A stretch of 64,000 nt of DNA from Pomacea canaliculata. Taxonomy: Eukaryota; Mollusca; Gastropoda; Architaenioglossa; Ampullariidae. Shown one piece after another: positions 1 through 64,000 of the stretch. The stretch covers positions 17,784,725 through 17,848,724 of the forward strand of contig NC_037593.1 in NCBI RefSeq assembly GCF_003073045.1, in the 5' to 3' direction. The translations under genes were made by a program, and so were the position numbers. Numbering within the stretch: position 1 is the first letter of the stretch; every line of letters starts with the position of its first letter. The notes beneath the pieces are model-generated. The model saw only the letters and a program-made list of their open reading frames with translations. It did not search any database and had not been told where the DNA came from.

Positions 1-188
1 TATGTGATGTGGCCTATGTTGTATGGCATAATAGGAAAGCAAGAATGGATTGGTCTGGAAATCATATCAACAATATTATATTTTGTTATTCATTATTTGC
101 AACGTAGCTTTAAAAGCATTTATGTATATCTGAAGGACAGGTTTCACTGAATTTTACTTGCTATAGATGAGCTGTTTTCTCTCAACAG

Positions 189-1689
189 AGCATTGTGTGT
201 CCAATACAAGAAGAAATCCAAGCGTTTTAACAGTATTAGATGGCCTAAAGTGAAAGATGTGCAGCTGAAGGAATCTTGTACCAGCAAACCAAGAATACTA
301 ACAAATGTAAGGCAACAAAGGTACTCGTGTTAGTGCTGGCATAGTTTCTCTCCAAGTCTGATTGTTAGGCATGCACAATAAAAGTCATGGGAAGGATAAT
401 AACCAACCAGTACAAACAACCTTGTGGATGTCTCAGGGATTTTCACAATTTTTAAGGAAAAGGTTCCAAGATTAGGATGCTCTGACCACAAGGCTAAGCA
501 GCTTTCAGTTTTTGTACTTTCTGAAGTATTATATTTTTAAGACTTACATCAACTGTCAAAGTGTAGCCTTGTCTGCAAATATAATTTATATATCAAATAT
601 CTTTGAATTAGTTTTCTGTAGTATTCCTGATTTTTAGTATGCTTTGTCTCATTGTTGCAGATGGCTATGGATCCCCGTACTATGACCTTTACAGATGGAA
701 TAAACAAAAAAGACAGTAACATAAAGACTGGGCTACCCAAAAGCTCTCTTCAGACCTCCAGTCCTAAGCATCTCATACTCCACAGCACTGCACAAAGTAG
801 CAGTTTGACCAATGGCACAACCAAAGTTGCTGTCAGCAATATGGAAAGAGGTTTGGGGACATATATTCATCATTCAGACAAGACTAAACACAAGACTTCT
901 GGTCACAGGACACCAGAAATGGTTCCTCTAATTTCAAAATGTCAATCCACCATGAATAAAGTCCATGACGACCATCAGGTTAACAATATTGAGGTAAGGA
1001 AGGAAGGCACAGCTCCACAAGAAGCTGCAGTTCTGTCTGATGTCCAGAGCCAGTCTCTGCCCTTGAAACAATGTGACAGTTATGTGACAAATCCTCAGCA
1101 ACATGCTTTGCTACATTCTATGGCTGGCTGTTTTTGTGTCCCCAGTCTTGAAGAACCAATGACTGACAACCAAGCAACACAAGGTTCTCCACGTTTGTGT
1201 GAAGACATCCACAGGTTCGCTACTCAAGATCTGCCTGCATACCCCCAACACACACATGGAAAAAGTGTTCTTCAAGATGAGATCTCACAGCCAGTTAATG
1301 ATGAAGACTGTATGGAGGAAATAACGCTGACAAAAAAAAGTTGCATGTCAGTCACTTCATCCAAGAGCTATGTAAAATGTATACCTAACCACTATCCAGA
1401 GGTTCAAGGAGCCCTAAGTGTGACCTGGAAAGACAACACAATGCCCTCAGAAAGCAATCCAACAGATGTATTACTCAATATAAAGGCACATAGCAACTTT
1501 CATGAGCAGGACTCCTCAGACTTAATGCTGCCAGCTACCACAAAGACGCAGGTAGATACAAGAACAAAATCATCTTTACTTACTTTAGGTACAAACCACA
1601 CAATAAACAATGAAAGTTACATTCACGGTCAAGGAGACTCTTCTCAAATGGCTATTGGGTATCTAGACTGGAAAAGAATTTGTAAGTAG
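189..1689 (+). CDS. 3' end of an unrecognised protein-coding gene (two exons)
   Basis: Two exons fit together. The first, 189-306, follows a CAG acceptor and ends at AAT|GTAAGG. It is open only in the phase that begins with one carry-over base. The second, 661-1689, follows the acceptor TTGTTGCAG and runs 343 codons to TAG. Joined, the frame stays open. The encoded C-terminus is rich in Ser, Thr, His, Gln and Lys, with no transmembrane segment, signal peptide or familiar domain; it reads as a long disordered tail. The ATG at 661 coincides with the exon start and is probably internal rather than the initiator. The gene must begin left of the window. I do not recognise the family. The open length and paired splice sites make it a real coding exon with good probability. 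Confidence 0.6.
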
Positions 1690-2530
1690 CTGAATATTAG
1701 AAAGTCTTCAGTGACGATGAATGATATCTAGGAAGATGTCTCAATAAGTTCTGCAATACATTTAATAATGTTAAAATATTAATAAAGCTGCAATATATAT
1801 TTACTGACACAAAGGCACAAGAACAAGCCCATTATCATAACTGAGAACATAAGCGAGCAACTAGAGAGCTATAGAGAAAGACATATCAACAATAAACCAG
1901 AAAACTCTCCGTTTGCAAATTTGCCTGCTGCCATGACCAGCTTGATGAATTTTATGCAGAAAGAAGTGGTCCAGTCCTTTAATGCTCTCAAATTGTACCA
2001 TAACACTGAAGTTTAGCTGTCTTCTTTTCACACAAATGCTTCAGCAAAACCAAATGTTTTTTCTCTTAAAGGTTACACTTTGATGCATTGATGTGCCATA
2101 AATCATTTTATGGCAACTGAATAATAGATGTTGATCTCTGTCATAGGGTATAAATATAATTTTTGCAAATTTTGAACTTGTATATTTTGATTCTTTTAAA
2201 TTTATGGTTTTATAAAAAGGCGAATTTCACACATCTCTTTTATAGTGTGAAGGTCATATTCTGAAGGAGTTGAGCAAAATGGTAATTTTTGAGAATTATC
2301 AGTGTTGAAATAAAAGGTATGATACACTTCAGTGAGCTGTGCAGTCCGTTTATACACATTAAAGATAAATGACCTTTATCACATTCTTTTTAGTGGCTTC
2401 AGCTTTGCATACATGAACATACTTCAAGTTTTCTTGTGTGTTAAGTCAGGACATGCAAGTATACTATACTTGTTGTGCTTGTTCTGGTTTAATTACCTTA
2501 ATTTATTTCAATAAACATCATATTTGTATT
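1690..2530 (+). other. 3' UTR of the leftmost gene
   Basis: AT-rich sequence after the TAG at 1687-1689. Poly(A) signals AATAAA occur at 1781-1786 and at 2510-2515. The latter sits directly beside an opposite-strand copy (TTTATT at 2502-2507). No coding signal is seen. Confidence 0.5.
2502..2515. terminator. back-to-back poly(A) signals between convergent genes
   Basis: TTTATTTCAATAAA: an AATAAA on the + strand (2510-2515) and one on the - strand (read from TTTATT at 2502-2507), separated by two bases. It lies between the stop of the left gene and the stop of the convergent Argonaute gene. Use by Argonaute would require a 3' UTR of about 5.8 kb, which is unproven. Confidence 0.4.
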
Positions 2531-5500
2531 AAACAGAGCAACTTAAAGTGCTTTGTTATGCACCTTTAACTCAAAGCAATCCTTTTCAGCAACAGGTCCA
2601 CTGCCATTTTATAGGTTGCTTTTAAAAAAAAATCCATGAAAATTATGTCCCCAAAATATAATTTTAAATGCATTTTAACAATCAGATTACGAAGACATTG
2701 ACCACTCTTAACTTTAGGCAAAGGATGTTTTGTTATCTTTTTTAAAAAATCCACCCTTGTCAGCTTAACTCAAGTTGCTTTCTACAACTGCATTTTTCTG
2801 GTTGGATTACAGCAAAAGCGTTGTGTTTATTTCAAACAGTAAATGTAATTTGAAATCATCCACAAGTGAATGAAGTTTATCCAGAATGAGGTAAATCATA
2901 AGTTAACATACCATATAATTCTTGTAACTCTGCTGCACAAAACGCTTTAGGAAATATTTAGAGCACTTGCTTCATCAAAAAAAAAAAAAGATTGACAAAG
3001 GAAATCTTGTTGCTAAATTTAAGTAAGGAAAGTAAATTGCACATGTTCAGCTTTACAATCAAGTTACTTCCTGTGTAGAAGTTATCAAGATTAAAGCACT
3101 AATAATAAAGAAAAAAATTTGAACACCGGACAAATTGTCCAGAGTACCAGCATACCTAGAGCTGCAGCAAACCAAAACACTACTAGTAGCATCCTTAAGG
3201 GACAACACAATGAAAAGCACAAACACAATGAAAAGGCTTAATTTTGTTTAATTTGCAAACATTACTTTAGATGTACTATTTATTCCTCATGCATTATGAA
3301 ACAAACTGTTGAAGCAATTACAAGAAACCCAAGGGACTAGCAAAATATGTAAGATGGGTGTGAGCTATGCAATATCTGGATCAGGATGATCAATGTCTGC
3401 AACTGTCACTCTCCCCTGCACCAGCAAACAAGAGCTTACTCAACCAGACCTAGCTGACACGTTTGTATGATGCATTGATAGGAAGCTCTTTAAGTGTCTG
3501 CAAACGTTAGAATCACACCAGGCTTTTTTTTTATAATTTACAATTACACAACTAAGCTGTCCTTTCCCACCATGTTCTCTAGCCCATTACAACACTTTCC
3601 ATTTGGCAAGAACCTTTGTTCTTAGCATGCAATATTGCTGTAAAATGTGTCACACCAGTTTCTGGATTACGGCAAATGTGTAGAAAACTTCTTGTAACAG
3701 CCATTGGTTGTTCTCTGAAAGGCAGCATGCTGAATTTTACAAACACATTAGAATGCTAAATCTTTTGACTAGCATCAATACATCATGAAGGAGTCTGCTT
3801 GAACATGACAAAGACATGTACAGACATAAAATGACTACTAAATACTAATTTTGTCCTACCCAAGTAATGTTGTTTGTTCCCACTCCAGTTAAGGAATATA
3901 ATGGGCAGAAGCAGAAGTTAGCCCCCTCTGCCCTATAGCCCACAGATGCCAACTTTGAGCATGGAATGCTACTATGATCACCATCTCTAACACTTGTAAT
4001 TAAAGTATGAACTAATTTGTTCTCTCCCATCATGTCTAATTCTTGGGGTTTTTTTGTATATCAAATGGTAGGCTGCCTACTCTTGGTCTTCTACTTGATG
4101 ATAGAACAGATATGACTGAATTTTAGATATTTGTTCTAAACCTGCTTTTATGAAATATTAGCTCATTTTGATCAAATAGGCTTTTGATTACTTTCTTTTC
4201 TAAATTGTTAAAATGTAACAATCTCTACACCATTGAAACTTTCCTTTCTACCCTGTAGCCTTGTTCTTCTCATTTGATTCTTTCTGTTCCCTCTTGGATA
4301 AAGCCAAGAAAATCCTATTTAAAATTTCAAAACGTCTGGATCCAGTAATTCCACATCTGGGGTTGCATGAAAGATGGATGGTCATGTTTGTTACCAAGGA
4401 TGGTAAGGGTCTGAGACATTTAGGTCTTAATTTTCTGTGAATTTTGAGAACTTCCCTAAAAGATTTACTATAATGGATTCACAAATTTCAGAAAACAGAG
4501 GTACTTCATTTGAGTACTCGTGGTCTATGAGCTCCATCTGTCAACATTTCAATGACTGGAGTCTCGCTTTTCTGTTTTTGCTTTATTTATGCGACCAAGT
4601 ACTGAATCTTAAAGATGCTCAGACTTCCCAGACATTTTCATTTCCTTGTTGCACTGCTATACTTTCTCATCCCTCCTCCCTTGTAGTCTTAAATGCACAT
4701 ACCTGACAGTACTAAGCATATGTTAGATGTAAATGGACCACAACATGTGACCACAACATTAAATAAATCATAACATTAATAACAGCAAAACTACAAACAT
4801 AATGTACAGGGGTGGGATAAGCGTTGGCATGAGGAAAGTTAAAGTGTAGGTTACAATAATAATAATAAAAAAAAACACAACAAAAATTTTTTTTGCTAAA
4901 GTTAGGAAATTAGAAGGCAGCCTTTTTTTCTTTTTCTTATGAGTTTTTTTTTTAGGGTTTTTCATTTGTTTGTTTTACAGGAACAAGGGTCATATGCATT
5001 AAGGCCCTTATTTTTTGTTTTTTAAAAAAATCTATTGCATCACAAAATGTCGGCACTGATTTGTACCAATAGGACTTCAATGGCTCACCATGCAACATGG
5101 AAAATGATGTCAAAGATTACCAATAACATACTGAACATGATTTGTCATCATTGCCAAATTCTATGATATCTGAGATAAATATACATATCCCCTCTGTACC
5201 AATACCAATACAAGTTGTGTATAAAAATATGCATTTACTTAATGGGTAAAATCACACATGCATTTCTGTAACATAACCTCCATCTACCTGCTGAACTGTC
5301 CACAGATGTGCCCTTGCTCACTCACATGCAGCACAGTGAGTTTGTGATCATATGGTCAATTTTCTGCATGAAATGATAAGCAATGTGGAAACTGGGAAGG
5401 TAATGCCAGTTGGAATTTCAAGATATGAATGTTCTGATACAAAATGGATATCATCACCAAACTAGCACAAAAATTCTGTGGGAATGGTTGTTTTCACACC

Positions 5501-8345
5501 TGTGGTTATCAGACTGTGCACCAATAAACATGGCTTTAAAATGTACTGCATTATTAGGTGATGTTTGAACAGATCTACGGGGTGTTAAATAGGAAGAGAA
5601 GAATTGCATGTAATGGTCAGGAAGTAGTATATGTTGAGGAAAACAAAAATAGAAAAAGAACTAATGGTTTACTCTTCTGACATCCTGGATATGGCTAGAA
5701 GTAGAGAAGATGGCAGAAAATAGAAAGAAATGCACTTTCTGACCCTGCATGCTACTATCATGCAGCTGACTTCTCTGATTCAATTTTGGTAGTGCTTTAA
5801 AAAGGCCTGAGCATCACACAGCAGATCTGTGCCCAACACACATAAATAAACTTTGAACCAGAAGTAACATAGCAACAAGCATAAATCCAGTTCGCCCATA
5901 AAAATCATATAGATTAGTATTATCCCCACTGCACAATTTTTTAAGTTGAAATCAGCTGGCTCTTTTATAATGAGGTTCTGCAAAGTTAATTTCTATCACA
6001 CTGCCAATGGACTACGCTCCAAGGCCTCTTCCATCAAATAAATAAAAAAGGGGAGCAATACACGCTAGCCTTGAAGATAAATGCAAAAAAAAAGAAGCAT
6101 TTCCAATGGTCAAAATCACACTAACCACTTGAATATACACAATCCCTATAGATTATAGAACCATTTAAATGGACTGCTTCATCTATAAAATCCTAACACC
6201 AAGCCCATAAGCATCCATCTCAAAGAGGTCAGACATGATATAAGTGATATTAAGAATTTTACATGCACAATAGGATTAAAGTCTGCAAATAGAAAAAGAA
6301 TTCTCGCAAATGTATGAAAAACTTACATCAGTGTATGTCTGCCCACTTCTCAATAAACAAATCTAATGTGGCTTGCAGGTGCATAACAGTCCCACACATA
6401 TCTGCATGTCCAACAGTTTTTAAATGTCAGATAACTTACACATGACTCTACATTTCAGATAGTCATACTTTTTCCATTCCTAACCCACTAGCAAAACACA
6501 TTGGCACAATCTCTCATAGATAATGTTATCAACCCTATCCCAATCTGTTTACCTCTGCATGTTCACTAGCAGGGAATAGACTAGAGAAGTTGCTACAATC
6601 ATACTATTGATAGAGTATACCACTCCCAGCACTACACAATGAATGATTCAATATCACAGAGGAGATGGAAACGTGATTTAGGATGAAACTAGAAGTCAAG
6701 ACTCATCTACATAGTCTGTACCATTAAAAAAAAAAAAAGAAAAAGCCAAGAAACTAAGTTGTAACACAAAATGTCCCAAAATTATTACAGTAAAAATCCA
6801 TTATTTGAAAACAACCTGTCATTGTGAAATTGAACAGCTTTCTTAACAAGACATTGTTATGCTGCCGCAAACTGAACAATTGTTCTGTGGGAGTTGCATG
6901 TCTCTTTTGGCCATTGTCTGCAAGATACTCCATTAATTCAACTGTTAACAGCATTTTGTCCAGTGATGAGCACACATCTTCAATTTCTTCCTCTGCACTA
7001 TTTTGTCCTGACCTAAATCTAGCACCAGGACTTTTGCTCTTCAGGTCTGCTCAACTCCTGTGAGGTAGCAGTGAAGAGATCTTGGTCTTAGCTGAACCAT
7101 GTCAGTACAGCATAGTCACACATACTCTCCCTTTTTTTTTTTCTGTGTTCATCTCCATGACTTGGCCTAACAAAGCAAAAACCTAGACAGGCTGCTGCTG
7201 GCCAAGAGGCCTTTCAGCCATGTTCTTTTTTTCTTGAGGAGAAAAAAAAAAGCCATAAAAGGGTTACACGCAAATGCTCTTTCCCTTTTTTACTAAAAAA
7301 AAAACCCCCAACAAATTAGAAAAGGTATGAGCCCCCGGCTTCCACACACACACAAAAAGTATGGCACTCGAATATAAAAATGACAAAACACTGGAGTCTA
7401 TGTGCTTAACTCTTCAGAACTACTAAGTCTTTGATGATAAACACCTGATAGTGACATTAATCTGTGCTAAGTCTATATAGTTTCTCTGTTGTGTTAAACA
7501 GTTAATACAGTCTTCCAGCGAAATCATACTTCTTTTTTTTGTGCCACCCATATTATTTCCCCTAGTTGATATAGACACCTGGCAAAGCATAGCCTTAAAA
7601 AAAGGAAGTCATGTCTGTACTACCTCAAAATTTTAAACAAAATTCATACGCTAAACTAATATTCTTGGTTAAGCCCTTTCCTGCCTTCAGAACTGTGAGG
7701 AAAAAAAATCAAGCAGCTTTATGTTGCCCCCAAAATATATATAACTGAGCCAGTCACATCAGGCAATTATCGTAAAAAAGGGCCTAAACCTCCCTGTTCC
7801 TCTCTTCCTGCAAACAATTAACTTTACTAGGATGACACTGCCCCATCACACTCGCTACTGTGTCCAGCAACCCATTCCATGCACAGCAGCCAAACTAGGC
7901 TAGGGATGAGTGATACCTCCGAGTCTGCTAGTAGCACCTCTCAAGACTACACACGAGTCACCTAAAGGATTATACAGGAGAGCTGGAAATATGGAAGAAT
8001 CAAGGAAAGATAATCACCTCAATGTAAAAGTACACTCTGCCCCTTGAACTTTTGTTGTTTATGGGCAGAAAAATACCTTTTGGCTTGCAAGCTGTTTTTC
8101 ACAGACTATTCACACAAAAGTTGACAAGATTAAAGGCGCAAGAAAACACACATGCTTCACATGTGTAGGTGCCAAAGAGGAAGCATTGACATCCAGTTAT
8201 GCAGCTGCCTGAGTGTGGCAGTGGATGTGCTTGGTCCTAGGTTGTGGTGGCCCACAGAACAGCTGCAAGACTTGAGATTGCAGAAGAATGTGCTGCTCCA
8301 AAACAATTAGTCTGTCTGTAAGGGGAGGCCACATTCTCCCCAAGC
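2531..8345 (-). other. likely long 3' UTR of Argonaute plus intergenic sequence
   Basis: No coding exon or protein similarity was recognised on either strand. The Argonaute stop is at 8346-8348. The nearest minus-strand AATAAA candidates I found are far away, read from TTTATT at 4582-4587, 3279-3284 and 2502-2507, so the 3' UTR may be roughly 3.8-5.8 kb. The sequence is AT-rich with short A and T runs. Long AGO 3' UTRs are common in animals. My scan for signals was by eye. Confidence 0.35.
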
Positions 8346-11300
8346 TCAGGCAAAATACATGACTTTGATGGTGTCTGGGTGTGCCGTCACTGCTCGTGCC
8401 ATGACAGCTGGATTACGGTCTTCACTGTTGTCCGAGTGTCTGCTGCCCTCTCCACTGCAAGAACAGGTAGAGCCCTAGGTTATTCGATTGTTTTTATTTT
8501 TATTTTTTTTTACTTCATGCAAATCTATATAGAATCCATTAAAAATGCAAGTAAAAAGAAACAAATAGAGGAAGAGGGTGCAAAGCAAATGGACTGATGC
8601 TGCCCAACAAATGACTGACCTGTCATGCTCTTTTTCCACCAAATGGTATCGAGCACGGAAGGCAACCAGGTGGGCATAATAGGCTGGTGCTGGGATAGAT
8701 ACAGAACGAGTACATCGCACGTAAGTGTGGCATAGCTGGTAGGTCAGAATTTGAAGTTCATCAGCACTGAAACGATTGTCGTCCCACAGCACATGGTAAT
8801 GAGAAGGCCTACTAGTGCCCTGTGAAGGAAAGAAGGAACACAGCTGAAAAGCATGTTGTATTTGGTCCATCTCAATGCCATAGATTATTACCATGTCATG
8901 TTAAAAAGTGAATTTAAAATAATAAATAGTGAGGAAATAGGTGGAACCCAAAGTCATAATTATGCTCACTCCTTTTGATGCGTCATTTTATATATAAAAA
9001 TTTCCTTTCACAAAACTTTCCATTAAATCTGAAGGAGAACTTTGCATGCAAGTATACAAACTTACATATACATGTAAATTAATGTACATTTTTTTCTCTT
9101 TCTTCCTCTCTTTACAGCCACATAACTAGATGTTGTTCTGCACATGAGAACAGGAAAACATGGTAAGCATGCAGAAGGTATCTTCAAGGATTAAATTACT
9201 CTCTTCCCTACCTGGATACCAGCATGACTGCAGAGGTAGAAATCAAACTCAGTTGGATGTGTTATTCCCATGTCCACTGTTGTTCCAGCAGGAATGTTAC
9301 CACTGCGCCCTGTCTGGTCTTTGCGATCAGCACAGAAAAGACGTGTATGATGGCGCTTTTGAACTACAATGAATGTGATTCCTGGACGATAATCCAGCTC
9401 CAGTTTTGTGCAAGCTTCACGGATTGCCCGTAGCTCATGACTTAGCACCTGCAAAATATTAGATTCCTGTTTTTCGGCAGAAAAATAACTTACTTCTCGT
9501 GAGCAGAAATGATGCATATATGCCAAATTAAAAATTCTAACAAATATACCATTTTTAGTGGTAAAATTTCTTTCTTCGACTACTTACCAGATGACATGAC
9601 TATGTGGAGATATCACCCTCTAGTTACCTCAAATTCAGCTGTCCAAATCTGTTCTGGTCAAACGACCATAGAACAGTAGGACATGAAATCGGTTCAGCCT
9701 CCCTTCCATTCCTACGTGTCACGCTAGTCAGCAATCAACTCTAAGTGTCTGGAACCTACTGCGGGGATGGAGGTAGCTGTCATGTCATCTGGTAAGTACT
9801 TCAGGAAAAAAATTTTACCACTAAAAATGGTATTTCTTCTTTGGACTGAACCAGATGACGTGACTATGTGGAGACTAACAAGTGGAGGGAGTGGTAACCC
9901 ACCCTGGCAGAAAACCTAGTGATACACTAGGTGAAACAGATCCAGAGGGGCTGTAGGGTGTCAAGCCGCCTAAGCTGTTAAAAAAAAGCTGCCTCTGGGC
10001 TAGCGAAATAGGCTGTCACACCTACCCCATGCTGTGCTGCTGAGCCACTGACAATCCTTCTACCAGCATCAGAAAGGGTGCCAGGTCCTACAGGTAGAAC
10101 CTGGGGAACGTCATAACATGCCTTTCTTTAACCTGAATGGTACTTTCAGGCCTTCCCTTCTAGCCGGTTAAAGTAGTGGTACACGCACTACTTCATGTGC
10201 TTTAGCAGCACGTGAGGTCACTGTAAACAGCGTTACATAAACAGATCCTAGAGACAGCTGATCCCCCATTGTCTGTGCTTTTTATAGTACTGCAGCTAAC
10301 AAAACAAACTGTGTGAGCAAATCTCACTGAAACCTATTAGTGATGATTCATAAATACGGGCATACTTAACAAAGATGCCAGTAACTTGTCTCTGTTTATG
10401 CTAATGCTGTTTACTTATCTGACAAGGACAGAGACCGCTTTACCATAACAATTAACCATAGCCTCCGTAAGCAGTGAAACAAAATGACAGAACTTTCCCA
10501 ACATATCTGTCAGTAAAGCCATTGGTGTCTGTGTACCAAAATGCTTAAACACAGTCATAGAGGTGAAACAACGAGCGAGCATCTATTCCGAACTTTACTG
10601 CTGAAGTATATGCAGGATCCAAGCTTGCATAACTGTGCTTAGATAAACAAGGTGAAAGTCCTCAAGCACGTGATGGCAGAGCGGCCAGCTTCTCAATTAT
10701 AGGCTGCGTGATGTTGACAATTCCGCTGTTCACTAGCAGCAAGGTGGCGGGAAACAGATGGATAACTCTGTGAACTACCTGCTACTGCTTAACCAAAGTA
10801 TATGCCATCATTCACTGATGGAATACTTGTATCTCTCTGCCAGCAAGACACTTCCAGACCTGCCGCACTCACAAACATAGACCCGAGTGCTTCCTCCTTT
10901 TATCATGATCATCTTCACTTCCGCCTCTTACTGACCCATGCATGCACACGTGCATATATGCAGTCAACATGCTGGTGGGTATAATATGTGGCAACAAACT
11001 ATCACAGAATAAAAACAAAATGATAATCTTATATCAACCTCAGCAAAAGCCGAGACGTCGATAGCCCCGGCAAGGGCAGGACGTAGTTGTCAACACCCAC
11101 TAACTCAAAAAGCATTCATCGACCAGGAGTATTAACAGGAGCGGACACAGAAGGACCTAGAATGGGCTTCTACATACAACTTGAGTTTAGTCAAACTGCA
11201 TAACATGTCTCAACATGCTGAAGTGTTATCGGAGGCTACACAAGTTCAGCAACCCCCTGCATGAGTCACGAAGCCCAACGGCACACATTGGTGTGGGGGC

Positions 11301-14300
11301 TGGGTGGAGGTGCTAAGTCGCTGCCATCGACAGCTCCCCCATGAACAGAATACTGTGCACAGAAGGAAACAGCATGCTTGTGGTCTTTTCTTTCTTTTAG
11401 CAACACGTGTGATCACTTCAATACATACCTCCCTTTCAATACACATTTTAGACACTAAAATAAAGTGCATAGACATCACTTGGCCTGATAGGACGCCGAC
11501 AGAGAGGGGACAGGAGACACATGGCCACTTCCATCTGGTCTATCTCTCTTGTACTAAAAGAATAAGGCATCAGTCTCATGTAAATGGATTGTCATTCGGT
11601 GTCCTGAGGGAGATGAAGTAGATATCTAGCCTTACTAAAGAGCATCAGACAGGCCAATAAGCATACTTTCCCTTTTGAGATAGCTAGAGGGTGATCTCCA
11701 CATAGTCATGTCATCTGGTACAGTACGATAAAGAAATAGACAACAAGTGCAGCAATGTCATGACCATCTATTGCAGTCTGTGCACAATCTTTTTCACAAA
11801 TGCCTAAGATTACTTATCTCATACAAATAGCTTAACTCTTCACCATGTGCTATTGTGAGCCAGCAAATAACTGGTGGAAATTGTATAGGTCAAAAATAAT
11901 ACAAAACTTACTGCATGGAATTGTCCTTCGCTGACTCCATCACGGTAAAAGATAATGCGAGTGGGCTTGAACCGCGTGGAGCGGTAGAACTGTATCAGAA
12001 GTTCCCGAACCATGGTGGCCAGCTCGTATATAATTTCTTGTCGGTGTTCTTGCACCCGTACTGCTGCTGCATAGCGACTAGGATGGGCGTCCATGCTACC
12101 CACCACCTACCATACAAAGAGCCAATGGTTAAAAAAAAAACAACAAAAAAACTTGTCTGCACATGCACGTGCATATGCTATGTATGCATGAAATGCACGC
12201 ATGTGTGCAAATAAACATAATTTTATAATGAAGATATTTAGTTACATAAAAGAATAAATGAAATTATTTATTGAAAGCAAACTATGGATGCACATTAAAG
12301 GTAAAGGGATAACTGTTAACCAGCATTCTTAATGTTACCCATCAGGTAAAAAAATCAGGGCAAGCAAATGGCTGGTGGTTAAAAGCACATCCTTTTATAT
12401 TTGCACAGGCACAACCTCAACATTTATTGACGATGGTTTGGGATTTTGTGGGACAAATTTATAATAAACAATTTTTGTGGACAGAAACAAGTTTTCAACA
12501 AATAAAAACATCTTGATCTTAGGCAGATCCATCCTCGCACATGGAAACAAGAAAATAGATAATGTGCCTTGTATCTCTTGCCATTCACTCAGCTATACCA
12601 GGAGACAGCAGAATGAATCCTTTTTGTGTTTGTGCAGCACATGCATATGTGGAATCAGGAGTAGTAATTGATCTTATAAAAGGATATGTTTGTTTTAATA
12701 TTATTAAGAAATTGAATTATGAAGAAGAGACCATAGCGATGAAACTGATAGCAGCAAGGAAATAAAACCTTAGCATTTACTAAGTCAGAATTCTCCTGGG
12801 ATGGGTGTGCACACACGCATACAAAAAAAACCAGGCTGTGTAAAAATCCTCCAGTTAACAATGCAGTACTAGTGACCTTGATACAATATGGACAGAGAAG
12901 GCTCTCTCTCTCACACACTCAAAGTCTGAACAGCAGAGTCATTAACAAGTGTCTCTAGAATTCAACTACTGAGCTATAGATTTCCCCTTTAGCTTACTTT
13001 AATTTTTATTTTCAAATTTTAAATTTTTTTGGTTGTAAAAAAACATGCATCTACACTTTTTTTTTTTTTACCGATCTGATTAATCTAATCTATAGAGGGG
13101 AAAGAGACCCAAGAATTAACACTTTTTTTGCTTTGAACAAAATACATATAATTTCTCAACAAAGTCTGAAGCAATCAAATACCAATGCAGCTATCTTGTT
13201 AGTGTTATATTTAGCTTCAAGCCATGGCTTGTAGAAAACAGTTAATATCCTAACATACTACTTGCACCAAGACCAGCTCAATCAATCACATTTTATAAAT
13301 CCAGTTAAAAAGTTCTGCACACCACAGGCTGCCTTAAACTCACACCAGTGGCTGGTTGACTGGTCTATGTGATTAAATGACATCCTCATTATAAATATGA
13401 ACAAACTTAAGGGGGGGAAAAAATCACATGGAAACAGCCCTGCCACCCCTCATTGCCAGTGCGACATAATTTTGTCACCTTGCTCCGACATGGCAGAGTT
13501 GTTCAAGTAAAACTAATCTGAAACTATTAGGAAGATGCAAGATAATAAATACATAATAACTAATATAAACAAAGTGCTGATAAACAGCAGAAAACAACCA
13601 GTGGACAGTGAGGTACATATAGGCACACTGAACAACATAAAGATGAGGTACGAGATTAGAACGTCAGGCAATGGATGAAGGTATGAAGCGATGTAGATAA
13701 TATAAACAGTGTAAGATGGAGTCATTACATTATGCTTAGAATGACAGCAGGCCAGGAAGTTAGGAATAGTAATTCAGGGATAGTATTTTGTAAACATATG
13801 TTTTCAGAGAGCGTTTGAATGTAGCCTTGGAGTCCAAGTGGCGAATGTGATGTGGATGAGAGTTCCACTGATTAGCAGCACAGAGGGAGAACATCCACTG
13901 TCCGCATGTGACCGTCTATGTGGGAGGGAGCATAGAATGCAAGAGTGTAGTCAGACAAGATTTCAGTAAAGTAGTGGGGAGAGGAGCCTTCAAAGAATCC
14001 ATAGCATAGAGTTGAGAGCTTGTAGTCTATTCTAGCTTTAACTGGTAGCCAATGAAGAGAGTGAAGAAGTGGTCTGACATATTCAGATTTGTGAGTCCAG
14101 AAAACAAGACCAGCAGCTGAGTTCTGGACTTTCTGGAGCTTATCAATGAGGTATTGTGGACAGCCACCAAGAAGAGAGTTGCAGTAGTCTAGTTTAGATA
14201 GAACAAATGAGCAGATGAGAAATTTGGTGGATGAGATGGACAGAGTATGGCAAATGGAGCTGATCTTCTGGAGCTCACAGTAAGCAGCATGACCAATGTG

Positions 14301-17300
14301 AGAAACATGCTTATCAAGAAACATGTCAGCAGACATTATGCAACCTAAATTACATGCTAAAGTAACAAAAGGTACATCAACATTGCCTACACGAACAAAG
14401 ACAGGCAGCGAAGGGTAAACTCTGGCTCTCCTCTTTGAAAAAAATTAAAGCTTCTGTTTTTTTCATCATTTTATTTTAACTTTTTGTGAACCATCCATTG
14501 AGCTGAGTGTCATCAGCAAAGGATCGATCTGATATAGTGTGAGACTGAATTAAAGTAGTGACTTTATGTAAATGATGAAGAGGATGGGACCAAGTCAAAA
14601 CCTTGGGGGACTCTTGAGCGTATAGAGACTGGGGGAGACACACAGCCATCCACTATAACTGAGTCCTATCTGAGAATGGGAAACTGAGAAACCAGTCGAA
14701 TGGGGAGCCTGAGATGCCATAGAGAGTAGTGAGTCTTTGAATGAGAGTAGTGTGGTCTATAGTATCAATGGCAGCAGACAGGTCTAACATGGTGAGTAAT
14801 GAGATGTCACCTCTATCCAGTGCAGACAAAATGTTGTTTGTCACCTTAAGCGGGTAAGTCTCAGTGCTTTGAAAAGGGCGATAAGCAGACTGATGGAGAA
14901 AGACAATTTTCAGAGTTAGGATAGGACAGAAGTTTCTTGAGAACTACTTTCTCAATGATTTTGGAAAGAAATGGCAAGTTTGAGACTGGTTGTTAATTTG
15001 TCTAATATGTTGATGCCAAGGGTAGGCTTTTTAACAGTGATTTCACTAAGGCTGTTTTAAAGGTAGTTGGGAAGATGCCAGAGGACAAGCTATAATTTAC
15101 TATTTCTGTGAGGGCAGGGAGTAGGATGTCAAGAAAGTCTACCAGTAATGGGGTGGGAACTGGGTCCAGTGGACAAGTTGTGGGTTTTGACTGGAGCCTG
15201 ATAGTCCTAAACTCACTTTCCAAGATCGGATGAAAGGAAACAAAGGAGCATTTTGGCCCTGCCAGATCATCGACATGGTTAGCAAGAGCTGAAGGGTGCA
15301 CAGGCAGTTGAGCAAGTTTAGCTTGGAAATCAAGAATCTTGTGAACAAAAAACTCAGCCTGTTTGTGAGGCCCAACATGTGTTGCAAGCCCTAAATAGGC
15401 TCCTACTTGACAGACAAGAATTGATGTGAGCACAGAGGAATTCAGTTTTGGCCGCATAAACAACATGACTGCATGTTTGGCAGCATTCAGCATCTATTTA
15501 TGACAGTCAACCCAGACCCACAAAACCTTTCAGCTCGTTGATGCTTCGCCTTCGCTCTCTGCAGCTCAATGCGAATGCTGGGATACTATGGCGTGTTTGT
15601 TGGGGTGAACTTGGGCATGCACAGCAGGATCATGGGCTTCCAGCATGGAGTGCAGAACACCCACAAGCCTATCAGCAGAAGCTGAGGGGCAAAGGGATAG
15701 TTCGGTTCCCACGTCATTACGAAACATAGACATGTCCATGTCACGGAGATGGCATAGAGTGTGAAATGCTGGTGTCAGTGCTGGGCAACTGGCTGACAGA
15801 TTAATCAGCACACAATAATGATCTGAAGAGAGCACATTTGAGACAGAAATCCTTCATATGACATGATCTACAGGTCTGTGCACCACCCAATATACATTTA
15901 AGGATACATTTCGTTAACAAAAAGATCACTGTCAGATGCGAAAAATGTTCACTTGCAATTGAATGAGTGCTTCAGTAAAGTCACTGTTAGTGTTATTTAT
16001 TCATGAGAGGAAATTAACAAATATATACACATATGAAATCTTACATAAGCAGACATCTGTAAACAATTATATATATGTGCATGCATGCCTGCGCAATCAA
16101 TACTCCCACTTTTACTTCCATCCAGACACCTTTCTTTCACATAAATAAAACAAAAATAACAAAATTTTGATTCTAAGAAAGAAAATGGAACTAAAACTAT
16201 AAATCTATACTCTGCCACTGTAGCAAGGTGTTCAGAGCAATCAACAGGAAAAGCTTTCAACACACAGCAAACCAAACAAGGAAACCAATTTCCATGGAAG
16301 GTCATCTTTATACAACTGGGCAACTTTTCTCCAGTTACCATTCCTGCTAGAGAATCAGTCTGCTCTTTTAATTGTTGTCAGCTATGCTCTGCTTAGTGAA
16401 TGTTTAAGGTATTACTACTAAGAAATTTATCCAAAAAATTTGTATCCTAAAAGAGTATGCCAAAGGCTGAAGAAAATAAAGACAACAACAAAAAAAAGCA
16501 ATGGAAGATTTGCAACAGAAACTTATGCATTCAAGAACTTGTTTCCTTCCTCTGAGATAGTGCCATACAGCACAACAAGCACATGGCCAGTGTCATTGGC
16601 TCTTGCAACATTACAGGGGCATTTACTATATCATATATAAATACCTGCTTAGGGGAATGCTAGTAATTACTGAAATTCATTCAATTTCTTATGTAAATCA
16701 AAGATCAGAAACATATTTTACAAGTATTTCCTACCCTGTATATATAACATACTAGTTATAAATCTGATGCTTAATTCAGTAATTCCACTCATCTTTAACA
16801 GATAACGAACAACTTTCACTAAAAGTTTAAAGCACTATGAAGAATGCTTTTCTTTTCCACTTTTTCCCTTAGCTTTGGATAATTCTTTGTTTTTAAACAC
16901 ACAGATCTCTGTGTTGCTTTTTCAGTAAGACAGAAGAATCTTTCAAAAATATGTTACGTGTTTTTGAAAAACAATTCACAAAGTAATAAATAATTACACT
17001 TAATAAATACTTCACTGCCCCCAAAATATTACCCATGGTTTTTATGATTTTTAGGAAAGTGAAAAATATGAGAGTTCAATACTAACACTTTTTCTTTTCA
17101 CAAAACAAGTTGCACTATACTTTTCAATAAGAAACTAGAGCTGAGAGCTGCAATAAACAGAGCACAGCAGACAGCAGACTATTTCTCAGCATGTGGGAGA
17201 GGACTTACTGCTGCTATGGAAGGTTTACTGGAGTCGCCGGCAGGAGGGTGTGTGACATCAGCACCAAGAAATATGATCGGCTCCCGGAACACCGCCGGGC

Positions 17301-20300
17301 TGCAAGCAGAGAGAAGTAGTACCTTTGGATAGGTCTTCATAAGACAAAAAAGTACCAGTAGTGTATACCAGCCACCAGGCCATGAATTTACACACTGGTG
17401 AGTCCAGAGGTGCCAGAGGCAGGCAGCCTTGGTTGTGAGTGCTCCATATTTATCTATGTTTCGCCTGGCAAATTCAATTAACCACCCTGACAATGTCCTA
17501 AAGCACGAAGCTGGGTGGTGTTGGATGGTGCAGCAAGCTGTACAATACACTTGTAAAGCAAACTGTCACACCTGTTGAATCCACAGGAAACACAACAGCA
17601 TCTTCCTAACGGCTTTATCCTTTCACATGCACACATATAATGCATGTGAGCACATATGCTTATACAAGCACCCCCACTCTCTCAATCACTCCCATCCCAG
17701 CTAAAACAATGAAGAGCCACTCAAGCATAATGTCCGTCTCTTAATAGTAGGAACCCTCACAAAGATTACACAATTCACACTTTTCCCAACAGGCAGGGAT
17801 GCCATAACTGGTGCTTCAAATCACCTTTGCTGCTTTCACTAAAAACAGTAAACACCAGACTGCCTACTGTTCTTTATGTTTATCAATAGTTTTCGTGCAC
17901 TATACTGGTTTTCAGAAATGTTTTGCGCAAATCTCAATAGCAGAACAAGAAATTCATAAATGGTGGCTTGCTGCTCCAAAAAACATGTCTCCACACAAAC
18001 ATTATTGTCATGGTGAAAGCATACTCTACATTCTCTTGATGTTTCACAAAGTGGACAGCACAGTCTTTTTTTAAACTGTTCTTCTCTTGACTGTAATTAA
18101 AGTTGTTTTTGGCTGTACTGTTATTTTTTTAATACAGCATTTAAGTTTCTTAGTGGAAAAAGTTTTTAGGTCGGAGTTTCGTGAAGCTTTCTCATTCACA
18201 GAAAGATCACTGGATCAAAAGCTACAAAACCAAAAGAAAAATATAAAATTTTAATGTTTACAAAAAAAAAAAAAAATCACTGAGCCAAGAGGCTTTTCCT
18301 CCTTTTGGGTATATCACTTGTACTGTCCTAGGCTTCCACGATAAAAAATACCACTCATCTCTTCTTGGGGTGGGTGGGGGAGAAAACGTTCATACCCACT
18401 ATTAGAAGGAAATCGCTGTCTTATTTACTATGATCCAGCTCAAACTACTTTGGAGAATAACTTGGGTCTCTTCCTCCTACATTATGTGACTATAAGGAAA
18501 ACATCTGAGTCTCAATACACAAAATAAGATGGTTTGCAGGGTTTGTCTCTTGGCTGGCTTGTTTCCGAGGCGAGGCCAGGTGCCAGAGGTCCAGCACTAT
18601 TATAACAGGGCAAGTCAGGAGAATGATCAGAGCAAGCATCTAGGTTTCAGGGCTGCACAGTGGAACTTACAGCACCGATGGTGGGTTTGCATTTGTCTCC
18701 CACGGGTGGGTGAGTGATGCTGGCACCAAAGAAGATGACTGGCTCATGGAAGACAGCAGGGCTGCACCCAAATATCAGATGACCGTGTACTTGCTTCCAT
18801 GAGCATGATTATTATGGGATACTTACTCTGCTATATGCATATGTGAGAAAACAGTGTACTCTTGTACATGCACCCATCAAATACAATTTGATTAGCTTTT
18901 GCTAACAAAAAGAAAAAGAATTAAACTTCAGCAAGGTCTAGCAGGTGAAAGATATGTAAAACAATATTTCAGACTCTTGAATTCTAAACTTTCAGCTTAG
19001 GATGCTGTTTTTGAAAGGTGTTGGGTTTCTTAGGCAGCATACTCAATAAGAGAAGCTCAATAAAATTAAAAGTTTTCCCAGCTGAAAATCACTGCTATCA
19101 TTTGGAAAAAAACAGTGGATTCTCTGAAAGGGTGGGGGGGAAAGAAAAGAAATTCCCAACAGTAGAAAAAACAATTTCAAAACTGTCTTTCTTCTAGACT
19201 TATCAGATGACATGACCATTTAACACCGCCAGCTTTGGAATCGCACCCCCTAAAGTTTAATAGTGGAAGTTAAACTACAGAGAACAGTTCCCCTCACTAA
19301 ACACTACCCCTGAATTACCCGAAGTAGTTGGAAAGTGGGAAGATTTTATGTCATATTATCTGGTAAGCCACGAAGACAAACAATTTACTTTTAAAGGTGG
19401 AACTTCTTGTGGGCATTTTTTAAAATGGTTTCGCTCTTGTGAGGAAAGGTAGGAGTACACAGTGCTGACTTTTACAAGCAGTTTTCTCTAATTGCTACCC
19501 TAACCTTGAGGCAGGGTGATCAGAGGCGGTGCTGACTACCCTAGCAATAAAACGTCTTTCTCAGCTGAGTACTTGCTGTTGGCATTTAGAAAGCCAAGGT
19601 GAAACAGTTTGCAACTGAGGGAAGATAAAGATGTGCACCTGCTAATCTCATCCCCTTCTTGTCCACCATTATGAGTCTAGACATCATTCATGACTTAACT
19701 CTCTCCATGCATTACCATGTCTCCTCTTTGGTGGTAACATTATTTTCCAGCAGTTACCATCAAGTCCATAAAGGCTGCCTTTCACATGAAAGGACATGCG
19801 ATATAGGGCGTAGGGCATAAATTATAAACATGAACACTTGCCCTTGGTTGAGGTAGTACTCGTGTTTGACATCCTTAACCAATGGCTTAGTGACCAGAAG
19901 GCACAGGTTTTACAGCTGACAGTGTAAAAGGCTGGGAATCATATGGTCATGTCTTCCAGTAAAGTGAAAGAAGCAATTCATAATCACAGGTGACTGATGG
20001 TGAAACATTGACTATGGAGTGCCAAGAGAACACTGGTCTGTGAAGTGGTGGTAGTTGCCAAAGCAAACTTCACTGACTATCCCAACTGATAAAGAAGAAT
20101 TCACGAGTCTGAGTTGGATTCAAACAAAAAATACTGATAAAGATTGAGGTACGTCTTCTCCAAACATGACAGAAAATTTACGTCTTAAAACATAGTATTT
20201 AGATTGTCAATTACAAAACTGTTGATGCTAAAAGCAACATCTGATCCCTAAAAAAAAAGCAGAACATTAATGTTGAGCCTGCTAGTCAAGTAATCACGGA

Positions 20301-23300
20301 ATACTCTTAAGCGAAAACACTCTTTTGACAGACTGCAAGAGTTAACATATTAAGATTATGCTTACCGTATGCTAGGCAGCAGGATGCTGTTAACACCACC
20401 CAGTTTGACATTAATCTTGAGACACAGGTTGGACAATGTCTGGGGGGTAGTTTTGTTTACATTTTTTGACTGCACACACTGGGTAGCTAATCCAAACAAG
20501 ATGTCACCCACTCGCTTAACTTCAGCTGCACACAAAATGGTGGCAAGTCTTTAGTTTCGTGAAATGCAACAATTTGGTCCAGTCTACGGGTACTTTGCCA
20601 AAACTTTTACAAAGCATTTTACAGAGAAACATGTAAAGTATATGTTTCTATATGTCTTTCTGTTACTTTGATACAAATTCAGACTACATAAGAGAAAATC
20701 TAGACCTGAAATAACAGAATAACCAATGAGCTGTTCAAAGTTTATTAGTTGAACAGTAAAGCTGACAGAGCAGAACAAGTCCAAATAACTCACCATATAC
20801 AGGTGTCTTGCCAGGGAGAACAACAACAATCAGCTGCAGACCCTGGTAAGTGTTCTTCAGATACCGAAACATGGGTTCCACCTGGTCAGGGCCAGTGGCA
20901 TACTTGCAGAAGCAAGGCTGCCCCATGATAGGCATGCCTGCATCATTAGAAATGCGTTGAAGATTCTGTGTGAAGTTCCTGTGAGTAGATAAGAGCAGGA
21001 AAAGAATACTGATCAAAATTCAAAGTGGCATAAGCAAGACTTAAAGTTTTATTCATGAACTGTTCCTCTCCAACTCCCCCCCCACCCCATGTTTTCCTTG
21101 AAGAATTTATGCATACAGCTGAATGCTTTTCTATGTATAAATACAAATACATACATGTGTACTTACACTATTTCCCCCTAAATTTTTTTTCCATGTTCCT
21201 ACTCTGAACTGGTTCACAAGGTTTGTTGTCAAGAAACTGACAATCATCCTGTCTTATTTTCAATTTTTACTCAACTTTAATATTTTTCCACATATTATTA
21301 TACATAACCTGGAATATGCTTCACAATTTCAATTTCTGGCTCTTTCAAATGTTCTCATGCATGCATATACATGCAATGGTAAAATAACATCCTCTTAAAT
21401 AACACAAACACATGTGTCCTTGTGTGCATACCTCCCCTTTTAAATACACAAATAAATGGCAATCTAGAATTCCAAACCTTAAAGCATCCTCGCGGACATT
21501 GCGCTGAGGAGCAAAGCAGGCAATGGCCCACACTCGTATCTCTATGCCATAGTAGAACTGTTTGCCACGCATATCCCACACACCCTGATTGGGTACAGCC
21601 TGCGCTTTGGTCTAGATACCACAAAAATTACAATAGCTCAAGAAAAAGTGCATACTTCAAGGATAACAACTATCGTTTTCTGATCTAATTTTTTTAACTA
21701 GACTTTGTGCTGAATTCTTCATTTAGCAGGTACAAATATCTACATGTGTCAGGCATACACCTATTCATCCAAACAACTAAACCAAAGAAAGAAATGCACT
21801 AAAATGATCACACGAATCAAACATAAAAACCATTCAAACTCCAATAACTTCAAACTTCAATTGAAATATAGTTATGAGACCAAATATAACAGCTATAAGG
21901 CACATCATAAATAAAAAAAAAAAAAAACAAAACAAAAAAAAACTCATAACCAGATGAGTAACAGGATTGCCGTTTTCTACCTTACCTCTCTTTTGTTTCA
22001 AAGCTTTCTTTACAGCATATCTCCTCACACCTGTATCTCCTTACCCACATTTCACAATCCCTGCTCCTTGCAAATTATATAAAATGTTCATGTCTCCACT
22101 GACCACTTCACTGTTATAATCATTCTGCGTAATATTTACTATTTGAAGTTCTTTATAGCTCAACATTTAAAATCAAGTGTTACATCACTCAGTTAAAACA
22201 AAAAGCATAAACTGAAATTAATCTGATTTTAAAATTTACAATCCACTCTTTTGGTGTAGCTACAAGATCCTGTGACATTTGTGTATTGATCGCTTATTCA
22301 TATCAATTGGAGTTTTTTCCCCCTTAAGACTTAAACAAACAAAAAAAAACAAAACCAAACTACATTTTCAATGATCTTGTAATGTGAAGGATTACTGGCA
22401 ACTGCTGGCCATTCCTTCATCACTCTTTTTACAAATCACTCCCAGATTTCTTAGGTACAGTTGCTGTGATGGGCAATAGCAAAACCATGGTGCAAAACTC
22501 CACAGCCCAGTGGTCCACACGTCACAGCACCCAAAAAAGCAATTAAGCCAAATGACCAGATAAACAGGCATCCACAAGTGCACACCACCACTCTTAAACA
22601 ATTAACTCACAGCATGGGTCTGCAGCTAGGACTAAAGAAGTATGTTAAAAAAAAATGGGGACTGGGGAAGATAAAGATGTGCACCTGACAAAAAATGTTT
22701 GCCTTCGTGTGGGTTCCTTCTAGAATGCGTATCGCCAGCAAACTTGCTATGACTATCCCATGATTCATTATTTCAGATCTATGCCTGTTTTGCCCTCACT
22801 AATAACAATGCTAATTACAACCACCTTCATTCTCTCATGCAATGGTTTCCCTCTTCCCTCCCCTTCCCTTGCACCACCCACCACACCCCCTTTCTTTTAT
22901 TCCAAAAGCTACAGGCAAGTAGCATATCTCTGTATTTGTGCTCTGTACTGCCTCCCTTAATGGTATGCAACAGACCACAAAATTGTACACAAACACTGCA
23001 CATTAAGCAGCATGCCAAGGGGGAAAGGCTCATTGACCAGGACAAGAGAAATGCATTCTGACGGGGTCCTTTTCCAATGGCTAAGTATGTACTGAATGCT
23101 CACTTAGCTAGAAGGAACCCATTTTAAGCTGTGGATGCATGGACCATAACCATAGAGAAAGAGAACTAAGGCTGGGACAGTCAGAAATTGTCTTACCCTC
23201 CCTCCATACTGCAATTTAGGGGCCGTAAGAACTCGCCCCTCCACTTCCATCATTTGAGTGCTTATGCTGATTCCAAATGTTTGCAGGTATGGGTCCGCAT

Positions 23301-26300
23301 TGAAATTTGCCTTGCGCACCTACAGTTGAGAGAAGAGTGTGCCGGGGATGGCAAAAATAAATTGAAAAAAAAAACAAATCTCAGTGAAAGTTTACACTTT
23401 CAGTTTTTTTTTTTCCAAAAGAGTTGCAATGGTGATGGCTGCTGAAGATCTGCTGTCACCTGGCTGGTATAAAGCTTTACTTAAAGCAAAGCTCCCTGTT
23501 CAGTTTTGTGCAAGTGCTGTCACTGCCCCCTCTGAGGTCATATTAAGAGGGCTCTGAAAAAGCTTTCTGCCTGTGCCTAAGATAAAAAATCATCAGCTCA
23601 ATTCTTCTCAGAAATTTGAAGCATGTCGCAACACTTGGAAAATTGTTTTGGTGATACAATGTGCTACAGAGGTGGCAAAAGCAGTAAGGTTTTCCAGAGC
23701 CCAAATATAAAGAAAAACCAATCAGTTGGAGACAGGCACCACTGCAGAGATTTGGAAGGAAAAAAAAAACCAAAACAAAACAAAGCAGACAAAGAGAGGA
23801 CAAAACAAAACAACAGGTCCAGGAGCTGGCATCAGATATAAAATGGAAAACGTGTATGCCTACCCGTCCTCCATATTGCAACCTGGGCACAGGGAGGACG
23901 CGGCCTTTGACCTCGGTCATTTGGGTATCAACACTGATGTCAAAGGTGCGCAGGTAGGGGTCATTGTTGAAGTCAGCTTTTGACACCTGGCAGGCCGAGC
24001 ATGACAGGAGAGACCAAGCCACCAAGTGAGACAATCATCATGGGCACACAATGAATCAGCAACAATATCTCATGAACAGACACATCAGAACCTCACAGCC
24101 AGCAAAACAGGTTGCAAATGCTGGGCTGTGAGGTTCACAAAACTCAGTCAGAATGTTTAGGTATGCCAGTGGAACCTGCACAATGTCATTTTCTCCATCA
24201 CCTAATCTACCTTAACAGCACCTGCAATTCACTCTCTACCTGTTACAAAATATTCAAGGCCAGCTAAGTCAATGGGCACTATGCGCTGCTATTGGAGGAT
24301 TCCTCTAATCTGAGCTACTTTGCTTTTTGAACTTGCTCAGTAATAACTGAAAATTGCTTGTTGTCATGTTGGACTGTCATTTCTAAATACAACGCTCACA
24401 CCCCCATAAATTGAATCAAATGATGACATTTATGTTAACCTTAAAATTTACTTAAAAAAGGAGGGAAATAAAATCACCAAGTCTTTTTTTATTACCAGAA
24501 ACAAATAGAAGCAGAGAGGGACAAAAGAGAAAGCAATGTCTATGAAGATCAAATTATTTCAGAAGCTGAATGTGGGTTTGTGGATGAATTATGTGTAACA
24601 AGAATAAGAAACAAAAATAATTCAGTGCCCATGACTTCAAATGACCTATACAAAGCCTCTTGGAATTTACCTACATTTATTCAACCTTTCGATTCAAGTA
24701 ACTAGCTGTCATCAGCAAAAAAAGTTTTGTACATAACTGTCAAAAATATAATTTGCTAATGTTACTTTGAAACATGAAAAAATATTGGATTTCAAACTTA
24801 CTGAGTAAAAAGGAATGGATATATTTTTCAAAAAACGTAAAATATTTGATAGTCTGGTTTACTTTTTTCCCCCCCTGCACGACCTATAAACTCACCACAT
24901 ATATGCACATGCATACATACAGTCACGCATGCTTACACATGTGCTCAAAACTGACATGCGTGCATACACAAACCTGTGCATCTTTTCCTTTTTTTTTTTT
25001 TTTTTTAATAAAGAGACAGACGAGCATCTGATATATTGTCTGCAAATAGCAACAAGGTCTTTAACAGAAGACATGGCAGACTTCACTGAGCACACCTCTG
25101 ACTTGAGAACACAACTTTTTAGCAGTGCTGATAGGAATGAAAGCCACAGCTGCAGACTGGTGGTCACCAGTTCAATACCTCTTATTAAACAATTCTAAAC
25201 AGTTCTTTTTCAACAAGCAGCAAAATAAAAAATAAGTTTATAATGTCCAGTATTATCCTTATATTTGACTTACAAAATAAAGGTTAGTTTACTTTCTTCA
25301 TATTAGGGGGTGGGAAAGCAGAATAAAAGGAACTGATGAAGGGGTGGCTATAAACTTTTCCCTTGAAATAAAGATAGCATTACTGGTACATTACAGTGTA
25401 CACAAGTCAGCTTTGTTATTCTTTGTAAATACTGATTTTTGAGAACTTGAAGCAATTACAGTATGGTTTTCATTAGCAGCGTACAAAAGATGTGCAGCAC
25501 AAAAAAGATGGCATGTTATCAACTATCCACCAACTACAAGACACAAATGCAGCTGCTTCAGAGATGAAAACAATGACCCCCAGATACACCTAAAAATGGA
25601 AACAGACCAAGACATGGTGGGTGTGCAACAGATAATTTTGTGTATGTGTGTGTGTGCAGGTATAAGTGTGCATGCACACGCACACGTGTGGACATGCCCA
25701 CAAAAGCATGCATATAATGTGTAGATGCATACATGACTGTGTGCACACCCACCCACACACACACACCCTACAATATTAATGTTTATGTCAGTTATGAGAA
25801 AATTATTTGTATTATAGAATTCTGACAAAAAATTTAATATGCTAATGCAGTAAATAGTTCTTGATTATATGAGCACCACAACCGTGAGTTTCATATCACT
25901 AGAAACTGTCCCCCATAACTGTGATACTGGTGGCTTGATCTCTCATGCCTTTTATGGCACAAGTCTGGGTACTATATCTGAGTCATAGCCCATATTCTAG
26001 GCCTGAAAGTGCAGACTATTGAGGAGAAATGTTAAATTAAAAATATGCATATATTTTCAGCAATGCTCAGTTGCTTACATCTGAAAAAGAACATTTTTGT
26101 TTGAAAGGAAATGAGCATGCTGTCAGAAGGTATGAGCATGAGATGATTTACATATATCAAAAAGATCAGCAAGACTAGTCTGCTTCTGGATGGATTTTCT
26201 TCAATAACAAATTTCCTCCTGTTTCAAGAATCAGTGTTTGAAGTGATGTTGATAAGCAGCATACTGAACAAAACAGGTAACACAGAAGTACTAACAGATA

Positions 26301-29300
26301 TAACAGTACACTTTGTCTTCTGGAGTCGAGGTTTTTTTCCCCCTTTCCTTCCTTTCTGCAATATACACATGCCTAGTGTGCTGTTCTCAAGTGGTATGTG
26401 TTGTTTTCATAAAAGGAAAGCAGCATATTATGCTTCAAGAAAGCCTCAAGTGCCATTAGCACAACTTCTACCTAGAAGAATATATACTTTTCTTTTTAAA
26501 ATTACTAAAAGCTCACCTATCCCTGAAAAAAGAATGTAATATTCTTCAGTCTGAAAGCTAAATGAATGTTCAAGCCAGCAGTTTCTTGCCTGCTTACAAG
26601 CCCAGTGCAAATTTTGTGTGTCATAGCCACAGTTTTCTACTAGAAACATTTCCAGCTGGTCAACGTTGTAGTTTATTACAGCAATTTCCCAACCTCCCAA
26701 AGCAAACTCTAGCAAATTCTCTCCATTACAAATTAATGAAAATTTTTTAAAAAGAGAGACAATTAGCTGTTGTCCCAAAATATGCACTGACTGAGGCAGG
26801 CAGCCATCTTGGGGTACATTACAGGGGACTATTTGTATGCAAGTATAAACAGCAAAATTGTTAGTGATGCAAATCCACCTTATTTGTTCATTTATAAATT
26901 TACTTCAGAAATGGAAGATGTGGTTTGTCCTATACATTTGCACACTCATGCATGCACAGACACACTTTTTACATTATGAACTGCAACAACAGTGGGATAG
27001 TGGAATAACAATACTGAATAGTCAGACAAATATTGGTGTATTTGCATCCTAAACAGCTACATCATTCTCCCCTGAAAATGTATGACTAGCTGACAATGCT
27101 CCATAACCTGCTCTCACTTCAGCTGAAGGAGGCTGTCATCACTTGCAACAGTACGAAGAAAATTTGCAATTTCCTTTACTTTTCATGAAAATTTGCTCAC
27201 TTCACACAGCCACTTTGCCGAGAGTGAGATTTAGTTTGCAGAGCACTGTCACTCTTGGGGGAAGATTCCTGTATTTGGCGGCTCAAGCCAAGAGTGAGTT
27301 GCCAGACCCAAGCTCTCAGACAAAAACAAACACAGCTGAGCACCAGCAAGCTCAGCATCAGAGACTACTTCTCGCAAATAGGCTGCAAATGCACTTTGAA
27401 AATGCTATACACAAGTCAGAAGAAAATAAGCAACAGGATATAAAATTATGTTAAATGGTCAGCTTCAGTCACATATCCTAATTTAACATGTAAATAAACA
27501 CATAAGCATCCCCTGACAACACTTATGGAAAACATTTGCACAAAACTATCAACTTGTTTCAAATGTGATTTCCCAACAGGCAACATATACATTTTGTGAA
27601 TATTGTCTGATTTTAAATTCTTGCTATGAAAATAAATTAACATTATTAATACCAATTTGTAAATTGTATGATAAAGACAGACTTCTGTATTATTTTTATC
27701 AATGATGAATGAATGACAGTAAGATAAACTGTGTTTATCAACAGAGATTATAATTTTACATGAAGACTGCTTTTAAGCAGTTTTGTTGAAGTATATATTA
27801 ACATTTCAAATGTCCTATAAGCTCATATGTCACACACCATAAAAAATGCTTACCAAGTTGTTGATCTCTTTTTCACGGTCCGGAGCTGACCTTGCTGTCG
27901 CCTGAATGAATAAGAAATATTTGTGAGTTTTTTATTTTTCCCTCACCATTCCATTGACCCCAAAGAATGCCCATGCAAAAATACATCAACAAAATAATAC
28001 AAATTCCTCCTCATATGAATATAATTATACATCTAAAGCATATTTATCAATGTCTGAACTGACTAAGCTCTCAATTCAACCACTGCAAATATTGATAATG
28101 TTCTCTATCACTAATTACGGACAACACGTCCAAATATGTCTGCAAGACACTTTAAAAAAAACCAACTGTATTAATATTTAAGTAATATTTTTTTCTCGGT
28201 CTTTTCATGCACACAGACAGAATTTGCATGTGACAAGGTTACCGTTAAGTTTAAGATAAGAAATAATAAAAACATTTTTTAACATGGACAATGCACATTA
28301 AAAACATCAAGAAAGTAGCCAACAAGATATAAACAAGATCTGCAAGCCTTTATAAAGTTTGGAGAACAGAAGCAGGAGCAGGAGGTGTCACATTAACTTA
28401 CTTAGTATAGGAGCCTACAGCTCAGTGAACCCCGTTTACATTTATCTATATCTTCAGTAAAGAAAACCATACAACGCTAAGGTCATAGAACTGCACTCAA
28501 AATTCAGCATTAGTGGAAAGGATGCTGTCGTTCACAAAATACACTTATGTCTATTTTATCGACTTTAGAAAGAATTTGCGACATGGAGTTTTTCCTTTTT
28601 ATTTCTCTCTCTCGTATATTCTGAGAGTCACAATGCTGTAAATTTACATAGGGCTCAAAAACAGCCAATCTGCAAAAGGGTCATGATAATGACCATCTAC
28701 TTAGAATCTCCTTGAGAATAAACTAAAATATGTTCAATGTTTAATAATAAGATGCATCAAAAGTGATATGGTGTCTTTGCTATCACTAATAAATTTTAAA
28801 CAATGACTGATCTCATCTACCTCAAAAATGTGGTACTAGGTTGTTGCAAATGCTACATCAATGCCATGCAGACTCACAAGCATTAGGTCTACAACTATCA
28901 GTATCAAAGCTTTTGTGGTTGAAAATTTAATGAATTGTGACTACAAGAGACAATAGTTGATAGTAAACACTGAATCTATGGCCAATCATTATAATGAATT
29001 TAACAAAAAAGCGCAAAATCACATGAACACTACTCCCAAAGAAATAAAAAAGACAAATGATGATAATAAAAAAATCAGAAAGCACTTTTATAATTCCCAT
29101 CCTACACAAGCTGCTTACTAATGAAAAGCCTGGCACTTCATTGCACACTCTTGAATATGTCCTAGCCAAACATTCACACACAAAATCATACCTGGATGTG
29201 CACCTAACAAGACCATCAAGTCACTTCAATAGTGACTCTCTAGAAGGGGAAGGGAAGGGGGTGTGGGTGCAGAGAAAAAGGGGAAAACATCAAAGTTCAT

Positions 29301-32300
29301 GCTCAAAGAGCATGCTCAAGTAAGAATGCAGCTATGTGCAGCACACCTGTGGCAGCAGTGGGTTGTATTATTTATTGGAATTATTCAATAAAGCTCAAGT
29401 GTTAGCCAAGTGATTAAGTGAAAGTGTTGAAAAGGTATTCAAATATTCTTTAAATAAATATGCATTATGATCATCCTTTCTATGATCAGGTATTATTACT
29501 ACCTCTCTCTGCACACCTGTATCTTCTGGATTTAGATACCTCAAAAAGATGTTTTTCCCCTACTCAAAACCTCTACCTGAATGATAAAACTTGGCAGAGC
29601 AAAAAGGATCTACATAAAAACAAGCCTACATAAGTGTATGTAACAATCATAACTGTAATGTTTCTCATGTGCAGGTGTACTCGCTTATAAAGGTACATGT
29701 TAGGCCACCCAATAAAATCACTCTTGAGGAAATAGGCTAATGACAAATGGCTGGATAAATAAATATGTGCATATTTAATGTAACAATATGCAACAGTAGA
29801 TAGTGTGGGTCAACAGTGACCAGGCAATGACAATAGGAACATTTTTTTAAAATTTAGGTATGGTTCATACTACCTTTCTAATTTAACTTGCTGACAGCAA
29901 CACACATCCCACCCCCTACTCTGCAAGACTACCTGATCAATCCTACTATGAGGTGAGCTTGTATGCAAACTGTGATCTCCTGTTCTATTGATTCTTCCCA
30001 TTTCCCCTGGCCCCTCCCCCAAATAAACAAAAAGAACACACAAAAGGTGATCATACTAGAGTTTCACATAAACTGAACAAGGCTAAGCTACTATGCATAT
30101 GAAATATGAGGACATGACCTTATCTGCAACATTCATTTGTAAAAACTGCTGATATCTTTCTTGCATGAGTGTAATTAGTATTAGCTACATTTTTAAATTA
30201 ATTCTTATAAAACATAATTTCAAGGGCCTAAAGTTATACAATGTATTTTCCATATTTATACTTGGAAATTAAGGAATTAAAATCTATGGTTCTGAATCCT
30301 TCTCATCTCCATGTCATGGTTGAATGATTTTTTCATGACGTGTAAATGTGATAAATATCTTGTCTCTAAGCAAATGTGAAATACATAACTGTGATGGACG
30401 TATAACGACTTTTGAAAACAAAAAGGTACTCCTGTTTATTTAGCATTAAAATCTCATTAAAGAATATCAAGTTTCATGTTGTATGTACTTGTGGTATATG
30501 ACTTTTATACATTGTCTTACAATCTTGCTATATATAAAACTGCCCAAGGTAAGACCCTGTGTTGTACTGATATCCTGTCCACTGATTTCAGATCAAGACC
30601 TATGTGTAGCTTGACTTGTCTCTAAACATACATCTAAGATACATGACACCTGCCTATTATCTCAAAACAGATGCAACCAGTCCAAGATAAACATTGTAAC
30701 ACCTGCCTACCTAAGCAAAGACCTATTTAGTCTTTTTAAACAAAAAAGGTCAGGGAAGCCTGTTATCAGCATGTTTAAGCTTATTCTGTGGGATCTATTC
30801 ACATCTTGGGAGCGGAGGGGAGGTGCATGGCATAGCAGGTTGCTGCATATAGCGGCAACTTATTTGAGAGACCTTGATCATGGTTGATGTCTGCATATCT
30901 GTCAACTTCTTGATGCATCGCTGTCCTCCAACAACATTGCAAACCTGAAACATCCACAAAAAGAGATTTAACCACTATAAATTTCATATCAATTTATGTG
31001 TGTGTAGGTCTGCATAGGGTGGGGAGTAGGATAGGATACTGGCACACACACATATCTGCACACAATTGAATAAATGTTTCCTTCACACTATGGAAGATAA
31101 TTTTACAAAAGCTACATTTGACTGCTGTATTATAAGAGACACTACAATAAGGAAAGCAAAAGCACACATGCCAATCATTCCTACGCTAGCCTCACCTCTA
31201 GAGGAAGATATGTATGCTTCTGCTCCTGTCCTACTTGCAAGCAGGGGAGATGTGGAAACCTGCAAAACAAACTCCCTTATTAGAACAACTGAGAAAGCCC
31301 TTCAACTGCATTTAAGATTATCTTAGAAACAAGTGAAACTTGGCATTGCTGCAACAATCAAACAATGACACGTCTGCAAAGCCAGTTTCATTTCTACTTT
31401 GCTGTCATTACAAGATTATTAGTCTTAAAATAATCTTCAACCATGCATAAAATTTAAAAAGGAGAATCAAAACTAATTTGTTAATGAACCCAAGCACTAT
31501 AACATCAGATAGACATTTCAGACACTACATATTACAGTAAGTGTACTCACTGCAAGCGCATTTTATATCTCTCGTAAAAGTAGCGGGCAACAGTGCAATC
31601 AATGGTCTGACCAGAGTCCAGCTGGAGTGGGAAGCTAAGACAGACCAGAACAATGACTTTTAAAAAATCCTTACAAAAAAATCCAAAACAAACAAAAACC
31701 ACTACATCATATTCTTTTCACTTGTCTGTAAGTTCTTAATAAGGAATTAATGAAGCATAGCCATGTACCATCCAAGATGACCAAAGCAGACATGAAAGAG
31801 TTATCTCTTTAAGTATTTTTTTTAATTGAAAACTTACTTCTCTCTAACTATTGAACTTTTTTTTTTGTTTGTGTTTAACGCCGTGCCAGCAACTAGGGCT
31901 ATATCACGGCAACAAAAAGTAATCTTAACTTTAAAAGTTTAGGGACAAGACCTCCCCAGTCATATACTCATGACATTCTTTAAAAAAGTAAACGCAAGAA
32001 GTAAACAAAATGTAAAAGAGTGGGTAAAGTGTGAAGAGGAGTGGTGAAGCCCAAAAAGGCCACCAACAAACCAAAAAAACCAAAAGACAACAGTTATCAG
32101 GATATAAAATTTCTTAAATCTGATGGTAAAGTTCTATCCTCCTTAAAAATGTAAAGACTGCTGCCAATGGGACAGACCTGAACAAAGAAAACAACGAATT
32201 TTCTGTAAAAAACTGCCAATGGATACTCTAGAGGTCAGGACAAACAATCATAACATGTATCACACTAAAACTTCCTTTACACCACGGACAAACTGGTGGT

Positions 32301-35300
32301 GGCTCACTTCATGAGAGGTGTCCTTGTGTGGCATAGGTGTGTCCTAACTTTTTTCTAGCAAGGACCACCTCCTGCCGCCTCACAGGATGGCACGAAGGTA
32401 AGCGGTCAGAAAGACAAGGGTGGCATGTAATTTATTTTGGCCCAGAGTGTCCCAATGGCGTTGCCATAGGGACTGAATGTAGGCCGAGAAGATAAGTTTA
32501 CAGTCTGATGATACCAACGAGTGTAATTTGTCAGGAGACTGACATGCAACCTTGGCAGCCTGATCTGTTCAAACATTGCCTGAGATACCAGCATGGCCAG
32601 AAGCCCAAATAAAAACAATGTCCTTGTTACAATGTATGAGTGCTGCATGAATTGTATGAAACTAGACCATGAGAGGGTGGTTAAAATCATTGAAAAGAAG
32701 AGCTTGGAAGGCAGAAAGAGAGTCTGAAATGACCAAAAAGTTGTGCTCCGAAGACCGGTGAACATGCTGCAAAGCTAGAAAGATGGCGTGAAATTCCGCA
32801 GTGAAAATAGAGCAGTCATCTGCCAGTTGAACTGAAGCAGACCATTTTGGTTGGCAGGATGGAGCTGCTGCCGCAGTGACAGGGTCACCACTTGGGAATC
32901 TGGAGCTATCTGTAAAGAGAGAACAGAATCCAGGATAGTCAGAAAGGAGTTCCTGAAAGCGTTGGAGAAAAATGAGGTCACTAGTGTCCCCTTTTTTTAA
33001 AGGATATAAGATCTGTACCAATCTCTGGAACAGGAAGGTTCCAAGGAGAAGATGGTAGTAGAGAAGCTCTGCCTGTTAAATATCTACTCCAGCAGCTTGT
33101 AAGTGAGGTGCAACACTGACTGATAATGGCTTTTGCTCCATGGTATAAATGGCATACACGGCAGCATGCTGAGGTCCAAAAACAGACAACTAGTAAGAGC
33201 AATAGGATGGTAAGAGTTGGGATCAGAAAGATCCTTGCCAGGTTTTGGGATGGGCAACACGACTGCCTCTCTCCACAAGGGAGGGAAACAGCCGGACAGC
33301 CAAATAAAGTTGAAGATGTCTGGAAGGAGAGAGACCTGTGGAAGATGAGTTGATAAGAAATGTTGTCTTGGCCTGGTGCAGAGTCCTTCCACTTCTGAAG
33401 GGCCTGCTGCAGTTCAGAGAGAGAGAAGGGTAGATTGCACTTTTCGGAGTTGTCAGAAGAAAAATCACAGCCAGAAGATTCCTTAACAGATTTCAAGTGC
33501 TGGAAATCTGGATGAGAAGAAGAGGAGTTGTGAGCAATGGTGGATGCCAAGGAATTAGCAACATCTCATGCCTCTGTGAGAACAGACTCTCCAACCCAAC
33601 CCAACTTCAATGAGCTGTCAGTGGGATACATAAGGCATGTGCCAAGCTCATTTTGAGGTATGTAACTGATTAGAGAGCATATCAAGTCTATTATCTCTTT
33701 TGGTTATGTCATCTGGTAAGATTCAAAAACTACAAAATAATTGTGCTGTTAATGTCTCATAATGAAAAATACTCACTATTTCTCCTAAATCTGTAATGCT
33801 ACGCTCACTCCAGAATTCTAGCAGTACATGCTATATGCATCACAATATTTCCAATAAAATTATGTTCTTGGTGATTTTTAATGTACATAACAATACAAAT
33901 AAAAATCATGTTCTAGAGATCACATAAAATAACTATAAATGATAAGGTGAAAAGCTACTCACGACTGAGTCTGAGCGGGACGACGAGTGACATTGCATAC
34001 ACGATACTTTCTTCTCATATTGCCACAGTGAGTGATCTCCACCTTGAGCCCTACAAAAGAACATTTTTATCTCTTTTTTTCTGCATCACAATACAATAAA
34101 AATACAGGGGAAATTCAATATGACATCTACAAGTTGTCTGCACAATACAAAATTACATCCATCAAATAGTCTACTTCTCAATGTATTTAAGTGCTGAATG
34201 TCCAGTAGCAGGAAAAGATTGAAATAAATGTCTTCTAAAAACATGACAAATGTAAAGTTAAAAGAAAAAAGTCTATTCAAGTCCTACAAACATGAAAAAT
34301 CCACTTTCTACATTTTACTGTCTATGAACTGCCAACACAAGTTCCAACCTTTTATTTCCTTTGTAAACTTGACACGCTGCGAGTCTGTAAGTGGACGCTT
34401 CTGTTCCGCAACATCCTGCATGTCCAGCACTTCACACATGAACTCAATCACTGGCTGTGCCTTGTAAAATGCAGTTGCTGACACTGCAAATAGTTGTCAA
34501 AAACCAATGCCTTTAATCACATATCTATTGGATGCACTTGCAACAAAAAGAAAATCTTAAACATGGGAGATTACATAAAGTTACTCATCTGTTTACAAAT
34601 AAAAACTTCCTGTCTAAATGTCACCTCTGCCATTGATAGATGCAATGTGATTCTCTACATTGTAACAAAAGACTGAAGCTGAAGCTCTAAAATTGGATAT
34701 CTCCTGTTCTCCGTCTTGCTTTGGACTTTTGACTATACAGGTAGTCCTCGACTTACGACGTTGATCCATTCTTACGCGGCGTCGTAAACCGAATTTCGAC
34801 GTAAGTCGGATTATAAGTTCATACAGTACTGTACCATAATAACAGTACAGTACTGCAAACACTTAGCCTATCCAAACACCTATCCTAACACAGTACCCTA
34901 CATAATTATCAATTGACATAAGTACAGTAAAATATTGTGCAGTACAGTACGTTTAATAATGAAATACTGTACTGTAAGAGCTGTAAGAGTAATAAACAGT
35001 GTACGATGCTAAACCTCGTAAGTCGGAATGAGCGTCGCATAAAGCGTCGTAACCACGAAACGACATTACTCGAGACCGTCGTAACCCGAGGACTACCTGT
35101 ACTGGATTTTGTGCCTGCTTTACTGACACTTTATTATTATGTTCTAGCATTGTGGACTATGCATTTTACATTTTTTATTTACAAACCACATACGCTGCTG
35201 CATAGATTCTGGATCTATGCGCTTCAGCGATGTCGTCTGGTGATTAGATCTGTTTGTGTCATTCTGCATCTTGCTGTATGTGTGTGGGGCTTACTACTGT

Positions 35301-38300
35301 CACCTTCACTTCCTTAGTGCCAGGACTGTGCTCTACTCTTTAACCTAACTGTGTTGCTCTAAAACAAATTTGCTATTCTGACAAATTTTCCTTTTTGCTG
35401 GCCTACACGTGAAATTCAAGACATTCCTTATGCCGATCCTCACTTTGTGAAGATCAACTTCAAAGTCCAACGCTGGCAGAAAGGGAGTGAGTGTAAATAA
35501 TGATAAGAACACTTAAACTTATTTTAACTTATTCCAGCATCTATTATTCTTATGTTTGTGTGTTTTTCTTTTTAGTAATAACACTCTAAGCCCACCTTTA
35601 ATGGTGGGGAAAAAGACTATACAAATTAACTTTATTATGATTATTGTAAATAAAAAATTGAATATCTAGGTCAGGCTGAACAAGTCTGTTACCTCTTTCA
35701 TTACACACAAGTGCCAAAAGGATTTGTTTACCTCCATGAAATGTATGGCATGTTTACATGCATAAAGGAGATGAATAGCAAATTTTAAAACAAACATGAC
35801 CTCACTTTCCATAGACTGCATTGTCAGGGTACATCAGTTTAAGGAAATATACTGCTGTCAGAATAAAAGTAAACTAATCAAAGTAATTCTTAAATCCCGT
35901 ACATCAAGAGTTATAAAAATATACAAATTTAACTTCAGAACTAATAAATTCTTTACACAAGGGTAAAAAAAGAATATCACGTAAATTTTTTTTTTCTAAA
36001 GTAGGAAAAGAACAAACCATCTATGTTGAGCATCATCTTCCATTGTGATGGTCGGACACTTTGGTGGAAACCAAACCAGACCTCTCTACCTCCACCCAGA
36101 GGATGATCATAGCCTTCTGGGGCAGAGAAGAATGAACGACCCACTGGTGTGTATCTAGAATGAGAATTATACAATATATTAAACTGTGGAAAAGACATTT
36201 AAATGACACTATATAGCACATATAAAGCTTTATGAACCATCTTCAAAAACATTTAGCTTAAGCATTTTTTAAAATTACTTAATATTTACCAATCAAGATG
36301 TCAAACAACTTTCAGTGGATTATGTAAATTGCCAGAAAAGGAGTACAATATAACTTACGTCATAGAAGGCATGTGTCTCATGACAACATCTAATGCTTGT
36401 ATTGCCTCGAGAGGGATCTGCCGGGAAACACCTTCCAATGCTCTCTCAAGGTCAAACAAATTGACTTGGTTGACCCAGCGAATGGCCACCTTGAAGACTC
36501 TGTCACGGCCTTCTCCAGGCAATGTTACTTCCAGCTCCACCTGCCAATACAGACAGTTCAATGAGATTAAATGCTTTCTGAAAGATGGTGATTGCGATCT
36601 TCTGGTGCATATGATGGGAGTGGCATCTTCAGGTATGACAAAAAACATTAAAAAAGGTGATCCATGACTGTTTTTCTAAAAAAACAAAGATTCCATACTT
36701 TTAATCAAAACTGTTTACCTTCTCAGTACCAATGGGCAAATGATCCCGACTGTAAAGATTCTTTCTTCCATCAAACACAGGTTTTGTTTTAAAGAAAATC
36801 TTCTGCTGGTAGGCTTTTACCATTGTCTCAATGATCTCTCTACAAAAGAAAAGATTTAATAGTTAAGTGAAAATTAAAGATTTAGAGAAATTATTTTCAA
36901 ACATGCTAGTTACAAAGGCTAAGGACTTCCATCACTGCTCAGGTTACAGAATGCCATGAAGTGATCTGGCATATACAAACACAGGTCAGAGAAAATAAGT
37001 ATGTCATTTTCATTAGTGCAATGGTAATTTTCTATATCAAGTCCTAATTCTAGATATAAATTCACACATTTTCTTTCAAAATGAAGCTGTTTTCTATAAA
37101 ATTTCTATTGAAAAGATCTGGTATTGTAAATATATAACAATAAAGCCATGCTCTTTTGAATTCCAGAAACTCTTGATCTCAACACTTTTGAAAGAGAGAT
37201 AATGAGGAGCGAGCATTCCCATCTATGCACATATTTCTGATATATTGTTAAAGACAGTGATGACAAAAATGAAGAAATACTTTATTTTTTTTACTTCTGT
37301 AAGCCAATGATCAATTAAAAATATGTTTGAAGAAATATTAATGTGCTTCTGTTTGAGACAAAAGTATTAAATGAGCTGTGTATTGCTAAAAACTTATTCC
37401 AATTACGCATAAGAAGAACTAAACTCTTCACTAAAGGCTGTCAAGAAACCACAATGAGCAGTTAAAAAATGTATGAAGCTTTTAGGTTTCAATGCACAAG
37501 ACATCATGCCTTCCTTAGAATCACAATAACTACTGAGAAAGCAGTTACCTGTTCACACGTCGAGGACATTTATCAGGGGTGATGCTGACGTCATAGTGAT
37601 GAATATAACCTTTAGGAATTCGAACCTGAAAATGATTGGCTCGCAACAAGATTGTGCGGCCTTCTGTACCATGGTTAGGACGTGGTGGACAGGTAAAATC
37701 TGCAATGTGAGGTGCTGGATGGTGGATGACTGGTGTTGTTGGAGGTGGTACAAGTGCTGTAAAAAACAGGAAAAGCTAAAAATATCATTTATTTAAAATT
37801 CCATCTTCCCGCAAGTGTTTTTCTTGAGCTATCCTTTTTAATCTAATGTGTCCATCCACTTGCTTAAACAAACTCATTCAGAGAAATCTCTTCAATGCTA
37901 TTTCAAAAAGATCTAAACAGATACAGGGGCCAACTTACACTCTGGCTGCATGGGTGGAAAGGTGAAGGGCAGATTAGGCTGTCCTGTAAGCAAAAGAATC
38001 AGTAGTTCACCTAACAATGACTGGTCACAGTGGCTTAAGTAATGCAAATTTTTAAATTCATGCCAAACAATATCAATGGTTTTTGGTTCTATACATCTAT
38101 GCTCTTTTCAAAGGAAGAAAAATATACCAAAGTCACAAATTTTTAAAGTTAAAATGGTCATATGTATAAAATATTAATAAGTTCCTGTTTAGATGCAACA
38201 CTTGTCATGGGGGGGGGGGAAAAAAACTTATTTATATGGCATCCTAGGGCTGTAAATGACTCTGCATTGCCAGACGCTCTGCTTATATGCTAACTCCTTA

Positions 38301-41300
38301 TTTTTTAGTTTATCAAAAAATGAAGGCCAACTTTACAAAGGTACATAAGATGACATCTACAGAACCTGGCATCCACTCAAAAACTGGACTAAAGCCATGA
38401 GAAAGTATAAAATTTGGTTTTTGCTGACCAAGAAAGTAATGTGTCAAGTTATCTTCAGTAACAAAGTTAAAGACTGTTTATAGTATGTCCTTGGCTATAT
38501 TTGTATTAAATATCATGGCATTTCACACATGTATCTCAAATAATAGCACATAATAAGCCCCACTTTTAAAAAAATATCTTAATTTCTCCATACAAATTGC
38601 AAAACATTTTGTATGTAAGAATATTGAGCAACGAAAACAATTTTTTTAATATAATGCCCTTTGTTAATTTTGCATTTTATTTGCTTTAAATAAAAATCAA
38701 CAAAATTATTTGCTTGTTGTTACTCTATAATTATTTTGTCTTCTTATATGGCAATGGTAGGGCTGCAGACCGCATCTATGCTGATGGCATGCACCTCATT
38801 AGCACGAGTATTTGCACTATGAGGCACGCTATTATTTCTTTGGGTTTTGAGATCAGCATCTTTTCTTATTGTTTTTTTTATGTAAGATGCTTTGAGCCTG
38901 CATTTGATGGTATTGGGGCGCTGTATAAATCCACTTTATTTATATTTGCTTCGCAAGGCATCTGCCTGTGATGCATGCCATAAAAAGATGCTTGGTTGCC
39001 CATATTTACAGTAAAATGTTTTAAGTTCAGCTGATGCTGGAGAAAGGAGTGCTATAAATGTGCTTATTATTATCATATGCCAGCTGGCCAAACAACGAAT
39101 CCTCTAAACTTGCACTGAAAACGCACTTCTTCCGTAAACATTACTCCTAACCTTTCCCATAATGCTAGTCCTTTTTCACACCCTTCCTTTCGCAATATCA
39201 TGTTACTCTCAGCTCTTGTTCTTGTTATTTGGTTCCTCTTTGTGTTTTCTGAACTTGATTTTATTCTGTGTTTAGTATGGTTGTTTATTCTTTAATAGTT
39301 CATATGTTATTCCTTTGTTCTCCTGTCCCTCGTATGCTGTCCATCTTTCGTTCTTGTTCTTAAGTGCTAAGAGCATGCTCCTTAGGAGTGTGAGTATGCA
39401 CTTTACAAATTTTGCATTTATTATTATAATGTCTGAAGCAGGCATTTTATTTTTAACACCTTAATTTTCATTGAAAAATAATTAACAGATTAATTAAATT
39501 TAAATAAACTTTTAATATTTTGGGTCATTATTATTCAAAGATACAAGTTCCATTAAAAACCGTTCTACTTTTATCTATTTACAAAGTGTAATGTACTGAC
39601 CCTTAAAAACAAAAAATGAAATGAAGCCATAAACTGTTTGACTATGAATGCTAAACTAGGGCCTTCATGAGAAGCTATCAATATATATGAATGGAAGAAT
39701 GGTCACTGCTGAAGCCAATACTGTTAATCCAAACGCATGAATAAAAACACACAATACAGACACTAAGAAAGAATATGACAGAATTGATATAAAACACTTA
39801 TTATCTTCTTTACCTATTTTATAAGCATTAACATAATCTTGACCTCGTGATTTTAGATATAACAGTTCTAAAGAAAATGAGTACAAGTTTTGTATGAGAA
39901 AATGTATTAACTGAAAGAAGGTATCCATAAAGTGTTAAGCAAGCAAAGAACGAAAAATGCCGCAAAAGATACTCATGCTAGCCCATATCACAACTGTAAA
40001 CAAATACAAAGCATACCAGCTTAAACAAGAAAAATATGAGAAACCAAGAAACTACTTCTTGCAAGTATGCCCACAAAGCATAAAAAGCACTTCAGTAACC
40101 AAAGAAGCAACCATTTAAAAAGCAAGCAAGCAAACAGATAAAAAAAAAATCCAGAATGTTAAGATATACACCACTGCTGTCTGTAATATGCAATACATCT
40201 AAAATGCAGGAGTACACTCTTCTTCTACATGCTACATACACTGCCATGGCAGAACTGTGATTCCACCATTGCTTTTTTTTTTGGTATTAATTTTTGTGCA
40301 TCTTGTGGTCTCATGTAGAGGGAAAGGAAGTTTGTCTTAAATAGTTTTATAATAAATGGTTTAAACTTTTCAAACTGATCCCTTTATCTTAAGCATTTTG
40401 TCAGTGTATAAAATCACCAGTAGTCAAGTTAATTTTGACACGCAGTGAGATTATTAGTAACAGTTATAAATTTTCTAACAGAAAAGATGGTCGGTATATA
40501 CAAGATTTTGAAAAAGAAGATTCTGATAAATACAGCTGATTTTGTTACAGAACTATAAATATGGGGCAAAAGTAAATGACAGCAGAAGTATACCTACCAT
40601 TCATCTGTGGACTCAAGAAGGTGTGAACGCCTTGAAAAAGAAACAAATGAACAATATATTTATAATATATTGCTCACTCTACTCTCTTCTCACCACCCCC
40701 TCTACTCCTTGACTGTCATTTATGTAAGCCTAATGCATGGCAAAGTACTTTCTGATTCTGAAATTCATGCAAACCAAGTTATTGCCAAAACCTGATGCAA
40801 GAAGAGCACGTAAAATGTCTCGTGATTATGGAGAACTGAAAAACAAATGTGATCATGTTTAAAAGTCCAGGTTAATATCTTACTTACACCCTCAGGGTTA
40901 GGTTTAAAGGTGGGTGAAAAAACATTTTAAATTTAAAATAGAATAACATATGTACATCATTTTTGGAAAAAAAGTTAAAGATCATCAGGAAAAAAAACAA
41001 CCAAAATCATTTGTGTTCACAGGAAAGACTTCCTCACATACTTATGCTATTAAAATAGCATCATATTTAATCATGTTGGAACTGTGTGGGTTTTTTAATT
41101 ATTCGTGATAAAATCTTTTGATAATACTACTGTTGAAATAAAGGTATAACTGGGTAAAAATTATTACCAAAAAATACCAGAATCAGAGTTCTGCCATGCT
41201 CCCAATATCCACGAAAGAAAAGGTTAGACCAGCAGGCAGAGGGGTAAAAATATTTTGATTATTAACCTAAAACGTCCAAAAAATTAAAACATAGCAGCTG

Positions 41301-44300
41301 GCTACTTTCTACACATGCTTTTTTAAATAGAAGGTTTAGGTATAAATTAATGTTCTGCATTTTTGGGAAATATGTTTCCAAAATGACTTAGTCTTCTACT
41401 GAGAAAATTTAGAACTAAAATTTTTTTGTATTAGTGCTATTTATGTCTTTCTGCTGCAAATCAATGAAGGAGCAAAATAAATATGCATACAGAAATATAA
41501 ACATTTACAACTACGTTTGTATCGCTTCTAAACAAGACACAACTTGGTGATCCATGTCTTCTTGAGATACAATATCCTAATTTTTTAAAGCAAGGAAGGG
41601 TAAAATGTGGTGGGAATGTGTAAAAACTAAATAGGATGAACAAAATATTATGATCTGTTGCCAAACAAAGAGATCTAAAAAAATTTAAGGGGGACATTAT
41701 ATCAGAATGCAAAGACCTACAACTCTACCACAGCCAAATGTTTGCTAACAAGTAGAATTTTTTCCACTAATTCTCACACTCCTGTTACATTAATTTCTGA
41801 TATAAGATATTAGTATGACCATCAAGTTTTATATTCTCTATCTAAATTAATGTTTATCTATTTACAGTTAAGTTCTTGTGGGCTACTGTAGTACCATAAA
41901 GATTTAGCAGGGAAAAAAAACTACACTCGAACATTTCTGAATAAATCCAATACAAAATAAATAATTGGTGAGTTTAACATACTTTTAATGCATCACATAT
42001 ATGATTTCTTTCTTGGTAAGCACCTGCAAATTAAGTTATACTAGTATAAGCTTAGTAAAATTATTTGTGCATACTGTGAACCAAGCAGGATTTTCTGGAA
42101 GCATGGCAGGAGATAAAAGGCTTAATACATTAACTAATAAATGCTTTTTAAAAAAGCCAAAGCTTTCAAGCATTATGATCCAATATCCATGCTAAAGCAT
42201 GCATCTATTTGACTAGTTTTATTTGCAATTTTTATAAAATATTTTAGACCTTTTTTTAAATTGCTTTCTTTAACATGTTGAAGTAAAATAATTGTTTTCA
42301 CAAATAAAAAAAAAACTGCCTTATTTTCTATGCAAAAATGAAAGAATTAGCAGCATGTTCGATCTTTGTGGACCAAAAAATAAAAACGAACAACAAAACC
42401 TTGGCTATCAAGAAAGTTTTTTTCACAACCTTGACAAAGAAAAACCATTAAAAAATTTGAGATCCAAATCATTTCCTGGCTTCCTTGAAGACTGTGCCAG
42501 AAGCATGACATTTGCACACAGTCAGCCACCAATGATCAGCAGAAACTAATGGTACGTAAAAGCAACACTGAAGCAGTAAAATGTTTGTGACTTTCCTCGT
42601 GGTTAACAATACAAAATTATTAATCTTCTAAAGTCTGGTGTGCTTGTTATGGCAGTTGGCACATTAAACAAAAGCAGTCTTGAAAAGCGCAGATTAACAA
42701 ATTCACTATGACAAAACGAGCAAACAAATGCATGATACTTGTGTGTTGCCAGCTTGGTGCAGTCAGTGAAACCATAGAAAGTTTGAAAGGCCAACAACAG
42801 AAGAGATCAAACTTTCATCTAAATACAACCGTTTAAGTAATTATGTTCTTCTTTATTAAGCTTATAATGTTTTTTTATTAAGTTCATAATATAGGACTAA
42901 GAGATAGGTAAGTAAAAGATTTCTACAGCTAAATAGAACTTCAGAATTTGCTTCAATAACAAACTCATTTCTGAAAGCAGAAAAAATAATTTGACATTAT
43001 AAGCACATGTAGTACCTAGTACTAATTGTCAGGATATGATCTCTTATGTGAGTTCTAGTGTTTTCTCACCCAGCTTGTTAAAATCCTGAATAATGTAATT
43101 CTTAAATAAAAATGACTACGTGCAAGATATTTGTTATAAAATATTGTTTGCTATTTTGCTATAGCAATTAAGTCTTAAGATATTTTTGTGATCTTGGTTT
43201 TACAATAATTATCTTCAGTATTTTTACCTCAAAGGACATTCAACACACCACAAAATAAAAGCATTCAACTATGTCTCAACAAGTGACTAGGAGCCCTCCC
43301 CAATCAAGCTAGGCAAGCACAGCATAATTTTTCTCTCACTGGATATTGAAGGTGTTTACAACTGCTTCTTATGAAATAAGATACATAAGAATGTCTTAGA
43401 ATTAAAACAATGCTAGATCCTTCAACACTAGTTCAACCAGAATCACAAGCAAACATTCGTTATTCAAGCCTTTTCCCAAAAGCTTTTAACAGACCCATCA
43501 AACCCAAGAAACCAATGAAAGGTTCATTTCAACCTCAGAATAAAAAAGGGTTTAGCCTTTCTGGTCTTTAAGTCCCTAAAAGAACTGTGATAGAAATACT
43601 GGGTTCTAAAATGTAACATTTCCCAAGGAAATTTGAGTAGTGCTTGTAAAAAGAAGAGCAAACTCCTTATCTATGGCCATGAAAGCAGAATTGCCATAGT
43701 CATTTATATTAATATGTTACATCAGTATTAAAATAATGTACCTGGGGTAGCTATGTAACCCCTATGGTTGCAGTCAGTACAGAGCTTATGTGATGTCCAC
43801 AATAATCCACGTGAGACGCTTTAATACTATCTCAGCTCAGCTTAAACAAAATTTTCCAGAGCACACATTTTGTCTCTTTTGTCGGTTTTTGTCATCAGGA
43901 AAAAACAAATGCCTTCTCAGAAACAGCTGGAAACCTTGGCTCAAAGGTCAGCGCAAAGAAAACGAAATGTATGAGAGTGAACGCCAGAGTCCAAGATAGC
44001 ATCAAACTAAATGGAGAAGAGATTGAGGAAGTTGACAGTTTCACCTATCTTGGGTCCAAAATGTCAAACACCGGGGATGCGGAGGTGGAGATGTGAGATA
44101 ACTGGCGAAAGCCAACCAGGCCTTTGCCTCACTAAGGAGCACATGGAAGCAAAAAACATCAGTCAGATAATCAATCTGAGAATCTTTAAGTCAAATGTGA
44201 TCAGCATCCTCCTTTACAGATCAAAATCATGGAAGATGACCAAAATCATCAGTAACAAGCTTGACATCTTCCAAAACAGATGCCTCGGGCGCATCCTTAA

Positions 44301-45280
44301 CATTTTTTGGCCAAATACCATCACCAACGAAAAACTCCACCGAAGAACTGAAACCGAGCCCATCACCATGCAGGTTCAACAAAGGCGTTGGCTTTGGCAA
44401 TGGATTGGACATGTGCTCCACCAGCAGACCTCTCCAGAGTCGCCCTACGATGCACCCCAGATGGCCGAAAGGAAACTTGGCAAAGAACAGTGGAATGGGA
44501 GATAAAAGGAAAGGGCTGGACATGGGGTCACCTGGAGTGAGTTTCAGCTGATCGAAATCGGTGGAGGACTCTGGTTGAGGCCTTATGTGCAACCTGATGC
44601 ATGAAGAGGAGTAGATAGACACATTTTGTCTAAGTCTTAGACAAAATGGTGCTGGTTATTTCTGATGAGCATATATTCTTCTATGCCAATAGATAGGGCA
44701 TGTACTTCATCAATGACAGTCTTTATAAGCATGGCAGAGTATTTCTCTGTTTCCTCAACTTACACCTTCATCAGTAAACAAGAAAATCTGGATCCAAGAA
44801 CAACTAAAAGGGGGACAAACTGAATGATCTCCTTAATACTACCAACTTCAACAGCACTGCCGTATTTAGTACAATAATTTCATCACGGTTACTTGCAGTA
44901 ATAAATGATGTGATCGAAATGTTCTCCTTGACTCGTGACGGTGAACACAACAAAACTAAACGTCATTTTTGACAAAGTATAGTATTTCTTTTTTAAGGCA
45001 CCGCGAAATGTATGGTGTTGCAAAAGATAATTATGAGTGTGAATCTGAAAAGTATAAGCATATTATTATGAAGCATATTTATGATTAAAAGCACAAAAAC
45101 GACTGAAGTGCAGATCACGTATATACAGTCGTTTTATAAAGTAAAATAAAAATTGCAATGTTATCATGTACAAAGACCTCATCGGACTACTATTGTATTT
45201 CCAAATCTTCGATTGTCCAAACCAGCATAACAATATATGGAACCTAAAAAAGTGTTACCTGCAGGCGTTATTGGAAACAT
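8346..45280 (-). CDS. AGO: Argonaute (AGO clade), small-RNA-guided silencing protein
   Basis: Coding exons in transcript order: 45280-45259, 40630-40598, 37983-37939, 37756-37549, 36839-36719, 36540-36359, 36154-36018, 34483-34349, 34050-33963, 31634-31551, 31259-31196, 30944-30873, 27901-27854, 14a 23986-23864 or 14b 23319-23197, 21611-21478, 20978-20794, 20525-20366, 18a 18761-18671 or 18b 17299-17209, 12106-11912, 9448-9212, 8819-8620, 8454-8346. With one exon from each pair the total is 2673 nt, 890 residues, all phases closing. Order: Pro-rich N-terminus, N domain, L1, PAZ (about 257-378), L2, MID (about 476-611), PIWI to the typical MYFA end. The five 5'-phosphate pocket residues are present (Y560, K564, Q576, K597, K601). 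The tetrad is D628, E668, D700, H838, with D628 only in exon 18b. The protein loads miRNA/siRNA into RISC in the cytoplasm. Donors after exons 7, 8, 12 and 15 are weak. Confidence 0.97.
9546..9833. mobile_element. foldback MITE in an Argonaute intron
   Basis: A 288-bp element whose ends are inverted repeats. The left arm starts ATACCATTTTTAGTGGTAAA and continues to ACTTACCAGATGACATGAC. The right arm is its reverse complement, ending ACTAAAAATGGTAT. There is no coding capacity. No clear target duplication was seen. The same end motif (ACCAGATGACATGAC) recurs at several places in this window, so this is a family. Confidence 0.8.
9590..11742. mobile_element. larger non-autonomous element with the same termini
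   Basis: The left end TACCAGATGACATGACTATG runs on through TGTGGAGATATCACCCTCTAG (to about 9637). The right end, about 11675-11720, is the reverse complement with few changes, and similarity to the MITE arm continues to about 11742. The inner copy at 9849-9873 repeats the terminus, so the structure is nested or composite with the 288-bp foldback. The roughly 2 kb interior shows no transposase. It sits in the intron between AGO exons 19 and 20. Confidence 0.65.
13510..15840 (-). mobile_element. decayed LINE (non-LTR retrotransposon), sense with AGO
   Basis: Minus-strand reverse-transcriptase pieces lie in several frames. A thumb-proximal segment is at 15493-15002 ([14 protein letters not shown], then [17 protein letters not shown]). 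The palm motif with [15 protein letters not shown] is near 14780, and the C-terminal part at 14336-13745 includes [27 protein letters not shown] and the NQWNSHP region. The Phe-Asp palm motif is altered to Ile-Asp, and stops and frameshifts separate the pieces. The copy is dead. Layout and motifs fit the jockey/CR1/L2 group. It lies in the intron between AGO exons 18b and 19. Confidence 0.8.
17209..17299 (-). CDS. AGO: Argonaute alternative exon 18b: PIWI segment with the catalytic Asp
   Basis: 91 nt with a strong acceptor (CTTCTCTCTGCTTGCAG) and donor GTAAGT. It encodes [18 protein letters not shown] followed by [12 protein letters not shown], the standard slicer-type sequence. D628 corresponds to human D597, the first residue of the DEDH tetrad. 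It lies 1371 bases downstream of 18a. If 18a and 18b were both included, the reading frame would hit TGA at the 14th codon of 18b. This gives a built-in reason for exclusive use. This is the expected default exon given its splice-site strength. Confidence 0.95.
18671..18761 (-). CDS. AGO: Argonaute alternative exon 18a: PIWI segment lacking the catalytic Asp
   Basis: 91 nt, exactly the length and phase of exon 18b (one base completing Arg614, then 30 codons). It is bordered by acceptor TTGGGTGCAG, with little pyrimidine before it, and a consensus donor GTAAGT. It encodes [18 protein letters not shown] followed by [12 protein letters not shown]. The first tetrad residue (human AGO2 D597, here 628) is Ser: GASITHP instead of GADVTHP. 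The strand-forming and THPP residues are kept, so folding is likely normal while metal-dependent slicing should be lost. Identity to 18b is 20 of 30 residues. Open frame, intact splice sites and conserved length argue against a decayed duplicate. Confidence 0.92.
19196..19376. mobile_element. divergent copy of the ACCAGATGACATGAC MITE family
   Basis: The left end CTTATCAGATGACATGACC and right end TGTCATATTATCTGGTAAG are inverted relative to each other, with no coding content between. Flanking similarity to the 9546-9833 arms continues a few tens of bases outward on both sides. It is located in the intron between AGO exons 17 and 18a. Confidence 0.55.
23197..23319 (-). CDS. AGO: Argonaute alternative exon 14b (L2 linker, copy 2)
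   Basis: Second copy, 544 bases downstream of 14a in the transcript. It has a strong acceptor (pyrimidine-rich CTCTTCTCTCAACTGTAG) and donor GTAAGA. It also has 41 codons, phase 0 to 0. Differences from 14a include R415 for S, N418 for D, A421 for N, a GISIS core for DISVD, and [13 protein letters not shown] for [13 protein letters not shown]. The MMEV and APKLQYGGR parts are close to insect AGO1, whereas 14a is closer at KADFNND. Neither is obviously the sole ancestral form. Including both 14a and 14b keeps the frame, so exclusivity is inferred from structure. Confidence 0.9.
23864..23986 (-). CDS. AGO: Argonaute alternative exon 14a (L2 linker, copy 1)
   Basis: First of two tandem copies. 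Acceptor CTGCCAG and a weak donor GTAGGC border 123 nt (41 codons, phase 0 to 0), residues 414-454. Key features are [10 protein letters not shown] at the start, MTEVKGRVL in the middle and LQYGGR at the end. It lies in the L2 linker leading to MID. Residue 418 is Asp here, aligning with human AGO2 Ser387. It shares 29 of 41 residues with exon 14b and has identical length and phase, indicating an old exon duplication kept under selection. Expression is not shown by sequence alone. Confidence 0.9.
23987..27853. other. AGO intron 13, no further exon seen
   Basis: A long intron between AGO exon 13 and exon 14a. It holds T/A runs, a CA/TG-rich stretch near 24,890-24,985 and a TG/CA microsatellite at 25,639-25,767. 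I looked for a third copy of exon 14 and saw none. Confidence 0.5.
25639..25767. repeat. TG/CA-rich microsatellite with internal inverted symmetry
   Basis: Begins with TGTGTATGTGTGTGTG, passes through TGCATGCACACGCACACGTG and ends with CACACACACACACC. The GT-rich left and CA-rich right halves can pair into a long imperfect hairpin. Intronic to AGO. Confidence 0.7.
31855..33600 (-). mobile_element. internally deleted jockey/I-like LINE with RNase H domain
   Basis: Read on the minus strand. An RT N-terminal part runs from about 33550 to 33084 ([20 protein letters not shown], then [20 protein letters not shown] and [11 protein letters not shown]). An RNase H domain follows at about 33021-32660 ([20 protein letters not shown], then [19 protein letters not shown] and [11 protein letters not shown]). 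The catalytic palm region between them is missing. The 3' tail around 31920-31870 reads TGCCGTGATATAGCCCTAG, then GCTGGCACGGCGTTAAACAC, and ends in an A-rich run at 31870-31855. It sits in AGO intron 9 in the sense direction. Confidence 0.8.
33690..33725. mobile_element. single terminus of the ACCAGATGACATGAC family
   Basis: GGTTATGTCATCTGGTAAG at about 33703-33721 matches the right end of the MITE family; no partner end was found nearby. Probably a relic, possibly interrupted by the adjacent LINE. Confidence 0.4.
34738..35099. mobile_element. pogo/mariner-like MITE with TA target duplication
   Basis: A 362-bp element beginning CAGGTAGTCCTCGACTTACG and ending CGAGGACTACCTG, the termini being inverted repeats, with TA immediately on both sides (34736-34737 and 35100-35101). 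Inner inverted segments include GTCGTAA and CAGTACAGTACTG. There is no transposase. It lies in the intron between AGO exons 7 and 8. Confidence 0.8.
38740..38960 (+). repeat. LINE 3' tail fragment
   Basis: Non-coding stretch ending TGGGGCGCTGTATAAATCCA followed by CTTTATTTATATTTGC. This is the style of CR1/L2-type LINE 3' ends common in invertebrates. It is recognised by style only, in AGO intron 2. Confidence 0.4.
39085..39435 (+). repeat. second LINE 3' end fragment
   Basis: A short frame encoding [11 protein letters not shown], the usual C-terminus of CR1/L2-like RT proteins, is followed by TTAAGTGCTAAGAGCATGCT, TCCTTAGGAG and a TTTGCATTTATTATTAT tail. A 5'-truncated, dead copy in AGO intron 2. 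Confidence 0.55.
40598..40630 (-). CDS. AGO: Argonaute N-terminal mini-exon 2 (33 nt)
   Basis: An 11-codon equivalent exon with acceptor TTTTTCAAG and donor GTAGGT, encoding [10 protein letters not shown] in the disordered N-terminus. It and exon 3 (37983-37939, 45 nt, encoding [14 protein letters not shown]) are both multiples of three with the same entry and exit phase. Either can therefore be skipped without breaking the frame. Both were found only by phase matching between exon 1 and exon 4, so they are less certain than the domain exons. Confidence 0.7.
43900..44600 (+). mobile_element. C-terminal relic of a LINE reverse transcriptase
   Basis: Plus-strand pieces in more than one frame: near 43,970-44,070 a segment with [19 protein letters not shown], and then in another frame (within 44,011-44,505) [40 protein letters not shown], and [14 protein letters not shown]. 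This order of TYLGS, LLYGSE-like, RILGI-like and RWIGH-like motifs is typical of the C-terminal part of non-LTR RT proteins. Frameshifts and a lost acidic residue show it is dead. It lies in the AGO intron 1 region. Confidence 0.75.
45259..45280 (-). CDS. AGO: Argonaute first coding exon (start codon)
   Basis: The ATG at 45280-45278 opens seven codons (MFPITPA) plus one base, followed by donor GTAACA. It joins in frame to the mini-exon at 40630-40598. Upstream sequence TTATACAG just before CC-ATG could be an acceptor for a noncoding 5' exon. Alternatively, transcription may begin within the next 150 bases, where a YY1-like motif lies. The start was chosen because every downstream phase closes from this ATG and the N-terminus matches the length of invertebrate AGO proteins. 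Confidence 0.75.
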
Positions 45281-45364
45281 GGCTGTATAATAAAAACCAG
45301 CAACAAAGTAAAACAAATTCAACTGTTATGTTTTCTGTATAAAAGATACAGACGGACGCCACTT

Positions 45365-45385
45365 AATTCAACATGGCGGAAACCT
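45365..45385 (-). promoter_or_regulatory. YY1-like motif upstream of the Argonaute start
   Basis: AACATGGCGG at about 45,370-45,379 (minus-strand CCGCCATGTT) matches the core of the YY1 site often found at or just downstream of animal transcription starts. It is about 90 bases upstream of the AGO ATG. The site also contains an upstream ATG followed by TTG AAT TAA, a three-codon open frame. Function is inferred. Confidence 0.35.
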
Positions 45386-45468
45386 CGTTATGGAATCAAC
45401 CCGAAAAAAAATCGAGTAATATTGTATCTCATGTTTTATATAAATAATAAAGAGCTGCAAGCTTTGGA

Positions 45469-45540
45469 GCCTCGGTGGCCAAGTGGTAAGGCGTCGGTCT
45501 CGTAAACCGAAGATCCAGGGTTCGATCCCCTGCCGGGGCA
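45469..45540 (+). tRNA. tRNA-Thr (anticodon CGT)
   Basis: 72 nt. The acceptor stem GCCTCGG pairs with CCGGGGC (one T-G pair), followed by discriminator A. The D arm includes GGCCAAGTGGTAAGGC. The anticodon stem CGGT/ACCG encloses loop CTCGTAA, so positions 34-36 are CGT, reading ACG (Thr). The T arm CAGGG-TTCGATC-CCCTG gives a clean B box. CCA is not encoded and no intron is present, as expected for a nuclear tRNA gene. A T run follows at about 45,557. It starts 188 bases from the first Argonaute coding exon, in the opposite direction. Confidence 0.93.
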
Positions 45541-48500
45541 AAAATAGAAAGTCATATTTTTTCGGTGTTTCATGCTCCGCATTTTGTGCTGGTTCGGTAA
45601 GGTGTTTTTGCATTTTCTGTGCCTTCTCGTACTTTATGGACATTTATTTATTATAATGCATTTAACCTTCGACTCAAACAATACGTTTGAGTTTTATATC
45701 GGCTCTCTTGCAACGTGTGCCTTTTGAACGTCTGTGTGCAATATTAGCAAACAATTAAACCTCAGCAATAACTATTAGGTTTTATTCGCAAAGCACTTTT
45801 TCCTGTCATTTATTATTACTGTATTATGCAATTCTTACCAATCCCCATTGCTCGACAAATGCATGTTCACATGTATATTTTTGTTCTCAACTAACAAATG
45901 AAGATATATATATATAAGCAGTGGCGTAGGAAGATGTTCGTCGTTGGGGGGGCAAACTCCCTGCTGACAGTGAACGGCGTTCGCACTCGCACATTTCGTA
46001 AAAAATGATGGGGGGGGGGGGGGGGGGTACTGCACGCACGCACGATCTGATCGTCTGAGGTGTTAGAGCCTCCACTTGCCTCAGGGCCCGCTTTTGTGAC
46101 GGTGATGACCGTCTCCTCTCTGCGTTCCCCTACCTTTCTTCAGTTCTTTGCTCTTTGTGAGGAATTACGTCTCAAATATTGGGGGGGCAAAAGGATATTC
46201 CTGCCCCCCCCTGTATTTTCCTTGGGGGGGCGGCTGCCCCCGCTGCCCCCCTGGTTCCTACGCCACTGATAAGAACTGACAAAAATATTCATTTTTATGC
46301 CGTACAAAAATGCACAAAATGTGTCACTTTTGCCGACTGCATAATTAACTGACAAAAACAAAAACAAAAAAAAAAAGCTTGAAGTATATATATATTCAAT
46401 TCCTTTAAAATTTCATTTCCCTGTTCACAACACAATTAACATATCGATCCATGCTTCATTAGTCAAGATAAAACAATGAAATATTCAAGATAAAGGTGCA
46501 AGATGTTTTATTGCACTCTTGAAATCTGTTTAATATGCTCTTGATTTTTTTTTTTTTTGGTTGTCTTTCTTTTGTCGTAATTTGAGCAGTCGTACTGTAA
46601 CCATATAGTGGAGCCACTCGATCTTGTCATGGACGTGTATATATAGGTGGATTGCTGTCTGTCTGCCACGACTGAGACTTATATCCTCTTGCGAAGTTCT
46701 CCGCTGTTAACTGGAAAAAATCGTGAGTCCAGATATATTTGTTCGTGATCTTTTGTATGTGCGAGGATTTCAAACATTGTAGATATTTGTACCCTGGCTT
46801 ATTTGACTCGGGCATATTTTGGAAACTGATGGTTTCTCTTCTCTCTGAATGAAATATTCAGAACAGAGCGACTGTGAACTTTGTTAATCTTCAGAGGAAG
46901 TGTGCATTGTTCAGCTGACAAGTACTGTACAGAAACATAAGTACACGATATCTTTCTCGCACCGAGGTCCATTTAGAGGTTTTTGAAAACGGCTGATAGC
47001 AGACCGTGAAGCTGACTTTTCACAACTCTTCAACAACTTTTCAACACGAAAGCTTCCATCGTCTTCGTCCCCCTTTCCCCGATGGTCGAGCTTCCTGTTC
47101 TTTTAGCTCGCTTTTGATGGTCTATATTCGCGAGTTCGTTCGTGAAAGAGACAGAACACTGATACTGACGGAACTATACATAGATGGTTTTCGGTATGAA
47201 GCCTGTAGATCATGTAGAAAGTCTCTTGGACACGTTTGATCTTCCCTTTAATCTGTTTTGGACTATATATTTTCTTTTTAGTCAATGGAAGTTTTATAAT
47301 TTCTTTTATAGGTACTGAGTAATCTCCACTGATAAGGCGTCTCATAAGAATTCCGAGATGAAGTTTACCACATCATTAGACGATGCGAGTTCTTGTTTTG
47401 ACAAGAGCAAACGAACCAAACTTTACGGTCTGCGCTCAATCGCACGTACGTGGTCTGACCACGGAAGTGTAATATGTTCGTAATCTGACAATGAGTATGA
47501 GACAGACATGAAAGATGAAATAATGACAAAAAGGCATGATGCGAAAAAAAGTATAACGGCACCATCATCTGCACTGATGATATGTGTTCTATGAATGGCT
47601 TGTACAGCTAACTATCCTCATTAGTTGGCGTTCATCACACCACGAAATTGTATCTACGTCCATGTTCACACACTACTCATAAATGTCGAAAGGTTTTACT
47701 AACGTCAGTTTAGTACTTTTAGCCAAGCGTAAAGAATTGTGTTACGATCCACGTCTGCAGTTTTTTTTTCCTCACAGTAAATGCTGTACGACGTAACAAG
47801 AGAGGTCAAAGTAAGTGCCAGAAGCCGGAAGTAACGAAAGTTCTGCAACTAAACATGAGATCTTATTTCGTGTCCGTATAAGGACACGGAACGTCTCCAT
47901 GAGGCGGATGAAAATGATCGCAAAATAAAGTTTTAAAGTCCTTAATTTCTCACTTAGTTTTCTTTAATATTATTCAAGAGTAAGATTCAAAAAGAATGAC
48001 CAAAGCAGAATATATCCAACGATGTTTATACGTCCGATAGCAGGTCCGACTTCCGGTTTCAGTATTTTCTCGTTGGTGAATCACATGTATTTGCACAAGG
48101 TACTGTGTTATTAAGCCTGTTTAAAGTTTTTCCCCAGTTTTAGAAAGCTCAGTGTCAGTCTTTTTATCTGCTGATCGTAAACAAATCCTGAGGGAATTAC
48201 TGAGCATCGGATAAGCTTAAACTTTCTGAATGTACTAAAGAGCGCAATACCGGCCCCGCAGAGCATTAGTACGACATACCCGCAGATGATAGATGATACT
48301 AGAACAACTACGTTTCTCACTGCATCTTGTAGAAGAAGGACCTTTATAAAGGCAGTGACTTTTGTTTAACTTCATCTGCAAATTATCGTGATTCAAGGGG
48401 AGCGCTTTGCTCCTATCACCCCCACCTCCGCCTTCCCTACACCTATGGTAAATGTTTACATTCAGGGATGACAGTTTTGACGCTCTAATTTCGATGAAAT

Positions 48501-48558
48501 TTAAAGAACCTAATTTTTAGCATTCATTTGCGTTTTTTGTTTTGTGAATTTATTTCAA
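45541..48558. other. intergenic region between AGO and UNC-45, with promoter-like motifs
   Basis: Apart from the foldback element no gene was recognised. ETS-type motifs CCGGAAGT occur at 47825-47832 (+) and 48049-48056 (on the - strand, ACTTCCGG). CpG content looks higher from about 46.9 to 48.5 kb than in the introns, consistent with a TATA-less promoter zone for UNC-45, and perhaps a distal 5' exon for AGO. A perfect stem GTGTCC/GGACAC lies near 47,872-47,890. Transcription start sites are not visible. Confidence 0.4.
45919..46268. mobile_element. foldback element with poly-G tract and 5-bp target duplication
   Basis: A 350-bp element starting CAGTGGCGTAGGAA and ending TTCCTACGCCACTG, with ATAAG repeated directly on both sides (45914-45918 and 46269-46273). 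It contains a run of 18 G at 46010-46027 and several G7/C7 runs. There is no protein; proline- or glycine-rich open frames here are side effects of the G/C runs. Located between AGO and UNC-45. Confidence 0.8.
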
Positions 48559-51500
48559 ATGACTGCTGCAGCAATGGCAGAACCAGAAAGTTTGAAGGAG
48601 GAGGGTAACAAATATTTTAGGAGTGGACAGTATGAAGATGCTTTGCGCTGCTACACACAGGCATTAGAGCTAGGCTCTCTGAATGACTCAGAGAAAGCCA
48701 TCATCTTCAAGAATCGGTCTGCATGCAGGCTGAAGCTAAATGATCATGAAGCAGCAGTCTCTGATGCCTCAGCATGTAAGTTTTTTAATGTAACTTTTTT
48801 GATTGTAAGTAGTTTTGCACTTCTTCACCATGTATGAGCAAATTATTACCTTAGATTGGGCAATTAAAGGAAACTTACTTTTCCTCTTTGCTTCAAATGT
48901 TTACAAAGATCAGAGTAGACTGAAAAAAAAACCAACAGAATTTTATTTTTAACATATTAGAATTATTGTTGTTGTTTTGGATCATTGATAATTTAAGTTT
49001 TTGATGGTATAATTGTCTTCTTACAAAATATCCTTTTGTTTCATTCTGTTGAAACTGTTCAATAATTGTGTGTTTTGTTGTGTTTTAGGCTTGGAGCTTG
49101 CACCTAATGACCCAAAGGCTTTATTCAGACGTTGTCAGGCTTTAGATGCTCTAGGACGGGTGGAGGAAGCCTACAGAGATGCTGTGACTCTTCTGAAAAT
49201 AGACCCTAAAAATAATGCTGTGCAGACCATATTCAACAGACTCAATCCTCTTGTGCAGGAAAGGGTAAGATCCTGAAGTTATGATTTTCATGTAATACAT
49301 AACACTTCTTCTTTTGAAAATCAAGATATAATTCTAGAAAATTAATGCTTGCGGGAATTTTTGCTATTTCAGAGCCAGGTTTTTGACTTTTCATGTATAG
49401 TTACATGCAAGTTTCCTTTTAGGCTTTATGTTGTCATCTGCTTGCCATGATATATCAAAAGCAAGAGTAATGCACTGAATGCCTAAACAGTTTTGTTTGA
49501 TCTTGAAAGTTATTGTTTTGAAATAAATTAGCTCTGTTATGGTTGGAGGGTTGAAGGGTTTTTTTCTGTGACAGTTGCAGAAACAAAACAGTCTGACAAA
49601 CAAAGTGTCCCAGATGGTCAGTCTGGCATTTGATTTATCAGTCAGCAAGGACAAAAGATTACAGGTAAGATAATAAAATCATTTGTCAAAGAGCTGTCTC
49701 GCTTGATATTTCTACATATTCTATCACCAACATGGAGAAATAATTTTTTTTTTATATTTGACAGTGCTTTGTCTTTGTCTCTAAATATATCTGTGGAATG
49801 TACCGGGACTTTATTCATTTCTGTAAAAAAAAATTGACGATTGAGTTTTGTTTTTAGCAAAAAAAATAATGTTTGCCATTTATAAAATCTGTAATTAGGC
49901 TTTAAACAACTTAATTGTCCTGGCAAGAGAGGATGCTGGAGCAGAGCTTATTTGCCATAAAGGATGCATAAATCAACTTGCAGCACTAGTGAGAGAAAAA
50001 GATGCAGATTTCATCATTGCTGCAACTCGAATTCTTGCAAGCTTGGCTAAAACCAGCAAGCAGAGGGTGAGTTGGAAATAGAGAAATATTTTAGGTGAGA
50101 TTGTTCATTTGTATTTTGATGTGATACAGAGAGAAAGATATTGTTCTTTTGTATTTTGATGTAATACGAATGGAAGGAGAGAACAAGAGACTTGTAACAT
50201 TTTAAGGGACTGTGTTACTTGAAAGTTGCTTGTAAACTGGGGAAAAAGTTGGAGGTCTGATTTGGTCTCAGGGAGGAGTCTATGTTAAACTACTGAAGCA
50301 CTTGCTTTGGCAGTTGATTGTAGTTTATGTACATCACTACTTGTTTACTTAGTAGCAATTGGTATTATGCACTAAATACCCTGGGTTCCATGTCTTAAAT
50401 GAAGAAAGTTATTTGCATGTCAAGATGACATAGTTTTTCTCTTAAGGACTCCTCAAAATGACCTGGCATCCAAAATTCTTTTAATACTATATATCTTTTT
50501 ATAATTCAATTAGTGAGACAATAGTTTTACCAGTACATATGGTCAGTATGTACAGTAAATATGACTTCAAGAGAGAAGAAAATGTAGTACATTTCTTAGT
50601 CATCAAGTCATATGCACCTGATGTTTAAAGAACTAATCAGGTGCATACCAGTCCTTTAAAAGAGTTTCATGTCATTATGTCCTTGTTTTTGGGATGTTAA
50701 TTTTATTCTTCTGAAGTAGTTTTTTGAGCCATAGTCAATTTGTTGATGCCATCTTTGGCACAGGCTGCGACTGTTGTGAATACTCTGGACTTGAACCTTC
50801 TGTTATTGGTGCTGGGTCAAGCATCAGCAGAAGTAGGACGAAGCATAACTCACCTTCTGCAAACAATACTTAATGTATATGTTGGTCTTGAGGAATATCA
50901 GGCAGCTCTCAAGCACTATGAGCAGGAAAGGAAAAAAGGTGAACGCTTGAGATACCCACAGCTGTCATTGAGTAAGTATGGTGCTCTTTTTTTTCCCATT
51001 AAAAGAGTTTAAAACATATAGCAGTTAATATATATGATTCATGACATCTATTGCTTCCTTTCTTAACTTGTTTTGGTTGAACTTTGGACATCAGTCAATG
51101 AGGTAAATCAAAGACCCCTTAATGAGTCTTTGAGTGGCCCAAACAGGAGCATTCAGAGAAGGGTGTCAAAAAACCAGTGCTTGTTAGAGTGAGATGTTTA
51201 TTGACAAGCTGAGAGCTTTTTAAAGGCATTGTTCTGTTGAATGATAATGCCCATGTGTATACTGTTGCCCATACTGTTGAAACCCTCCAAACTCAAATTT
51301 TTGAGATATTGGCTCACATTCCATATAGTTCACATATTGATCATTCAGACTTCCCCTGTCTGGTCCACTTAAGGAGACATTAAGGAGTTATCAATGCACC
51401 TTGACTTTTCATTAATGAGGAAATGCATGAATTACCAGCTGCTCAGCCAAAAAACATTTTAAGGGCATAATAAAGCTTGTGCAATAATAGAAGAAGTGCA

Positions 51501-54500
51501 TTGAAAAGTAAGGTGTCAAAGTTAAAACAAAAGATGTTGAAATTTCTATTTTTATCAAAGTTTATAGCTGTGTTGCAGATGATTATTAACTGACCCTCAA
51601 AGCTAAACAAAAAGATAAGAAAAAAAAATGAATGCAGTTTTACCAGATAAGATGCAGGCATAAAAAGTAACCTATATTTATTATACCTTTTAAATCTCTT
51701 GCTCTACACAGATGAAGAACAACAACGCTATGTAGATCAATTGATGAATCATTTGGTGCGGATGATTGACAGTGGCAAGGTCACTGCTGAAGGTCGTGAC
51801 TTTGCCATGGAGCTTCTAATGAAGAATATAACTATGAAGAAAGGGGTAGGATGGACATTAAAGTTTCTTGACACAACTGGTGAGTTTAATTTTGTTTGAA
51901 ATGTCACTTTGTAAAAAGTAGATGACATTGTGAAGTTATGTCATGAAATAAAAAGTGTATTAAAATTATGGAAGGATAATAGAATTTCTAATTAAAACAA
52001 TATCTTTCAATTGTTTTTCACTCTTAGTCATGCTTCTGACATCAAGATTGTCATGCCCAGTCCATTTTTTATATATATTTTCTAAAGATTTGAGAAAATA
52101 CCAGGAATCCATTTAGACTAGTGTATACATTAGTGAAGTATAGATCATGTCTGTTTTATTTTTTTGACAGGGACAGTTCCACAAAAGCATAAAGATTGAA
52201 TTTTTTTTTTTTTCTACATTGCATCTTTCTATGACCAATCTTCTCTTAACTATACTATATAAAACTTCATGTAAATTTTGCAAAGTATCAAGAGTTTGTT
52301 TTGTTTTGTTTTAATTAGGAATTGAAGGTCTGCTGACGGTAGCAGGAACTCAGAAGCAGTTCAAATCACTGGCAGTGACAGACCATTCTCGCATGCATGC
52401 TTCAGTTATTCTGTCTACAGTCTATGAAGATCTTATTGCTGATAAACATCGTGAAAAGTTCAAAGAGAAATGTACAAACTTTCTGAAGTAGGTCAAACAG
52501 GAGATAGCTTTCAGATATATGATATTGTTATGCTTCTAGTTCTTTACACAGTTGATGATTGGAAAACACTTTGTTTTTTATACATGATACTTTTGCCACT
52601 TTCTATTTGCGTTTCTACCCCTCTACTCATTTTTTCAAAAATCCAGTTATTTGACGAATGAAGAATTTGAAAAGTTGTGGTGTTTTACTCTTGTTTTTGA
52701 TGTTGCACCTTAAAATTTACTGACAGAGAACTTTTTGGAGATGAGATCATCGAGTCCAAAATTGAAGCTATTGAGGTCATCTCAAGTCTTCTGCAGGTAA
52801 AAATGTTACTCTTCATGAAATTTATGTAGTAGTCTGTACAAGAAAAGCAATTAAAAAATTTTGTTTTTTATTGTCTCATGAGTAAATTACATTTCATGAT
52901 TTTGAAGTGTGTGTTTACTGATTTGCTGCAGGGCCCATATGAGGTTGGCAATATGCTGCTTGGAATTGAAGGTGTTGTTCAGATAATGTTCACATTGGCA
53001 AACAGTGACAACATTCACTACCAGGTTTGTTTAAGTTCTGTTAATAATTTACATATGGTGTAAAAGCTATGGACATAGGAGTGTAGCCCATAGCCCGGTG
53101 GTGATTTGCCTCTAGAGCACATATCAGCAAGGGAATATCAGAGCATCACAAAAAGTTACACTGTGGTGTATATGAGGACAAAGCAGAGACAAGACAGCAG
53201 ATCTAGTCTAGGTCTGATTGGTGACATAAAGAGGGGTAAAAAGTCTTGGCATTATGATGCTGATCACAACTTGATACTCAAAGACTGCTGTGGAGGAGCT
53301 CTGGCATTTGTTCTAAGCTCATCCAAGAAAAGACAGTTCCTTTGCCTGCCTTTGGTTGAGTTTATGGAGGAGGGGGGAGAGTTTGCTTACACCATACTTA
53401 CCACCACTTGGCTCTACAGACTTTTAAAAAAGTGTTATTTTTATATTTTAAACATTATTGTCTGTCATGTCTGCAGAGAGCAAAACTGTTGTTTTCAAGC
53501 TTATGATTGAGAGTGTTTGGCATGTTCTCACTTGCAGAGAGTAGCTGTGGAAGCCATTGTGAATTCTGCCTCCAAGAAAAACCAATGTTCAGGAGTGCTC
53601 AAAGATGCAGTTCCTATTCTGAAGAAGCTTTATCAGTCTGCTGATGAGAGTATTAAAGTACGAGCCCTTGTGGTGAGTGTTATTCATAACTGCCTTGTTG
53701 CCTTTGACATGATAACATGACCTGATACATTTATTAATTTTTAAGGAATAGCTGATACGTATCTTTGACGAGAGTGACGGATATGCATGCTACATCACTG
53801 TATGTCTTATGTGTGGCATCAAACATCTGCAAATTTATGATGTTACCTGACCTGTAACATATATTTGATCTTTCAGATATTCTATCTTCATCATCCTGTA
53901 GAGATATTAAGGTTACATGTCTTTGCTTCTATGGTGCTCAAGCAAAGATGGAGAACCTTTCTTTCCTTTTTGTTTTAAGAGAACACTTTTGTTTATGGTG
54001 TATTGGCCTTGCTTTTGCCCTATTAACGGTTTTAGAGCAGTTGCTCACCTGACCTGTGGAGTGTTCTGCATGCATGACATGTGCATACTCATGGTCAGAA
54101 TGACAACTTTTTGAATGTTTAAGAGCTAGCGTAACCCTTTATCTGTTCTGGTCATGTCATCTGGTAAGTCTCGAAAAAAGAGAATTTACTAAGTTTTATT
54201 TTTTTTAACATTCATCATCTTTGCTGTACAGGGTTTGTGTAAGCTGGGCAGCTATTCAGGAGGGGATGTAAGTGAACAGCCATTCGCAGATGGATCCACT
54301 CTTAAACTTGCACGTATCTGCCGCAAGTGAGTGAGAGTGTTTGTGATATCCGTAGTAGTTCAGTAATGACAGGGTTTAAGGGCTTAATTTGGATCCCTAA
54401 ATCCCCCCCCCCTTTCTCCTCAGGAGATCTCAGATGCTATGAGAGAAAGAATTGTCCTTCTGTCTATAATGGGAAGTTCTCCACCTTTTTCTCTTTAGTC

Positions 54501-57500
54501 CATCATAAATTCAGACTCTCAGAGTCTGTGCTTTGATGCACTAGGAAAATACACGTGGGATCCTTAATCCATACTTGCTGCTAGACTTACAATTCATGCA
54601 AACCTTATGTGTCCCAAATTTTTGAAAAAATACTGATAGTTTTGAGTTTTGGACATATTTAGAAGTTTTTAAAAATAAATATATGACAGGTTTCTAGTCA
54701 ACACAAGCAAAGATTGTGACCTTCGACGCTGGGCAACTGAAGGTCTTGCTTATCTAACCTTGGATGCAGATGTGAAGGAAGAGTTAGTAGACGATGCTGC
54801 AGCACTAAATTCCATCTTTGACCTGGCTAAAGTAGGTACCTTTTGGAACTTTTTCCAGATTTTATTCTTGGTGTGCTTGCCATTTTCAGGCAACCCATTT
54901 CACTTGTATAAGTTACCAGATTGCCAACGACAGAAGTATGTAGACTTTTGAGTTCTCTTTCAAAATTTGGATGCCATTATATTTGGTTGAGAGTTAGTAT
55001 TTTTATTCAAGGATGTCTAAGACATAGGGGATGAAAATAAGAATGGTGAAGCTGTGAAGATCTTGTTGACCTGTTAATCAATCGTTATAACATGAATCTC
55101 CCTATTTTGTTTAGTTAGAAATCATACACTTGATAAGTATATATGGCTCTCATAAATATTACATTTTTCTTGGTGATGTAAGAATTTGATATGGTGTCAT
55201 GTTTTTCTTGTCAGAATCCTGATTACAAAATGACTTATGCCTGCATAACCACATTAGTTAACCTGACAAACAGCTATGACAAGCAGGAAATCATACCTGA
55301 AATGGCAGAATTGGCCAGGTTTGCTAAGCAGCATGTTCCCGAAGAACATCCTAAGGTTTGATTTTTCATAACATCTTTCTTGCTTTAGTAGCTATTTATG
55401 TGAAGATTGCATTTGCAGATGTCTTCTTTTTATGTATTTATACTTAGTTAAGTGATCTATCCATCACATTATCTTTTTTTTTAAGTTTTCTTGTGTTTTT
55501 TGGCACTTTTTTCCCTGCAAGATTGTTTACTTGCATTATTTGTTCTGTTCAGGACAAGCATGAGTTCGTGGTGCAGCGAATACATAAACTGGCCCAGGCT
55601 GGTGTGACTAACGCCTTGGTGTGTCTGTCTGGCACAGAGTCATGCAACAGCCGAGAGCTGATATGCCGTGTATTCCTTGCTCTTGCCACTGAACAGTCAT
55701 TGCGTGGTTTGATGGTACAGCAAGGTGCTGTCAAGGTGCTGCTGTTGTCTCCATATATTTTATTTACTCTGAAGCAAAATAAATCTCAAATATAATGGAA
55801 TACCACATAAAAGATAAGTTTTCAAGAAGCATGGGATATGGTCTGGATATATGTTGATTTAAAAAAAAATGTCTTTAGAAGCCATTGCATATGCACATTT
55901 ATACATACAAGTTAAATTTGAAGCACAAGATATAAAGCACTTGCTTGCATAAACAAATCTGTGCCTGCAAACAAAAATAGTGATAGATATGTGTATGTCA
56001 AGTAAGAATGCCATGTAAACAGCTGCGACATGCAGAAATTGAGAAAGAAAACACAAGGAACAGTATGGTATTCTTTATAATATGGGACTGGGTTCTTAAA
56101 GTATTAATTCAGCTAGAATACTGCTGCAGCTGAGGTCTTGTCCAAATCTTTGCATATTCATTCTCATCATCCTTTGCTTTATAATTTTTTTTTTTTTAAT
56201 CGCTTTTGTTTCCAGGTGTTGTTACAACTTCTCGAAAATAATACAGACACTGGTGCAGTACTAGCTGCTCACAGTCTGGCTAAGATTGCTGTGACCATGG
56301 ACCCGAACACTGCATTCCCCGGACAACGGGTCGGTTAAATGATTACTTCGAAATTCATTGTAATAAAACCTTTTCTTTCTAGTCTGACAATATAAAAATG
56401 AATCGCAACACAGTTGTCTTCTTTAGTGTTGCTTTTTCAGTCTTAAAAGCCTCAAACAACCAAGAGACCATGGGGATCAGCTTTATTGTGGCCAAAATAA
56501 TAATTAAAGCCAAACAACAGAAAAGATGGCTCCAATAGCATTTTAACTACAGCAGCCAAGACCCACTCTGCTGGCTAGAGAGAACTGGTGACTGTCATCA
56601 GAACAGGTCACTCCAGATTTGTAGATCATTTATTCATCAGATTCTGCATTGGAGAGTCCCCAGTATGGCCCCAATGACATGGCCTGGTGACACAAAAAAG
56701 ATCTTGGTATCTCTGCAGTATCTACAGCACACAACAGACTTTTTCAGGGCCTCTAGAGTTATTGTCTAAGCATTTAAAGAAGAAATTCATTGTTATGCAA
56801 CATTTTCTTTCTAGTCTGACCATACCCTACTCTACCTTTCTAGGAAAAAACCACCATTTAACTAAGTTGTGTTTATCTGCAATCACATGCATGGGCATTT
56901 GTATTCTTTTTCCATTAGTTTGTATGGCTTTCAGGTAATAGATTGTTATTCAATTTAGGATACACAATAGTCTTTGCCTTTTTCAGGTTTATGAAGTTGT
57001 GCGACCTCTTATATCACTACTGCACCATGATCGATCGGGTCTACAAAACTTTGAGGCTTTGCTGGCACTGACTAACCTTTCGTCTGTTAGTGAAAACATA
57101 AGGTATATATTTAAAGGAGACCAGCGAGTTGGGGCTCATGCTTTAGTAATTCTGGTTGCTTCATACAGATGTGTTTTTACAATTAGCTTGAACGTTTATT
57201 TTTAGGAGCATTATAGTTTCCGTTGTATGCCGATGTAACAGCAATAACTTTATTAAAGCCAGCTAAGTGTATTGGAATTTTGACTTGACAGTTTGAGCAC
57301 ATTTCCTGCTTTTGTGGATTTTCTGTGATCATCATATCAAATTTACCAAATCAGGTTGTTTACTCAACAGTATGTCTAGCAAATAAAGCCCTTAACTGAC
57401 TGGAATTGCAGTTTGAAATCTAGTTAAAAAAATATTTTAAAAAAAGTCCTCCGGTAGGTGCATGTCTTAGAGACTGTCTTAAAGTTTATTCAGTTGATTC

Positions 57501-59633
57501 AGATAAGAGTAGAGGTTGGTGGAAAGATTTGTTCTGTGGCTTTGAAAGAAACCTGTGAGGAACTATTTCTAAAAAGGCTGTTCCATTATGTCTGGTTTTG
57601 CTTGGATTTTAATGCTTAATATTGAAGATTGTCTTGGGGCTGGAAGTTCCCTTTTCCTTATAGAGCTGGAAATGTTTCTTTGTCTGATGTGTTCATTTTG
57701 AATGTTTAGTTTATCTTGCATTAATTTAAAAGAAAAAGGCCGATTTCCTTTTATTACTGTGCAGAAATTGCATTTTAGAGAACAATGGCCTTCAGTCAAT
57801 TGAACAGCTAATGTTTGAGGAACATGAGATGATCCGGCGTGCTGCCACAGAATGCATGTCTAATATGGTGATGAGTCCGAAGGTTGGTCATGCAAATATT
57901 TTTGAAAAAGAAAATCACCAGTTTTGTGATAATATGGATAACTGACATTAATACAACTGAATACAACAGCCATGTGCAGAGACATTCTTTTAAAATTAAT
58001 AGTTTATAAAATTAGCATATGCTAGTTTAAGACCAACCTTTGCCCCAGGTTCCATTTCTACACAACTTGTGACAAGCTTTAGCTATGACTTAGAGAGCCT
58101 GCTACAGCTATTGTGGCAACAGCTATGTAGTACTAATTAGACTTTACCAAGTTAAAGCTAGGTATTCTGAAAAACAGAGACCTGAGATCTTGTGCTAGAC
58201 AGCAGACAAGAGTGATGACAAGGAAATGATGACTAGGCATTTGTATCATTTATGAAACTTGAAAAAGTCAGCACATGTGGTAACATGGCTATAGCATAGC
58301 TTAAATTAAAATCAAGACAACAGATTTTAGTGATCCGTATGTGGGCTTTTTGATGGTCATAAAATCTTAGCCTTAATTCCTGTAGGTGCAAGAACTGTTT
58401 GAGAGGGACAATGACCGTGTGAAGGTCCTTGTGCTTTTTGCTGGTGAAGAGGATCTTGAACTGATGCAAGCAGCAGCAGGTGCATTGGCTAACATGTCCA
58501 CAAATCACAAACTTTGCCATAAAATAACACAGGTAAGATTGATAGCATTTTGCTAGAAATCAAAGGGTGTAAAAATAAACCCAAACTATCTTGTGCGCTC
58601 ATCTTTAGACGAATAGCTTTACCAAACAGTCTTACCAGAGTTTGCATTTGTACTATGCCTCAACAGGTAAAACCATGGCTGCAGATTCTACAAGCATTGC
58701 TAGTAAGTGACAAAGTTGAGATCCAGCACCGTGCCTCGTATGTGACATTGAATCTCATGGCTGCAGACAAGGATATAGCTACACGCTTAATAGAGTCACG
58801 CGTAAGTCTGAGTATTATGTTCACGAGGTCTTGCAGCTTTCTTTTCTTTCTGACAAGTGAATAATCTTATTGTCATTGAATATTATTTGTGGGATATATT
58901 TGCTTTTAAAATGATGTTCATGCATTAACTCAATCTTCATACATTGAAATATCGATGTCAGTAGGGCCTGAACAGTTGTTTCTGACCAACAGATGGATGT
59001 GCAGCTATTTAAAAAAATTTAAGATATACTATTCTATTAAATTAACTGCTGTATTCAAAATCACACAATAAATTAATCTGTGCTTGAAATAGTTTCTATG
59101 ACGTTACAATGAAGTTAAAATTTTATTATGATTTGTCGTGTCAGGTCCTGGAAATTCTTATGGCGTTGACACGGTTAGATGGTGAAGAAAGAGCAGGTGT
59201 GCGGGAATATGCACAGGCTGCGCTGGACAAAGCTGTAGAACTAGAGCTGATTAGACCCTATGATGCAAATGCCGATGCTGGAATTATTTTTAAACGTGCC
59301 CCAGATGTTAAACAGATGGAGGACATTGTAGAAGCAGCCGAAGGTGAACAGAAAGAAAGTGACAGTGAAGATGAGAAAGCAAAGGCACAAACAAATACAG
59401 ACAATCAAAAAGCACATGAGAAGATAACAGATTCCTGTCCAAAAGACAAGGATTTTAAGCAAAGGGATGTCACCAATGAGACAGGATTGCTTTCAAATGT
59501 TGGAGAGGAGTTGGTAGAAGGTGAGAAGATAAGTAAATGTGATGGTGTACTATTATCAGAGCAAGAAGAGGTCAAACGTGACACATCAGAACAGGAAGAG
59601 AGAAAATGTGACACAAAAGAAGAGATCTCATGA
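48559..59633 (+). CDS. unc45: UNC-45 myosin chaperone / Hsp90 co-chaperone
   Basis: Exons: 48559-48775, 49089-49264, 49581-49664, 49899-50066, 50764-50971, 51712-51879, 52319-52487, 52727-52796, 52932-53024, 53538-53672, 54232-54326, 54690-54831, 55215-55355, 55553-55735, 56216-56329, 56987-57102, 57765-57882, 58386-58532, 58667-58801, 59145-59633. The sum is 3168 nt, 1055 residues, all phases closing. The N-terminal TPR domain (about 8-115) keeps clamp residues (K13, N17, then KNRSAC and PKALFRR) for the EEVD tails of Hsp90/Hsp70. Armadillo-type central and UCS domains follow, with [12 protein letters not shown] and AATECMSNM typical of UCS. It folds myosin motor heads. The start could be ATG 48559 or ATG 48574. 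Family members are about 930-945 residues; the excess is an acidic tail. Donors after exons 14 (GTGCTG) and 15 (GTCGGT) are weak. Confidence 0.96.
50101..50167 (+). repeat. short tandem duplication, period 40
   Basis: TTGTTC-TTTGTATTTTGATGT-ATAC appears at 50101-50127 and again at 50141-50167, in the UNC-45 intron between exons 4 and 5. Confidence 0.7.
54145..54200. mobile_element. single terminus of the ACCAGATGACATGAC family in an UNC-45 intron
   Basis: GGTCATGTCATCTGGTAAGT at about 54152-54171 followed by TCTCGAAAAAAGAGAATTTA. Read in reverse, this matches the MITE arm (AAATT, T-rich block, CGA, ACTTACCAGATGACATGACC). No partner end was found; relic. Confidence 0.5.
59320..59633 (+). other. 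unc45: UNC-45 acidic C-terminal tail
   Basis: Roughly the last 104 residues (from about 952), beyond the normal UCS end near [19 protein letters not shown]. It is very rich in Glu, Lys, Asp, Ser and Thr (for example [16 protein letters not shown]), with an imperfect repeat [10 protein letters not shown] / [10 protein letters not shown]. Likely disordered. It is encoded in the same exon as the UCS end, with no frameshift needed. Confidence 0.8.
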
Positions 59634-61544
59634 AAGACTGACATTTCAGATCTTGTGCAGGAGTTTCCAAAAAAACACCTCAGTGTGTCTGTGTAGGTGT
59701 GCGAGTATGTACATGCATGTTTTATATGCATTTGTTTAAAAAAAAAAATGTTTGCCTTGATATATGTCTGCCATTTTCTGTTGTAATGCAGCCTTATGCC
59801 CCAGTACAAACTACACATGCATGAAAATCACTCCTGTTCCACAGTTGTGATACATTTTGAAAGAGTTACTTTTTAATTTATATTTTAAAAAATGTTTTGA
59901 GAATTTGTGTGATCTTTTTGTGTGTGATAATAAGAATCATATGTGATAGTATAATTTCTCCCCACAGAAAAGTTTACCTATTTCCTTCATTGTGATTTTG
60001 GTTTATAGAAAAAATGCATGCTGGTATTTGTTTTATATAGCCTCATTACATTTGAGATGTAAAGCCATATGTGTTCAAAATTTTACTGTGCATTCTTGTT
60101 TTTAAAAAAGGAGGTGTTATGTCAAGATGTGTGTGTGCCATATTCTTTTGGTGTGTTTTAATTAGCATCTTTTGACAGACATGTTTGATGTGACTAAAAT
60201 GTTTGGTATGACAAACTGTTTTGAAAGATGTAGTGCAGTGCAGTGGTCAGTTTACCTCTTGTCTTTGCAGAACCATATCTAATGCTGTGACAATACCTTG
60301 TTAAATGGCCATAGCTTTACCACCTGTGGTGTGGTTTGGTGAGCATAACTGCCTTGGAGATGTTTGACCTGACAAAAACCAGCACACAGTACCTTTTCCA
60401 CAATTCTCGTTTGTGCTCAGAAATGATTTATCATTCAGGCTTCACAGAAATGTTGGCCAAGCCATGTTGCAACCATAGCAAACTTGTGCTTGTTTCAGTT
60501 CATCTGACTAATAGAAGCCAAAACATGTCTAAGATGCAAGGCTCTAGGAATATTGTAAATCATCAATATTGGGAATGTTCACCTTTTTATTAGTTCTTGA
60601 TGCTGAAAAATTTCTGGAAACAGCATAACTTAGACAGCAGAGATTAACATTTCAACCATTTATTAGGGAGTCCAAGTCAGGAGATGTCTTCCTCTCTTAT
60701 ACTTCTCACAGACCCCCAACCTTTCCCAAAAGCCCACCATTTGTGCAAAAGGCAGTTTTTTTAAAAATCTTTGTTACCAAAGAAATCCTGAATGTTCTCT
60801 TCTGAAGGAATTTCGTGTTCTCATTAGAGAATCCATCCTTTTATTAATAAACATGCATGTCATGTTTTAAATTAAATGCTGATTGTGAAGTAAGTTAAAT
60901 TAAATGCTGAGTGTGATGTAAGAAGTGATTGAGAATTCAATGGCAATTCAACTTGCAATGTTTTATAAAGGATGTTTGCAATATGCATAATGCAAGGAGA
61001 GTCGATGAAAGTCATGACTTGAATATTCAGTTTTAATATCAAAGTTAGATGCCTTTCTTTTTTTTTCTTAGCTTTGGAGGAAAACAAAACCAACTTTGGT
61101 TGGTAAAACAGCATATTATTTTGAGAAAATTGTGATCATAACAAGAAAACAAAAAACCATGTATACCCATATCCGTGAGATACAAGCTTTTGAACACTGC
61201 TGTTCCCTTATAGGTTTTTGAAAAAAACCAATACATTTCCTCTGTCACATCTCATTAACACAGGTTCTCACATTGGCACTGGCCAGAATTTATATAAATT
61301 AAAAAAAGTGATATCCATTGCAACAAACCCATGACTACACTATGTTCTTATAATCTGCTAGCAACTTAATTTTATGCTTGACCTTGGGCATAAGTAGGCA
61401 TGCAAAAAAGGAAACATCTGCTATCTGCTTTACAAAAAGTAAACAATAGGGACCTATACTTTTGTAAGCTAACATTACTGATCTTGACGTGTAAGACATG
61501 GATGGTATCAGTGTACTCTGCCATCCAGTAACTAGTAATCATAT
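59634..61544. other. facing 3' UTRs of UNC-45 and the reductase
   Basis: AT-rich, non-coding. It holds the palindromic double poly(A) signal at 60840-60851 and another minus-strand candidate (TTTATT at 60658-60663). No exon or repeat was recognised. Confidence 0.6.
60840..60851. terminator. palindromic bidirectional poly(A) signal TTTATTAATAAA
   Basis: A 12-base perfect palindrome holding AATAAA on both strands: + (60846-60851) for UNC-45, whose stop is 1.2 kb upstream, and - (60845-60840) for the reductase gene, whose stop is 0.7 kb away. No earlier + strand AATAAA was seen after the UNC-45 stop. Confidence 0.6.
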
Positions 61545-63839
61545 TTACTCATAAATTATGTCACTTTTTGGAATATATTTTGGTACTCCAGTCATGTTGC
61601 GATGGTTTTTCATGGCATGAGCATACCAATCCAGCTGAGAGATCATGTGATCAAGCCCTGTCACCATGTGCTCATTTAATGGCTTTCCATTCTCATCCAA
61701 GGCATTGTGTATTTCTGGGATGGCAAAAACATTGGAGACACTGAGAGTTCCTATTTCACCTAGGAAACATCGTAACTGCATGGCAGCTCGCACCCCTCCA
61801 AAGATTCCTAAAAACACACAAACAGACCCATCAAGTAGCCCATGACCAGATTTATTTGCGTTGTATAGAGATCAAAAATGATGAAATATCGATCATGCTT
61901 ACCCACTGAATAACTGATGATGCCAGAAGGCTTGTAAGAGAATGATTTGGGTCCGAAGTGATTCAGCATGTTGCTAAGTGCTGGCGGCATGCCTGTGTTG
62001 TATTCTGCTGTTATAACAATGAAAGCATCTGCGGCTTGAATTTTTGCTTTGCAGTCAAGAAGAACTTTTGGGGCTTGTGATGGGTCTTCATAAAAGTGCA
62101 AGGCCTTCTTCAGCATGGGTAGATTTAGGTCTTCTGCATCTGCAAATCATGCTCAGTTGATTTTATAGGAGCAGATAAGTTAAATACCATGCCTTCATAA
62201 ATCACCCAAATTGAAATGGATCTGCTGTATTCTGCATTTGTACACTGGGTGTATTCTCTAAGGTCAGCTTTCAAGCTATTCAAAATCTTATAGTCAAGTG
62301 TCCCTCACATTTTTATATTTTTAGTTACATGTTTTAAAAAAATCCTGAGACCTAAGAAAATTTTTTAACCTTTCTAGTGCATTTCAAATAAAAGTGTTTC
62401 TTTTTTTTTTAAAATCTGCTTCTATACTTGTTATTTTTATTACAACATAGGATGTTTGGCACAACAATTTGTGCATTGTCAGCTATCCTGGTGACTGCGT
62501 GCATGTGTCACTCCCACCAAGTGCTTACTATACATTTGCTTTTCATACAGTTAATGTGGATGCCGCTTAGTGCTACTAAAATCCAGCTAAAATGCATTAC
62601 ACATTTCTTAACAAGCTCAACTTGATAATACTGTATTTATTTTTATTTTTACTGGGTTTTTTTTTTTTTTTATTCCCATGTTTCAGTTATTGACTCAAAA
62701 TACTTTGAATTTTTTTTAGTCATCTTTTTCTAATTACAAACAATTAAAAAGCCAACAGATGTTAAATAAAGTTTTGTGGGTTTTTTTTTTTTTTGAAGAT
62801 ATATCTTAACAGAAGCAGAAATGCTGATACTGATGTATATTATAGGTTTCAGCTACCATAATGAACCACACAGCATATTAAAGATATTCACATTTTCTTG
62901 CCTGTAATCAAAATTATGAAAAGGATCAAAACCAAGAATGACATAAAAATATACTAACATTTTATTTTATTTTTGCAATTTTTACTGTTTGCACACACTG
63001 GATATAGAAAAGCAAAACAAACAGCAGTTAATCACCTCTATAACACTATTGAACAGGAACTTTAATATTTCTATGAAAAAATGTTTTTGAGAAGAAGAAA
63101 TTGGTGTTTTGCGCCGAACCAGCATCTAAAGGTATATCACGGCAAGGCAGTCAGCCCTGTAAACACACGCCACATGCAGAGAAAGAAAAGCGTGCCTGAG
63201 GCAAGAGCTGAACCCCGTACAACCAACCTTCACTGCATTGGAGACAGGTGCAAACCGTTGTGCCACCGAACACCCCTTTTGCATTATGGGAAAGGGTGTT
63301 TGGAGTAATGTTTACAGAAGACAGTTCCCCTTCTCCCATGCAATATCACCTAAGCAACTGTTTTTTTATATTTGAATGTTTTCGATTGATTTATTTTTTT
63401 ATTTTTCAACAATAACTACAATCATCGATTTCGTTTGCTCTTTTCAGATAAGTATTGTTAAATGCACGGCGTGTACACATTTTAAGTGGAATTACACTTT
63501 ACAATAATGCATTTATGTATCCCAGAAATGACTCTTGGAATTGTTGTCTGACACTGAAGTGTTGAACAGGTTCTGAGAATGCGCGTGCTGCTCTTTCACG
63601 TGCAAATCATCGTGAAGTCTAAACTATCGAACATTACTCGCCGCCATTTTTAACATCATTGAAAAGGGTTTGGAAGCCAGGATTGATTTCATCTTAAAGC
63701 CCCGAAAAATGTGCTTACCTAACAGCATCAAGTCATACTTCGTCTTGAGCTGATGTTGCACGAACTGTGCCACTCGAGGACCAAGTCTCCCTTCACGAGT
63801 GGTTCCCAGAAACATAAGGACATTGAGTTTAGAAGCCAT
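61545..63839 (-). CDS. NADPH-dependent FMN reductase-family flavoprotein
   Basis: Three exons: 63839-63719, 62139-61903 and 61807-61545 (stop TAA). Total 621 nt, 206 residues, phases 1 and 1 closing. The flavodoxin-like fold is shown by the N-terminal strand and phosphate loop (FLGTTREGRLGPRVA, residues 10-24), the central TAEYNTGMPPALSN (84-97) that surrounds the flavin ring, and the SVGIFGGVRAA loop (117-127). Length is typical for this family of FMN-dependent quinone/azo/metal reductases. There is no signal peptide or membrane segment, so it is probably cytosolic. Substrate cannot be told from sequence. The ATG has a good context (CGACCATGG), and a TATA-like motif lies upstream. The gene converges with UNC-45. 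Confidence 0.93.
63101..63275 (-). mobile_element. tRNA-derived SINE with LINE-like tail, in reductase intron 1
   Basis: On the minus strand it begins GGTGTTCGGTGGCACAACGG (A-box-like TGGCACAACGG), then a B-box-like GGTTCAGCTCT. It ends TGCCGTGATATACC, GATGCTGG, CGGCGCAAAACACC. The end segment resembles the 3' tail of the LINE at 31.86-33.6 kb (TGCCGTGATATAGCC, TTGCTGG, CGGCGTTAAACAC). This is the expected relation of a SINE to its partner LINE. Confidence 0.6.
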
Positions 63840-63916
63840 GGTCGACTTAAAAGCTTCTTCACGTGAAAATTAGAATCCGGCGCTTTCACTGGTAAAGTAC
63901 TGACATGAAAAAAGGC

Positions 63917-63924
63917 TTTATATA
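63917..63924 (-). promoter_or_regulatory. TATA-like element of the reductase gene
   Basis: Minus-strand TATATAAA about 80 bases upstream of the ATG at 63839, with a CACGTG E-box between them (near 63,860). A start site around 63,890 would give a 5' UTR of about 50 bases. Inferred from position and motif only. Confidence 0.45.
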
Positions 63925-64000
63925 GTCCACGGAATCACTCATGGGATTGTTCCACATTATATGACCTGCCAGAGCAGCATTCCAGTGACAAGTTCCCCTG

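Follow-up and report, generated by a model that had tools for sequence, protein, structure and literature searches.

Argonautes are proteins that locate and cut messages with the help of small RNAs. The purpose of slicing by animal miRNA-class Argonautes is an old question, and most repression is independent of slicing. In humans the division between the slicing AGO2 and the non-slicing AGO1 and AGO4 is a division between paralogues. As described in two reports, worm ALG-5 (PMC9882359) and the AGO2a/AGO2b pair of Deroceras (PMC12506671) show the same division, which follows from whether the DEDH tetrad is intact. All of these are products of separate genes, whereas in the snail studied here the choice would be made between exons of one gene. 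At the level of the residue, the closest likeness is to the AEDH mutants of worm ALG-1 and ALG-2, in which the first tetrad Asp was replaced and the other three were kept, although these mutants carry an engineered Ala, in contrast to the natural Ser of snails and Asn of oysters. In that study, both of the main miRNA Argonautes of the worm remained normally abundant with the Asp to Ala change, and development was grossly normal; the change inactivates orthologues according to the authors, who did not validate this in their own worm proteins (PMC9882359). At the level of the gene, the NALCN channel, in snails as in further invertebrates, has alternative exons for its pore, and these splice-chosen exons likewise swap property-setting residues, but what is exchanged there is a channel selectivity filter and not an enzyme, while the Argonaute form described below is expected to lose catalysis (PMC3557258). 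Lophotrochozoan Argonautes were included in an RNAi gene survey of 43 species, which kept only the longest isoform and whose main text contains no words beginning with 'exon' or 'splic' (PMC11114477). Because isoforms were collapsed in this way, the switch proposed here would be invisible to that survey. Our search of titles and abstract openings in the open-access literature found, among the papers listed, none that appeared to concern an Argonaute with a splice-chosen catalytic residue.

The window analysed is a stretch of 64,000 nucleotides from Pomacea canaliculata, and its minus strand carries an AGO-clade Argonaute gene, the only one found in a search of this snail's genome. That search, in which only the best candidates were scored, returned eight matches, five of them exons of the AGO gene and three lying in two other regions at 37-42% identity. 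The latter three are probably PIWI-clade genes, and further Argonaute genes were accordingly set aside as a source of the slicing form. The best PDB matches of the AGO protein were chains named Protein argonaute-2, which we take to be human, and all six Argonaute Pfam families (N, L1, PAZ, L2, MID and PIWI) scored above cut-off in the NCBI Pomacea isoform X1 (P0090). In a comparison running through exon 18, our gene model agreed with P0090 at 598 of 610 residues, and all 12 mismatches were due to exon choice in linker 2.

Three short 5' coding exons were placed by search matches with borders set by eye: exon 1 with the coding start (MFPITPA, 45259-45280), exon 2 (40598-40630) and exon 3 (37939-37983). 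Counting these, the number 18 given in the initial annotation to the exon of interest was correct. Exons 4 (37549-37756) and 5 (36719-36839) are followed by exon 6 in the N domain (36359-36540), a slot that has two forms among oyster proteins and for which no second copy was found within the window. Exons 7 (36018-36154), 8 (34349-34483), 9 (33963-34050), 10 (31551-31634), 11 (31196-31259), 12 (30873-30944) and 13 (27854-27901) lead to linker 2, and exons 15 (21478-21611), 16 (20794-20978) and 17 (20366-20525) lead from it to the exon 18 pair. Exon 19 (11912-12106) is constant, exon 20 (9212-9466) has two acceptors, of which the start at 9466 adds ESNILQ and that at 9448 does not, exon 21 (8620-8819) is constant, and exon 22 (8346-8454) holds the stop codon. 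The linker-2 region contains a second exon pair of the same type, 4-5 kb upstream of the exon 18 pair, which the initial annotation did not include. Its members, 14a (23864-23986, used by Babylonia X3) and 14b (23197-23319, used by Pomacea X1), are 123 nt each, and they could act as a second, independent switch within the same mRNA.

The two alternative PIWI exons lie exactly, to the base, where they had first been placed, 18a (GASITHP) at 18671-18761 and 18b (GADVTHP) at 17209-17299, both on the minus strand. Each is 91 nt long, in the same phase, preceded by AG and followed by GTAAG, and a 1371-nt intron (17300-18670) separates them. The reported identity of 20 of 30 residues was reproduced, and corresponds to 59 of 91 nucleotides. 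When the window was searched with the 18a peptide, 18b was found with E = 4.7e-12, which excludes a chance resemblance. Differences between the two exons fall at codon positions 1, 2 and 3 in the numbers 7, 5 and 20, and this third-position excess (binomial p = 0.001) indicates coding constraint. Of the 20 residues in common, only 6 retain identical codons, so the duplication is old. If both exons or neither were included in the mRNA, the frame would shift to an early stop, while either exon alone gives a full-length frame. As adjacent homologues of equal length and phase whose joint inclusion or skipping is unproductive, 18a and 18b fit a mutually exclusive pair, and the full-length frame obtained with 18a alone rules out a poison exon. 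The pyrimidine tract is poorer before 18a (0.50) than before 18b (0.75). Since the constant exons of the gene span 0.45-0.85, a range that includes the 18a value, splice-site strength is hardly informative here, and a weak 18a acceptor is unsupported as proof of regulation.

The consequence for the active site follows from the position of the exchanged residue, as the exon 18 pair encodes the strand bearing the slicer's first metal-binding Asp. D597 of AGO2 chelates the active-site Mg2+, according to two papers (PMC10772731, PMC11893014). The Ser of 18a aligns to D597 without gaps and 18b keeps the Asp, while, as initially annotated, the remaining tetrad residues are encoded in constant exons, Glu and the second Asp in exon 19 (E668 and D700 in the initial numbering) and His in exon 21 (AYYAHLV). 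The 18b form therefore has Asp, Glu, Asp and His at D597, E637, D669 and H807, a complete DEDH, and the 18a form reads SEDH in Pomacea, Babylonia and Batillaria. Based on the Mg2+ chelation by D597 and on the AEDH mutants, we infer that the 18a Argonaute is slicer-dead, although a protein with Ser or Asn at this position might have residual activity. The 18a isoform of Babylonia (P0002) scored above cut-off for each of the six Argonaute Pfam domains. The predicted structure of this isoform (alignment A2, 35 proteins) had a mean pLDDT of 47 and a pTM of 0.33 and was unusable; the placement of the Ser rests on the gap-free AGO2 alignment and not on the structure model.

If 18a were a relic or a chance exon, it would not be expected to persist between snail families. 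Instead, two further caenogastropods encode it in frame with the Ser and nearly unchanged, at 29 of 30 (Babylonia) and 27 of 30 (Batillaria) residues identical to Pomacea 18a, which rules such an origin out and removes the prospect, raised at the outset, that the exon might be broken or absent in all close relatives. The 18b exon is identical to that of Pomacea at 29 of 30 residues in each of the two. Among the Babylonia areolata proteins, X3 and X4 contain 18a and X1, X2 and X5-X10 contain 18b; X1 and X3, like X2 and X4, differ at only 8 of 905 residues, all of them within this exon, at positions 636-654, and including D639S. Isoform pairs that differ by this one exon are indirect evidence of transcripts with 18a. 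NCBI proteins of this 'isoform X' type are computed models, with RefSeq origin read from names such as 'isoform X3'. In Batillaria one fused model holds both exons 18. The only Pomacea protein listed, X1, is the representative of a cluster of seven and uses 18b; the protein database lists cluster representatives, and isoforms inside clusters are hidden. Among the proteins listed, 18a occurred in the Babylonia isoforms and the fused Batillaria model only. None of the seven Aplysia isoforms listed had it, nor did the cluster representatives of Littorina and Nucella or any listed isoform of mussel, scallop or ribbon worm, and the exon may for this reason be of restricted distribution. More divergent forms could escape, since the protein search with 18a scored only 51 candidates.

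Taken together, we assign a probability of roughly 77% to the reading that this gene, the only Argonaute of the miRNA class found in the caenogastropod, contains a splice-controlled catalytic switch. As judged from its exons, it seems capable of producing one Argonaute that cuts and another that does not. The mRNA with 18b would encode a normal slicing Argonaute. The mRNA with 18a would encode a full-length protein in which no domain is missing and which retains the guide-binding parts as well as the target-holding Thr-His that follows the active site; without the carboxylate that chelates Mg2+, this protein would be predicted to bind guides and targets but not to cut. Its likely role would be miRNA repression through partner recruitment, or the holding of highly complementary targets without destroying them, restricted to the tissues or stages that choose 18a.

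The initial annotation had asked whether a non-Asp residue is kept in orthologues, and the answer was divided: a copy of the exon without Asp is present in 7 of 127 listed proteins, three from snails (Ser) and four from oysters (Asn), and the other proteins have Asp. These proteins came from searches that gave 48 matches (all listed, from 51 candidates), the best 120 of 798 matches, and 5 matches. A pattern for exon 18 matched in 126 of the 127, the missed protein (P0046) having Asp, and yielded 123 copies with Asp, 4 with Asn and 3 with Ser. A Lys nine residues past the catalytic slot occurs in all seven non-Asp copies and in 1 of the 123 Asp copies, a count that is not independent, as the seven stem from two clades only. 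That Ser in snails and Asn in oysters both stand in for the catalytic Asp of this exon slot, and that both forms share this Lys, hints, at the sequence level, at a non-cutting exon that predates the gastropod/bivalve split, but overall exon identity fails to group the two forms. The Asn form may instead belong to a gene of its own or reflect a change fixed in the species; it would then have no relation to the snail switch, with which it is compatible. In favor of this stand the lack of an Asp isoform of Magallana gigas among the matches listed, and an Ostrea protein (P0124), 76% identical to the Asn-bearing P0005, that looks like the product of a second AGO gene. Against it, P0005 and the Asp-bearing oyster protein P0059 agree at 606 of 608 residues in exons 7-22 other than 14 and 18, a count that leaves out exons 4 (62 of 68) and 5 (38 of 40), the N-terminus, intron-split codons and alignment columns that Pomacea lacks, among them the GGTYIP insert in P0059. 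The two are 90% identical over the first 112 residues, and diverge in exon 6 (39 of 60), exon 14 (25 of 41) and exon 18 (25 of 30). Differences concentrated in these three exons are the pattern expected of exon choice. We regard the unrelated origin as a serious possibility at somewhat worse than even odds, and the ancient, mollusc-wide slicing switch in the one miRNA Argonaute as a tentative proposal that is slightly less probable. The Deroceras AGO2b as an unnoticed exon of the 18a type is only a lead.

The 18a exon could also be functional and yet be aimed at guide or target release, unwinding or protein contact, with the loss of Asp a side effect of a relaxed need for slicing after loss of the endo-siRNA pathway. 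Consistent with this, 18a departs from the 123 D-type copies at several near-invariant sites besides the catalytic one: Leu to Phe (118 Leu), Val to Ile (122 Val), Ala to Val (123 Ala), Ser to Thr (123 Ser) and Ala to Gly (118 Ala). Trochozoans, according to the survey, lost all or part of their endo-siRNA proteins (PMC11114477), and the slicing mutants of the worm miRNA Argonautes are grossly normal (PMC9882359). However, the slicer exon 18b is equally well conserved (29 of 30 in both relatives), so that a need for slicing seems to persist in a portion of the mRNAs, and in oysters it is chiefly the catalytic residue, together with the Lys nine positions on, that sets the Asn form apart from the common Asp-type residues. 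We consider this explanation unlikely. It is similarly improbable, in our estimate slightly more so, that the switch is real but that the main function of the 18a protein is that of a competitor or decoy, sequestering guide RNAs or partners from the slicing form. Since the 18a isoform has the full domain set, competition for guides is to be expected, and the mammalian readthrough product Ago1x is reportedly such a competing isoform, but no sequence feature was seen that would remove partner binding. A view of 18a as decaying, or seldom spliced in, and devoid of biological function, as its absence from most gastropod isoforms listed might suggest, is very hard to reconcile with its intact frame, its near identity across snail families and its annotation in Babylonia isoforms.

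If the switch is as we propose, the conserved exon pair, of which only one member encodes the catalytic residue, constitutes a natural experiment on slicing, in which the same Argonaute, with the same promoter and partners, could be compared with slicing on and off by tissue and stage. Surveys that keep one isoform per gene could then misjudge which animals slice.

The Argonaute gene occupies positions 45280 to 8346 of the window (minus strand), in an assembly of 440 Mb and 24 contigs. Of its 22 coding exon positions, two offer a choice between two alternatives. Over the part compared, which ends with exon 18, our gene model matched NCBI Pomacea canaliculata isoform X1 (P0090) at 598 of 610 residues, and all 12 differences were due to one exon choice. 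Exon 20 has two acceptors (9448 and 9466, minus strand). Isoform X1 takes the upstream one, which adds ESNILQ about 10 residues past the second catalytic Asp, and Babylonia isoforms vary at this place too (HA versus HATYVQ). The first long intron holds an open frame (44011-44505, plus strand) that resembles the C-terminal region of a LINE-type reverse transcriptase. Frames of a neighbouring gene on the opposite strand (48544-59633, plus) presumably encode an UNC-45-type TPR chaperone, and frames at 61545-62116 (minus) presumably an NADPH-dependent FMN reductase.

The initial annotation had described two 91-nt exons of equal phase, 1371 bases apart and identical at 20 of 30 residues, and the sequence bore this out in full. 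Exon 18a (18761-18671, minus strand) encodes GASITHP and exon 18b (17299-17209, minus strand) GADVTHP, and each is flanked by AG on its 5' side and GTAAG on its 3' side. The two agree at 59 of 91 bases, with 7 differences at first, 5 at second and 20 at third codon positions, and an identical codon is used for only 6 of the 20 common residues. The pair has the appearance of an old duplication in which selection on the protein has kept both copies. Since 91 is not divisible by three, including or skipping both exons shifts the frame: in our partial model the stop then falls at codon 624 (both) or 617 (neither), compared with a normal end at 857. Exactly one exon 18 must therefore be used.

In this segment both exons can be aligned to human AGO2 with no gap, as judged against the human sequence and PDB chains named Protein argonaute-2. 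The Asp of 18b corresponds to D597 of the DEDH slicer tetrad, and 18a has Ser in its place. The remaining tetrad residues lie in constant exons (Glu and the second Asp in exon 19, His in exon 21), as the initial annotation had stated. Passages of two papers describe the active-site Mg2+ in structures of human AGO2 as bound by D597 (PMC10772731, PMC11893014), and in plant AGO10 the Thr-His beside this Asp touch the target backbone (passage in PMC10772731). Because 18a replaces the Mg2+-binding Asp and retains Thr-His, its protein is expected to bind targets without cutting them.

A protein search with the 18a segment gave 48 proteins from 51 candidates, and GASITHP was present in three. Two are Babylonia areolata X3 and X4, and the third is a Batillaria attramentaria model in which both alternatives of each exon pair are fused into one protein. 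Pomacea 18a is identical to the Babylonia form at 29 of 30 residues and to the Batillaria form at 27 of 30. Babylonia X1 and X3 differ at only 8 residues, all within 636-654 and including D639S, and X2 and X4 differ alike. NCBI models of the isoform-X kind are usually based on RNA-seq. Ser, whose conservation in relatives the initial annotation had proposed to examine, is kept in Babylonia and Batillaria. Counting against a wide distribution of 18a, Asp was found in each of the seven isoforms listed for Aplysia californica (X1-X7), in the Littorina and Nucella cluster representatives, and in the isoforms listed for Mytilus, Pecten, Mizuhopecten, Ylistrum and Lineus.

The second pair, exons 14a (23864-23986, minus strand) and 14b (23197-23319, minus strand), spans most of Argonaute linker 2. 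Each is 123 nt long, 29 of 41 residues are identical, and the frame is kept when both are included. All four combinations are annotated in Babylonia (X1, 14a+18b; X2, 14b+18b; X3, 14a+18a; X4, 14b+18a). Both linker-2 forms occur in Babylonia and, judged by eye, scallop isoforms (Ylistrum, Pecten) show two forms like them, so this pair probably arose before gastropods and bivalves diverged.

Four oyster proteins carry an Asn form, GANVTHP (Magallana gigas X4, Crassostrea angulata X3, Saccostrea cucullata X5 and C. virginica X2). Ostrea edulis X7 has Asp, and its first 112 residues are 90% identical to the Asn form. Agreement between M. gigas X4 and Ostrea X7 was low in three slots, exon 6 (39/60), exon 14 (25/41) and exon 18 (25/30), and reached 606 of 608 residues across the other exons 7-22, a sum that leaves out exons 4 (62/68) and 5 (38/40). 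With residues taken as independent, the excess of differences in exon 18 gave a Fisher p of 3e-6. Differences confined to whole exons have the look of exon choice, and an exon 18 switch in oysters is likely; no Asp isoform of M. gigas was visible among the proteins listed. The exon 6 slot lies in the N domain (alignment columns 201-260 in P0005, the M. gigas Asn protein, and P0054; adjoining exons 39/40 and 45/45), and no second copy of this exon was found in the window. Separately, P0124 (Ostrea edulis isoform X6) is apparently the product of a second AGO gene, with 76% identity to the M. gigas form; a 19-residue stretch is repeated at its C-terminus, apparently through an error of the gene model or assembly.

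Either 18a is specific to caenogastropods and oysters invented their form separately, or the exon was often lost or is concealed within protein clusters. A Lys nine residues downstream is present in 7 of 7 exon copies without Asp, which come from two clades only, versus 1 of 123 with Asp, and hints at a common origin. Overall identity of the exon copies does not group the snail and oyster non-Asp forms.

Exon anatomy, frame logic, conservation and the annotated isoforms of a relative are direct observations. From these we infer that 18b mRNA would give a slicing Argonaute, that 18a mRNA would give a full-length Argonaute that binds guides and does not slice, and that the choice would be regulated. 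Worm Argonautes with the equivalent Asp changed to Ala had normal abundance, grossly normal development and mild star-strand effects, according to passages of a study whose authors did not validate cleavage loss in their own proteins (PMC9882359). Judging by these worms, ordinary miRNA repression could be carried out by an 18a protein, and the cutting of stable star strands and of targets with high complementarity should be reserved for 18b.

The nearest design already described is that of NALCN in snails, whose alternative exons exchange pore residues (PMC3557258). Among the open-access papers listed, judged from titles and the start of abstracts, none was apparently on an Argonaute with a splice-chosen catalytic residue. 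One survey of RNAi genes, covering 43 lophotrochozoans, retained the longest isoform per gene, as an excerpt states (PMC11114477), and an excerpt of a slug paper describes two AGO genes, one with an altered tetrad (PMC12506671). Splice choice of a key residue and slicer-dead Argonautes are each known apart; their combination in a single gene appears not to have been described.

A search of the complete assembly with the PIWI portion of the protein yielded eight matches, five of which are exons of this gene, both exons 18 included. The other three, at 37-42% identity, fall in two regions elsewhere and are probably PIWI-clade genes, and Pomacea therefore appears to have a single AGO-clade gene. 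If so, the exon 18 switch would decide slicing by the snail's miRNA Argonaute.
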